A stretch of DNA of 64,000 bases from Daucus carota subsp. sativus (taxonomy: Eukaryota; Streptophyta; Magnoliopsida; Apiales; Apiaceae), in the NCBI RefSeq assembly GCF_001625215.2, contig NC_030383.2, forward strand, positions 47,612,380 through 47,676,379. Reading direction: 5' to 3'. How positions within the stretch are numbered: position 1 is the stretch's first letter; every line of letters begins with the position of its first letter. The position numbers and the translations under genes were made by a program. Of the stretch, positions 1 to 64,000 are shown piece after piece. A model generated the notes under the pieces. The model was given only the letters and a program-made list of their open reading frames with translations, had not been told where the DNA came from and searched no databases.

Positions 1-1462
1 TAAATCTTAGTTGTTTGTAGTGTTATTTTTTATATTTATTTTTTTGCATCTAATTCGAAACTTAGAAGAGTCTCCGTATGAATTAATATGTTCTCTGGCC
101 ATTTATTTTTTTAAGGCGATTGGTCGAGGCCCAATGATTGTCGGCAACGACATACTAGTAGCATTGTTTCTGCTAGAAGGTAAAAAACCGAGAATGAGTC
201 ATTTTTTTGCTGGAAGACAATGTATCCCCTCTGCATACACATCAAAAATTAGGCTTAATGCCTTGTGGCGGGAAAAACTGCTGGTGGTATGCTGCATAAA
301 TCGTTTGTCAGGGATCTGGCCCATATTTTAATATCTAATATAATGAGAACTGGTACCTTGAAGCTGAATAAAATTTGCTCACGAATCATGGTGGCAGCAT
401 ATGAAATGTATTAGTTTGGCTGAAAGAATGAAATTTTTGGCATATATTTCTTTCTGCTCAAGGCTTTTATGATGAATGATGTGTTAATTTTTGGCATTTG
501 GCTACATCTGTTTTATGTGATTGTCCTGTATTATATGTGAAACCATTTTTTATATAGAATATCACCTGTATTATATACTAGCAAAACTTATGATGGGATC
601 TTCAGGTAGTCAGAAATTAGGATTAGTAAAATTTAATAGAAACACGGAGATACAACTAGAGGCATGTTACTCATCATTTAAGCATAATTAGATCCTGAAA
701 CAACACAGAACTATGAACATAATAAAAGAAACCAGAAAGTGCGCAACTTCCCAACCCATAAATCTTGTCTTTATGATGTAGGAAATTGTTAACTTTATAA
801 AACTGGATTGGTTCTTTTAGTAAGTAATAGAAGGATCTGATATCAGGATGCAGTGATCCATGTGGGGCTCCCACGGTACCAATAGGCCATCCCTAGTGTA
901 TTTTTATGAACTCTTCTTTTAAGAATGTGCTCCAGGCTCTTTACTTCACTCTGTGAGTCTGTGTAATCATATGTTGTGTTGCTACTTGGTATTAATAATT
1001 TGCAGGAGAGGTTAAACCTCAAAGCAATATTTGCAACATGCCATGCTAATTGTGTCAACCAACTAATCTTTCTAAAATCTTTTATTCATTTGCCCCCTTG
1101 TCATGTTACCTAGGTCAATCAGCCAGTTCTCCAAAAATACTAAACTAAAAGTATTTCTCGTAAGGGTGGTGGGCTCATGATATGTCCACGAGCACAGCTA
1201 GAAAATCCGCAAATTCAAGGGATACTAACTCAACATTACTATTCAGGATTAAAAAAAATCCTTTCTCACAACATAAACAAATCCATCGTAATTTGTGATG
1301 TGAGAAGATGGATTTTTTTCTTCTTCTCATATATTCAAGATTCTAAGATTAGTATCTCTCTCCCTCCCTCTCCTCTCCCCCTCCTCTTCCTCCAACCCAC
1401 ATCACAAACGCATACACACAAACGACACAATTATAAGTGTCTTGCCGTGTGTTAGGAAGTGT
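1..1462. other. Intergenic, no supported gene
   Basis: AT-rich sequence with only short open frames (the longest is 106 codons at 11-331). None shows a recognisable domain, a splice-consistent continuation or conserved composition. It could be UTR or intron of a gene that starts outside the window, but nothing here shows that. Confidence 0.5.
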
Positions 1463-1470
1463 CTCATCAC

Positions 1471-1800
1471 TAGAGATGTTCAAAAAATCTGAAATCTGAA
1501 ATCCGATCCGATCCGATCTGGAAAAAAATCTGAAAAACCCGATCCGAAAAAAACCCGGTCTGGCCCGGCTCGGTCCGAGGGCCTAAAACAGGCCTAGTAT
1601 TTTCAAAAAAATCCGGATAAAATCCGGATTTTTAAAAAATCCGGGCTTTTTATAACTAAACCAGGCCTAGTATTTTTGGAAAAGTCCGGCCCGATCCGGC
1701 CCGATTTTTAAAAAAACCCGGCCCGATCTGGTTATAAAAAAATCCGGATTTTTTTGACCCGGTCTGGATCTGGCCCGAACAGATCTTTTGTGCATCTCTA
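1471..1800. mobile_element. hAT-type MITE, 330 bp
   Basis: The ends are perfect 8-bp inverted repeats, TAGAGATG at 1471-1478 and CATCTCTA at 1793-1800. The element is flanked by an exact 8-bp direct repeat CTCATCAC (1463-1470 and 1801-1808). An 8-bp target-site duplication with a YARNG-type terminus is the hAT signature. The interior is a degenerate palindrome built from CCGATCC, CCCGG and AAAAATCCGG words, with no coding capacity, so it must be mobilised in trans. Confidence 0.85.
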
Positions 1801-1808
1801 CTCATCAC

Positions 1809-2455
1809 TGACCCATTGTTCTCTGGTCATACTTTTTGATTAAACTCGTGGGCTCCTTTCTCTCCAAAGGATCTCGAACTACTCATCGACATCTGCACTG
1901 ATCATATTTGAAAACGACTCATTTTGAGTGAATTTACTCCACAAAATTATGGTGTACTTTTTCTAATTCACTATCTTAATTGTTTATGTGATCCGTTAAT
2001 ATGTGGATATGTTCATCAAATCTTAATATTATTCATAAAATATATATCTTTTGCATTTTGATATTTGTTTGCGTAAGAATAAACTCTTTGCAATCTCGAC
2101 CAAATATAGTTTTTGATTTAGTGTTAATATGTAGTATTTTCAAGATATTAGATTCCGGGTAGAAGATGGTGGTTTGCGGTGGTGGTTGCGGTTGTATTAT
2201 CTGACTAAATTTTTGGCATTGATTTATGATTTCAGTTTTACAGGATTGTATTTAATTTTCGGTTTTTAATTGTTTGCATTAAATTTTTAATTATTTTGGT
2301 TGAAATAGCGGCAAATTTTATCATGCAGTATTATTTCCTTTTATAATGATCGACTCATTTGTTTATATTTGAAATTTTGATATTAATTTTTTTAGTAATT
2401 GCTATAATAGATTTATTGATTGATGCTTTGATTCTAAGGACATTGTATAAAAATT
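1809..2455. other. Intergenic, nothing recognised
   Basis: AT-rich spacer between two MITEs. No open frame of interest, RNA gene or repeat signature was seen. Confidence 0.5.
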
Positions 2456-3006
2456 TAAGTGCTTGTTTGGTATCATGCGAGAAGTGATTTCCTGCATAAA
2501 CTTCAACTTCCCATCTTTTCTAAATACCGGGTAAGTACTATAAAATTGTTTGGTTGACAGGAAAATATACTTCCTGGATTGTTTGTTTTCTGGTATGTTT
2601 AACTTCTGATCTATTATATTTTAATAATCATAATATTTTTATTATAATTAAATGATAAATAATATTATTTGACAAAAATAATAATCATAAAAATTTATAT
2701 AAATTTTTAAAATTACTCCAATCTTTTTGGGAATAAAAATAGTCCATACTGATAACCAAACAAAAAAATAATTAATACAATTTTTTTATTTTATATAAAA
2801 TTGTATATAAAGTTGTTAAACTAATTAATTATTCAAACTTATTCGTGACTCTGTATTAGATTTTTATACTTTTAAAATTTTGACAAAAAAATATTATTAA
2901 TACGTATTTTCTCAATATTTTTTTATTAAATTCAAAGAATATATTTTATATTCTTAATGAAGAAATATAATTCAACAATAATATTTTAAGTTAAATATGA
3001 TGATGA

Positions 3007-3014
3007 CAATAATA

Positions 3015-3082
<68 letters not shown>

Positions 3083-3134
3083 TTTTATATTTTTTTAAAT
3101 TTAACTAATTATTATTATTATTATTATTATTATT
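3007..3134. repeat. TAA and ATT microsatellites
   Basis: A long AAT/TAA run (about 3007-3082) is followed by a complementary ATT run (about 3108-3134). Together they can fold into a hairpin. Both lie inside the Tourist-like element. Confidence 0.9.
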
Positions 3135-3186
3135 TTAATATATTATTTTAGAGTGGTTTATGTCAATCATATAATACATATGAATT

Positions 3187-3234
3187 AAATCTATCGGAAG
3201 TGTGAGTCACAAATCTATCGGAAGTGTGAGTCAC
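3187..3234. repeat. 24-bp perfect tandem duplication
   Basis: Two identical 24-bp units lie end to end (3187-3210 and 3211-3234). Each contains CTATCGGAAGTGTGAG. They sit in the right arm of the Tourist-like element. Confidence 0.9.
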
Positions 3235-3368
3235 CGAGGGACTAGGGAAATTACTTCCTAGGTTTTATAGGTATTAGAACTTCCCAATTTTACTTCCAGT
3301 GTTTATGGTAAACCAAACAACTAGACTTCCAAGGTATTCTAACTTCCTGTCAACCAAACGACCACTAA

Positions 3369-3744
3369 GTTTCTTTAATTAGAATTTCTTTTATCATGTT
3401 AAAGTTGATTATTTTGTACAAATGGAAATTATTTGAATTTTTTTGAAAATGTTTTAATTCTCATTTAATCAATTAGTATGATTGTGCCTCTATTGATGAC
3501 TAATTTTGTACCATTTATGGGTGACCATGATTGATGGCATATTATTGGCTTGTAAGAGGCAGTTATGTGCCACTTTGTTGGCTACAATTATGTGCCATTT
3601 TGTTGGCTTGTTAATAATTGTTATTATGTTATAGTTTCGGTATATTATTTTTTTCCTTTGTGTCTCACCAAAGATCCATCTTTGGTTGGGACTTTATTTA
3701 TTTTCCTTTTTCACAACTCTTAATGATATACACACCATTTTATA
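3369..3744. other. Intergenic, nothing recognised
   Basis: T-rich spacer containing two imperfect copies of a TGTGCCA-TTTGTTGGCT motif (about 3565-3611). No gene was recognised. Confidence 0.4.
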
Positions 3745-4034
3745 ATTATTTATTTATTGGATATATTATCCTTTATTTTTAATATATAATCAGTTATATA
3801 TATGGACTTATATTCTCCTTGTTTCATTTGTTTATATTTTCAGGATGCTTGGAAGAAGACGGGTCTTTCTTTTCGGACATTAAAGTTTTATTATCTAAAT
3901 TTCCCCGGTCATCTTGCATGTCCGATGGTTAGATGATAAACTTTCTTGAATGAAAGAATTATCTCGGTGAATCGCCGAATCATATCTGTTGAGATTCATT
4001 CTCATTTTCAAAAAATAATAATAATAATAATAAT
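3745..4034 (+). mobile_element. LINE-like 3' fragment with TAA-rich tail
   Basis: About 270 bp is clearly homologous, in opposite orientation, to 11222-11500. Shared words include TTGGAAGAAGACGGGT, CGGACATTAAAGTTTTATT and TCTAAATTTCCCCG. The sequence ends in CATTCTCATTTTCAAAAAA followed by a run of TAA (to about 4034). A shared 3' end, variable 5' extent and an A-rich or TAA tail fit a 5'-truncated LINE or other TPRT retroposon. I could not find its target-site duplication. Confidence 0.6.
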
Positions 4035-4089
4035 TTGCAGGAGCTGAAACCAGACCGATGCAAGCAAGATAGAAAACATAGAAATCTAA

Positions 4090-4392
4090 TGTTGTGTTTG
4101 GTTGGGGTGAATGATTCCGGAAGAAATAGAATGAAAAATGAACTATATTATGGGCAGTTTTTAACAAATTTCATTCATTCTTCCATTCCATTCTTTACAT
4201 TATGTGCTAAAGATCATACCTTCAATTTGAGATGGAATGCTCCATTCTCTCCTACCCCCTATTTCTTCTCAAATCTCATCATAGCAATTTTGCTCTCACT
4301 TACATTTATTCCAAAACTTCCCTATATCTCTATTAATTTCAAATTATTGTACTCATTCCATTCCATTCCATTCTCTCCAACCAAACACAACA
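4090..4392. mobile_element. Tourist-like MITE, 303 bp
   Basis: Terminal inverted repeats TGTTGTGTTTGGTTGG (4090-4105) and CCAACCAAACACAACA (4377-4392) are perfect over 16 bp. They are flanked by TAA at 4087-4089 and 4393-4395. Subterminal ATTCC/GGAAT words are repeated on both arms. It is non-coding and sits about 50 bp downstream of the LINE-like fragment. Confidence 0.85.
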
Positions 4393-4395
4393 TAA

Positions 4396-5082
4396 TTGTA
4401 TGGTCGGGATACAAGGGGAAGCTGGAGTTTTAGGGTTCTTGATATAAATTGTGGTTAACTTAGTTTCATTGATATTGCTGAAATCTGGATAATTTTGAAG
4501 CCTTTTTTATTTTATTTTAGCAATTGACTATTATAGTGGTTGAATCATGCAATCTTTTTGACTGATAGTATCATTTGTATTCTATCCTTGGTATTTAGTA
4601 ATCACTCACAGAGAGCCGTATAGCTGTATTTGGTTTCGTAAATTATGTAAAAAAAATACTGGAGCAAGAAATGCAGTTAGTTGTATTTAGCTGCGTGTGT
4701 GTTAGGTGGGGGTTGGCCCCCATAAAATTAGCTTAAACAACCTGTAACACGCGGAAGATGCAAACCTCATTCAGAGCCTGCTTCTAATTTTCCTTGCATC
4801 TCTTGACATTGAGATGAACATGCAAGTGGATAATTATCACGTTGAAAGTAAGACTTCTAATCCTCCATTTCCTCTGCTTGTAATGGACATATGCTAATCT
4901 AAACTAGAATTTATAGTCTCACAAATTTTACTTGATACATAATTTCATATAATTAGTTTTCTTGGCACTTACCTTCACATATTTTCTGATTGCATTTTTA
5001 TCTCACTTTGAAGGGCAATAAAATTTGTTATGCTAATTTGAAATAAATACTACAACTTCTTTCTGTTTCCGGTTAAATAAAG
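4396..5082. other. Intergenic, nothing recognised
   Basis: AT-rich spacer with no supported gene, RNA or repeat. Confidence 0.4.
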
Positions 5083-5505
5083 AGTAAATTCTTTGCACCC
5101 GGTATCTTAGACTGCATTTTCAATTTGGTCTCACCTTATAAAATATGTCATGTCACCCCCATAAATTTCCGATCTCTCATATTTTCTCATGTTTTGCATC
5201 CCTCTCTGAACATTTTCCATTCAAATCTCCGTTAACAGATGACAGGGGTATATTTGAGATTACATAATTAATTTGATATTAGAGGAGTTTAGGGCTAATA
5301 ATTATGTAATCTCAGCTATAGCCCTGCCATATGTTAACTTTAACAGAGATTTGGATGGAAGACGGTCAAAAGATGCAAAACGTAAGCGACCACAAAATTA
5401 GAGATACAACATGTTAGAAATTTGGGATGCAAACATGCCATATTTTATACCGGGACCAAATTAAAAAAAACACCTTAAAATACGGGGTGCAAAGTGGCAT
5501 TTACT
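5083..5505. mobile_element. Fold-back MITE, about 420 bp, possibly MULE-type
   Basis: The arms form a long imperfect inverted repeat. AGTAAATTCTTTGCACCC with GTATCTTAG on the left corresponds to the reverse complement of the right arm, which reads AGTAAATGCCACTTTGCACC with GTATTTTAAG. The pairing continues inward (TTTGGTC, TATAAAATATG, GATTACATAATTA against TAATTATGTAATC), so nearly the whole element is one hairpin. Flanking TTAAATA-like words resemble an imperfect 9-bp duplication. There is no coding capacity. The superfamily is uncertain. Confidence 0.6.
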
Positions 5506-5871
5506 TTTAAATAGAAAGTTATCCACCAATTGCATCTGGCCACACAGAATTATATTGAGAACAGGTCACCTAGAATCGACATTCTTTGCCGAGATTTATC
5601 GTTTTAGAAAAATCGATCTGCCAAATTTTGGTTTTCGAATCATATTCAGACTTGATAGACATCAATCTCGTGGCAAGAAATATATATATGGATGATGCTT
5701 GTTCAGGTCATTAAGATGCATAGCAAGATTGATATCTTCTGATTTATGTATGTGCAGTGAAAGTTTCTTCCCAAATATATATATGAGATAGACTACACTT
5801 ATAACCGTCTCCATAAATTTGACATCAAAATGAAGATTACCAGGTATCCTAATAATCATAACAAGCTTTAT

Positions 5872-7579
5872 CTATAGCAATGTTCCTAGCAGGCTACTAA
5901 AGCTGAACTGCCCTTGAAACTCAAAACCATGATCATTAGTAGAGGATAACGAAAACGGGATATCGCCATTAATTCCATCATAAACTACCTCACCAAACTC
6001 ATCGTCGCTGCTTATCTGTGGCTGATTTGCCGTTTCATCCACAACATTATTTTCTTCTTTATTGATAAGGGAGTTCTTCTCCACCAGTTCCTTGAAAATT
6101 GATGATTTGAGGAGTAGGCTGAGTGCTGTGGGAGAAGAAGATTTCTTGTTGAATGAAGTAAGAGAGTGACTTCTGGGGAGGGCCTCTTGCTGTTGCTCAG
6201 TTTTCATGTCATCTACGGCGAAAGCTTTGGCGTTGTAGAAGGAAGAGTGGCCTTCCTTGTTTGTATTGAAGTTATCGTATGTCACTGATTGCGGTTCAAC
6301 GTTGATTTCTGGTACTTGAGGGATCCCTGGAGATGTAGCTCCTGGCTTCAACCATCTTATGTAAGTGCTCAGGTCAAAGTTTGTGACAGCATTGATCCCT
6401 CTGTATTCTATTGCTGCGATGTCGTAGGCACGAGCAGCCTCCTCTTGAGTACCTATAAACACATGAGGCTCTTGATCAGGCACAAAATAAACTATATTCA
6501 TATCTTTAAAATTTGTTACTTTGCTCTTTTATTTTTTTTGATTAAATTATACTGCACAACAAGAGCAACTTACTGTAAGTTCCCAGGTAAAGGTACTTGT
6601 TTCCGAAAACTCTCCCAATTCTGGCCTCCCATCTTCCATTGTGATGGTGCCTTGCGACTCCTCTGTACTTGGATACTCCTCTAGAGAAGCCACTGCTCTT
6701 TCTGTAACAGAGAAAATCAATTTTTGTTATTTACGTACACAGGAGGATGCGTACTGATGTTATTTACAAATAATAATTGTTAAAAATTGCACCTTCTTAG
6801 CGAGGCTAGGTACTCCTCCTTCGTGACACCTTGCATAATCTGTAGCTCGCTCGCATATTCAAAGACCTTAAAAAGATTCAATTGTTGGTTAGATGTTTGA
6901 CATGACTGGGTGCAGAAATATTCTGTGGTAGTTTGTTCACAAATCGAGTATATAGCTGACATACCGGGAAGTTAGTAAAGGTCGTGGTCCCCCAATACTT
7001 CAGTGCAGCCAAATCATATGCTCTCGCTGCAGATTCTTCTTCGTCATAAGCTCCTGGAATTTTAAAGAAGCTTGTTAGTTTCTATTGTAAATGATCCCAA
7101 ACGTTTTAATTGAAAAATCTTAAAAAATAACTCACCAAGATAAACTGTCAGGCGCAACCATAGCGTTCCAAAGTGATGCAAATAAGACATGGGCAAAAAA
7201 TTTATATTAGCAACAGAATTTAAACAGCCAAGTACCCGAAAAATGATCAATAAACAAAGAAATTACCTTGTTTCCCTTTCTTCTTCTGTGTTACGTTCCA
7301 AGAAAGTTTATCCCACAAGTGTGCTTCATATCTCCCTGTCCATCTATGCCTACTAACACCCCGAAATCTTGAACTTCTCTTAACAGTGGTAGGAGCAGGC
7401 GCAGAGGCTTGATCAGCTTGTTGTGGCTGTGGCTGTTGAGGAGCATCACTGCCACGAGCAATTGCAGCAGAGTCTCTTCTTCTTCTCTTGACAGGCTTCA
7501 CGTCTTGGCCTTCCCCATCAGCCATGCTTAAACGTCTCCTTGAAGGTTTTTCTTCCCTCTTGATAAACATAGTTGCCAT
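5872..7579 (-). CDS. AP2-family transcription factor (two AP2 domains, At2g41710/WRI1-like)
   Basis: Nuclear DNA-binding protein of the double-AP2 (AINTEGUMENTA-like/WRINKLED) class. I model six exons on the minus strand: 7267-7579, 7136-7144, 6965-7053, 6793-6866, 6574-6701 and 5872-6452. All have GT-AG junctions and sum to 1194 nt (397 aa). Basic KRRRR at residues 31-35 is a likely nuclear signal, and a P/Q/A-rich stretch follows. AP2 domain 1 starts near residue 69 ([20 protein letters not shown]) and runs through [19 protein letters not shown]. Domain 2 is near residues 165-235 ([36 protein letters not shown]). A Leu-rich [14 protein letters not shown] segment and an acidic C-terminus could activate transcription. 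Microexon 2 encodes VYL, as known in WRI1-type genes. Wording of domain 1 ([18 protein letters not shown]) is closest to At2g41710 rather than WRI1 itself. The start is the first ATG, about 45 bp inside a likely transcript start. Confidence 0.93.
7136..7144 (-). other. 9-nt microexon of the AP2 gene
   Basis: The minus strand reads acceptor CTGACAG, then TTTATCTTG, then donor GTGAGTT. The 9 nt supply the residues V-Y-L of AP2 domain 1. They restore the frame between the exon ending AAACAAG and the exon starting GAGCTTATGAC. Loss of this exon would delete three domain residues without a frameshift. Confidence 0.9.
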
Positions 7580-7657
7580 TTATCCTTTCTTTTGCTCTTG
7601 ATATTTTCTCTATTGTCTTCGATTGTGTGCTTGGTTTTCCTATAACGTGTGCCTGTA

Positions 7658-7670
7658 CTATATATAATTA
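7658..7670 (-). promoter_or_regulatory. Predicted TATA box of the AP2 gene
   Basis: The minus strand reads TAATTATATATAG about 80 bp before the ATG at 7579. This is a sensible distance for a short 5' UTR. Confidence 0.5.
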
Positions 7671-9689
7671 GTCGCCTTCTGTTGGTTTTAATATCTTTTG
7701 TTTTTAGTTGTCACAACATAATGTTAGATGAGACATGAAAGGTCGATGAGCTCAATGTTCTTGAAGCATCTTAACAGTTTAAAAACAAATTTGGCATGTC
7801 CATTCTCTGTGTGCTAGCTGTAGAAACCTAAACCAAGTTATTTAACTGTTTCAGAATGTACAAATACAATTAAGTAAAATATTTTAGTATTTAAATAGTG
7901 TTGTTATATCTAACAACTATATATATTATATACAAAACTTCTTCAAAAAGCAGCCCTGCGTGCTAAATGTCTTTAATCCATATCTGTAGAAAAAAAATCC
8001 AAGGGAAAATAAACTTGTATAAGAACCTACTTTGCGCAAACAACTTGACACTTTCCTGCAACACCAACCTATGATTTTATGTATTACGCATATTTCATAA
8101 AAATCAATAACTTAAGATTATGAAAAAGTGTTAACTATATAGAAAAATCGAAAAATCTGGAATTACTTTTTATTCAGATTTTATCATTCTCGAGTTTTGT
8201 CTCTAACTGGAGTTGAATTTGAATATGGCGGTCATTTAATTTGACTGGGTCGGTATTACATGTAAATCCTGCATGATCCATGTTTTTGTTTGGTTATAGG
8301 AAATCAGTTTGTATTTAGTTGGGAAGTGATAGTGACAGACTGACAGCAAAACTCTAGGCATGTACTTCTGCACTGAAGCATTTTCTAGGGTTCTTCGCCT
8401 ACCGAGATTGCACATTTTTTATATTTTGTGTAGTGATCTCTATATGGCGATTACTTCTATGGAATTAACGGATGCTAACTACTTGCTTTAAACTAGAGAG
8501 ATTGTTATGGAACTGCTTGCAATATCAAACTAGCATGTATTTTATATCAAGACCAGATGATATGATCATATTATAGCAGAACATTTTGGGCATGTTTTAC
8601 TGTTTCTCAGCAAACTAGTATAAATTTTGTAAGAAGGAGCTTTATTTTTAGCAACTGTTTCGCATTTAGGCTAACATTTGAAATGATCCAAACGGCACCA
8701 TCTGAAGCACGAAAAGAGTCATGTATTCTCCCAATATAACTGCATTTGAATATTCTGCATATATTGCACATATTCCCCAAGTATCTGATCAACTAGTAAT
8801 TGCAAGTTTCGCAGTAGTGCATGGCCATGAATGTCTCAATAAGACTAACTCGGGTAAGAACAGCGTGTCATTTTCTGATTTGATCTCTTTAAATTTTACT
8901 CATTCAAACAAAAACGGAAAGATATTCCCAAATGTTATCCTCTCGTGATCACCGATAGACTATATAGTAAAATAAGGTGAAGTGTGGATGCTCTATACCA
9001 TTCCAAGCTGAAGGACAAGGATAAAGGATATAATATCTAAGAAACTACAACTTGAAAGGCATAGACCAAGTGTCTTCATTCTGTAATGTGTCTTATTCTG
9101 AGTCAAGTTAGCATATATATATGTAAAGTTCTTGAGGCCTAAGACTGGTGAAAGTCTTTCAGCAACTTCAGTTGGCATTTCAAAACCTATCTCCATTTAT
9201 AGACTTCTTACGAATGCCATTGCATTGATTAGAATTCGTATCGCTGTTACGAAGAAACAGACCAACGTAGAGTCCCTTGATCATGTAATATACCCAGCTG
9301 ATCAATTGTGTGATCCCTGAACTAATTAATTGGTGCCACCTCTCGTTTTAGATGATAAAACTAACACTACAGATGGCCAGTGAACCTTAAGAAAGTGAAT
9401 GCAGGAAGTGTAATATCTCCCATACGGGTATAATATATATGGCACGATAATGTTTCCAGAGGTCATGTAAAATCAACCTGTGTACCATGGTTTTGTATTC
9501 ATGGAGATTTGTAGTTTGTCATTGACCCTCGACTTTCAGGGGGGATCACTGTCTATGGTCTATTTAATAGGGTTTTTTCATGATGCTTTCTCCCCGGCTC
9601 AAAACATCAAGGAAAAGAACTTATAGACGACTATTTCAAATTGCAGCTACTGGAACAACATGGCCGCTGGGTTTGACGTGAGCATAATT
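7671..9689. other. Intergenic, upstream of the AP2 gene
   Basis: About 2 kb of AT-rich sequence holding only short unconserved open frames (for example 8721-8948 and 9132-9320). It probably includes the AP2 promoter. No repeat boundaries or RNA genes were recognised. Confidence 0.5.
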
Positions 9690-10335
9690 ATCAGAAACCA
9701 CTTAGTTGGTTTCGTTTTGGTTTGGTAATTAAAAAATTTCAGTTTGGTTTCGATTTTCACCTTCAAATGGACCGAAATAGCCGAACCATTAGCATATATC
9801 TTATATAATTAATATTTTTTATAAATTTTTTAATTTAGATATTTAATTGTTCAAGTATCGATCAATATTAAGATATTTCTTATTTTTGAAATTATCTTCC
9901 CCTTTATCCCCGTCCTTATTTTATCAATTCTTCATTAATAATCAACCTTTCTTCCTTTTCTCCTTTAATAAAACATTTTGTTTAGTTTTTAAAATAAAAT
10001 GAATTATTTGTTTTCATAACAACGCATAAGGGCCCCTAATATTATTTATATCAAAAAGTTATACAAGTTTCAACTTTATTTTTTATTAAGTATTTTGTTA
10101 AGTGACGAAAAAAAGAAGTACCTAGAATTATTATAATTTAATAAAAGTGTACAATTTTTTAATCTTTTGATATTAAACAGAAACCAAATTGAACCAATCC
10201 ATTAAGAGTTGGTTCGGTTTATATTGGTTTTTATAACATTCAGTTTGATACGATCTGTAAATTTTCAAAAACATTAAATTCGGTTTGATTCTGTTCGAAC
10301 CTCCAAAATCGTCTAGACCGAACCGTGCTCACCCT
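9690..10335. repeat. Diverged non-autonomous transposon, copy 1
   Basis: Rich in AACCGAA/TTCGGTTT words and ending with GAACCGTGCTCACCCTA, an end type seen in hAT-like elements. It aligns along its length with 10385-11065: both contain TTTCATAACAA, then AATTATTTxTATC, then TTxATAACATTC and a Tx-GATTTTCAAAA block in the same order. No clean target-site duplication was found, so boundaries are approximate. Confidence 0.5.
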
Positions 10336-10384
10336 ATCTTGTACGATAGCATGTTGCATAAAAAGTGTAACTAGGTCCGAGTAT

Positions 10385-11065
10385 AAATATTCGAAATCGG
10401 CTCGTCGATCCAAACTATCTAAATGAAAATTTTCGGTTTTTTCAGTTGATTTTAGTTTTGATAATTAGAGAATCAAAAAATTTCGATTTATATGTAGTTT
10501 TCACTTTCAAATCAATTAAAATAAATGAACCGAATAGTTAATACATATTTCCTATAAGATCTTTTTTTATAATTTAATTAAATATTTAAGCGTTGTCCGG
10601 TTGTTTCTCCATTTGAAAACTGTTTATTATTTTTATTTATATCATTATTTATCAATGGTTCACTACTAGTTCATAATTAATAAATTTTAATTTTAAATAA
10701 ATAAAATTTTAAAATCAAAGAAGTTATTTTTTTCATAACAATGAACAAGGATAACACCTAGAATTATTTTTATCGAAGAATTCTGCAAATGTTATCTTTA
10801 TTTTTCTTGTTGAGAGACAAATAAAGATAACATACAAAATTATCTATTTTAGTTTAATAAGAAAATATAATTTTTAGGACACATTTTGGTATTAAACCCG
10901 AACAAAACCGAACATGTTAAAAATGGGTTTGGTTGAGATTGGTTTTATAACATTCGCCATCCAGTTTGGGTTCTATTTCTAGATTTTCAAAATCAAAAAT
11001 TTCGATTTAGTTAGATTTAGATCTTCAAATGTTAAAATCAAACCATACTTAATCATAGTGCGAAT
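10385..11065. repeat. Diverged non-autonomous transposon, copy 2
   Basis: Second, more decayed direct copy of the 9690-10335 repeat. It keeps the same order of TTTTCGGTTT, AATTAAATATTTAA, TTTCATAACAATG and GGTTTTATAACATTC blocks. Ends are eroded. Confidence 0.45.
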
Positions 11066-11559
11066 CAATTTGTGCTTATTATTCCTTTAGGTTATAAGTA
11101 GTGCTACCCATCACAAATTTTTGTCCTAATTTTCTTTAAAGATAAATTAATAACTGATTTTAATTGGATGATTTATATAAATACAAGAGTATTATTATTA
11201 TTAATGTAAGTGAAGGGATTTTCTTTGAAAATGAGAATAAATCTCACAAATAAGAACCGGCAATTCACCGTGATTAGTCTTTCATTCAAGAAAACTTATT
11301 ATCTAACCGTCAGACATGCAAAATGATCGGGGAAATTTAGACAATAAAACTTTAATGTCCGAAAAGAAAAACCCGTCTTCTTCCAAGAATCCTGAAAATA
11401 AAACAAAGGAAGCAAAAAGAATATAAGTCGATATATATAACAGATTATATATATTATAAAAATAAAATATATATCCAATAATTAATTATTAATAAAATCA
11501 CGTGTATATGTATGTGCTGATCAAAAAATTCACACAAATATGAAAACTCATAATTGAGA

Positions 11560-11750
11560 CAATTAAACTCATAATTAAGGCACAATTAATAAAATATTAA
11601 CGTCCTTAATCAAGATACAATTAACGCCTCAAATAAGGCACAATTTACGCCCTCAATTAGACGGCACAATTTACGCCCTCAATTATGAGGCACAATAAAC
11701 GCCCTCAATTAAGAGGCAAAATAAACGCCTAATGACCCAATTAACGCCTC
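11560..11750. repeat. Imperfect about 30-bp tandem repeats
   Basis: Four or more diverged units based on GCCCTCAATTA-GAGGCACAAT-TTAC lie in the LINE-like element. Many units hold a small internal inverted repeat (CCTCAATTATGAGG). Confidence 0.75.
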
Positions 11751-12035
11751 CTTTCTGAAACCGATCAGATCGTGGAACTGCCGTCGCCGCAACCCTGCGC
11801 CACCACCGCTACGAGGCCTTTTAACAAAAAGGCTCAAAGATCGAGTCTTTGCAGATGCACCATCACTCGGAGCATAAGGACTGAAAACAAGCTGGCGAGG
11901 ACGCCACGACACCTCGGAGCGTTTATCCCCTACTTCCTTACTATTACTGCAACTAGTTCCAATTTCATCATCAAACAACACCACTGTAGAATTCACCAGA
12001 AGATTACAATCCCATTCACATCCACAAAACCTCAA
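11709..12035 (-). CDS. Hypothetical 108-aa frame in the LINE-like element
   Basis: This is the only sizeable frame in the element's non-MULE part. It starts MRFCGCEWDCN and holds a Ser/Arg-rich middle (KRPRSGGGAGLRRR), then stops in the tandem-repeat zone. GC content is higher than in the surroundings, as in a true plant first exon. No domain is recognised. It could be the start of a captured gene or a remnant of a LINE ORF1. Confidence 0.3.
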   Translation of the reverse strand: MRFCGCEWDCNLLVNSTVVLFDDEIGTSCSNSKEVGDKRSEVSWRPRQLVFSPYAPSDGASAKTRSLSLFVKRPRSGGGAGLRRRQFHDLIGFRKEALIGSLGVYFAS

Positions 12036-12855
12036 ATGAATTCACAATACCGCAAGTTTAAACATAGATCCATCATAAATTAAAATGAATAGAATAATTA
12101 AAAAATTTATAGGATTGAGAGGAAAATAAATGTAAGACAGTAATCGCCGCCGATCAGAATTGCACAAAGTGATCGGAGCCGGATTGACGGCGAGATGATC
12201 GGAATCGGCAATTAAAGACGCCGGAGAGGATCGGCGCTTGCACAAAGAAAACAGTATCGGAGAGAGATATAAAAAAATTGGGAAAAATCTCAAAATGGTC
12301 ACTGAAGTCAACCTGTAGTATCAAAATCTTGATTGTACTTAACGGGGTCTCATCTGTACCACTTTAGTAACGGATAATGACTGTGTCGTTAGTTTGACCG
12401 CTTGACCAAACGGGAAGTTGACGTGGCGGACGTTTGTTTGACAGAGTGGCTGATTGGCAATACGTGGCGAGTGACTCAGCTCGCAACGGTCACAGATTTC
12501 TAACAAAATAAAAAGAAAATACAATAAACAAAAAAACAAAAAGAAAAAACATCAAACAATAAAACATATCAAAACCCATTACCGAAGCCGACTCATTTCA
12601 AATTGGGGATTAGAGCTGGAGATAAACCCTAATTGAAGAGAAACCCTAATCTTGCGATCGCTGGAGTAGTTCGAGTTCGTAGTTGGTTCCAATCGTCTCC
12701 AAGTGAAGAGGTATGTTCAATCGAATCTTAATATCACTTATTGAACTCGAACTGATGTGTAGATTAGTATGTATGTGTAGTATTCATGTGATTTACATGT
12801 GTAGATTAGTTTGTATTTGCTACTTAGTTGTTTCAATTTATATGCATGTAACAGT

Positions 12856-13380
12856 ATGGATTCGAAGGTGTCTGTACATGTACACCACCATGGTGATTTC
12901 ACACCCCATCCTAATGTCAAGTATGTTGGTGGTGAAGTAGATGTTATAGAGGATTTCGACACTGATTTGCTATGTTTTAGAGATTTGGATGAGTTTGCTG
13001 CTAGCTATAAGTATGACCCCAGTGATTTAGTGTATTTTAAAAATGATGGGAGAACATTTAAGAGTGGTTTAAGATTGTTGTTTGATGATAACACAGTGAG
13101 AGAGATGGTAGAGATTTCAAGGCCTTTAGGTCGAATTGATCTTTATGTAGATCATTATGAACTAGATGAGGTGATTGATGGCCCTCAAAGACAAACAGGA
13201 GAAAATGAGGCTGCTGAAAATGAGGGAGGAGAGGATGAGCCTGCTGAAAATGAGGGAGGAAAGGATAAATTCAGTGATGAAAGTCACCCATCTGATCCTG
13301 AATATGATGTAGAAACAGATACTGATGACTCTGATGAGGATAGCCTATATGATGAATTTGGTTCTCAAGTCTCCTTCTGA
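12856..13380 (+). pseudogene. MULE transposase N-terminal piece (PB1-like domain)
   Basis: Starts at MDSKVSVHVHHHGDF right after a TGTAACAG acceptor-like site, so a 5'-UTR intron is likely. Residues 5-95 carry the NxKYVGGEVDVIEDFD and RPLGRIDLYVDH pattern of the PB1-like N-terminal domain of plant MuDR transposases. An acidic repeat (ENEAAENEGGEDEPAENEGG) follows. The frame stops at 13380. The MULE catalytic (DDE) domain expected next is absent. Confidence 0.75.
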
Positions 13381-14975
13381 AGAGAGCATTTTGGAATGCT
13401 TGTATGTCTACATACCCTGCAGCACATACCAGGGCTATGAAAGACCTACAAAAACTATCCAAGCCTGCACATGAGCAACTTTCCAAGCTAACACCAGCTG
13501 TGTGGACTAAAGCACACTTCTCAACACACAGCAAGGCTGATAATGTTGAGAACAACATGAGTGAGTGTTTCAATAGCTGGATAATAAGTGAAAGTTATGA
13601 TGGATAATTTAGTCAAGGCTGATAATATGAATGACTGTTTTTATGGTTTCTAACATTTTGAAATTTTGTAGGTACATGTCCTTACTGAATATGATCCAGG
13701 ATATACACTTCAAGTTGCTGACAAGAATTAGAGTTAATAGAGATGCTATGATTAGGTATGACTCACCCTTGTGTCCTAAGATTAAGAAGAAGCTTGATGT
13801 GCTAGTCACTAAATCAAGGGATTGGAGAGCAAGCTGGAATGGTGCAACAGCCTACTCAGTGAAAATGGGCACCAGAGTTGTTACAGTTGATCTGGATGCA
13901 AGGACCTGTGATTGCAGAGTCTATGACTTGACTGGTATTCCTTGTGAGCATGCCATTGCAGCAATCCATGACAGAAGACACTCTCCACTGGATTATGTAT
14001 CTGATTTTTACAAGAAAGAAAAGTTTTTGGCATCCTACAGCTTCCCTCTTGAGGCCTTGAAGGGTGAGGAGTTTTGGGAGACACATTCTACTGATGAACT
14101 ACTTCCACCAGATCTACCTAAAAAATTGAGGAGAAGACCAAAAAGGATGAGGAGGAAGGAGACTTGGGAGGGTGGAAATAGGTCACAACCATCAGAGTCT
14201 GGGCCTACTCTTCAGAGGTATAGCAATAAAAGAATCATGCATTGCAGCTTGTGTGGAGATGCAGCTCACAGGAAGTCAAATTGTCCCTCCAAGAATGGAG
14301 TGCCTGATGAGGAAGGAGATATAAGGGATTTTGAGCAAGGTCAATCCTCAGTGAAGAGCTCTGCAGATGTTGTGAAGAAGAAGAGCAGTAAGGAGTTGAG
14401 GAGAAAGAAACTTCAAACAAGGAAACAAGTCAAAAAAACTGTTGTGGTTGAACAACCTAATGGTGAAGGTGAGGTGCCAGTTCAAAGTGAGGCGCTAGTC
14501 CAAGGTGAGGTGCCAATTCAAGGAGGAGTTCAAGAACATGTGACCAGCAGTGGTGACAAAACAAAGGCTCTGAAGAGACAAAAGCTTCAGGTTAGGAGGA
14601 ATGTGAAGAAGGTAGAAAAGGCTCAAGAAGATGAAGCAGCTGTGGGAACTCAAGAGGAAGAACCAGTGGTCACTCAAGAAGTCCCATGGACTGAGGTGAC
14701 AATTCCTAAAAAAAGATTGACATTTCTTAAAGATGACAATCCTGCAGGTAAAGATTTTTGCTGGTGACAAGTCTAACGAATTGGAAAAAAATCTCAGGGG
14801 AGATGTGGGTCACAAAGCACTTAATATCACTCCACCAGAGGCATCCAAGTTCAAACCACCTAGGACCTCTGCCTCTGCTGCAGGAGTGCCTCCAAGGACC
14901 TCAACAAGACTCCAAGCCAAGAAGCAATTCAAGTTCAAGAACACTGAAGATGATCCAGTTACAATTGGAGATTAG
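13378..14975 (+). pseudogene. MULE transposase C-terminal piece (SWIM zinc finger)
   Basis: The frame from 13378 reads LKRAFWNACMSTYPAAHTRA, then WTKAHFSTHSKADNVENN and ECFNSW, the segment that follows the DDE core in MULE transposases. After a break near 13605, the frame 13631-14767 continues with a SWIM finger (CDCRVYDLTGIPCEHAIAAI) and a CSLCGDAAHRKSNC knuckle. A basic tail changes frame near 14755 and ends at 14975 (PPRTSTRLQAKK). At least two frame breaks plus the missing catalytic core make it non-functional. The joint near 13371-13380 is an internal deletion. Confidence 0.8.
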
Positions 14976-15346
14976 TTGGAGACTTTAGCTATTATTACTA
15001 TGCTTTAAAAACCCCTTCTCATTTTGGTACTGTGTTTTGAAGACTATCTGTACTTTTGTCTGCTTTAAAAACCTCTTCTCATTTTGGTTAAATGTTTATT
15101 ATGTTAGACAATTTGGAGGTTTTATGTAAGACATTTGCTATGCAATTTCAAGGGGGTACTTTTATTATGCTACGTTTATTATGTTCTGGTTGCTAGTGAA
15201 TCTGCAGGGGGGCTAGTTTTCATTAAACTTGCTTTCAATTCCATACAAATATTCATTACATACGGCAGTCATTGATTACATTCATCAACCACATTAACAC
15301 CACCACCTACCTGCCATCAACTCCACATCTACTACATCTACTACAT

Positions 15347-15908
15347 CTAGAACGACATTAACACCACTGCAAACAACAGAACACATACAAGCACACACAA
15401 TTTCAACTGCCTCCTAATCAATTTCAGATCAGCTTCAAAGGCCTTGTTCCCATCAATTAGTTGTAGCTTCTCATCCTTTAGAGTTCTTCTTTTCTCAATG
15501 TTTTCCTCCAAATCTTCTTCAACATGTTTCAGTTTTTCCTCCAAAAAAATCCTCCTGTGATTCAAATGTGTGATCACATCAAAAGCCCTTCCACTAAATC
15601 CTTCATCAATCCATTCGAAGAAGTGGCAGCCTTGAATCTCCTAATTTAATAGGAAACAAAAACAACAAATTAGACAAGAACCAACAACATAACATGAAAA
15701 CAATAAAAGCTGATATTACCTTAGGTGTTGAACACGTATAGAACCTTCTTCCAGGATTTTTGAGCGTCCATGAAGTATACACCCTAGCTTGTTTCCCACA
15801 AAAACACAGCCTACCCTCCCAATTTTTGACGGAATCACTCGAGCAACTCCCACAACTTTTGATGTTGGGGCTTTCACTCTTCATCATCTTCGGCTGGTAA
15901 ATCTTCAA
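15347..15908 (-). CDS. GRF-type zinc-finger, coiled-coil, membrane-tail protein carried by the MULE
   Basis: Two exons (15720-15908 and 15347-15640) join in phase across a 79-nt GT-AG intron to give about 160 aa. Residues 20-65 form a GRF zinc finger: CFCGKQARVYTSWTLKNPGR, FYTC, then GCHFFEWID from exon 2. A charged coiled coil follows (EEKLKHVEEDLEENIEKRR) and then a C-terminal hydrophobic segment (LKLCVLVCVLLFAVVLMSF). GRF fingers are generally nucleic-acid binding; the role of these plant MULE-associated versions is unknown. All metal ligands are present and the frame is intact, in contrast to the broken transposase. An alternative start is the Met at about residue 8. Confidence 0.72.
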
Positions 15909-16285
15909 CGAATTTAGGAGTTAATCTCGTTACCTTTGATTGCCCCCTTCTAGATGTAAGAACCCTAACTCTTTTCTTTACTATGATTTGTATGTCTCTG
16001 GGCTTTATATAAGCTGCTACAAATATATGGACGTTACAATCCACGTAAGAGTCAAAAGAGCCGTTGCTTTCCACTGTGTCAAACAGGTGAATGCCACATA
16101 GACACTTCTGTTAGGTCAAGCGGTCAACATAACGACACAGTCATTATCCGTTACTAAAGTGGTACGGAAGAGACCCCGTTAAGTACGATCAAGATTTTGA
16201 TACTACAAGCTGACTTAAGTGACCATTTTGAGATTTTTCTCTAAAAAAATTCCACCTCAGGACTCCTTTATAAGTGAAGGGATTT

Positions 16286-17186
16286 GAACAAGCAGTTTGG
16301 AAATAATTTTTAAATACCTAACGCTTCTCTTAAATTATTGTTTACATGATTAATGATTAATTTTGTTCATAACTTTTTTTCTTCACTTATCACAAAAGTT
16401 TTGTAAACGAAGTAAGACAACAAGTATGATAATATGGTTTTCAAATTTCATTCAACTTTAAAAATGTTCAAAAAGCCGAATAAAACAGACATATAATATT
16501 GAGCATGTTTACCGATCTTAAAACATATAAATACAAACTTATTTTCAGAAAAAAATCTATGTTTATAAATATTATTTTCTAGAACGAAATGTTTAGGAGG
16601 CGATTGACTTTTCTTCTTTGCTTTCTTAAAAAAAAACTTCTCTTATTTGCTTAATGAAATGCTTATTTTTTAAAAAAAAATTAGATATTTTTATGTATAT
16701 TTTTTAAAAATAAGAATATCTCCAACTATATAAAATCTCATTTTGCTAAAATTGTTAAGAGATTACATATTATAAAGATTGTATATAAATTACAAATTAT
16801 TTAAACCAGTTATATTTGTTGAATCTCAGGCGTTGACTTTTATTATCGCAATGCGAAACATTAATGTTTCAAATACCACAAGCTGGAAAAATAATCTCTA
16901 ATATCATTTGTTAACACAATTTCGTATAGCGTTTTTATATTAACCAAAAACGTTTTTTGTGTAGTTTTTGCTGGGTTAAAAGAACAAAACCCTATTCTGT
17001 GTAGCGTTTTGTTGTTGTTAAAAGAACAAAATGCTGTATGATCTCACGTTTTGCGAGGATTGAAAAAGGAACGTTATTTTGTATTGCGTTTTGCTAAAAT
17101 TAAAAATAACAAAACGCTAACAATCTAGCGTTTTATTCTAAAACTGGAAACACTAAATTATCTAGCATTAACAAATAGTATTTAGA
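16286..17186. other. Intergenic, AT-rich
   Basis: No gene. The part around 16830-17160 contains repeated TAGCGTTTT and AAAACGC words facing each other (for example GTAGCGTTTTGTTGTTGTTAAA and AACAAAACGCTA), suggesting a decayed palindromic element. No terminal duplication was found. Confidence 0.4.
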
Positions 17187-17566
17187 ATAAGTCCAATAAT
17201 GTCCTAAATTGATGTCTTAAGTTAAAATTTAAGGTATGTGGATGAAATATATGCTCCAACAATGTCCTAATGGTACCTTAAACGACTAGAACATCCAACA
17301 AGTGCCTCATTTTAGAGGCACTACTAACCATGTCTAAACCAATTTTCTCAATAAAATATTAACTTTCCACCATTTCAATGCATCTCTCTCCTTTTACTTT
17401 TTCACTTCCCTCCAAACCAATTCAAATAAATTATTAATTTAATAATAAGGCACATTTAATAAGGCATGTTGTTGGATTTCATTTATCAAAAAGATGTCCT
17501 AAATCACCAATACACTATTTTTTATTGTATTCATAGGGCACTTATTAGGACATTGTTGAACTTGTT
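17187..17566. mobile_element. Probable MITE, about 380 bp
   Basis: The left end reads AATAAGTCCAATAATGTCCT and the reverse complement of the right end reads ACAAGTTCAACAATGTCCTA, an imperfect terminal inverted repeat. AGGCAC-type words recur inside on both arms. No convincing target-site duplication is visible, so family and limits are uncertain. Confidence 0.45.
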
Positions 17567-18554
17567 CTTAGGACTTTTTTTCCCGAATTTTGTTATTTTA
17601 GGCATCACTCGTACTCCCTCTGTTTATTTTTATACGACGTTTTAGATTTTTCATCAAGATTAAAGAGTGTCATTATTATGACCTGTTATTCTTTACTTTT
17701 CTTTTTTTACCCTTGCCTTTGTACACATTCTCTCTTGGTTATCAGTAAGTTTTGTGACCATTGAGGTATTTTCACATCTCCAAAGGCCTAGTAAGAATAT
17801 TTCTCATACTCTATTATATACTTTTTTTATTATAATAATGAATTAATTATTTTAATATATAATTATTAATATAATCAGTCTTATAGATTCACAACGTATT
17901 ATAAGTTCCCTAAATTTGTAAAATTGATGTTTTATATTATTTAAAACATCATTTAATCGATTATATCTAAACGTTCTGAAAAATTATTTCTGAAAAACAT
18001 AATAAACACATAATTAATTAATAATTTTTAGAAAAGTAAGAAGAAACTAAGGCTTTATTTGGGAATTAGCGGTTAGCGGTAACTGTTAACGGATTGAATT
18101 AGATGTTTTGACTAACTGATTAGAATATATATTTTGATTAGCGGATTGAATTAGCGGTTTTTTATAAAACTATTTGGTAAATAACTGTTTGATTAGTTTT
18201 TTATAACACATACCAAAACCTCTAATCCAAAAAATTTCTCAAATCAAAATTCGATAACTATCAAACATGAACATTAACGGATTGAAATTGTCAAAACTCT
18301 GACACACGCCAAATCTCTAATTCTATCCAAATCTCTAACTTTCAAAAGGAGTCCGGACCAAAGGTGACCATCATGTACGGTCTGCTCGTTTGTTAAAATT
18401 GATTATCGAGGCCCATTGGTAAGACTAAGGTGGACCGACTCACATCCAACCATTCCCCGTTTCGCGCCAACCCGGATCCGGTTTGCCGCTCCATCTACAC
18501 TTCATATAAACAGAGTTTCACAGGGCTTGCTAGCATTCCCCACAGCACAAATCA
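17567..18554. other. Intergenic and SSRP1 upstream region
   Basis: Contains a lone Stowaway-like end (TACTCCCTCTGTTTATTT near 17611) without a partner, and a segment of AGCGGTTAGCGGT repeats near 18065 that resembles one end of a decayed element. The last 150 bp should hold the SSRP1 promoter and 5' UTR. No clear TATA box was chosen. Confidence 0.4.
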
Positions 18555-21500
18555 ATGGCGGACGGTCACTTATTCAACAATATCTCTCTCGGAGGCCGTG
18601 GCGGCACTGTAAGTCTCTCTCTCTCCAGTTTCTTCTATTTGCCTCTTTGCTTTCGATTATATCTTGTCTATGCCGTATATCAGTCTCTAATTAGGTTATT
18701 ATATCTTTACTGTAACCCTAATTAACGCCAAACTAGCTACATGTCTATATGTTTTATACAATCAATTTGTAATATTTTGTGCAAGGGTTATATCTAGGGT
18801 TTGCATATACTTGTCGATTAAAATATGATTGATTAGGATTTCTGATATTTTTATGTATTTTATTTTTATTAATCGTTTTAGGGTTAAAATGGTTCCTCCT
18901 CCAGGTTTCGAGACATGTTATTTACCTATCTTGTATTTATATCTGAATTGTAATCCGAGGAGAACATTTGTTCTGAGAATTTGCTGTATCAAAATATTTA
19001 GAATTGTAACTTTTTATGATATTTTAGATGCAATTTTCAAATTAGTGAAATTTTGTGTGTTGTTTGCTTCAGAACCCGGGGCAACTCAGGGTTTATTCAG
19101 GCGGTATAGTGTGGAAGAAACAAGGAGGTGGAAAGGCTGTGGAAGTGGACAAGTCTGATATATCCGGGCTTACATGGATGAAGGTTCCACGGACTAATCA
19201 GCTTGGTGTTATAAGTAAGGAAGGGTTGAAATACAAATTTACTGGATTCCGTGACCAGGTATGGTTACTCTTATTCCTCTCTCCTCTTTTTGGACTTGCA
19301 AAATATTCTTTTAATGTTTTCGGCAGTTACATTGAAGTTTTTTGGTATGAATAACATAATACACCACATTACCTTGTTGCTATTTCTTAAACTGGTTGGT
19401 GTTGTTTTGAATTTGTTAGTTTTTGGTATGAGTCAATAGTAACATGATACACCACATTGTAACCATGTTACTATTTGCTGAAGTGGACGGGGTTGTTTAG
19501 TTCTAACAGTCAATGACCCACTTGTCTAAAATAAAGCAGTTGTTATTCAATTTACTCCAAGTCCTAATGTGCTTTCAGACCGGAGTAATCTGTCTTCAAG
19601 CCTGATATTATATGGAATATTAAGCTATCTTTTCTTTTCCTTGATCTCTTGCATTTCATTGTTTGTCTATGAAATCTTAACTTTATCTTCAGCATGCTAA
19701 TTGGAACTTTATCAAAAAAAACAAAAAAAACCCTTAGTAATGGAAGTAAAGAGTTGCACCTTCAAGAGTTTTACCATCAGATCTGAATTGGATTTGATAG
19801 AAAATCCAACAGAAATTGCTACACATATAAATGAATTAGGAAAGAAATCCATTTGAAAACTTATTTATCTCCAATTCAGGTGTTGCAAACCAATGTTACA
19901 TATGATAGGGTTTTATTCGAAATGGGGAACAAAATCGTATATGTAGAACATTAGTCCTAGTGAATCCGGTACAATAGAACGTACGGGTACGGTGAAAATC
20001 TATATTCATATATATAATTTCCATTATAGTATACAATTTTAATTGATAATATACACATTTATTGATTTTTTTCGAACGAAAAGACATTTATTAATGAATA
20101 AAAGATAAGCATATGTTGATAAAATTGTTTATGGCACAAGTATTACAAATTGACTGATTTATTCAGTAAGTGGGGCTGTTCTTTGTTTTTTTCTTTGCTT
20201 TCCATCTTTCTGCATGCATAATTTACTTATCATATGACATAGACATGGATCTATTGTTCAGAACAAGAATCAAGTGTGTTCTTGCGGGTCGTCACTTCCG
20301 GCGATCTGGGTTGCGACCCACGTTCCTTGTTTCCATGTGCAAACTCATAAAAATGCTAATAATCGTTACAAAACATATGTTCTCTCTTGTCAACTTGTTT
20401 TATTTGTTTAACGGGTATATGTTAATAAACCATACTAAGAATAACTAATAAGCCATATCTGCTCCTGGTGTTTTATGTAGTCTATACATCTTTGTACTGC
20501 GAATTTGTCAGCCTGTAGGACTCTTACCAGTGGGGGGACAGGAGAGAACAAACTAGAATTGGGATGATGCTATTACATTATTGTTAGAATGACTCTTTTT
20601 TGTTTTGCAGGATGTGTCTAGCCTCACTAGTTTTTTTCAAACTTCATGTGGCATAACACCTGAAGAAAAACAACTGTCTGTTAGTGGCAAGAACTGGGGA
20701 GAAGTTGACCTGAATGGTAAGTATGTTATTATTACTCAGCTTCCGCATTTTACTTTGTATTTGATGATGAAAATGTTTTTTTATTTAATTATGTCAATCT
20801 CTTCACTGAAATTTTTATTTATGATGGTTACCGTTACATTCTGCAGAAAACTTTGTTTTAGCTAACTATATTCGGTTTGTTTCGTTTTATTCAATTGTTA
20901 AGATTGGTGATTTGCATTCCTATAATGATTTCTGGGTTTTTACTATAATCCTTCCTTAACTTCAAAACATTGTTAGTCTTATATAATGCATACCTATTAC
21001 TTTAATTTCACTTGATCCTGTATTGTATTCACTAAGTAATTCGATACTTTGAATTTACCCGCTCTCGTGACTTGCTTTTTCTGTTAGGCAACATGCTTAG
21101 TTTTCTAGTTGGCTCAAAGCAAGCGTTTGAGGTATCCTTAGCTGATGTATCCCAGACACAACTTCAAGGAAAAAATGATGTCATGCTGGAATTTCATGTC
21201 GATGACACTACAGGGGCCAACGAGGTTTATTTAATTTTACTTTATTTGTATATAGTTATGGATTTTTATATATCAGACTAAAGTGTTAATTTTTTTTCAT
21301 GGCTTGTCCTTGTAATTCATTCACTTTGTCAAAGTTCATGTTTTTTATAATTAATACTAGTCAGAAGTTAAAAGTATGTTTCCCCAATTAAACTATTTTT
21401 CATCATGAATGTACTGTATTTTAAGGGGTTGTTCTCACTGTTCTATTTAATCTATTATGGGGGTTTTAATCAAATAACTTCATGCTACAATAAGATGTCA

Positions 21501-24500
21501 GTTGAATCCATGTAAGTTGGGCAAAGTTAGTCAACTAGTCGGCCACAAACCAACTTGCAATGTTTAGCTTTTACTTTATACGTATGTGTATGGCACTCTG
21601 CCCTTGTATGCTCGTCTTTGTTTTTTATTTTAATTCACGCCTTAGATGTTTTGATCATCATTGTATTATGATTACAGAAAGATTCGTTGATGGAGATAAG
21701 TTTCCATATACCTAATTCCAATACTCAGTTTGTTGGTGATGAAAACTGTCCTCCAGCTCAAGTAAGTTTTTTGCTACCTGTATATAGTTTAACCTTGCAG
21801 CATTTATTTCATTTCACAGTCAGTGTCATGGGTACTATATGTATAGGTCTTTCGCAATAAGATTGTGTCGATGGCTGACGTCACACCAGGAGGTGAAGAA
21901 GCTGTTGTCACTTTTGAGGGGATTGCCATCCTTACTCCAAGGTATGTCTCTAATCTTTACCATAATCTGCAATAGATTTAGTTTCACTCTATCTTTATTC
22001 TTTCTGGTCCTATATGATAAATATCTTATGAGGGTGCTGGTTTTTGCAGGGGTCGCTATAATGTTGAACTTCATCTTTCATTTTTAAGGCTTCAAGGGCA
22101 AGCCAACGATTTTAAAATCCAATACAGTAGTGTTGTTCGCCTCTTTTTACTGCCCAAGGTGTTTAGTCTTTACTTTGTTACAATACCTATAATGTTTATT
22201 GAGTGCATTTTGAATATTGAATTGTACTTCTAGTTCTATACTATTCACAAGCTAATGGTGTGTTTCACTTTCTCCTTTGTTGTGGCAGTCTAATCAGCCA
22301 CATACTTTTGTTGTTGTTTCTCTTGATCCACCTATCCGTAAAGGCCAAACGTTGTACCCACATATTGTTTTGCAGGTATTGTTACTGATGATTAGCATCA
22401 TGATAGATGCTAAATTGTTGTTAGATACCTTTCTTTAGTTGTATGCTCGTTCAGTAACTTTGTTTATTTACACAGTTCGAGACAGATTATGTTGTGGAAA
22501 GCACATTGTCACTAAGTGATGATCTCTATAATCACAAGTACAAAGACAAGTTGGAACCAACATATAAGGTAATGAAATTTTTTACCATGTAATATTATAG
22601 GTTTAAATTATTTTGGAATATGCAAGGAGACGAGGCTGGTGTTTGGTTACATGTTTTGTAAAAAAATAGCACTTCTGTTTTTTATGCACAAACAGGCTTT
22701 TATTTGTCCAAGCAATAATGACAGTATCATAGTTGAAGTTCGAATTTTTATCAGTATCATATGCTGCATTTTTATATATTCTTTCTTATCAGGGGCTGAT
22801 TCATGAAGTTTTCACTATGATATTACGGGGTTTGTCTGGTGCCAAACTCACAAGACCAGGAAAGTTCCGAAGTTGTCAGGATGGTTATGCAGTGAAGTCG
22901 TCTTTGAAAGCTGAAGACGGGGTCCTCTATCCGCTTGAGAAGAGTTTCTTCTTCCTCCCGAAGCCTCCAACACTTATTCTTCATGACGAGGTATGGTACT
23001 TTTAGAAGTTGAATGCGAAATTTAGGATGAGAACTGTAATTGGTCTTTAAGGTTACTCGCTTTTAGCAACTGACCTGCTTGAGGGGTCAAAACTAAACTA
23101 TGATATTGACGTGTTACAAAACTATAATTATAGATTGATTATGTGGAATTTGAGAGGCATGCTGCTGGAGGGTCAAACATGCATTACTTTGATCTTCTGA
23201 TCAGACTGAAGACTGAACAGGAACATCTATTCCGCAACATCCAGAGAAATGAATATCACAACTTATTCGACTTCATCAGGTCAGTATGGTTTCTTACTGC
23301 CTACTCAAACTCAGGTGTACATTACTATTAGTGACCAACGTACTTTTGTTTTGTTCTGTATTTCTGTTTTGTTCTGTATTCCTATAAAGACATGCGCTGA
23401 ATGTTTTTTTTTCTCAAAAGTAAACATTTGAGATTTAGTGGTGGAGGTAGATAATGAAAGCTCAGAAAATGCAACCTTTGATTCTTTTAGGGGTGCTGTG
23501 GACCCAGAAAACTGATTTTGTGTCATGTAACATGCGGTTTTTCTAGTTACAAACACAAATGACGTGTTTCTTGGATTATGTGGTTTCCTTGCTTGTTTAT
23601 CTAGTCTGTTGTATGTTTGTTTCTGTTGTGCTGTTAATATAGAGTTTTGGCTCAAAACATATAGTTAGTTCACTTGTTTGGAACTTCTAATCTCCCTTAC
23701 TTTTTCCTGTTCGGGCTTATAACTCAATTCTGTGTTCTTTGCCGTTAACTTTTGTTTCTTGATTATTTTCATTATTTTAAACATAAATCTCTTATTTTTC
23801 CTACTATAATTCAATGCAGTTCGAAGGGTTTGAAAATCATGAATCTTGGTGGTCCCCAAGCTGCAGATGGTGTTGCTGCTGTTTTGCAGAATGAAGATGA
23901 TGATGCTGTTGATCCACATCTTGAGAGGATCAAGAATGAAGCTGGTGGAGATGAGAGCGATGAGGAGGTAACTTTAAATTTTATTATTCGATAGTCTTGT
24001 GGAAATATTATGTAATGTGCATAGATTACACAGATCTTTGGCAAGTGCATTGCAATTTTACATAGTAATCTATCTATGATATACTTCTTCAAATGTTTAA
24101 TTTGGCTGATCTATGTAGGATGAAGATTTTGTGGCTGAAAAAGATGATTCTGGTTCACCTACAGATGATTCTGGAGGAGATGATTCTGATGCTAGTGTTA
24201 GTGGAGGTGAAAAGGAGGTATATTAGTCTTCATTCTTTGCTTATTATTGGGGTTCACTGCCAAAATTCAGTAGTTCATGTGCGTGGCTGCTTATTTCAGA
24301 AACCTGCTAAAAAAGAAGCCAAGAAGGAGCCTTCGGCATCTTCCAAGGCAGCGGCAAGTAGGAAGAGAACGAAAGATGGCGAGGAAGATAGTGTAAAGAA
24401 GAAGAAACCAAAGAAGAAAAAAGACCCAAATGCACCAAAGAAGCCATTGAGTGCCTTCATGTTCTTCTCCAAGAATGAAAGGGAGGTTGGTATCCCTGAT

Positions 24501-25445
24501 TTTAATATGATCAGTCGTCTTTCTTTCACAGTTTCCGCGTACTTGTTAGTTGTTACACATGAAATACCTAATTACAACTGTACAGCAAACTAGAAAAGGT
24601 CCGTGTTGAAATTGTACATATTATATGATTATATCCTATTTTTAACCAGGTGCCGAGTTATTATTCAGGGTAGTTGCCTAGTTGGGTTTGAAATTAATTC
24701 TTCTCGGGAATGGGAATAAGTACTGTTCTTAAAGGAGTAATATTAAGATTAAATTTAAGGGTCTACAGTTAACCTGGCCTTGTGTTTCCAAATGGAAGAC
24801 ACTTTTAATTAAATATGCCAATCTTCGAATGTTGCCCATTTTATCAATGTTTAGGCTTCACCCCCATAAGTGGTTGGTGGAGGGTTTTTGCATCTTTTTT
24901 TTTTTTTTGAATAATCTTTTTAGCATTTAAGATATGCTTGCAGAGTTCTGCTCACTTGTTTGTTTATTACTTGATGAGAAATTATTTAAAAAAAGGATTG
25001 CCAAGGGATGAGTTGACTTTTGTTATTGCGTGTTGACCAGATCATGTTTTTTTTAGCTCTATCCGCTGTTAGACCTGCAATTGTTTCCTGGCTTATATTC
25101 CATGGTGACAGGCTGACAGATACTTATTGCTCATTTTGATATGCTTGGCTACAGAATGTGAAGAAGACGAATCCTGGAATTAGCTTCACAGATGTTGGTA
25201 GAGTCCTCGGAGAAAGATGGAACAAGATGTCAGGTTTGTGTTTTTTCTGCTGTTCTTGAAGTCATTTTCGTTTTATCTGTGGTTTATATAACTAATTAAA
25301 ATGTTGGGCCTTTGTAGGCGAGGAGAAAGAAAGATACGAAGCAGATGCTAAGCAAGACAAGAAACGGTATACAGATGAAATGAAGGGATACAATAACCCC
25401 CAGGCAACGAAAGCAGATTCTGGAAATGATTCTGACAGTGATTAG
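18555..25445 (+). CDS. SSRP1: FACT complex subunit SSRP1
   Basis: Structure-specific recognition protein 1, the partner of SPT16 in the FACT histone chaperone. FACT loosens H2A-H2B during transcription and replication in the nucleus. I model 16 exons: 18555-18608, 19073-19258, 20611-20716, 21088-21224, 21678-21761, 21847-21941, 22050-22158, 22289-22375, 22476-22568, 22793-22990, 23134-23279, 23820-23967, 24119-24217, 24300-24485, 25155-25233 and 25318-25445. All have GT-AG junctions, total 1935 nt (644 aa), close to the 646 aa of the Arabidopsis protein. The product begins [18 protein letters not shown]. The POB3-type N-terminal and middle PH regions are complete ([43 protein letters not shown]). 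An acidic stretch (about 455-510), a Lys-rich linker and a single HMG box (from [17 protein letters not shown] near 555) follow. No frameshift or lost domain was seen. Confidence 0.97.
19337..19500. repeat. Imperfect tandem duplication in SSRP1 intron 2
   Basis: Two diverged copies with a period near 85 bp share TTTTTGGTATGA, GATACACCACATT and TTACTATTT-type blocks. It has no coding effect because it lies wholly inside intron 2. Confidence 0.5.
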
Positions 25446-25884
25446 GTTTAAATGAGAGTACTTTGAAGTTTAAACTGTAATATGGAAGTTATGATCTCTA
25501 TTATCTTCTTCTCTCGACTGTATTATTATTTTATCTTGTTATATATATTTTTAAATTAATTTTAATGTCTTGGGTATTCTTGAGGTGCCTGGGTAAGGAA
25601 AAATCAAAATCAATGTTTCTTTCTCCTTATGAATCGTAGTGTTGTTATTTATGTTTCCGGGGTGATGTACACTGGGGGATGATGTACACTGGGAGTGGGA
25701 ACATAGGAATACTTTTTTAATTAAAATTGTTTAGGAAATTTTATAAAAAAAAGATTTATTTTCATAAAAAATACATATTTATATTTTTTTAATCTGAAAA
25801 TAAGTATTAAAGATGTATGGAATACTTATTTTGAAACATATGTACTTATTGTTATAATTTTATATTTCGTCTAGAATTATGTAT
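25446..25884. other. SSRP1 3' region
   Basis: AT-rich sequence that should include the SSRP1 3' UTR. It holds a short direct repeat (GATGTACACTGGG twice, about 25662-25692). No gene is present before the retrotransposon target site. Confidence 0.5.
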
Positions 25885-25889
25885 GTATT

Positions 25890-27231
25890 TGTAATGCATC
25901 AGGTTAGTTGGTTTTATAAATAATAGTAAGAGTTGGCACTACCTTGGTAAATAGAGTAATTAATTAAAATAGTGGTGTGAAAGTTTGTTAGATATTAAAT
26001 TAGTTTAAAATTTAGCTATAAAGTTGTCATATTAATAATAATACAAATAAATGGGATTTTTTTGGATATCTTTATAATAGTTTTTATTAAGTGCTAAGAA
26101 TTGATTTATTAAAAGGAAAATAGAAAGAAAGAAAAAAAAAAAAAGAGAAAAGAGCAACAAGCATCAGGTGCCAGGTCAGTGAGGACATAGACAGGGGAGA
26201 GGAAAATTAGGGGTTTATTTCCAAAAGCAGAGAGAAGGATAGATACAGAGGGAAAACAAAGAACAAGTAGTAATCAAGAATTAGAAAGAAGTAAGCACAA
26301 AGAAGAGAAGGCAGGCAAGTCCTTCACTCTCTTCTTCCCTCTCTCTTTTAATGGTTTTTTTCGTAGTCTACTCTGTTCTCCCTTGTTTCTGTTGCTTTGA
26401 TTGTTGGTTTCCAGTTGAGGTTTGTGAACTTCTTCTTATTTCTTTTTAATTTGGTAGCCTTATTGTGAATTATAGTGAGCTCTATTGAAATTAAAAGGGA
26501 TTTTTGATGTGGTCGAGTAACAAGCATCACTTTGTCTCCACTTTCTTATCCTGATGAGTAAATTGCTAGCTATGTATTGGCTCTTGTGATAAACATAGAA
26601 GGTATATAATCTTTTCTACTTGATGGCTTTCGATTATGTTTTATGTGGCTAAATGATGGTAATCAGCCACAAATGATGGATTTAGTACATGCATGTTACA
26701 TAGTTGATGGCCACTAGAGCTGATCACTCTAGTAAATGAAGGTTACATGATTGCGAGTATATTTTTATCTTCATTCGTTGCTTTATTGGTGTGCTTGCCT
26801 ACTCCTGTTTCCTACAAAATTGAAATATTTCCTGTGTTTATCTTATCGGACTTGCTGGGCATATCCATGCTCATTTTTGTGATGATTTATGGTTTTCAGA
26901 AAAACACCAGAACTAGAGCAAAAGTACAAGCGGGCTGGGTAGTCTAATATCTTCCTACTTTTGATCATACAATTTGGATGTGTGAAGTGAGCAGATGACT
27001 TTTGAATTTTGTACCAGGAGGTGTGATAGTTTGTACTAGTTTTAGGCTAGTATTGTATAAAGTTGGCTAGTTAAAATCTTGATTTCGGTAGTTGCTGCTA
27101 TGTATAGGCTGTAGACCTGGGAACCTCTCCTGATTTGTAAAATCTTGTAATGATCTAACTTGAAGGTTTTTAGCTGTTTATTTTTATTTTATTTTTTTTG
27201 TGTTTGTTATGATTGGAATCAGGCTGTTACA
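25890..27231 (+). repeat. Chromovirus LTR 1 (5' outer)
   Basis: Begins TGTAATGCATCAGG and ends GGCTGTTACA, so the ends are TGTAA/TTACA inverted. Length is 1342 bp. It has a pure A run near 26132 and purine-rich then pyrimidine-rich blocks. It is nearly identical to the other two LTRs apart from homopolymer lengths. Confidence 0.95.
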
Positions 27232-27235
27232 AGTT

Positions 27236-27247
27236 TGGTATCAGAGC
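27236..27247 (+). promoter_or_regulatory. Primer binding site, unit 1
   Basis: TGGTATCAGAGC lies 4 nt after LTR 1 and is complementary to the 3' end of initiator tRNA-Met, the usual primer for minus-strand synthesis in this group. About 520 bp of untranslated leader follows before gag. Confidence 0.9.
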
Positions 27248-27771
27248 TTAGGATTTAGAGAACATAGCAGCATAGGATTTTACAACCAGGATCTTTAGGA
27301 AGTGGGAAAAAAAAAATTATTAGGTTCTTATTTGTTTGAGTATTTCCTCCATGTGGTTGTGCTCGTTTATTTTGGTTTGTTGAAATTTATTTATATGCAG
27401 GGCCCAGGTACAATAAAAGAATTCAGAATTTTATAGGACTTAAAATACCCTTCCTTGTTTCTGTTATACTCCTTCCTGACTAGCTATATGGTGTAGATTT
27501 CTATTTTGGTTGACCTCTGATTGTCGGATTAGCATTTAGTATATTGTATTGAATAACAGCATATTCAGCTACTTGTAAGACGAATCAGAGGTATGATTAT
27601 TACACTATTACGCTTCTGTGACTTGATCATTATTATGCGGAGTTCAAAACCGGTAACGGTCCTTATCGCTTGCAACTCTATTTGTGAGTGATTACATTGA
27701 GCTGTTGAACCCAAGTACAATAATATTATGTTGATATCCCTGGACGGACAGCCAACTAGTCTAATTTTAAA

Positions 27772-29496
27772 ATGATTTTGTTTTCGTATAGCTCGAAAAG
27801 AACAAAGAACAACAAAATGCCACAGCGGAGAGAATCACATGATCCTATACAACAGTTAACGGAAGTGCTTCAACAAGTTGTAGGGAGTAATCGGGCTGAA
27901 AGAATCTCACCTTTTAAGCATTTCAAGGACACGCAACCACCAGAATTTCGCGGTACAACGGATCCAGCAGAGGCACAAGGGTGGATTAAAGAAATTGAAA
28001 AATCTTTTAGAGTTGCACAAACACCAGATAACTTGAAAACAAATTTCGCAGCTTATATGCTAAAGGGAGAGGCGAACTTTTGGTGGGAATCAGTTGAACA
28101 AAGAGAAGATGCAGTGGTTATACAGTGGTCCAGATTTAAGGAATTGTTTCTTGAAAAATATTTTCCAAAATGCTTGGAAAATAAAATGGAAATTAAATTT
28201 CTTGAACTCAAGCAAGGTGACATGAGCGTAACGGAATATGAAGCAAAATTTACAGAGTTGTCGAGGTATGCTCTTCACCATGTTCAGGATGAGAAAAGAA
28301 AGGCGCGAAGATTTGAGCAAGGTCTTAAACCATGGATTTATCAAAAAGTTGCTGTTTTTGAGCTCGAAAATTATGCAGCAGTAGTTCAAAAGGCTTTAAT
28401 TGTTGAAGGGAGCTCTGAGCATTATATCAATTACAAAGAAGACAGGAAAAGGAAGGGTGAAGATGTAGGTAGTGAGCGTGATGGGGGTAAATTCAGAAAA
28501 GTAAATCAATTCAAGAAAATGAAAGGTGGGAATTCAGCAAAAGGAAAAGAAGATAAGGCAGAATTTGGAAGCAATGGGTGCAAGTACTGTGGAAAGAAAC
28601 ACGGAGGAGTATGCACAAAAAGGAACAATACTTGCTTTAATTGTGGGCTGGTCGGACATTTAGCGGTAGCGTGTAAGAAACCTAAGACTAATCGCTGTTT
28701 CAAATGCGGAAAAGAAGGTCATTTTGCAAAAGAATGTCCGCAAAATGAAGAAAAACCACATGAAGAAAAAGAATGGAAGGGATCAGCTGGAACGCAGCCA
28801 AGGAACAAGGCCACTGCTCGCACTTTCAATATGTCGGTACATGATGCGCTTGAAGCGAATGATGTCATAACAGGTACATTTATGATTTCCTCGGTAAATG
28901 CTTATGTCTTGATCGATACAGGCGCAACTAAATCATTTGTTTCTACCCAATTTGTTAATAATAATAAGTTGCAAGTAGAAAAACTTCCTGAGACCTTATA
29001 TGTTGAAACCGCAAATGAGGAAGTTCTTATGGCAGATAGTATAGTGAACAAGTGTCCTATTCTAATAAATGAGTGTCAACTTTTTGTTGACCTGATTCCT
29101 ATCAACTTAAAAGAGTTTGACGCTATTATTGGAATGGACTGGCTACACAAACATGAAGCCTGCATTAATTGTCAAAGAAAATTGGTGACAATCAAGTCAC
29201 CAAACGGGAAGAAAATTCTATTTCGTGGCCAAAAGAAGCAAGGCCCTGGACGATACTTAACAATTGTCCAAGCAATGAGGCACATACAGAAGGGTGGCGT
29301 GGGATTCTTAGCTCACATTCGGGACACGTCTCAATCACTACCTAAAATTGAAGAAGTTCCGATTGCACGCGAATTTGTTGATGTTTTTCCAGAAGAACTA
29401 CCTGGAATGCCACCTGATCGAGAGATCGACTTCGCAATTGACCAGGTGCTGCTCCTATTTCCAAGACACCGTATAGAATGGCGCCAAGTGAGATGA
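27772..29496 (+). CDS. Chromovirus Gag-protease, unit 1
   Basis: 574 codons from the first ATG; the Met at codon 16 (MPQRRESHD) is the more usual start. Order: Retrotrans_gag core ([27 protein letters not shown]; about 50-230), a basic linker, and a CCHC-type region with [14 protein letters not shown] near residue 288 and [14 protein letters not shown] near 309. An aspartic protease with the catalytic triad D-T-G near 382 ([13 protein letters not shown]) follows. The frame ends in the linker before reverse transcriptase, where it overlaps the pol frame by 19 nt in the -1 register. Frame loss by a short deletion is likelier than programmed slippage, because no canonical slippery heptamer is visible. 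Confidence 0.9.
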
Positions 29497-32249
29497 AGGA
29501 ATTGATGGTGCAATTGAAAGATATGTTGGAGAAAAGGATCATACGGCCTAGTGTATCACCGTGGGGAGCTCCTGTCTTATTCGTCAAGAAGAAGGATGGA
29601 TCAATGCGACTTTGCATAGATTATCGCGAACTAAACAAAGTAACGATAAAGAATAAATACCCCTTGCCACGAATTGACGATTTATTTGATCAATTAAAAG
29701 GAGCATCATATTTTTCGAAGATTGATTTGAGATCCGGATATCACCAATTGAAAGTTAAGCCCGAGGATGTGCCAAAGACAGCATTTAGAACTCGGTACGG
29801 GCATTACGAGTTCTTGGTGTTACCTTTCGGATTAACAAACGCACCTGCTGTGTTTATGGACCTCATGAATCGTGTGTTTCAAGATTATTTGGATAAATTC
29901 GTGATTGTATTCATTGATGACATCTTAATCTACTCAAAGACTCGGGAAGATCATGAAAAACACCTGAGATTAGTTTTAGAAAGGCTGCGTGAAAAGAAGC
30001 TTTATGCAAAATTTTCCAAATGTGAATTTTGGCTCAGAAAAGTACAATTCCTCGGACATATTGTCAGTGAATCAGGGATAGAAGTTGATCCTGCAAAAGT
30101 GGAAGCTGTTATGAAATGGGAAACTCCAAAATCAGCGACAGAAATTCGAAGTTTTCTTGGTCTAGCCGGATACTACCGAAGATTCATTCAGAATTTTTCG
30201 AAGATAGCTGAACCATTGACCAGATTAACGAGGAAGGACGTCAAATTCATTTGGAGTGAAGAATGTGAATCTAGTTTTCAGACATTGAAAGAAAAATTAG
30301 TTAGTGCACCAATACTTGTTCTACCAGATTCATCGGGAGGATTTAAAATATATAGTGACGCTTCTCATAATGGTCTAGGGTGTGTTTTAATGCAACATGG
30401 AAGAGTTGTGGCATATGCTTCAAGGCAGTTAAAGGACTACGAAAAAAAGTACCCAACTCATGATTTGGAGCTCGCTGCTGTGGTATTTGCACTTAAGATA
30501 TGGCGGCATTACTTGTATGGCGAAAAATGTGAAATTTACACGGACCATAAAAGTTTAAAATATCTATTTACACAACGAGAATTGAATATGCGTCAACGGA
30601 GGTGGCTGGAACTCCTTAAGGACTATGATTGCACAATTAATTACCACCCCGGAAGAGCTAACTTAGTGGCTGATGCTTTAAGTCGAAAAGAAAAGATCAG
30701 ACAAATTACTTCAAGCTTGAAGAAAGAATTTGATAGGCTGGAAATAGAACTGGTCACATCACTTCAACTTAAAGAAAAAGAAAAGCAGGAAAGTGATAAA
30801 ACTCTCATGGAGAAAATTCTGGAGTCGCAAATGAGAAGCAGCGGAAAAGAAAAGATTGAGAAATTAATTAAGGCAGAAAAGAATTCTGATTTTCATGTTA
30901 ACAAAGACGGAATTATTCTTTATAGACAAAGAGTTTGGATTCCAAGTGATTCAGCCTTGAAAGAAGAAATACTAGATGAAGCTCACAATTCACGTTATTC
31001 TATCCATCCCGGAAGTACGAAGATGTACCAAGATTTAAAAAGACAATTTTGGTGGGAAGGAATAAAGAAAGATGTGGCTGAATGGGTGGAAAAATGTCTA
31101 ACATGCCAAAGAGTCAAGGCTGAACACCAGAGGCCCAGCGGACTTTTGCAACCGCTAGAAATACCAGAATGGAAATGGGATCAAATAACGATGGATTTTG
31201 TCACAGGCTTGCCAGCGACGCGTCAGGGATTTAATGCTATTTGGGTAATTGTGGACCGGCTCACAAAATCAGCCCACTTTTTGCCAATTAAAGAAAAGTA
31301 TGATGTCGCAAAGTTGGTGCAGATTTATATGGATGAAATTGTAACAAGACATGGAGTACCATCAACGATAGTTTCTGACCGAGATGCAAGATTTACATCA
31401 ACATTTTGGAGAAAATTACAAGAGAGTCTCGGTACAAAAGTATGCCTCAGTACCGCCTATCATCCACAAAGCGATGGGCAAAGTGAAAGGACGATACAAA
31501 CCCTCGAGGACATGCTTCGAGCATGTGCGCTGGACTTCAAAGGAAATTGGGCAGAACACCTACCGCTGGTGGAATTCGCGTACAATAATAGCTATCATTC
31601 AAGTATAGGGATGCCACCATACGAGGCCTTATATGGAAGAAAGTGCCGCACACCTTTATGTTGGAACGATGTAGGTGAAGCAAAATTATTGGGGCCTGAA
31701 CTAGTAGAAAAGACGGTAGACTCTATTCAAATCATAAGAAGAAGATTAAAATCAGCTCAAGATCGACAAAAGCAGTATGCTGACAGAAAAAGGAAAGATA
31801 AAAGTTTTGAAACCGGAGACCATGTACTTCTCAAGATCTCGCCGTGGAGAGGGTTGCATCGATTTGGAAAGAAAGGGAAACTTGCCCCTAGATATTTGGG
31901 ACCTTTTGAAGTATTGAGAAAGGTAGGAAAAGTTGCTTACGAGTTGGCCTTACCTCCTGATATGAGAGTTCATAATACATTTCACGTTTCGCTGCTCAAA
32001 CCTTATAAGCATGACGACAAGCATGTACTCGCATATGAGCCGTGCCAAATTCGGGAAGATTTATCGTATCAGGAAATCCCAATAAAGGTACTGGAAAAGA
32101 AGGAGTTTACTCTTCGAAATAGAACCATACCATGTTTGAAGGTCGCATGGAAAGATCGACCTATCGGAGAAGCCACATGGGAATCTGAAAGTGAAATCAA
32201 GAAGAAGTACCCGCAACTCCTTTTCAATTTCGAGGACGAAATTAATTAA
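29478..32249 (+). CDS. Chromovirus reverse transcriptase-RNase H-integrase, unit 1
   Basis: 923 codons, uninterrupted. Reverse transcriptase begins near residue 20 ([20 protein letters not shown]) and its active-site pair is D147-D148 in FIDDILIYS. RNase H follows ([24 protein letters not shown]). Integrase has the His-Cys zinc region ([16 protein letters not shown]) and a DD35E triad at D573, D634 and E670. The C-terminus holds the [10 protein letters not shown] motif and a chromodomain-like end ([19 protein letters not shown]) that directs chromovirus insertion into particular chromatin. The ATG is probably not a native start, since pol is normally made as a Gag-Pol polyprotein. Confidence 0.9.
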
Positions 32250-32260
32250 GGAGGGGAGAA
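32248..32260 (+). promoter_or_regulatory. Polypurine tract, unit 1
   Basis: AAGGAGGGGAGAA lies immediately before the central LTR and follows the pol stop. This is the expected site for plus-strand priming. Confidence 0.85.
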
Positions 32261-33605
32261 TGTAATGCATCAGGTTAGTTGGTTTTATAAATAATAGTAA
32301 GAGTTGGCACTACCTTGGTAAATAGAGTAATTAATTAAAATAGTGGTGTGAAAGTTTGTTAGATATTAAATTAGTTTAAAATTTAGCTATAAAGTTGTCA
32401 TATTAATAATAATACAAATAAATGGGATTTTTTTGGATATCTTTATAATAGTTTTTATTAAGTGCTAAGAATTGATTTATTAAAAGGAAAATAGAAAGAA
32501 AGAAAAAAAAAAAAAAAGAGAAAAGAGCAACAAGCATCAGGTGCCAGGTCAGTGAGGACATAGACAGGGGAGAGGAAAATTAGGGGTTTATTTCCAAAAG
32601 CAGAGAGAAGGATAGATACAGAGGGAAAACAAAGAACAAGTAGTAATCAAGAATTAGAAAGAAGTAAGCACAAAGAAGAGAAGGCAGGCAAGTCCTTCAC
32701 TCTCTTCTTCCCTCTCTCTTTTAATGGTTTTTTTCGTAGTCTACTCTGTTCTCCCTTGTTTCTGTTGCTTTGATTGTTGGTTTCCAGTTGAGGTTTGTGA
32801 ACTTCTTCTTATTTCTTTTTAATTTGGTAGCCTTATTGTGAATTATAGTGAGCTCTATTGAAATTAAAAGGGATTTTTGATGTGGTCGAGTAACAAGCAT
32901 CACTTTGTCTCCACTTTCTTATCCTGATGAGTAAATTGCTAGCTATGTATTGGCTCTTGTGATAAACATAGAAGGTATATAATCTTTTCTACTTGATGGC
33001 TTTCGATTATGTTTTATGTGGCTAAATGATGGTAATCAGCCACAAATGATGGATTTAGTACATGCATGTTACATAGTTGATGGCCACTAGAGCTGATCAC
33101 TCTAGTAAATGAAGGTTACATGATTGCGAGTATATTTTTATCTTCATTCGTTGCTTTATTGGTGTGCTTGCCTACTCCTGTTTCCTACAAAATTGAAATA
33201 TTTCCTGTGTTTATCTTATCGGACTTGCTGGGCATATCCATGCTCATTTTTGTGATGATTTATGGTTTTCAGAAAAACACCAGAACTAGAGCAAAAGTAC
33301 AAGCGGGCTGGGTAGTCTAATATCTTCCTACTTTTGATCATACAATTTGGATGTGTGAAGTGAGCAGATGACTTTTGAATTTTGTACCAGGAGGTGTGAT
33401 AGTTTGTACTAGTTTTAGGCTAGTATTGTATAAAGTTGGCTAGTTAAAATCTTGATTTCGGTAGTTGCTGCTATGTATAGGCTGTAGACCTGGGAACCTC
33501 TCCTGATTTGTAAAATCTTGTAATGATCTAACTTGAAGGTTTTTAGCTGTTTATTTTTATTTTATTTTTTTTTGTGTTTGTTATGATTGGAATCAGGCTG
33601 TTACA
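32261..33605 (+). repeat. Chromovirus LTR 2 (shared, central)
   Basis: 1345 bp with the same termini as LTR 1. It is preceded by the unit 1 polypurine tract and followed by a second primer binding site, so it acts as both 3' LTR of unit 1 and 5' LTR of unit 2. No target-site duplication flanks it. Confidence 0.95.
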
Positions 33606-33609
33606 AGTT

Positions 33610-33621
33610 TGGTATCAGAGC
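33610..33621 (+). promoter_or_regulatory. Primer binding site, unit 2
   Basis: TGGTATCAGAGC again lies 4 nt after the LTR, identical to unit 1. Confidence 0.9.
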
Positions 33622-34143
33622 TTAGGATTTAGAGAACATAGCAGCATAGGATTTTACAACCAGGATCTTTAGGAAGTGGGAAAAAAAATTATTAGGTTCT
33701 TATTTGTTTGAGTATTTCCTCCATGTGGTTGTGCTCGTTTATTTTGGTTTGTTGAAATTTATTTATATGCAGGGCCCAGGTACAATAAAAGAATTCAGAA
33801 TTTTATAGGACTTAAAATACCCTTCCTTGTTTCTGTTATACTCCTTCCTGACTAGCTATATGGTGTAGATTTCTATTTTGGTTGACCTCTGATTGTCGGA
33901 TTAGCATTTAGTATATTGTATTGAATAACAGCATATTCAGCTACTTGTAAGACGAATCAGAGGTATGATTATTACACTATTACGCTTCTGTGACTTGATC
34001 ATTATTATGCGGAGTTCAAAACCGGTAACGGTCCTTATCGCTTGCAACTCTATTTGTGAGTGATTACATTGAGCTGTTGAACCCAAGTACAATAATATTA
34101 TGTTGATATCCCTGGACGGACAGCCAACTAGTCTAATTTTAAA

Positions 34144-35868
34144 ATGATTTTGTTTTCGTATAGCTCGAAAAGAACAAAGAACAACAAAATGCCACAGCGG
34201 AGAGAATCACATGATCCTATACAACAGTTAACGGAAGTGCTTCAACAAGTTGTAGGGAGTAATCGGGCTGAAAGAATCTCACCTTTTAAGCATTTCAAGG
34301 ACACGCAACCACCAGAATTTCGCGGTACAACGGATCCAGCAGAGGCACAAGGGTGGATTAAAGAAATTGAAAAATCTTTTAGAGTTGCACAAACACCAGA
34401 TAACTTGAAAACAAATTTCGCAGCTTATATGCTAAAGGGAGAGGCGAACTTTTGGTGGGAATCAGTTGAACAAAGAGAAGATGCAGTGGTTATACAGTGG
34501 TCCAGATTTAAGGAATTGTTTCTTGAAAAATATTTTCCAAAATGCTTGGAAAATAAAATGGAAATTAAATTTCTTGAACTCAAGCAAGGTGACATGAGCG
34601 TAACGGAATATGAAGCAAAATTTACAGAGTTGTCGAGGTATGCTCTTCACCATGTTCAGGATGAGAAAAGAAAGGCGCGAAGATTTGAGCAAGGTCTTAA
34701 ACCATGGATTTATCAAAAAGTTGCTGTTTTTGAGCTCGAAAATTATGCAGCAGTAGTTCAAAAGGCTTTAATTGTTGAAGGGAGCTCTGAGCATTATATC
34801 AATTACAAAGAAGACAGGAAAAGGAAGGGTGAAGACGTAGGTAGTGAGCGTGATGGGGGTAAATTCAGAAAAGTAAATCAATTCAAGAAAATGAAAGGTG
34901 GGAATTCAGCAAAAGGAAAAGAAGATAAGGCAGAATTTGGAAGCAATGGGTGCAAGTACTGTGGAAAGAAACACGGAGGAGTATGCACAAAAAGGAACAA
35001 TACTTGCTTTAATTGTGGGCTGGTCGGACATTTAGCGGTAGCGTGTAAGAAACCTAAGACTAATCGCTGTTTCAAATGCGGAAAAGAAGGTCATTTTGCA
35101 AAAGAATGTCCGCAAAATGAAGAAAAACCACATGAAGAAAAAGAATGGAAGGGATCAGCTGGAACGCAGCCAAGGAACAAGGCCACTGCTCGCACTTTCA
35201 ATATGTCGGTACATGATGCGCTTGAAGCGAATGATGTCATAACAGGTACATTTATGATTTCCTCGGTAAATGCTTATGTCTTGATCGATACAGGCGCAAC
35301 TAAATCATTTGTTTCTACCCAATTTGTTAATAATAATAAGTTGCAAGTAGAAAAACTTCCTGAGACCTTATATGTTGAAACCGCAAATGAGGAAGTTCTT
35401 ATGGCAGATAGTATAGTGAACAAGTGTCCTATTCTAATAAATGAGTGTCAACTTTTTGTTGACCTGATTCCTATCAACTTAAAAGAGTTTGACGCTATTA
35501 TTGGAATGGACTGGCTACACAAACATGAAGCCTGCATTAATTGTCAAAGAAAATTGGTGACAATCAAGTCACCAAACGGGAAGAAAATTCTATTTCGTGG
35601 CCAAAAGAAGCAAGGCCCTGGACGATACTTAACAATTGTCCAAGCAATGAGGCACATACAGAAGGGTGGCGTGGGATTCTTAGCTCACATTCGGGACACG
35701 TCTCAATCACTACCTAAAATTGAAGAAGTTCCGATTGCACGCGAATTTGTTGATGTTTTTCCAGAAGAACTACCTGGAATGCCACCTGATCGAGAGATCG
35801 ACTTCGCAATTGACCAGGTGCTGCTCCTATTTCCAAGACACCGTATAGAATGGCGCCAAGTGAGATGA
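34144..35868 (+). CDS. Chromovirus Gag-protease, unit 2
   Basis: The translated sequence is the same as unit 1. The only coding difference I noticed is a silent T/C change in an Asp codon (GAT at 28461-28463 versus GAC at the matching place near 34833). It carries the same frame break before reverse transcriptase, so the break existed before the unit was duplicated. Confidence 0.9.
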
Positions 35869-38621
35869 AGGAATTGATGGTGCAATTGAAAGATATGTTG
35901 GAGAAAAGGATCATACGGCCTAGTGTATCACCGTGGGGAGCTCCTGTCTTATTCGTCAAGAAGAAGGATGGATCAATGCGACTTTGCATAGATTATCGCG
36001 AACTAAACAAAGTAACGATAAAGAATAAATACCCCTTGCCACGAATTGACGATTTATTTGATCAATTAAAAGGAGCATCATATTTTTCGAAGATTGATTT
36101 GAGATCCGGATATCACCAATTGAAAGTTAAGCCCGAGGATGTGCCAAAGACAGCATTTAGAACTCGGTACGGGCATTACGAGTTCTTGGTGTTACCTTTC
36201 GGATTAACAAACGCACCTGCTGTGTTTATGGACCTCATGAATCGTGTGTTTCAAGATTATTTGGATAAATTCGTGATTGTATTCATTGATGACATCTTAA
36301 TCTACTCAAAGACTCGGGAAGATCATGAAAAACACCTGAGATTAGTTTTAGAAAGGCTGCGTGAAAAGAAGCTTTATGCAAAATTTTCCAAATGTGAATT
36401 TTGGCTCAGAAAAGTACAATTCCTCGGACATATTGTCAGTGAATCAGGGATAGAAGTTGATCCTGCAAAAGTGGAAGCTGTTATGAAATGGGAAACTCCA
36501 AAATCAGCGACAGAAATTCGAAGTTTTCTTGGTCTAGCCGGATACTACCGAAGATTCATTCAGAATTTTTCGAAGATAGCTGAACCATTGACCAGATTAA
36601 CGAGGAAGGACGTCAAATTCATTTGGAGTGAAGAATGTGAATCTAGTTTTCAGACATTGAAAGAAAAATTAGTTAGTGCACCAATACTTGTTCTACCAGA
36701 TTCATCGGGAGGATTTAAAATATATAGTGACGCTTCTCATAATGGTCTAGGGTGTGTTTTAATGCAACATGGAAGAGTTGTGGCATATGCTTCAAGGCAG
36801 TTAAAGGACTACGAAAAAAAGTACCCAACTCATGATTTGGAGCTCGCTGCTGTGGTATTTGCACTTAAGATATGGCGGCATTACTTGTATGGCGAAAAAT
36901 GTGAAATTTACACGGACCATAAAAGTTTAAAATATCTATTTACACAACGAGAATTGAATATGCGTCAACGGAGGTGGCTGGAACTCCTTAAGGACTATGA
37001 TTGCACAATTAATTACCACCCCGGAAGAGCTAACTTAGTGGCTGATGCTTTAAGTCGAAAAGAAAAGATCAGACAAATTACTTCAAGCTTGAAGAAAGAA
37101 TTTGATAGGCTGGAAATAGAACTGGTCACATCACTTCAACTTAAAGAAAAAGAAAAGCAGGAAAGTGATAAAACTCTCATGGAGAAAATTCTGGAGTCGC
37201 AAATGAGAAGCAGCGGAAAAGAAAAGATTGAGAAATTAATTAAGGCAGAAAAGAATTCTGATTTTCATGTTAACAAAGACGGAATTATTCTTTATAGACA
37301 AAGAGTTTGGATTCCAAGTGATTCAGCCTTGAAAGAAGAAATACTAGATGAAGCTCACAATTCACGTTATTCTATCCATCCCGGAAGTACGAAGATGTAC
37401 CAAGATTTAAAAAGACAATTTTGGTGGGAAGGAATAAAGAAAGATGTGGCTGAATGGGTGGAAAAATGTCTAACATGCCAAAGAGTCAAGGCTGAACACC
37501 AGAGGCCCAGCGGACTTTTGCAACCGCTAGAAATACCAGAATGGAAATGGGATCAAATAACGATGGATTTTGTCACAGGCTTGCCAGCGACGCGTCAGGG
37601 ATTTAATGCTATTTGGGTAATTGTGGACCGGCTCACAAAATCAGCCCACTTTTTGCCAATTAAAGAAAAGTATGATGTCGCAAAGTTGGTGCAGATTTAT
37701 ATGGATGAAATTGTAACAAGACATGGAGTACCATCAACGATAGTTTCTGACCGAGATGCAAGATTTACATCAACATTTTGGAGAAAATTACAAGAGAGTC
37801 TCGGTACAAAAGTATGCCTCAGTACCGCCTATCATCCACAAAGCGATGGGCAAAGTGAAAGGACGATACAAACCCTCGAGGACATGCTTCGAGCATGTGC
37901 GCTGGACTTCAAAGGAAATTGGGCAGAACACCTACCGCTGGTGGAATTCGCGTACAATAATAGCTATCATTCAAGTATAGGGATGCCACCATACGAGGCC
38001 TTATATGGAAGAAAGTGCCGCACACCTTTATGTTGGAACGATGTAGGTGAAGCAAAATTATTGGGGCCTGAACTAGTAGAAAAGACGGTAGACTCTATTC
38101 AAATCATAAGAAGAAGATTAAAATCAGCTCAAGATCGACAAAAGCAGTATGCTGACAGAAAAAGGAAAGATAAAAGTTTTGAAACCGGAGACCATGTACT
38201 TCTCAAGATCTCGCCGTGGAGAGGGTTGCATCGATTTGGAAAGAAAGGGAAACTTGCCCCTAGATATTTGGGACCTTTTGAAGTATTGAGAAAGGTAGGA
38301 AAAGTTGCTTACGAGTTGGCCTTACCTCCTGATATGAGAGTTCATAATACATTTCACGTTTCGCTGCTCAAACCTTATAAGCATGACGACAAGCATGTAC
38401 TCGCATATGAGCCGTGCCAAATTCGGGAAGATTTATCGTATCAGGAAATCCCAATAAAGGTACTGGAAAAGAAGGAGTTTACTCTTCGAAATAGAACCAT
38501 ACCATGTTTGAAGGTCGCATGGAAAGATCGACCTATCGGAGAAGCCACATGGGAATCTGAAAGTGAAATCAAGAAGAAGTACCCGCAACTCCTTTTCAAT
38601 TTCGAGGACGAAATTAATTAA
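35850..38621 (+). CDS. Chromovirus reverse transcriptase-RNase H-integrase, unit 2
   Basis: 923 codons with the same translation as unit 1, including intact RT, RNase H and DD35E residues and the chromodomain-like end. Its start overlaps the Gag-protease frame by 19 nt in the same way. It is followed by a polypurine tract at 38620-38632 and LTR 3. Confidence 0.9.
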
Positions 38622-38632
38622 GGAGGGGAGAA

Positions 38633-39973
38633 TGTAATGCATCAGGTTAGTTGGTTTTATAAATAATAGTAAGAGTTGGCACTACCTTGGTAAATAGAGT
38701 AATTAATTAAAATAGTGGTGTGAAAGTTTGTTAGATATTAAATTAGTTTAAAATTTAGCTATAAAGTTGTCATATTAATAATAATACAAATAAATGGGAT
38801 TTTTTTGGATATCTTTATAATAGTTTTTATTAAGTGCTAAGAATTGATTTATTAAAAGGAAAATAGAAAGAAAGAAAAAAAAAAAGAGAAAAGAGCAACA
38901 AGCATCAGGTGCCAGGTCAGTGAGGACATAGACAGGGGAGAGGAAAATTAGGGGTTTATTTCCAAAAGCAGAGAGAAGGATAGATACAGAGGGAAAACAA
39001 AGAACAAGTAGTAATCAAGAATTAGAAAGAAGTAAGCACAAAGAAGAGAAGGCAGGCAAGTCCTTCACTCTCTTCTTCCCTCTCTCTTTTAATGGTTTTT
39101 TTCGTAGTCTACTCTGTTCTCCCTTGTTTCTGTTGCTTTGATTGTTGGTTTCCAGTTGAGGTTTGTGAACTTCTTCTTATTTCTTTTTAATTTGGTAGCC
39201 TTATTGTGAATTATAGTGAGCTCTATTGAAATTAAAAGGGATTTTTGATGTGGTCGAGTAACAAGCATCACTTTGTCTCCACTTTCTTATCCTGATGAGT
39301 AAATTGCTAGCTATGTATTGGCTCTTGTGATAAACATAGAAGGTATATAATCTTTTCTACTTGATGGCTTTCGATTATGTTTTATGTGGCTAAATGATGG
39401 TAATCAGCCACAAATGATGGATTTAGTACATGCATGTTACATAGTTGATGGCCACTAGAGCTGATCACTCTAGTAAATGAAGGTTACATGATTGCGAGTA
39501 TATTTTTATCTTCATTCGTTGCTTTATTGGTGTGCTTGCCTACTCCTGTTTCCTACAAAATTGAAATATTTCCTGTGTTTATCTTATCGGACTTGCTGGG
39601 CATATCCATGCTCATTTTTGTGATGATTTATGGTTTTCAGAAAAACACCAGAACTAGAGCAAAAGTACAAGCGGGCTGGGTAGTCTAATATCTTCCTACT
39701 TTTGATCATACAATTTGGATGTGTGAAGTGAGCAGATGACTTTTGAATTTTGTACCAGGAGGTGTGATAGTTTGTACTAGTTTTAGGCTAGTATTGTATA
39801 AAGTTGGCTAGTTAAAATCTTGATTTCGGTAGTTGCTGCTATGTATAGGCTGTAGACCTGGGAACCTCTCGTGATTTGTAAAATCTTGTAATGATCTAAC
39901 TTGAAGGTTTTTAGCTGTTTATTTTTATTTTATTTTTTTTTGTGTTTGTTATGATTGGAATCAGGCTGTTACA
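38633..39973 (+). repeat. Chromovirus LTR 3 (3' outer)
   Basis: 1341 bp. It differs from LTRs 1 and 2 by at least one substitution (CTCTCGTGATT instead of CTCTCCTGATT near 39870) and by homopolymer lengths. It is followed directly by GTATT, the right-hand target-site duplication. Confidence 0.95.
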
Positions 39974-39978
39974 GTATT

Positions 39979-40339
39979 CGAGTGTTGCACAAGTTGGACT
40001 TAAAAGTAATCAGTGATTAATTGGTGTAAATATCTATTTTAAAACAATTACTTATCCTTATAAATTAAATATTTTTTGTTTAAATTATATTTCTAAAAAA
40101 AATTCAGTTCAATAATATTTAAATAGATAGCAAAACCAGTCAATAATTTTAGGGATCTTTTACACTATCTCTCCCAAAAGAGATAAATCCAACAAATCGG
40201 GAATTTAAGAGAGAAGTTATATTTTAACAAATCAAGAATAAAAGGAGATTCCAATTTAGAATTTGGAACGACAAGAAATAATACTTTAATCACTTAAATA
40301 TCAGCGTATGTGTTTTTAGCTTTCATCTTGTCCTGTTAT
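39979..40339. other. Intergenic, nothing recognised
   Basis: AT-rich spacer between the chromovirus array and a hAT-like element. Confidence 0.4.
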
Positions 40340-40717
40340 TAGATCTGATCGCAGTGCGATTTTTACCTAAAACCGCAAACCAAACTGCATATGCGGTTTT
40401 ATCAAAATTACAAATCGGAACCGCACCACAAGATTTTAAAACCGCATAAATCACACCACGAAAATGCGGTGCAGTGTGGTGCGGTTCACTGCAGTTTTCA
40501 CCTGCGATTAAAAAACTAATTATTTCTAAATTTAAATTTAAATTTCAAATCTGAATTATTACAAAAATTTAACATACAAGATGGTTAACAATATTTAAAT
40601 TCAACCGATCATTCTGAAAATACTTTAAAGTCTTAAACAACAGTTACAACACACTCCTCAGAATTTTAAACATGCCAGAATAGTTGAAGTGGAAAGTTTA
40701 ATTTAAGTACAAATAAT

Positions 40718-40944
40718 GGGCCTGTTTGGCCAAGAGAAGCAGAAGCTACTTCTGGCTTCTGCTTCTCTTGACCCGTTTGTGCAAAAAAGTAGAAGCATTT
40801 TTAAGAAGCTGAGAATACTAGCTTCTCTCTCACAGCTTCTGCTTCTTTTCCAAACACTTTATTAACTTATTTACTTCTCACTTCTACTCCACTTCTTTAC
40901 TATAAGCAAGATATCACTTTTTTTAAGCTAACCCAAACGGCCCC
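40718..40944. mobile_element. Tourist-like MITE nested in the hAT-like element
   Basis: Ends GGGCCTGTTTGG and (reverse complement of the right end) GGGGCCGTTTGG; flanking AAT at 40715-40717 and 40945-40947. The interior carries AGAAGCAGAAGC and GCTTCTGCTTCT words in inverted order. The 227-bp length and the 3-bp duplication fit PIF/Harbinger. Confidence 0.7.
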
Positions 40945-41062
40945 AATATAAAAAAATCAGCTTCATCTTTCATGCTCTGCAAAAATCAACTTCAACTCAC
41001 TGTTGCGTGTTTACTGCTGAACTATTGGTATCAAACCGGGTGAGACTTGAGAGTAATAAATA

Positions 41063-41066
<4 letters not shown>

Positions 41067-41107
<41 letters not shown>
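41067..41107. repeat. AT dinucleotide microsatellite
   Basis: About 20 uninterrupted AT units inside the hAT-like element. Likely length-variable. Confidence 0.95.
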
Positions 41108-41112
<5 letters not shown>

Positions 41113-41338
41113 CATATAATTTTTATTTATTAAATATATATTAAATATTGCGGTGCGGTTTGAACCGCAATCAAGAAAATTAAAACCGCAATCCGCACCG
41201 CACCGCACCGCACCGCGCGGTTTGTGAAAAATTCAAAACACAACCACACCACGAAAATTAAAAACCGCGTTTTGTGATGCGGTGCGGGCGGTTTGGTTTA
41301 TGTGGTTTGGGCGATTTTTTGATCAGCCCTACTGTTAT

Positions 41339-41858
41339 CGTAATTTGGAGTGCTAGTTTGGTTATTTTATAAGTAGTCTATTTTCTGAAGTTTTTCCACA
41401 ATTCAAGGTTATTGGTAAAACTTAAATTCCTATAAAGATCTCGGCAAGAAGGTTAAACTATAAGGGAGATAAAATGTAACCAACTTGAGGGCTGGTTAGT
41501 TCTTCCAAACCAGTGAAAATATTTGAAATAACATAATTATCAAACATTTCATAATGAGGAGGAAAACTCATGATTTTATATATGAATAGAATTGATAAAA
41601 CAAGAGTAAAATGCGCAGAATGAACAAGACGAGGAGGAAATTGACAGAATTGAAATACAAGTAATTGAAGAAAAATAAAAAGCTTAAGAGTTGTTTTCTT
41701 CCATGCCGCCTCCTTAAGTCGAGAACAGATAATATAGCTGAGCAGGTTTGATTGGGCTTAACTGGATTTATAGTCCGAATTATCTAGAGGCCCAATTATT
41801 AAATTAGTCTGATCTAACCCGAATTTCAATACGAGTCCGTTACATATAATCTATCCAT
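41339..41858. other. Intergenic, nothing recognised
   Basis: Spacer before the duplicated block. No gene or repeat signature was seen. Confidence 0.4.
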
Positions 41859-41929
41859 TGCAACATGGGGTTTCCTAACAGTTTCTGTGAGCCATTTTAT
41901 TCAGTCCGTTACGTCTCCGTTAAACCCCT

Positions 41930-42241
41930 GTTTTCTATTTATATGTTCCTCAAACTCCTTCGCCTCCCCCTTCTGCTTCTCTCGCTCTTCTGTCTATTTC
42001 TCTAGGTTACCGTATACACACGGACACAGTGACACCCCCTGGATAAACACACACTGTAACATCCAATTAGCGTAAAATCTATATCTCTTCCCCACTCCGA
42101 GCTCCCGATTCTTGGCGCCTCTTTAGGTAAGTTTTACACTTTAACACCGATTGGGTTTTAATTATTTCACTTATTTAATACTTTTCATCACGTACATCAA
42201 TTGTTGTTGTGTGTATGATTGTGTTTTTGATTGTTTGTGCA
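41930..42241 (+). promoter_or_regulatory. NAC promoter and 5'-UTR with intron, copy A
   Basis: CTATTTATATG (about 41934-41944) is a TATA-like site. A pyrimidine-rich leader follows, ending TCTTTAG with donor GTAAGT at about 42127. The intron ends GTTTGTGCAG at 42242. This organisation is normal for a plant gene, so the duplicated block includes a real promoter. The same region in copy B is about 47260-47582. Confidence 0.5.
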
Positions 42242-42271
42242 GTGTTTGGAGTGTGAAAGAATTGATTTGTG

Positions 42272-42425
42272 ATGATGGGTATTCTCCCTCCGGGGTTTCG
42301 GCTTCATCCGACTGATGTGGAGTTGGTTATGTATTATTGACAGAGGAAAGTGATGGGCAAGAAGTTTCAGTTTGAGGCTATGGCTGAGCTCAATGTGTAT
42401 AAGCATAAGCCTTTGGATCATGCAG
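42272..42425 (+). pseudogene. NAC-domain gene first exon, copy A, with premature stop
   Basis: Translates as MMGILPPGFRLHPTDVELVM followed by YY, then a TGA at 42338-42340. It resumes in frame as QRKVMGKKFQFEAMAELNVY and ends at a GT donor after CATGCAG. This is subdomain A and the start of B of a NAC transcription factor. No later NAC exon (C-D-E subdomains) was recognised in the block. Within NAC the KVMGKKFQFEAIAELN wording is characteristic, so identity of the family is firm even though the gene is broken. Confidence 0.8.
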
Positions 42426-44530
42426 GTTTGTTGTTGATTATGACTTTTTTAAATTGTTTCTGATATGGGTTGTTTGATTTTTGTGGATTGGATTTTTTTG
42501 GGACTGGATTAGGTTGAAAGAGGGGACTTTAGGGGTTGGTGTGATTGTTATTATTGTATGTTATGTGCTATTTAAAATCTGTAATGTAGTTGAATCGACT
42601 GTCTTAAAGGAATGAGTTTTCCAGTTCGAATCTACGGGGACAATGTGTTTAGTACATTTGTTTATCGAGGTTTAACTGTATATATTTATTGAATAAGATT
42701 GTTTATGTTTTGGGGGGGGGGCAGTGAGGATTGGAAGGGGAGGGTTAGAGTAGGGTGTGAAGGGATCGTTAATTCTTAATTGTCGTGGTTTTAAATTATA
42801 GATGTAGACTGTAGAAATGTTTTGAATCAGATCTCAAGGATATCACGCTTAATAACTTGCTCTGTGTTGTTTTTAGTAAAATCTCTTTGGAGAAGAGATC
42901 TTGAATGGTACTTTTTAGTCCCCTGAGAGAGAAAACATGGTAGTGGGACAATAACAGATCGTGCAACTGAAACTGGATACTAGAAAGCCACTGAATTAAG
43001 ACACTTATCTTCTACAAGGCCCTGCACCTAAAGGTGAAGGGACAGACTGGGTTAAGATTATCAATATCACAACCTCTTAAGTGTTCTATTCCATGCTCAT
43101 GCGTGGAAGACTCTGGCATCTGATCCGGACTTGGAGAAAAAAACGTGACACCTAATGAACAATTATAGATGTTTTTGCAGTGTTGGTCTTCTGTGACACG
43201 CAAGATGTGCACTGGCTTTTTGAGGCATCATCTTAGATATATCAACTATTTGTCTATTAACAGTTTGATAAATTGTCTTTATAGATTTTCCGATTCATGT
43301 CGGCTCTTATATAATACTCTAACATAGAGTTTGGTGAGCCAAAAAAATGGGTGTGAAAATACAGTCTCGCCCTTCACTTAGATGGACTAATTACTTCTTC
43401 GTCCCTCCCTTATAAACTGTGAGTCTCTATGTGCCTCTTCGCTTTTCCGTTTATTGCCCGGGGAATTCCTGTGGCCTCAGTTGGCCTTCTACACCTCCGT
43501 CTCCCTTTTCCTCTGTCTGTTCGTTGCGTACAGCCAAGGCTTGCAATCCATAACTGAAGTGGTTTCTTGACTGCAGTTGCTCTTTCCGCAGGCCCACCGG
43601 GGTGTGCATTGCTGTTGGGGATCATGGAGAGATGTTGTCCTAGGTGACCTATTGATGAGGTTTGTTTTCCCAGATATTTTTATTGTGGCATTCTTATATA
43701 TTTCATTTAGAGGGGGTTATTCGTGTAGATAGAATTATTTTTTCTTTCCGCTGCGAAATCTATGCTGGTCCAGTGGACCCAAGGTTTAGCCCGTTACCTG
43801 TCCTACGTAAAGTTTCATCAGCACATCAACTTGCCTTCTGCTAACGCTTGGAAATAGTATTTCCGCCTGTCCTCGATGTAGCTACCACTGAAAAGAAAAA
43901 TTGAGTTACTGGGTTGATAGTGTACACAATCACTGTGGTAAGTTGATTTGTGTTGCTACCTCAAGTGCCATTCTGGTCTGGCCTAAGAAGGAGTCATGAA
44001 TAATTGTGGCTGCTCATATATGTTTTCCAGTTTCTGTTACAGTACGGAAGCTGGGTTTTCCTAACTTAATATGGTATGTTTCAGCACTCGGGGGGCTGTT
44101 GAGAAACCATGCTGGAGAGTATGCTACTGGAGTACATGCTGCAGAGGCAACATAAAATGTGCTTGAACTAAGGTTGGTCCGATGCTTATAAAATCCTTGT
44201 ATTAAGACCTGTGAAGGCAAAGACTTAAATGGAAAATGTCTGTTCAACTTTACTAATTTAATTACTGCACTTAGTTGTTCATGGAACAATAGATGTTGAG
44301 AGGATTTCATCATTATCCAAACCACATCAGACATTAGTATGTGGTAATATATGCAGGCATGTAAGACTGTTTTGCGTCATGCTTCAAATTGGGCTGAAGG
44401 CAGGATATTTCAATAAACAAAGGCATATACAAAACTATTCACAACGCAAGATATTGCTGCACTTGCAATGGCTTATTGTCAGATTTTCTAACATTAATAA
44501 TTTAACAACGCTTCCACAATTGGATTGCAG
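42426..44530. other. Duplicated non-coding stretch, copy A
   Basis: About 2 kb without a supported gene. It includes a G-run near 42713 and possible exon-like pieces. One near 44074-44147 reads LGGLLRNHAGEYATGV after a TTTCAG acceptor, but it meets a stop and has no clear donor. Copy B has the same sequence with the solo LTR inserted at the site matching 43832. Confidence 0.4.
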
Positions 44531-46521
44531 AAAGAACACCTCCACTTATTCTTGGAATATTCAGTGTTGGTAGTTCGGTTGGCAATACAACCAGTGGTAG
44601 TTATAGTATTTATTAATAATATTGATATCAATATAAAATTAGTATTAATATTATGATTATTACCTTATCAAAGCCAGCCCCAGAAAGAGAAATATTCATA
44701 ACACTCCTCAAATTAAGTTGGCAGAGAACAATCCCAATTTGCCAATTTATTCCTGGAAAAATAAACATTGTTAATTAGGCTAGTAATATGGGTGGGCAGG
44801 CCAGTGACACAAAGTTTATAATATGATCTGCTTTGCACCTTTTAGTAGCAGTTGAAACTTCAATCTCCACCAGATATGGGGGTGATAAAAGGCAACAAAC
44901 CATCATGCCGCATAACTTCTTCTAAAACTAAGTACATCCTCATACTTAATTGAGTTCAAAGTTGAGAGTGTATTGATTTTCTTGGTATAAAAAATGGGGA
45001 CAAAACTCATCTTTTTGGAAGAGATTATGCTTTCAGAGTGCTGATCATGCATCATCCTTCCACTACTATGCAGCATCATCTCTAAAAATAGGGAGTTTCA
45101 TTGACTCGTCTTTTTGGAAGAGGTTGTGCTTTGACAGTACTGATCATGCATCATCCCTCCACTGCTATGCGGCATCATCTCTAAAAATAGGGAGTCTCAT
45201 ATAAAAGAGAAGCCACCCTGATTATGCTGCTTTATGCCTCTAAGTGGAAACGGTCAAACATAATTGATCACACTTTTATGTAAAGGTGTTTGCTCTGCTG
45301 CACCCTGGCTGGATCAAACGGCTATGCTTGGTTCAAGCGATTTGTCAGTCGCAATCCAGAGTAGGTGTATGATTGCTTAGCACATAAAAGAAAGTGCGGC
45401 CATCGCTCAGCACCTGTTATGCGAGTGACAAGACCCATTATTTTTGTGGTGCATGTCTGTCCATATTAGTAAGTATTCAGTCAGGCTGATTAACAATTTG
45501 TTTGCACATCGAGGGAGGGGTACTGTTTCAGGATTAAACATGTATAGATATGTATGGAGGCTAGATGTGAACGCGTGAAACACAATGTTGCTTGTGGGTT
45601 CATTGTTATCTTACTTTAGTAATATTCTTTCTATGTTTTTTACTCTGTCACTGATTCACAACTAATGAATTTACTTTTAGTCATTTATTTGAAATATTAA
45701 TGGGTAGTGATATATATTTTCAAAGTGAAAGTTATTTATATGTCATGGCTACCTTGCACTTAACTTTCTATCTTGATTTGTTTTATGCATCTCACGAAGG
45801 CTTATATATGTACAATGTTATCAAAGTTTCTTTTACAAGCCTTAATAGAACTTCTGATTGCAATTCTTCAGGGCTTTTTATGTGGAAAGTTCTCAAAAAG
45901 GAGAAAGAGGAAAGGAGAGCCAAAGCTGGCAGTAGTAACAAGCATACTAGCACTGGCAATGGTAAGCTGCTTTTTTCATAATAATATTCTTATAGCGCCA
46001 CGATTAGGGGGTCATGGATTTTCATATTTGGGACACTGTTATCACAAGCAAGAAGTAGTTTCCCCTCTGTGTATTACCGCACACCTGGCCTTATGATTTC
46101 CAAACCTATAGTCTCCATATATGATCCAAAAATATATATATTTTTTATTTAGCTTCTTTAACTACATTCTTGGAAAAATGTAATTTATTTTTTTTGTTTT
46201 AAATCCAAAAATAAAGCACAATTGAGAATTGGGATGGCACATTAGTGTGAGACTTATGTTTTTTGCATGGTTAGGAGACATAAACTTTATAATAGATGGA
46301 ATAAAGTTGGAATAATATAACAATGTATCTGCAAAAGTCAATAGTTGTTCTTATCAGCAAATACGAGCATGTTTCTGCAAGCGAGGGATGGACTACATAA
46401 TATTTGCATCTAAAATAAATTTACATTGTGGTTTGTACATGATTTTGTCATATTTCTGTAGGTAAAGTTGATGGTCCAGACCTGAAAAGTTTTATCCAAC
46501 AATTTCCTGTTACTTCAGAAG
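44531..46521 (+). pseudogene. Three exons of an unrecognised gene, copy A (lacks last exon)
   Basis: Exons 44531-44596, 45872-45961 and 46462-46521 have AG/GT borders and the same phase throughout, so they join without a break. The product reads PLILGIFSVGSSVGNTTSG, then LFMWKVLKKEKEERRAKAG, then KVDGPDLKSFIQQFPVTSEG. It looks like a hydrophobic stretch followed by a basic, charged region. The matching terminal exon lies only beyond copy B, so copy A is truncated. I do not recognise the family. Upstream exons were not found. Confidence 0.45.
45005..45202. repeat. 99-bp tandem duplication, copy A
   Basis: Two units of about 99 bp (45005-45103 and 45104-45202) share CTTTTTGGAAGAG, TGATCATGCATCATCC and CATCATCTCTAAAAATAGGG. 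They differ at several bases, so this is older than the A/B duplication. The copy B equivalent is 54794-54991. Confidence 0.85.
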
Positions 46522-46810
46522 GTAAATTTCCTACTTTCAGCATCACTAATGTATAGCTTCTGGGAATTGTCTACAATTTTGTGTGTTTAGATCAGCACAT
46601 TGCTACATCAGATTTTTTTATCTACTTCCAAAACAAAGTCCTGCATAAAGTTCTCAATTTGCTGTCAGCGAGAAACTAAGATATTGTATGATAAATGGGT
46701 TAATTGAATACATCAGTAATTTAATTTATTGCTTCAAATTCTACATATTTTAAATCAAAAAACCCAAGGTGCCATCTGGAATTGAAAGAAGAGATGGAGT
46801 TGGATGAAGC

Positions 46811-46979
46811 CAGTGGCGGTGCCACATTAGGGCACCTGGGGGCTCGTGCCCCTCCAACTTTCAAAAAAACAACTATATTTTTGTGGATCCCACATGTATT
46901 ATTAACAGGTGCCCCCAGCTGAACTATGTGATCAGGGTTATGGTGTCCCTTTATACATTTCATCCTGGCTCCGCCAATG
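46811..46979. mobile_element. Short hAT-type MITE, copy A
   Basis: 169 bp with ends CAGTGGCGG and CCGCCAATG (inverted, one mismatch). Flanked by an exact 8-bp GATGAAGC duplication (46803-46810 and 46980-46987). Non-coding. Confidence 0.8.
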
Positions 46980-47611
46980 GATGAAGCACACAAGTTAGAA
47001 AATAATTTTATTTATGGGCGTATTCATTTGATAAAATAATTGCCGGTGAATCATTATTATGAGGCCTATTTTTTTTATCAGTTACCTTTTTGTATGATTT
47101 TAGTTTGAGCTAAATAATGCTTTTGTAGAATGCACTTACAATATAGTATTTTGGGCAACCTTAAGCCGTGAAGAGATATATATAATACTGCAACATGGGG
47201 TTTCCTAACAGTTTCTGTGAGCCATTTTATTCAGTCCGTTACGTCTCCGTTAAACCCCTGTTTTCTATTTATATGTTCCTCAAACTCCTTCGCCTCCCCC
47301 TTCTGCTTCTCTCGCTCTTCTGTCTATTTCTCTAGGTTACCGTATACACACGGACACAGTGACACCCCCTGGATAAACACACACTGTAACATCCAATTAG
47401 CGTAAAATCTATATCTCTTCCCCACTCCGAGCTCCCGATTCTTGGCGCCTCTTTAGGTAAGTTTTACACTTTAACACCGATTGGGTTTTAATTATTTCAC
47501 TTATTTAATACTTTTCATCACGTACATCAATTGTTGTTGTGTGTGATTGTGTGTATGATTGTGTTTTTGATTGTTTGTGCAGTGTTTGGAGTGTGAAAGA
47601 ATTGATTTGTG

Positions 47612-47765
47612 ATGATGGGTATTCTCCCTCCGGGGTTTCGGCTTCATCCGACTGATGTGGAGTTGGTTATGTATTATTGACAGAGGAAAGTGATGGGCAA
47701 GAAGTTTCAGTTTGAGGCTATGGCTGAGCTCAATGTGTATAAGCATAAGCCTTTGGATCATGCAG
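47612..47765 (+). pseudogene. NAC-domain gene first exon, copy B, same premature stop
   Basis: Identical to copy A over the exon, including the in-frame TGA after the VMYY codons. The shared stop shows the gene was already broken before duplication. The intron upstream carries the 10-bp insertion that distinguishes B from A. Confidence 0.8.
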
Positions 47766-49180
47766 GTTTGTTGTTGATTATGACTTTTTTAAATTGTTTC
47801 TGATATGGGTTGTTTGATTTTTGTGGATTGGATTTTTTTGGGACTGGATTAGGTTGAAAGAGGGGACTTTAGGGGTTGGTGTGATTGTTATTATTGTATG
47901 TTATGTGCTATTTAAATCTGTAATGTAGTTGAATCGACTGTCTTAAAGGAATGAGTTTTCCAGTTCGAATCTACGGGGACAATGTGTTTAGTACATTTGT
48001 TTATCGAGGTTTAACTGTATATATTTATTGAATAAGATTGTTTATGTTTTGGGGGGGGGGGGGGGCAGTGAGGATTGGAAGGGGAGGGTTAGAGTAGGGT
48101 GTGAAGGGATCGTTAATTCTTAATTGTCGTGGTTTTAAATTATAGATGTAGACTGTAGAAATGTTTTGAATCAGATCTCAAGGATATCACGCTTAATAAC
48201 TTGCTCTGTGTTGTTTTTAGTAAAATCTCTTTGGAGAAGAGATCTTGAATGGTACTTTTTAGTCCCCTGAGAGAGAAAACATGGTAGTGGGACAATAACA
48301 GATCGTGCAACTGAAACTGGATACTAGAAAGCCACTGAATTAAGACACTTATCTTCTACAAGGCCCTGCACCTAAAGGTGAAGGGACAGACTGGGTTAAG
48401 ATTATCAATATCACAACCTCTTAAGTGTTCTATTCCATGCTCATGCGTGGAAGACTCTGGCATCTGATCCGGACTTGGAGAAAAAAACGTGACACCTAAT
48501 GAACAATTATAGATGTTTTTGCAGTGTTGGTCTTCTGTGACACGCAAGATGTGCACTGGCTTTTTGAGGCATCATCTTAGATATATCAACTATTTGTCTA
48601 TTAACAGTTTGATAAATTGTCTTTATAGATTTTCCGATTCATGTCGGCTCTTATATAATACTCTAACATAGAGTTTGGTGAGCCAAAAAAATGGGTGTGA
48701 AAATACAGTCTCGCCCTTCACTTAGATGGACTAATTACTTCTTCGTCCCTCCCTTATAAACTGTGAGTCTCTATGTGCCTCTTCGCTTTTCCGTTTATTG
48801 CCCGGGGAATTCCTGTGGCCTCAGTTGGCCTTCTACACCTCCGTCTCCCTTTTCCTCTGTCTGTTCGTTGCGTACAGCCAAGGCTTGCAATCCATAACTG
48901 AAGTGGTTTCTTGACTGCAGTTGCTCTTTCCGCAGGCCCACCGGGGTGTGCATTGCTGTTGGGGATCATGGAGAGATGTTGTCCTAGGTGACCTATTGAT
49001 GAGGTTTGTTTTCCCAGATATTTTTATTGTGGCATTCTTATATATTTCATTTAGAGGGGGTTATTCGTGTAGATAGAATTATTTTTTCTTTCCGCTGCGA
49101 AATCTATGCTGGTCCAGTGGACCCAAGGTTTAGCCCGTTACCTGTCCTACGTAAAGTTTCATCAGCACATCAACTTGCCT

Positions 49181-52100
49181 TGTGACGGCCCGAGAATCCG
49201 GGGGTCTGGATTCTGACGTCACCACACAAAAACCATTTTTAAAACACCTTAAAAAAAAACCTGCAATATATTTTTTTTTTTATAAAGATAATGAAAATCC
49301 AAAAGAATTTTAAAACTTGAAATTCAAAACTTGAAAGCCATCATAAAATATTTGAAAGAGCACATTTCAACCCCCTAAAACAACAGGATCGCATCCAGGT
49401 TACAGTATTGAAATTAGAATCCACCACTAATATTACACAGCATTTCTTACCAAATCAGATCATCTTCGATAAGAGGAATCACTGTCAACTATTCCAGCTA
49501 TGACTTACACTTGAAACCCTATAGCACAGCTCTAGCTTGCACCAACCTCATCAACTTTCCTGAACACTCCTCAACCACTGGATCCTCAACTCTGTCTCCT
49601 CGCCTAGCATTAGCCTTATCCACAATCTCAATCAATCATCTCAACTTTAAGCCTTTCTGAAATGGTTAGAAAGGAATAGCAAGGGTGAGCAACAATGCTC
49701 AGCAAGTAATAATAAACAATGATAGTTCTGAAATGATATAACAAAAGTTCACGAGTTCAAGATATAAGAGGATTCAACCTGATTTCATGAGTTCATGGTA
49801 TTGTATAGAATGATTTACAATACCTTGCAGCATTTAAACTGAGAAATTCAATCTTTCCAAAGAATTATTGAATTGGACTATCACATTTTAATTAAAACCA
49901 AGGTTAGGCAGCTGATCAGTTCCGCACTAACCCCGAGCAGGCCCCGCCATGCTCTATCACTGGATCCAAGGCACTCATTGGCCTAACATGACCACGAATC
50001 TGGTCCACAGGTTTATATAAAAACAATAATCCAATTCTCTAATTCAATTCAAGAAGCCAATGTAAATTAACAGAACATCATCATAAATATCATCAACAAC
50101 AGAATAATTCCAATTCAAACTTTGATAATAATCTATTCATAAATCATGATCCATCATTTCATAAATCACAGTTCAGGAAATCCTCAACTATTCAGTATCC
50201 TCCATTATCGGCTAAGCAACTGAATTTAGCCTGCTAAACCAGCATGACAATGGCGGGTTGAATAATCAAGAAGATCCCAATTCATTCAAAGCTCTAACTA
50301 TCACTGAGCAACACATGCTTCAATGACAATCTGAACTTCGAATTAATTTGTAAAACGGAAATTCTTTAGAAACTTGAAGATTAGAAAGAATGGGTCAGAA
50401 TACTCGCACTTTCGAACATTGAAAAGAAAGGTATGAATACTTGAAACATATACCAAAGGAATGGATCAGAATATTTGCAATATATCCAAGAGAAAGGTTT
50501 AGGATACTTGCCTTAAATCTGACTCCAGTTTCATAGCTCAACCTCATCTTTCAACTTTCACAATCTATGCATGTCGTAATCTCTAGACCATCTCTAGCTA
50601 TACTCTATTCGCCACTTCGCTTCGCTTACTCAATCATCCCTTATTCGCTTTGCAATACCATTCCGACTTTCTGACGTCTTCGAGCGTACACGTCTCGTCC
50701 AAATCCTTTACGAGAATAAGATAATGCTATAGTCACTAAGCAATATATCGCATATACATATCACGTATATCGATACCCACTTATATACCCCTTTAAACCT
50801 ATCACATACCACGTAACACATAAGCATGCTTTGACTCTTACATATAGTCAATCATATTCCACATAACATATCACCAATCAATTATCATATGAATCCTATC
50901 GAAAATCCGACATCGTCTCGTCTATTTATTAGACTATCCACCTGTTATCCTATCTCAATCAACAATCAACCAACAAGATCCAATCACTATAATCCATATA
51001 TTCTTATCCAATATCAATCAACTCACGACACTATGTCATCCAAATCATTTATCACACGCATATACTATCATGAATAAACATGTATATCACGTAGTCATTA
51101 GTTAATAGCAACCAAATAACATATAATCACATTTTGCACATTTAACAAAAATTATTCAGATTCTCGACTCCATCATAATATTATGTCATATCAAACTAGA
51201 CTTTATAAGCTTCTGTCTCTCTTTCGTTTCACTTGATTCCGACTTACGGATCAAAAGTTATGATCAAAACCGTTTTCTAACTCCTCTATCGGCACATAAC
51301 ACATCAAACAGATAGCAGACAACACATTACACATAAGGTTTCCCACCCCAATTGATATCAAATCAACTCTTGGATTAAAAATGATTTTTCGGGAATTTTC
51401 TGGAATTTTTAAACATTTTTCGGAATTAAAACGGATAAAAGAATCACTTTTCGGATAAATAATCAAGTCCCGAATACTTGAAATTGGACTTGAAATCATT
51501 CATAAACAATTATCGAGCCTTGAAAATAATTTGGAAAAATATTTTAAAGCTCGAAACTATTTTTTGGAATTTTTAAATCAAAAAGGATTAACTAAATCCA
51601 ATTAATTAATCAATTAAAATCAATTAATAATTAATTAAAATAATTAATCAATTAATATTTAAATTAATTGACCAATTAAATAATTAATTACTAATTAAAA
51701 TTAATTAACAAACTAATTTAGATTTATTTTTGAATAAAGAAATAATTAAAAAGCATTTTATTGAAATTAAAATAATTAAATAAAACAATTTTTGAAAATT
51801 AAAATCAAAGGTTTAAAGTGTAAACTTTTGAAAGTTTTGTCCAGGTTTTAAAGTGCAATTTTTCAAAGTTACAGGGGGTAATTCACAAGTTTCAAAACCT
51901 GAGTACAAAAACTTCATCATCTTCAAAACTTCGGTAACCAAACAGCAATAAGCCGCCGGCCACCACACTAACTCGCCGGAAATTCGTTTCCAGGCGTCCT
52001 CCACTCACCATCTACTCCAGATCAGTAGTACACACACCCATAAATCAATCCCCCATCTTTAATTAGGCAGAAGTCGCGCGAATTCGCCGGAAAATCCGGC

Positions 52101-53620
52101 CGAAGTCGGCGACTTCCCGCCGCCGATGGCGGCGATTCGAGCCACCTCCGCTCAAACCAAGCACACCAGCATACTCCCCTTTCTCTCCTCTTTCTATTCA
52201 TATATACCACTACTGCCCAGATTTAGCGGAACCCATTTTCCGGCCAAAATTCAAACTTTTCCGGCAACAAGCTCAAGAACACCAAGAACACAGTTTCAAT
52301 AATCAAACTGACTTTTCTACATGTTATTGAACTCCGTTTTTGACATATAATATACCAAAACGACGAGAAAAACATGCTCTACATCATAGAATCATCAAAT
52401 CACATAAACGGAATCGTTTGCAAAAATTCATCATTTAAATCATATAAACTAGAATTTTAGAAAAATAATCTAAAATCACCTGTTGAATCTGCATATAAAC
52501 GGATGATTAAGCTTGATTCTACGCGTCGATAGCTTCGTTTTGACTATTTATACGCCTCCATCGGATTCCAATAACACCTTCAAATCTTCGTTTGATTATG
52601 AAGAACACGAAGAACACCGCTCGGTTTCTCTCGATATTCGTGCAGAGAAACTGTTGAAATGATTTCTACGGTGAAAATAAGTTACAGGAAAGTCTATTTA
52701 TATTTACAAATAATTGGTACCCCTTTGGATCGTTTATGACATGAAAATACGTATTTAATAGCTTTATATTAATAAAGCGGGGTCCAATCGGTACCGGTTT
52801 TCGAGATAATCATCAAAACGGGGCTTTTTAACTCAATTATTGGTCTGCGGGTCCCATTGCAATTATTACAAGATAAGGATGAATATAATAATCAAAATAT
52901 CTCGTTTCACGCTTATCGAGACAAACTGGATAATTATCAACAATTAAAATACCCGAAAAACTCCGCCGGACCGACTCCGGGGAAAACCGTACTCCGGATC
53001 GAAAAAGTCAAAACACGAAAAATGTCCGGAATATTCAAATTAGGCTAAAGGTAAGTTTTCTCGAAACTTCCGGGAAGAAAAATCGCTACACCGTTACGAG
53101 TGGACGGTTTTACGGAAGTCACATAATTAATAAATAAATATAAATATACACAATTAAATCCGTAAATCGATTATAAAATCATCTAACATTCCATAAATCG
53201 ATATGAAAATATCCAAATAAACTATATTTTCTCCTGAACATATAGAAATTGAAATCTCTCAAATACGAACACATATGAGCAGTTAACGCAATAAACCAGA
53301 TAATATAAAATTCACAAAAATTCATATATTAATCATATAATACTCATAATTAACCATAACTAATTAACTAACAAATCCACCAATACCACTTACTCACATC
53401 ACACATATATGCACATAATAATCATCTATAATTTTCGAAACAATATATGAAAATCAGTTTTAAAAATACAATTATTTATCAATAACACAATAACCCAGGG
53501 TTTAATATAAACCTTTGAAAACTCATTAAACTGGAATAAAATATTAAATCTTATTCCTTTCTTTTTAAGAAAATCATTTATAATATTAATAAAAATATTT
53601 TTAAAATCCGGGTTATTACA
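49181..53620 (-). mobile_element. Solo LTR of a Ty3/gypsy element, 4.44 kb
   Basis: Flanked by the exact 5-bp duplication TGCCT (49176-49180 and 53621-53625); copy A has one TGCCT and no insert, which proves the insertion. On the minus strand it begins TGTAATAACCCGGATTTT and ends GGGCCGTCACA, typical gypsy TG...CA termini. No gag-pol, primer site or second terminal repeat is present inside. A TATA-like TATAAATAGA on the minus strand near 52693-52702 could be the LTR promoter. It could alternatively be a large non-autonomous element, but I found no internal repeat of its ends. Confidence 0.75.
52693..52702 (-). promoter_or_regulatory. Possible LTR TATA box
   Basis: The minus strand reads TATAAATAGA about 920 bp inside the LTR from its 5' end. 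It would define the U3/R border if the LTR is transcriptionally competent. Confidence 0.4.
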
Positions 53621-54319
53621 TGCCTTCTGCTAACGCTTGGAAATAGTATTTCCGCCTGTCCTCGATGTAGCTACCACTGAAAAGAAAAATTGAGTTACTG
53701 GGTTGATAGTGTACACAATCACTGTGGTAAGTTGATTTGTGTTGCTACCTCAAGTGCCATTCTGGTCTGGCCTAAGAAGGAGTCATGAATAATTGTGGCT
53801 GCTCATATATGTTTTCCAGTTTCTGTTACAGTACGGAAGCTGGGTTTTCCTAACTTAATATGGTATGTTTCAGCACTCGGGGGGCTGTTGAGAAACCATG
53901 CTGGAGAGTATGCTACTGGAGTACATGCTGCAGAGGCAACATAAAATGTGCTTGAACTAAGGTTGGTCCGATGCTTATAAAATCCTTGTATTAAGACCTG
54001 TGAAGGCAAAGACTTAAATGGAAAATGTCTGTTCAACTTTACTAATTTAATTACTGCACTTAGTTGTTCATGGAACAATAGATGTTGAGAGGATTTCATC
54101 ATTATCCAAACCACATCAGACATTAGTATGTGGTAATATATGCAGGCATGTAAGACTGTTTTGCGTCATGCTTCAAATTGGGCTGAAGGCAGGATATTTC
54201 AATAAACAAAGGCATATACAAAACTATTCACAACGCAAGATATTGCTGCACTTGCAATGGCTTATTGTCAGATTTTCTAACATTAATAATTTAACAACGC
54301 TTCCACAATTGGATTGCAG

Positions 54320-57300
54320 AAAGAACACCTCCACTTATTCTTGGAATATTCAGTGTTGGTAGTTCGGTTGGCAATACAACCAGTGGTAGTTATAGTATTT
54401 ATTAATAATATTGATATCAATATAAAATTAGTATTAATATTATGATTATTACCTTATCAAAGCCAGCCCCAGAAAGAGAAATATTCATAACACTCCTCAA
54501 ATTAAGTTGGCAGAGAACAATCCCAATTTGCCAATTTATTCCTGGAAAAATAAACATTGTTAATTAGGCTAGTAATATGGGTGGGCAGGCCAGTGACACA
54601 AAGTTTATAATATGATCTGCTTTGCACCTTTTAGTAGCAGTTGAAACTTCAATCTCCACCAGATATGGGGGTGATAAAAGGCAACAAACCATCATGCCGC
54701 ATAACTTCTTCTAAAACTAAGTACATCCTCATACTTAATTGAGTTCAAAGTTGAGAGTGTATTGATTTTCTTGGTATAAAAAATGGGGACAAAACTCATC
54801 TTTTTGGAAGAGATTATGCTTTCAGAGTGCTGATCATGCATCATCCTTCCACTACTATGCAGCATCATCTCTAAAAATAGGGAGTTTCATTGACTCGTCT
54901 TTTTGGAAGAGGTTGTGCTTTGACAGTACTGATCATGCATCATCCCTCCACTGCTATGCGGCATCATCTCTAAAAATAGGGAGTCTCATATAAAAGAGAA
55001 GCCACCCTGATTATGCTGCTTTATGCCTCTAAGTGGAAACGGTCAAACATAATTGATCACACTTTTATGTAAAGGTGTTTGCTCTGCTGCACCCTGGCTG
55101 GATCAAACGGCTATGCTTGGTTCAAGCGATTTGTCAGTCGCAATCCAGAGTAGGTGTATGATTGCTTAGCACATAAAAGAAAGTGCGGCCATCGCTCAGC
55201 ACCTGTTATGCGAGTGACAAGACCCATTATTTTTGTGGTGCATGTCTGTCCATATTAGTAAGTATTCAGTCAGGCTGATTAACAATTTGTTTGCACATCG
55301 AGGGAGGGGTACTGTTTCAGGATTAAACATGTATAGATATGTATGGAGGCTAGATGTGAACGCGTGAAACACAATGTTGCTTGTGGGTTCATTGTTATCT
55401 TACTTTAGTAATATTCTTTCTATGTTTTTTACTCTGTCACTGATTCACAACTAATGAATTTACTTTTAGTCATTTATTTGAAATATTAATGGGTAGTGAT
55501 ATATATTTTCAAAGTGAAAGTTATTTATATGTCATGGCTACCTTGCACTTAACTTTCTATCTTGATTTGTTTTATGCATCTCACGAAGGCTTATATATGT
55601 ACAATGTTATCAAAGTTTCTTTTACAAGCCTTAATAGAACTTCTGATTGCAATTCTTCAGGGCTTTTTATGTGGAAAGTTCTCAAAAAGGAGAAAGAGGA
55701 AAGGAGAGCCAAAGCTGGCAGTAGTAACAAGCATACTAGCACTGGCAATGGTAAGCTGCTTTTTTCATAATAATATTCTTATAGCGCCACGATTAGGGGG
55801 TCATGGATTTTCATATTTGGGACACTGTTATCACAAGCAAGAAGTAGTTTCCCCTCTGTGTATTACCGCACACCTGGCCTTATGATTTCCAAACCTATAG
55901 TCTCCATATATGATCCAAAAATATATATATTTTTTATTTAGCTTCTTTAACTACATTCTTGGAAAAATGTAATTTATTTTTTTTGTTTTAAATCCAAAAA
56001 TAAAGCACAATTGAGAATTGGGATGGCACATTAGTGTGAGACTTATGTTTTTTGCATGGTTAGGAGACATAAACTTTATAATAGATGGAATAAAGTTGGA
56101 ATAATATAACAATGTATCTGCAAAAGTCAATAGTTGTTCTTATCAGCAAATACGAGCATGTTTCTGCAAGCGAGGGATGGACTACATAATATTTGCATCT
56201 AAAATAAATTTACATTGTGGTTTGTACATGATTTTGTCATATTTCTGTAGGTAAAGTTGATGGTCCAGACCTGAAAAGTTTTATCCAACAATTTCCTGTT
56301 ACTTCAGAAGGTAAATTTCCTACTTTCAGCATCACTAATGTATAGCTTCTGGGAATTGTCTACAATTTTGTGTGTTTAGATCAGCACATTGCTACATCAG
56401 ATTTTTTTATCTACTTCCAAAACAAAGTCCTGCATAAAGTTCTCAATTTGCTGTCAGCGAGAAACTAAGATATTGTATGATAAATGGGTTAATTGAATAC
56501 ATCAGTAATTTAATTTATTGCTTCAAATTCTACATATTTTAAATCAAAAAACCCAAGGTGCCATCTGGAATTGAAAGAAGAGATGGAGTTGGATGAAGCC
56601 AGTGGCGGTGCCACATTAGGGCACCTGGGGGCTCGTGCCCCTCCAACTTTCAAAAAAACAACTATATTTTTGTGGATCCCACATGTATTATTAACAGGTG
56701 CCCCCAGCTGAACTATGTGATCAGGGTTATGGTGTCCCTTTATACATTTCATCCTGGCTCCGCCAATGGATGAAGCACACAAGTTAGAAAATAATTTTAT
56801 TTATGGGCGTATTCATTTGATAAAATAATTGCCGGTGAATCATTATTATGAGGCCTATTTTTTTTATCAGTTACCTTTTTGTATGATTTTAGTTTGAGCT
56901 AAATAATGCTTTTGTAGAATGCACTTACAATATAGTATTTTGGGCAACCTTAAGCCGTGAAGAGAAGGAGCTGGCTTTGTATCCAATTGTAATGCATTGG
57001 CATTGAGTTCTGGAGTACAAATAAATTTTAAAGCTTAAGTTGATGTTATATTAATATAATTATTTTTACATTTCATATTTTATTATACTAAGATATTGCC
57101 TTTAAGCTAACTTATACTCTTTATATATAAATCAGTTGGGTGCCTCATGGTTGCTGTAGTTGGTGCATAACAGGCTTGTAATACAATATAAATATTCTTT
57201 GTGAGGAATTCATCAAAAAATACAACAAAGCTGAAGAGTAAATCAATATATTGTAGTTACAACTCGAGTTATGTGTTATGATTAGTAAAGAAATAATCTG

Positions 57301-57654
57301 ATATAGTTATCGTGTTTCTCAAGAAATTAGGTAAGTTATCTTGTCAAAAAGAATATGCACACGTAATTTTACACCATATAATATTATATTACAGAAATAA
57401 AAAAAAAACTTTTTCCTCAATGTAATTTCAGCAATTTCGGTATTTTAGCCCAAAAACATAATGAGGCTGTGATTGTTTCATGAAGTTGCAAATGCATGAA
57501 GGTTGGGTTTCTAACCATGCTAATTTGAGTTAGTGTAGCTCGAAAGATATTAATATGTATTGATATAGATGCTCTGTAATGTCCTTTTGTATCTACAGGA
57601 GGGGAGACACCTTCAGTTGCTGGAATTATAAATCCTGGTGCTGAGGGATTTTAG
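54320..57654 (+). CDS. Unrecognised gene, 3' exons, copy B with terminal exon
   Basis: Exons 54320-54385, 55661-55750 and 56251-56310 duplicate those of copy A. A fourth exon, 57599-57654, follows a CTACAG acceptor and continues in the same phase (GETPSVAGIINPGAEGF, then TAG). Four phase-1 junctions in a row are unlikely by chance. The C-terminal product has a Gly/Ser hydrophobic run, then a Lys/Glu/Arg-rich segment, then an acidic tail. The family is not recognised, and the 5' part was not found in the block. The gene may be a truncated paralogue, so function is unknown. Confidence 0.45.
56600..56768. mobile_element. Short hAT-type MITE, copy B
   Basis: Same element and same GATGAAGC duplication (56592-56599 and 56769-56776) as at 46811-46979, copied with the block. 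Confidence 0.8.
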
Positions 57655-58149
57655 AAACTTTTTTTTTGGCGAGGAAGAAATTATTGTACCAGTACATTGA
57701 ATGGACGTTCTCCGCTAAGAACATCATTCGTTCTCCGCTAATATTCCTTCGTAGGCATCATCATCAGGAACTGGTTTCCATTTCTATAGATTGACAATTT
57801 TTTATAGATGTTTTGTCTTTGTCATATAATGGATTTTAACATTGTGGCAAATGACAACTAACCACCTAAAGTTCTATCGTGGTCCTTTCAAGATGGTGCA
57901 ATAGTATTTAAATAAGCTTGGAGGGTTTAGAACTTGTGTCAGTCCAGAACTTATGATTAATTCCATATTCACGGATGAACTCCAGACTCCAATTTTTTTA
58001 TACTCTTGTATTTCTTTTTGCCATGTAAAGTTACAAATATTTTTCCTCCTAATGACCATACATATACATATGCATGTTTCTAGATTTTATCAATAGCTAA
58101 TATATCTACACATTATTTTTCAATAATCGATATGTTCAAATCTGCAAGA
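57655..58149. other. Spacer, probable 3' UTR then intergenic
   Basis: Follows the terminal exon. No other gene or boundary was seen until the Helitron-type end. Confidence 0.4.
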
Positions 58150-58236
58150 GTGCAACAATTCAAATATAGACGTGCAACAATTCAAATATAGACGTAGGTA
58201 GAACATGCCCGTGCCTTGCACGGGCTATAAAGCTAG
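58150..58236 (+). mobile_element. Helitron 3' terminus
   Basis: GCCCGTGC (58207-58214), loop CTT, GCACGGGC (58218-58225) form an 8-bp perfect stem. It is followed 7 nt later by CTAG (58233-58236) and a host T. A GC-rich hairpin just before CTRR with insertion next to T is the Helitron 3' signature. A 22-bp perfect tandem repeat (58150-58171 and 58172-58193) lies just upstream. I could not find a TC-type 5' end, so the element's length and cargo are unknown. Confidence 0.65.
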
Positions 58237-58508
58237 TTTCTTTAATATACTACAACTAGAACTGAAAATTTATTATCTAATCGAGATTCAAATATGTTCT
58301 ATAATATAAATCTGGATATTATCTTTAGATTGATTTGTCAATTTTGAAGTTATGGAATAAATGAATAAATTTTAGCTTTATTTTTTATGTCACAAGTGGC
58401 CAACAGTTATTTATTACCTTGATTACAGTCTTACAAATGTGCATATGAGTTGACATCCTGAATCTACTAAAAAGAAAAAGAAAACTGAAAAAAAAAAAAC
58501 TAGTGTAA

Positions 58509-60252
58509 TTAACAAGGTCTCTTTTTTCTGCAACCAAGAGGGCCTGTAAAGAGAGTGAGCGTAGTGACTTCAGTTGCAGGTGCTGGAAGAATCAAATCCA
58601 GTGGATCAATTCCTGCTCTCCAGTCTGGGCATCCTGACTCTACAAAGAAAGCTCCATTCATCATCAAATCTCCTTCTGATCTCCAGTTCCATGTCTCCCA
58701 TCCTGGTTCAAGCCCATTTGTCCTGTGAGTTACTTCTTTGGCTACAGGGTCAAATGGAGCTATGAACCTGTTCCCCTGGCTAATGATGCGCGCACCATGG
58801 CTCCCTCCGATCGCGTACATTAGCCAATGCGTGTAGTCGTTGTTTACTAAATGGATAAATCCCCATCTCACTCTCGGCATTCTTTGTATCAGATTCTTCC
58901 CGAAATGTGTGTAGGCCACTGTTACATGCATCTCTTTGTCCTTCTCGTTAGTATCTTCCGCGCCAAATAACAAAACCTGAATACAATACGATACTGGTAA
59001 GCCCGACGTTTATTTATGTTATAGGAGCATGTTCAAGGATATAACGTGTCATCTAATTGGCATGTTTAGAGCATATGTAAAATTGAAGCACATGTCTTCA
59101 CCCTTTGCAAAAAATTTACATTATCAATATAACTAATGATTATGGCTAACAATTTTACGAATCGTCTTTGGAGATGCTCTAAGGTAGCTACCTTGTCATG
59201 ATGGACGAAATGGCAGTTAGAAATGGTGACACCGTTAGAATTAGCAACAATATCAATAAGACCATCTTTAGCATTGGATGCAGAGACGTGATCAATCCAT
59301 ATATCGGACGAACCGAAGATCGAGATGGCATCACCGTCCGCTGCGGCTCTTAGGCCAATATGATCAATGGAATCCCTGATGCTTCCACCAGAAGTGACAT
59401 GAATATCCGTGATATGAATGTTATGTATTATAATGTTTCGAACAAACTGTATGCTAATACCAGCACCGCCCGAGATTTTGACATTCTTGCCCCGCCCGTC
59501 GATTGTCTTGTCACATTGCATCAACAACTCTTGTTGTAAAGTAATGGTCATGCTCTTGGCGAATATAATCCATAGCGGATGCTTCTGGATCACCGCGTGG
59601 CGTAGAGTTCCTGGTTTAGGCTCCTCAACATTGTCGTCAGATGAGTCGGTGACTTTGTAAATTGGTCCATCTTTTCCACCAGTAGTGTGGCGACCAAACC
59701 CCATTGCACATCCTGCTAGTCTGTACCGGTCTTTTGCCCAATTTGGGTCGCATCTCCAACACCTGTCGATGGGATTGTAGGCCACGCAAGGCCCTCCGTA
59801 TTTCTTGGCTAGTTGTCTTCTTGTACTGTTACGCGGCCTGTTTCATTCAATTAACATCTCAACATAAATGCAAAAACTCATGATATGTTGAAGTGCTTGA
59901 CATAGATAGTGTTAAAGTCGTACTTAGGGGGAGCTGGAGTTACTAAACCACTAGACACCATAACTGGTTTTGGTTCATCATCGTCTGAAGTCGTGGCGTC
60001 ATTATCTGTAGTACAATAGCCTTTAGCAGGACATGGAGCATCAGGTCCATCATCATCTGGCTCACTCTTGTGACCCCCCTTGTGACCCTTGTGACCCCTG
60101 TGAACCTTAGGAGCCTTATCAGGTTCGTGACCTTTATTCTTCCGCGAATGATGGTGTGGTTGACGAGCATTTTGAGCTTGGGCCTGAATTATGAAAAATG
60201 CAGCAATGCTAATTACAAGAATCATCGAGATTGTCTGCCTGCTTCTCCTCAT
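58509..60252 (-). CDS. Secreted pectate lyase (pollen-allergen-like family, PL1)
   Basis: Cleaves de-esterified pectin in the cell wall by beta-elimination. Three exons (59924-60252, 59192-59837, 58509-58976; GT-AG) total 1443 nt, 480 aa. A signal peptide ([17 protein letters not shown]) is followed by an unusual spacer (residues about 33-62), rich in His, Lys and Gly ([12 protein letters not shown]), and an acidic stretch. The enzyme domain starts at [20 protein letters not shown] (about 130). It includes [31 protein letters not shown] and the active-site region RMPRVRWGF (about 357-365) with its conserved Arg residues. The C-terminus ends in a Cys-containing tail ([11 protein letters not shown]). 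WIDHVSAS replaces the commoner WIDHCSLS, so one Cys is lost. The Amb a 1 / Cry j 1 allergens are in this family, but allergenicity here is not shown. Confidence 0.92.
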
Positions 60253-60350
60253 TTCTTAAAATTTAATAAAATGAAATGAATCAAACATTCAGAAGAAACT
60301 ATTAGTATGGTAAGCCTTACTCCTTGCCTCCTACATTCTTGACATTATAA

Positions 60351-60369
60351 TGTGTATATATATAAATAA
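60351..60369 (-). promoter_or_regulatory. Predicted TATA region of the pectate lyase gene
   Basis: The minus strand reads TTATTTATATATATACACA about 100 bp before the ATG at 60252. Confidence 0.45.
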
Positions 60370-61230
60370 TTTTATTTAGTTATTGATGGCAAGAAGCTAA
60401 GAAATCAGAAGCCTGAATGAAGCATTAGAAATTTATAATGCTATTCTTCCTCCAAGTCCGCTGGGCCATTATATAATTATGAGTGGAGATGGTAAAAACA
60501 CTATCCACTGCCACTGATTTATAACCGCAATTTGCTATTTTTAGTTCTTCATTCTCATGGTTCTGCAATTAGTTTGTACAGTCAAATTGCGTGCATTTTT
60601 CACTTGCCATCGTGGTCTTTAAAACTGACAGACGATGCAATTTTAATAGATCAACAAAACCTACACTGCTACCATGGAAAAACATGAACAATCAACATTC
60701 ACTTCTGTTAAATTTTGACTTCGACTAAACTAGTAAAACCAGACTCATGATCAAGTGACACGGTGCATTGAACGTTGTATTGGTACGATGGTCAAGTGTG
60801 AAGTGTCTGAATTACTACTATCAGCTTGGTAGCAAATTCGGAACCTGGAACACAGTCAGGACATATGCACTGAATACGATTTTAAAGTTATGGGAGATGC
60901 TAATTACCAATAAAGATTCCAACTGAAAAGAGAGAGATAGATGGTTCTTAGTTCGTTGGTTAAGTATAAGGCCCCTTTAGGTAAGAATCTAGTTACACAG
61001 AGTTAGATTTGAACTATATACTAAAGATGTCGAAACAATACAAAACATAATCTAATTCCTTCCTTCGAAGAGATTGAAATAGTACTCTGTAAGAGTTCAG
61101 GTGCTTTTGTACTTTCATTACATGTGTTGTGTGTTCTTTTAATTAGTACTCCTAAGAATTGTTAAGCTGAGATGCTGCATTTACTTCACTTGCAAATGCT
61201 CAAGTTTTCTGATCGAATACTTAACTGGGC
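60370..61230. other. Intergenic, nothing recognised
   Basis: AT-rich promoter-side sequence of the pectate lyase gene, with no supported feature. Confidence 0.4.
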
Positions 61231-61482
61231 TGTTAGAATATAATATGATTCTGGTAAGGCTTCCTCCTAACACCTTGAGATTTTTTGAGATTCGGTCACT
61301 CAACATGGTATCAGAGCTAAGATAGGCAATTATGATCCACTCTCGACCCAAAAATGGGCTTTAGAATGGAGGAATATTAGAATATAATATGATCCGAGTG
61401 AGAAAAATGTTAAAATATAATATAATCCTGATAAGTCCTCCTCCCAGCACCATGAGGTTTTGGGAGAATCGGTCACTTAACA
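61231..61482 (+). mobile_element. TRIM-like miniature retrotransposon, 252 bp
   Basis: Two 75-bp terminal direct repeats (61231-61305 and 61408-61482) start TGTTAGAATATAATATGATT and TGTTAAAATATAATATAATC. Both end GGTCACT(C/T)AACA. Directly after the first is TGGTATCAGAGC (61306-61317), the initiator-tRNA primer site. Only 102 bp of non-coding DNA separates the repeats. A third partial LTR-like stretch lies at about 61372-61402. No clear 5-bp target duplication was seen, so ends may be eroded. Confidence 0.65.
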
Positions 61483-62661
61483 CAAACCTCTAAATGGTTT
61501 GAGTGGCTTAAGCCAAAAAGTTAATAAAGTTGGTAGATGATGTGTTGGTACTTGAACAGAGGATCAGTTGAATCAGGATTTTCAGAATATATAGCTTTTG
61601 CTATACTGTACCATGTTGTGTAGATTACAATTTTGCATTTGATCCCTACTTTTAGTCAAGTCGGTACCCCTCTCTTTTTTTCGATGAGGCATCGCGGGTC
61701 CTAGACTTAGGAAACAAAATATTTGTAAACAGAACCTTAAAGGTTCCCAAATCGGTGTAAGTAAGCGCGTGTGAGTACTTAAATTTCTGCAATCAATTCA
61801 GAATCGAGATTAAGGAACACTTTGCAATTGCATCTTGTGAAATCACTTTTCCAACCTATTGCCTTAATCATAAGGTGACACGGTTTTGAGGAAAGTGAAG
61901 TAATCACCTGAAAGTAAAATTTGGGTGTTAGTTTGCTCAGCCATATTAAGAAGACTTGAAAGAAGAGGAATTAAGTAGGACATTTCTGGCAAATTTTCAT
62001 TCTCAAAAGCAGTTTCTCCACAACACTTATTCCAATACTTTTGACCATTTCTACACAAATTCTTCCTTGAACCCTCTCATCACTTTGGTTACTTCCTCCA
62101 CAATCCACTTGTTTATTCCTCTTTCCAGCATTAGATTTTGTATGCATATGGTCAAATCAAGATATAAAACATCTATTCCAAATTATATATCTTATTGGAG
62201 AAATAATTTATTATCTACCAACAGATATTGGGCTGTGTTTTATTAGGTCCAAAAAGAACCAATCAAAGATATTGAAGCCACATCCTTTTTTTGTCTTATG
62301 ATGACTAGAATACTGTCTTTTAATGAAAACTAGTTATAAGAGCTCTTGTCATTCTATATAATTCCAACATTATTATATCCTGCAACATGGGGAAAAAAGT
62401 TGAGAAACTGAAAGCAGATTAGTTACATGTAGTTTTTTTAATAAAATTTTAAAAAGAAAATTTACTTTTGCATCAAGAAACAAATATTGTATTGGTGAAG
62501 TTAAGAAAGCAAAATTAAGCCAAAGCAAGAATTCCCCACCTTTCCTTTTAGTATATATAAACATCTAGAGCTTAAAGAACAGTCCTATGATCTATTTCAT
62601 TAAGCTATATAGAGGGGGGAAATATATTCATCTGCCAAGCTCAAATTCGTATCCGAATGCC
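61483..62661. other. Intergenic, PIN8-like upstream region
   Basis: Unconserved short open frames only. A TATATATAAAC sequence near 62552 is a plausible TATA box about 110 bp before the PIN start. Confidence 0.45.
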
Positions 62662-63879
62662 ATGATTTCTCTTTACCAAGTCTATCAAGTGGTTGCAGCC
62701 ACAGTACCATTATACGTGGCGATGATCCTAGCCTACATTTCTGTGAAATGGTGGAAACTGTTTACACCAGATCAATGCTCAGGCATCAACAAATTTGTTG
62801 CCAAATTCTCAATTCCTCTATTGTCTTTCCAGTTGATCGCTTCAAGCAATCCGTACAAGATGAACTTGAGGTTAGTAGGTGCTGATGTTCTTCAAAAAAT
62901 CCTAGCATTTCTTGTGTTAGCAGTAGTGATAAAATGGAGCTCTAGAGGAAACCTCAAGTGGATGATAACTGGCATTTCTTTGTCAACATTGCCTAATACA
63001 TTGATTCTCGGAATTCCATTAATAAAAGCCATGTATGGGAATGAAGCTGCTGGGCTTCTTGTCCAGATTGTTGTGCTGCAGAGCTTTATTTGGTATAACA
63101 TACTATTGTTTCTGTTCGAGCTCAGTGCCACGAGAGAAGCCTATGTCACGCCATCTCCTGAAGTTGCAGGTACAATTACATATATAGCCATAATTATCAG
63201 AATCAGATACAATTAGATCACTTGGTGCCATAACATTTATATGCACAAGAATTATAATATAATCATTTATCGTTGCTTTTATGTTTGTAGAAGAGCTGGA
63301 GGCAGCCCGAGAAGAAGAAGAAGAAGAGACAGAAGGGAAAAAGAGAAGTCCGAGCAAAAATGTACTGCCACTAGTGCTTTTAACAGTAGGGAAGAAGCTT
63401 ATAAGCAATCCAAACACTCATGCATGTTTAGCTGGCCTCATTTGGGCATTAATAAAGTTCAGGTACACATATGAAAGTTTCCCTTGCTCATACATTTTAT
63501 TCATATAGTACGTTTAATTTTGATAGAAATTACTACTGTAATAGGTGGGGATTACATTTGCCAAAGATTGCTGATAAATCAGTCACTATATTGTCAGATG
63601 GAGGACTTGGAATGGCAATGTTCAGCCTTGGTAAATTGATATATATGATCTAACATGACTTCAGTAGGTGAATTTATACAGATTCTGACTAGGTATCTAA
63701 TGAAATTGATTTTATGTATAGGGTTGTTCATGGCATCTCGAGCTGGAATCAAATCAAGTGAGATACGAAGGGTCGTGTTGGCCTTATCATTGAAGTTCTT
63801 GGCAGGACCTGCTATAATGATAGCTTCCTCCTACGCTATTGGACTAAGGGGAACTGTGCTTAAAATGGCTATTGTCCAG
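62662..63879 (+). CDS. PIN8-like: PIN auxin efflux carrier, short-loop PIN8-like (3' end outside window)
   Basis: Transports auxin across a membrane; short-loop PINs (PIN5/PIN8) act mainly at the endoplasmic reticulum. Four exons (62662-63169, 63291-63462, 63545-63630, 63722-63879) join without frame loss and give 308 codons. About 50 residues should follow after 63879. The start [20 protein letters not shown] is the family's conserved N-terminus; an upstream in-frame ATG at 62587 is not conserved. Hydrophobic segments surround [35 protein letters not shown] and, in the second half, [20 protein letters not shown]. The central loop is only about 40 residues and holds a Glu run, so it lacks the long phospho-regulated loop of plasma-membrane PINs. 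Sequence wording is closer to PIN8 than PIN5. Confidence 0.92.
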
Positions 63880-64000
63880 GTGATTATATGATACATATCC
63901 TTAATTTTGTAGCAAATTCTAATTACCAGACATCTAAAATGAACACTTGTGCCATCCTACAATATAATGCCATTAACATAGTTGGCAAAATCAATTCAAA

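Follow-up and report, generated by a model that had tools for sequence, protein, structure and literature searches.

The carrot genome carries two near-identical units of a retroelement joined in one LTR-sharing tandem, which almost certainly goes back to one insertion only. For the whole scenario that we prefer, a single insertion followed by an unequal exchange between LTRs that added the second unit, we estimate a probability of about 0.55. Positions given without a contig name refer to the window, the whole stretch of 64,000 nucleotides that was analysed.

Structure of the Array

Self-comparison of the window recovered a 7.7-kb direct repeat, 25890-33605 against 32261-39973, with a spacing of 6371 bases, an identity of 99.86% including gaps, and 2 mismatches. 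The LTR pair 25890-27231 / 38633-39973 was also recovered. From 25890 to 39973 the layout is LTR-INT-LTR-INT-LTR, where INT is the internal region, with an LTR at each end (Table 1). A preliminary description of this DNA had placed three LTRs and two alternating internal regions at 25885-39978; the self-comparison bore out this arrangement, and when the boundaries were mapped to the base the coordinates proved exact.

The central LTR runs directly into both internal regions. The bases upstream of it end in GGAGGGGAGAA, on the side of the polypurine tract, and those downstream are AGTT followed by the primer-binding site TGGTATCAGAGC, which we take to be a match to the plant initiator Met tRNA. 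The five bases before and after each LTR are GTATT/AGTTT for LTR1, GAGAA/AGTTT for LTR2, and GAGAA/GTATT for LTR3. A five-base match is thus present only at the outer pair of flanks, with none at the inner LTR, and the computed chance of such a match at a fixed place is about 0.0015. These flanking bases agree with the single GTATT duplication at the outer edges, and none around the central LTR, that had been described beforehand.

Table 1: Features of the array (positions in the window) and further tandems in the carrot genome.
Feature	Position	Strand	Remarks
Target-site duplication, left copy	25885..25889	.	GTATT
LTR1 (5' LTR)	25890..27231	+	1342 bp, TGTAATG...TTACA
Internal region 1 (INT1)	27232..32260	+	5029 bp
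Primer-binding site, unit 1	27236..27247	+	TGGTATCAGAGC, four bases past LTR1
Unit 1, frame 1	27760..29496	+	gag capsid, CCHC knuckle, aspartyl protease (Pfam matches)
Unit 1, frame 2	29442..32249	+	RT, RNase H, integrase, chromodomain; different frame from frame 1
LTR2 (central)	32261..33605	+	1345 bp, without target duplication
Internal region 2 (INT2)	33606..38632	+	5027 bp
Unit 2, frame 1	34132..35868	+	gag-protease, by near-identity to unit 1
Unit 2, frame 2	35814..38621	+	RT to chromodomain, by near-identity to unit 1; chromodomain itself scanned
LTR3 (3' LTR)	38633..39973	+	1341 bp
Target-site duplication, right copy	39974..39978	.	GTATT
Tandem	C6:938168-961140		three LTRs of 3683 bp; outer duplication GTCGG
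Tandem	C6:24336905-24369271		three LTRs of 3655-3656 bp; outer duplication TTGTA; nested element in second unit
Truncated tandem	C2:8.234-8.249 Mb

Coding Content and Family

Pfam domains in the order gag-PR-RT-RH-INT, as in a Ty3/gypsy chromovirus, were found across the two frames of unit 1, where an SH3-like Tf2-1 domain follows the integrase in frame 2 and is itself followed by the chromodomain. The open reading frames of unit 2 have the same spacing as those of unit 1. When the last 95 residues were scanned alone, the C-terminal chromodomain (PF00385) reached 25.7 bits in both units, where the cut-off is 25.1; it scored 20.6 bits, under the cut-off, when the whole frame was scanned, and solved chromodomains gave weak matches (best E 0.014). 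As judged from its predicted domains, the element is a Ty3/gypsy chromovirus. The chromovirus label, already used in the preliminary description, stands because the gag-to-integrase domains are accompanied in both units by a C-terminal chromodomain that is narrowly above the Pfam cut-off.

The split between the gag-protease and RT frames is identical in both units. We considered it as the normal gag/pol arrangement and set this aside, since the frame of the copy on C9 is open through that stretch, where the copy differs from the array by a short frame-shifting length difference. The split is more likely a defect common to both units, and it is older than the doubling.

Other Copies in the Genome

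The genome searched comprised 441,086,747 bases in 11 contigs. The LTR query gave 12 matches, three of them within the array. Three others are solo LTRs between five-base repeats (TCATC on C5, TATAT in a TA run at C9:43.46 Mb, and CGAAT on C6), two belong to the C9 element, with GAGGA on either side, three are LTR pieces on C7 that are about 94% alike, and the remaining one is short and weak. Solo LTRs therefore account for three of the six loci seen of this family. With the 1.5-kb gag query, the two array units and the C9 copy were matched at 99-100% and the other 37 of the 40 matches listed at 71% or less; with the 1.56-kb pol query, the same three were matched at 99-100% and the other 37 of 40 at 73% or less. 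The gag and pol copy counts, taken among the matches listed, are to be read as "at least."

Between the array LTRs and the five other full-length LTRs there are 37-47 substitutions in about 1330 positions (2.8-3.5%). The second unit is, as far as these comparisons go, a copy of the first and not of another listed element, because the array LTRs differ among themselves by 0 or 1 substitution, against about 3% elsewhere, and a near-identical internal copy is listed only on C9. Two insertions interrupt that C9 element, one of about 14.1 kb and one of about 7.3 kb; five bases of the element are repeated at their edges. Comparison of the array with C9 over 1.5 kb of gag-protease shows 11 differences, all at third codon positions, the site private to INT2 being a twelfth. 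The remainder of frame 1, up to the overlap, adds two differences (one at a first position), and 12 of the 20 differences in the RT-to-chromodomain frame are silent.

Differences between the Units and Age

The whole array contains two substitutions only, each private to one copy; all remaining differences are in the lengths of A or T runs. One silent substitution (T at 28464, C at 34836) and one A-run length separate INT1 from INT2. LTR1 and LTR2 are without any substitution between them, and LTR3 has one, G at 39871 where LTR1 and LTR2 have C. Because the relatives carry T at the internal site (one copy, on C9) and C at the LTR site (five LTRs), both substitutions are private and derived, the first in INT2 and the second in LTR3.

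With a substitution rate of 1.3e-8, the 1 difference in 1340 between LTR1 and LTR3 corresponds to about 29 kyr (0.7-160) and the 1 in 5027 between the internal regions to about 8 kyr (0.2-43). These estimates suggest that the insertion and the duplication are both very young. Dating the two apart was rejected since the intervals overlap; the event had been called recent in the preliminary description, which holds for the locus as a whole.

Origin of the Array

We propose that a low-copy chromovirus inserted once, with duplication of GTATT. Soon after, homologous recombination between LTRs of misaligned sister chromatids or homologues, with the 3' LTR of one paired against the 5' LTR of the other, would have added one internal region and one LTR and so produced the present layout. 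We infer that the extra unit was gained by this unequal exchange after insertion and did not arrive with it. LTR-LTR recombination does act on the family, as seen in the three solo LTRs with their own five-base duplications. That there was one insertion is supported by the exact boundaries, the single outer duplication, the near-identity of the units, and the distance from all other listed copies. One original insertion and an LTR-sharing doublet had been suggested before, and the single outer duplication together with the bare central LTR supports both. The accompanying suggestion of an enlargement by unequal recombination is plausible and likely, but the insertion of a ready-made tandem cDNA or recombination with a one-LTR circle is equally expected to yield this anatomy and the differences do not separate them.

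Late unequal exchange would predict a chimeric central LTR, with alleles of the 3' LTR first and alleles of the 5' LTR past the crossover, and insertion as a tandem would predict private changes only. In the window array, the single LTR substitution says nothing on a chimeric central LTR because it is private to LTR3 and derived, and no other site is informative on this point.

Other Tandems in the Carrot Genome

Among the 40 gag places listed, eight group into four pairs, each pair on one strand with 6.4-9.7 kb between its members; one of these pairs is the array in the window. Among the matches listed, at least two further tandems have three LTRs and a single outer duplication, both on C6 (Table 1). 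A clean duplication was looked for at the truncated tandem on C2, and none was found there. C2 also carries a 159-bp satellite; the unit of CentDc is given as about 159 bp in the available text of PMC8259371.

In the tandem C6:938168-961140, the 5' LTR is the odd one at 9 of the LTR differences, the 3' LTR at 8, and the central LTR at 4, in mixed order, and equal shares among the three are compatible with these counts (p 0.37). The differences were polarised with the array C6:24336905-24369271 as outgroup. This was achieved for 17 of the 21, all 17 private and 0 shared by the central LTR with either outer one; around position 1244, one of the 17, the alignment with the outgroup is poor. Because late unequal exchange should leave shared changes, the doubling of this tandem would fall in roughly the first 42% of its existence (95% bound; a hand calculation that leaves out the doubtful position 1244 gives about 44%), equal rates along the LTR being assumed. 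With insertion as a tandem, its pattern appears to agree no less well.

The LTRs of C6:24336905-24369271 show five substitutions, and at position 1515 the central LTR equals the 3' LTR. This position falls in a poorly alignable stretch, a gap between BLAST pieces against the outgroup array. Among 15 other copies, six align at 88% or more and have T in four, C in one, and a gap in one; three align at 72-77% only (G, G, and C), and six are unaligned over the site. Two of the four T copies are on C9, about 11 kb apart, and are probably the LTRs of one element. Position 1515 was dropped as evidence of a shared derived change on account of the poor outgroup alignment, and these copies suggest weakly at best that the ancestor had T and hence that the change is shared by the central and 3' LTRs. 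It is the sole hint, and a weak one, of late unequal exchange in the tandems examined in this genome; early unequal exchange may be compatible with what they show.

Alternative Explanations

The array might instead have been ready-made: a transcript that contained two internal regions, produced by read-through or from a circular template, would have been reverse-transcribed and integrated once, which we regard as possible though rather doubtful. One outer duplication and a central LTR without any would likewise result, the differences seen in the array do not call for any interval between insertion and duplication, and the older C6 tandem is star-like, with 0 of 17 polarised differences shared. 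Against it, a cDNA that covers the array, at about 14 kb, would be on the long side for a particle, and ordinary LTR recombination is at work in the family, as the three solo LTRs show. Insertion as a tandem is among the proposals in the available text of PMC11899658. Slightly more doubtful is the broader reading in which a defective low-copy chromovirus, copied from a multimeric template, was inserted once and already in tandem form, and the genome's other single-duplication tandems likewise; if true, tandem cDNA insertion would be a regular route beside unequal exchange.

The same anatomy would also be expected if the element had given rise to an extrachromosomal circle with one LTR and this circle had recombined into one of the element's LTRs. 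The available text of PMC9324142 reports that carrot LTR retrotransposons form eccDNA in callus, and it also discusses tandem repeats as an eccDNA source. We hold this origin to be improbable: nothing at the locus calls for it, and the source must be the array element itself or an identical copy, which is absent among the matches listed.

An artefact in which a single element was walked twice in the assembly graph is less probable again. Noisy long reads tend to differ in homopolymer length, which is what most of the differences are, and 1.9 kb downstream of the array there is another tandem duplication that is nearly perfect, but the units are told apart by two substitutions, the LTRs are no more than about 1.34 kb each, and the carrot DH1 assembly is described in the available text of PMC10581907 as built from PacBio and Nanopore reads. 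A false duplication from two haplotypes is unlikely, because DH1 is a doubled haploid line (available text of PMC8259371) and offers no second haplotype to lay end to end.

Two independent insertions, or one nested within the other, deserve next to no credence and were rejected on the central junctions, as the central LTR is without target duplication and continuous with both internal regions, the 7.7-kb units are two substitutions apart, against about 3% in the LTR for other copies, and no truncated LTR piece was found in the array.

Comparison with Known Tandems

According to the available text of a 2025 survey (PMC11899658), such tandems are common in plants: 28 clear LTR-retrotransposon tandems are given for rice Nipponbare, 10 of them with perfect five-base duplications, and 266 candidates for a rice pangenome, with both unequal exchange and insertion as a tandem left open as origins. 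The preliminary description had held doublets to be less often reported than solo LTRs; judged by these 266 candidates they are not rare once sought, and structures of the kind seen in the carrot array were recognised before as frequent in plant genomes. It is like the rice TLI1/TLI2 and IDENTAM set, as far as the available text of PMC11899658 describes it, in its three LTRs, two internal regions, and one outer target duplication, in the gypsy type that prevails there, and in the high identity between units. It differs in species and family, in how close its units are (two substitutions), and in the very low copy number of its family. Cassandra and other TRIM tandem arrays are likewise tandem LTR elements, and for Wukong unequal crossing over has been suggested for tandem arrays (available texts of PMC7215508 and PMC4528315); TRIM elements are described there as small and without gag or pol, unlike the carrot array. 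Solo LTRs, of which the array's family has three, are the reciprocal product of the same exchange: in them the internal region is lost, whereas in the carrot array one is gained.

The array is a very clean and very young example. How such structures originate is debated in the available text of PMC11899658, and at least two others are present in the carrot genome. The polarised three-LTR test, in which shared changes of the central LTR are set against private ones, is a simple way of dating tandem formation relative to insertion and is applicable to other tandems.

Other Repeats in the Window and in the Genome

A separate second tandem duplication, of about 5.3 kb per copy, lies 1.9 kb downstream of the chromovirus array. 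Its two copies, joined by 12 bases at their junction, differ by three indels and by no substitution except a single mismatch (43831/53620), which we interpret as the alignment extending into the insertion. This TG...CA insertion (49181-53620), with TGCCT on both flanks, splits the second copy. Nine of the 21 listed frames have no Pfam match. Elsewhere in the window, inverted repeats of around 130 bp that are 93% alike enclose a frame (13631-14767) with a SWIM zinc finger; the arrangement resembles a Mutator-like element.

Positions in the window of the duplication and the repeat-bounded candidate
Feature	Position
Inverted repeats and enclosed frame	12282-16239
Duplication of about 5.3 kb, copy 1	41859-47176
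Duplication of about 5.3 kb, copy 2, in two pieces	47189-49180 and 53621-56965

Among the matches listed, four pol places on the same strand of G000:C3:25045257-25079060, spaced by 10.7, 11.3, and 10.7 kb, are possibly a longer retrotransposon array. Satellite DNA flanks two of the other tandems, in C6:934000-970000 (170-bp units) and C2:8230000-8257000 (159-bp units). The second unit of the tandem at C6:24336905-24369271 holds a nested element (G000:C6:24354017-24365038) with identical LTRs of 1007 bp. Where such an insert usually has 5 duplicated bases at its edges, here 1.6 kb of the host element is directly duplicated around it.

Comparison with the C9 Copy

The sole other copy with a near-identical internal region among the matches listed is G000:C9:25767104-25796259. 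Its LTRs differ from each other by 1 base in 1339, and despite this near-identity two insertions are already nested in it, one of about 14.1 kb and the other of about 7.3 kb with identical 990-bp ends. Although the places listed include no uninterrupted copy, all differences between the two lineages in the gag-protease stretch 27760-29260 (11/11) fall at third codon positions, a sign of strong recent constraint.
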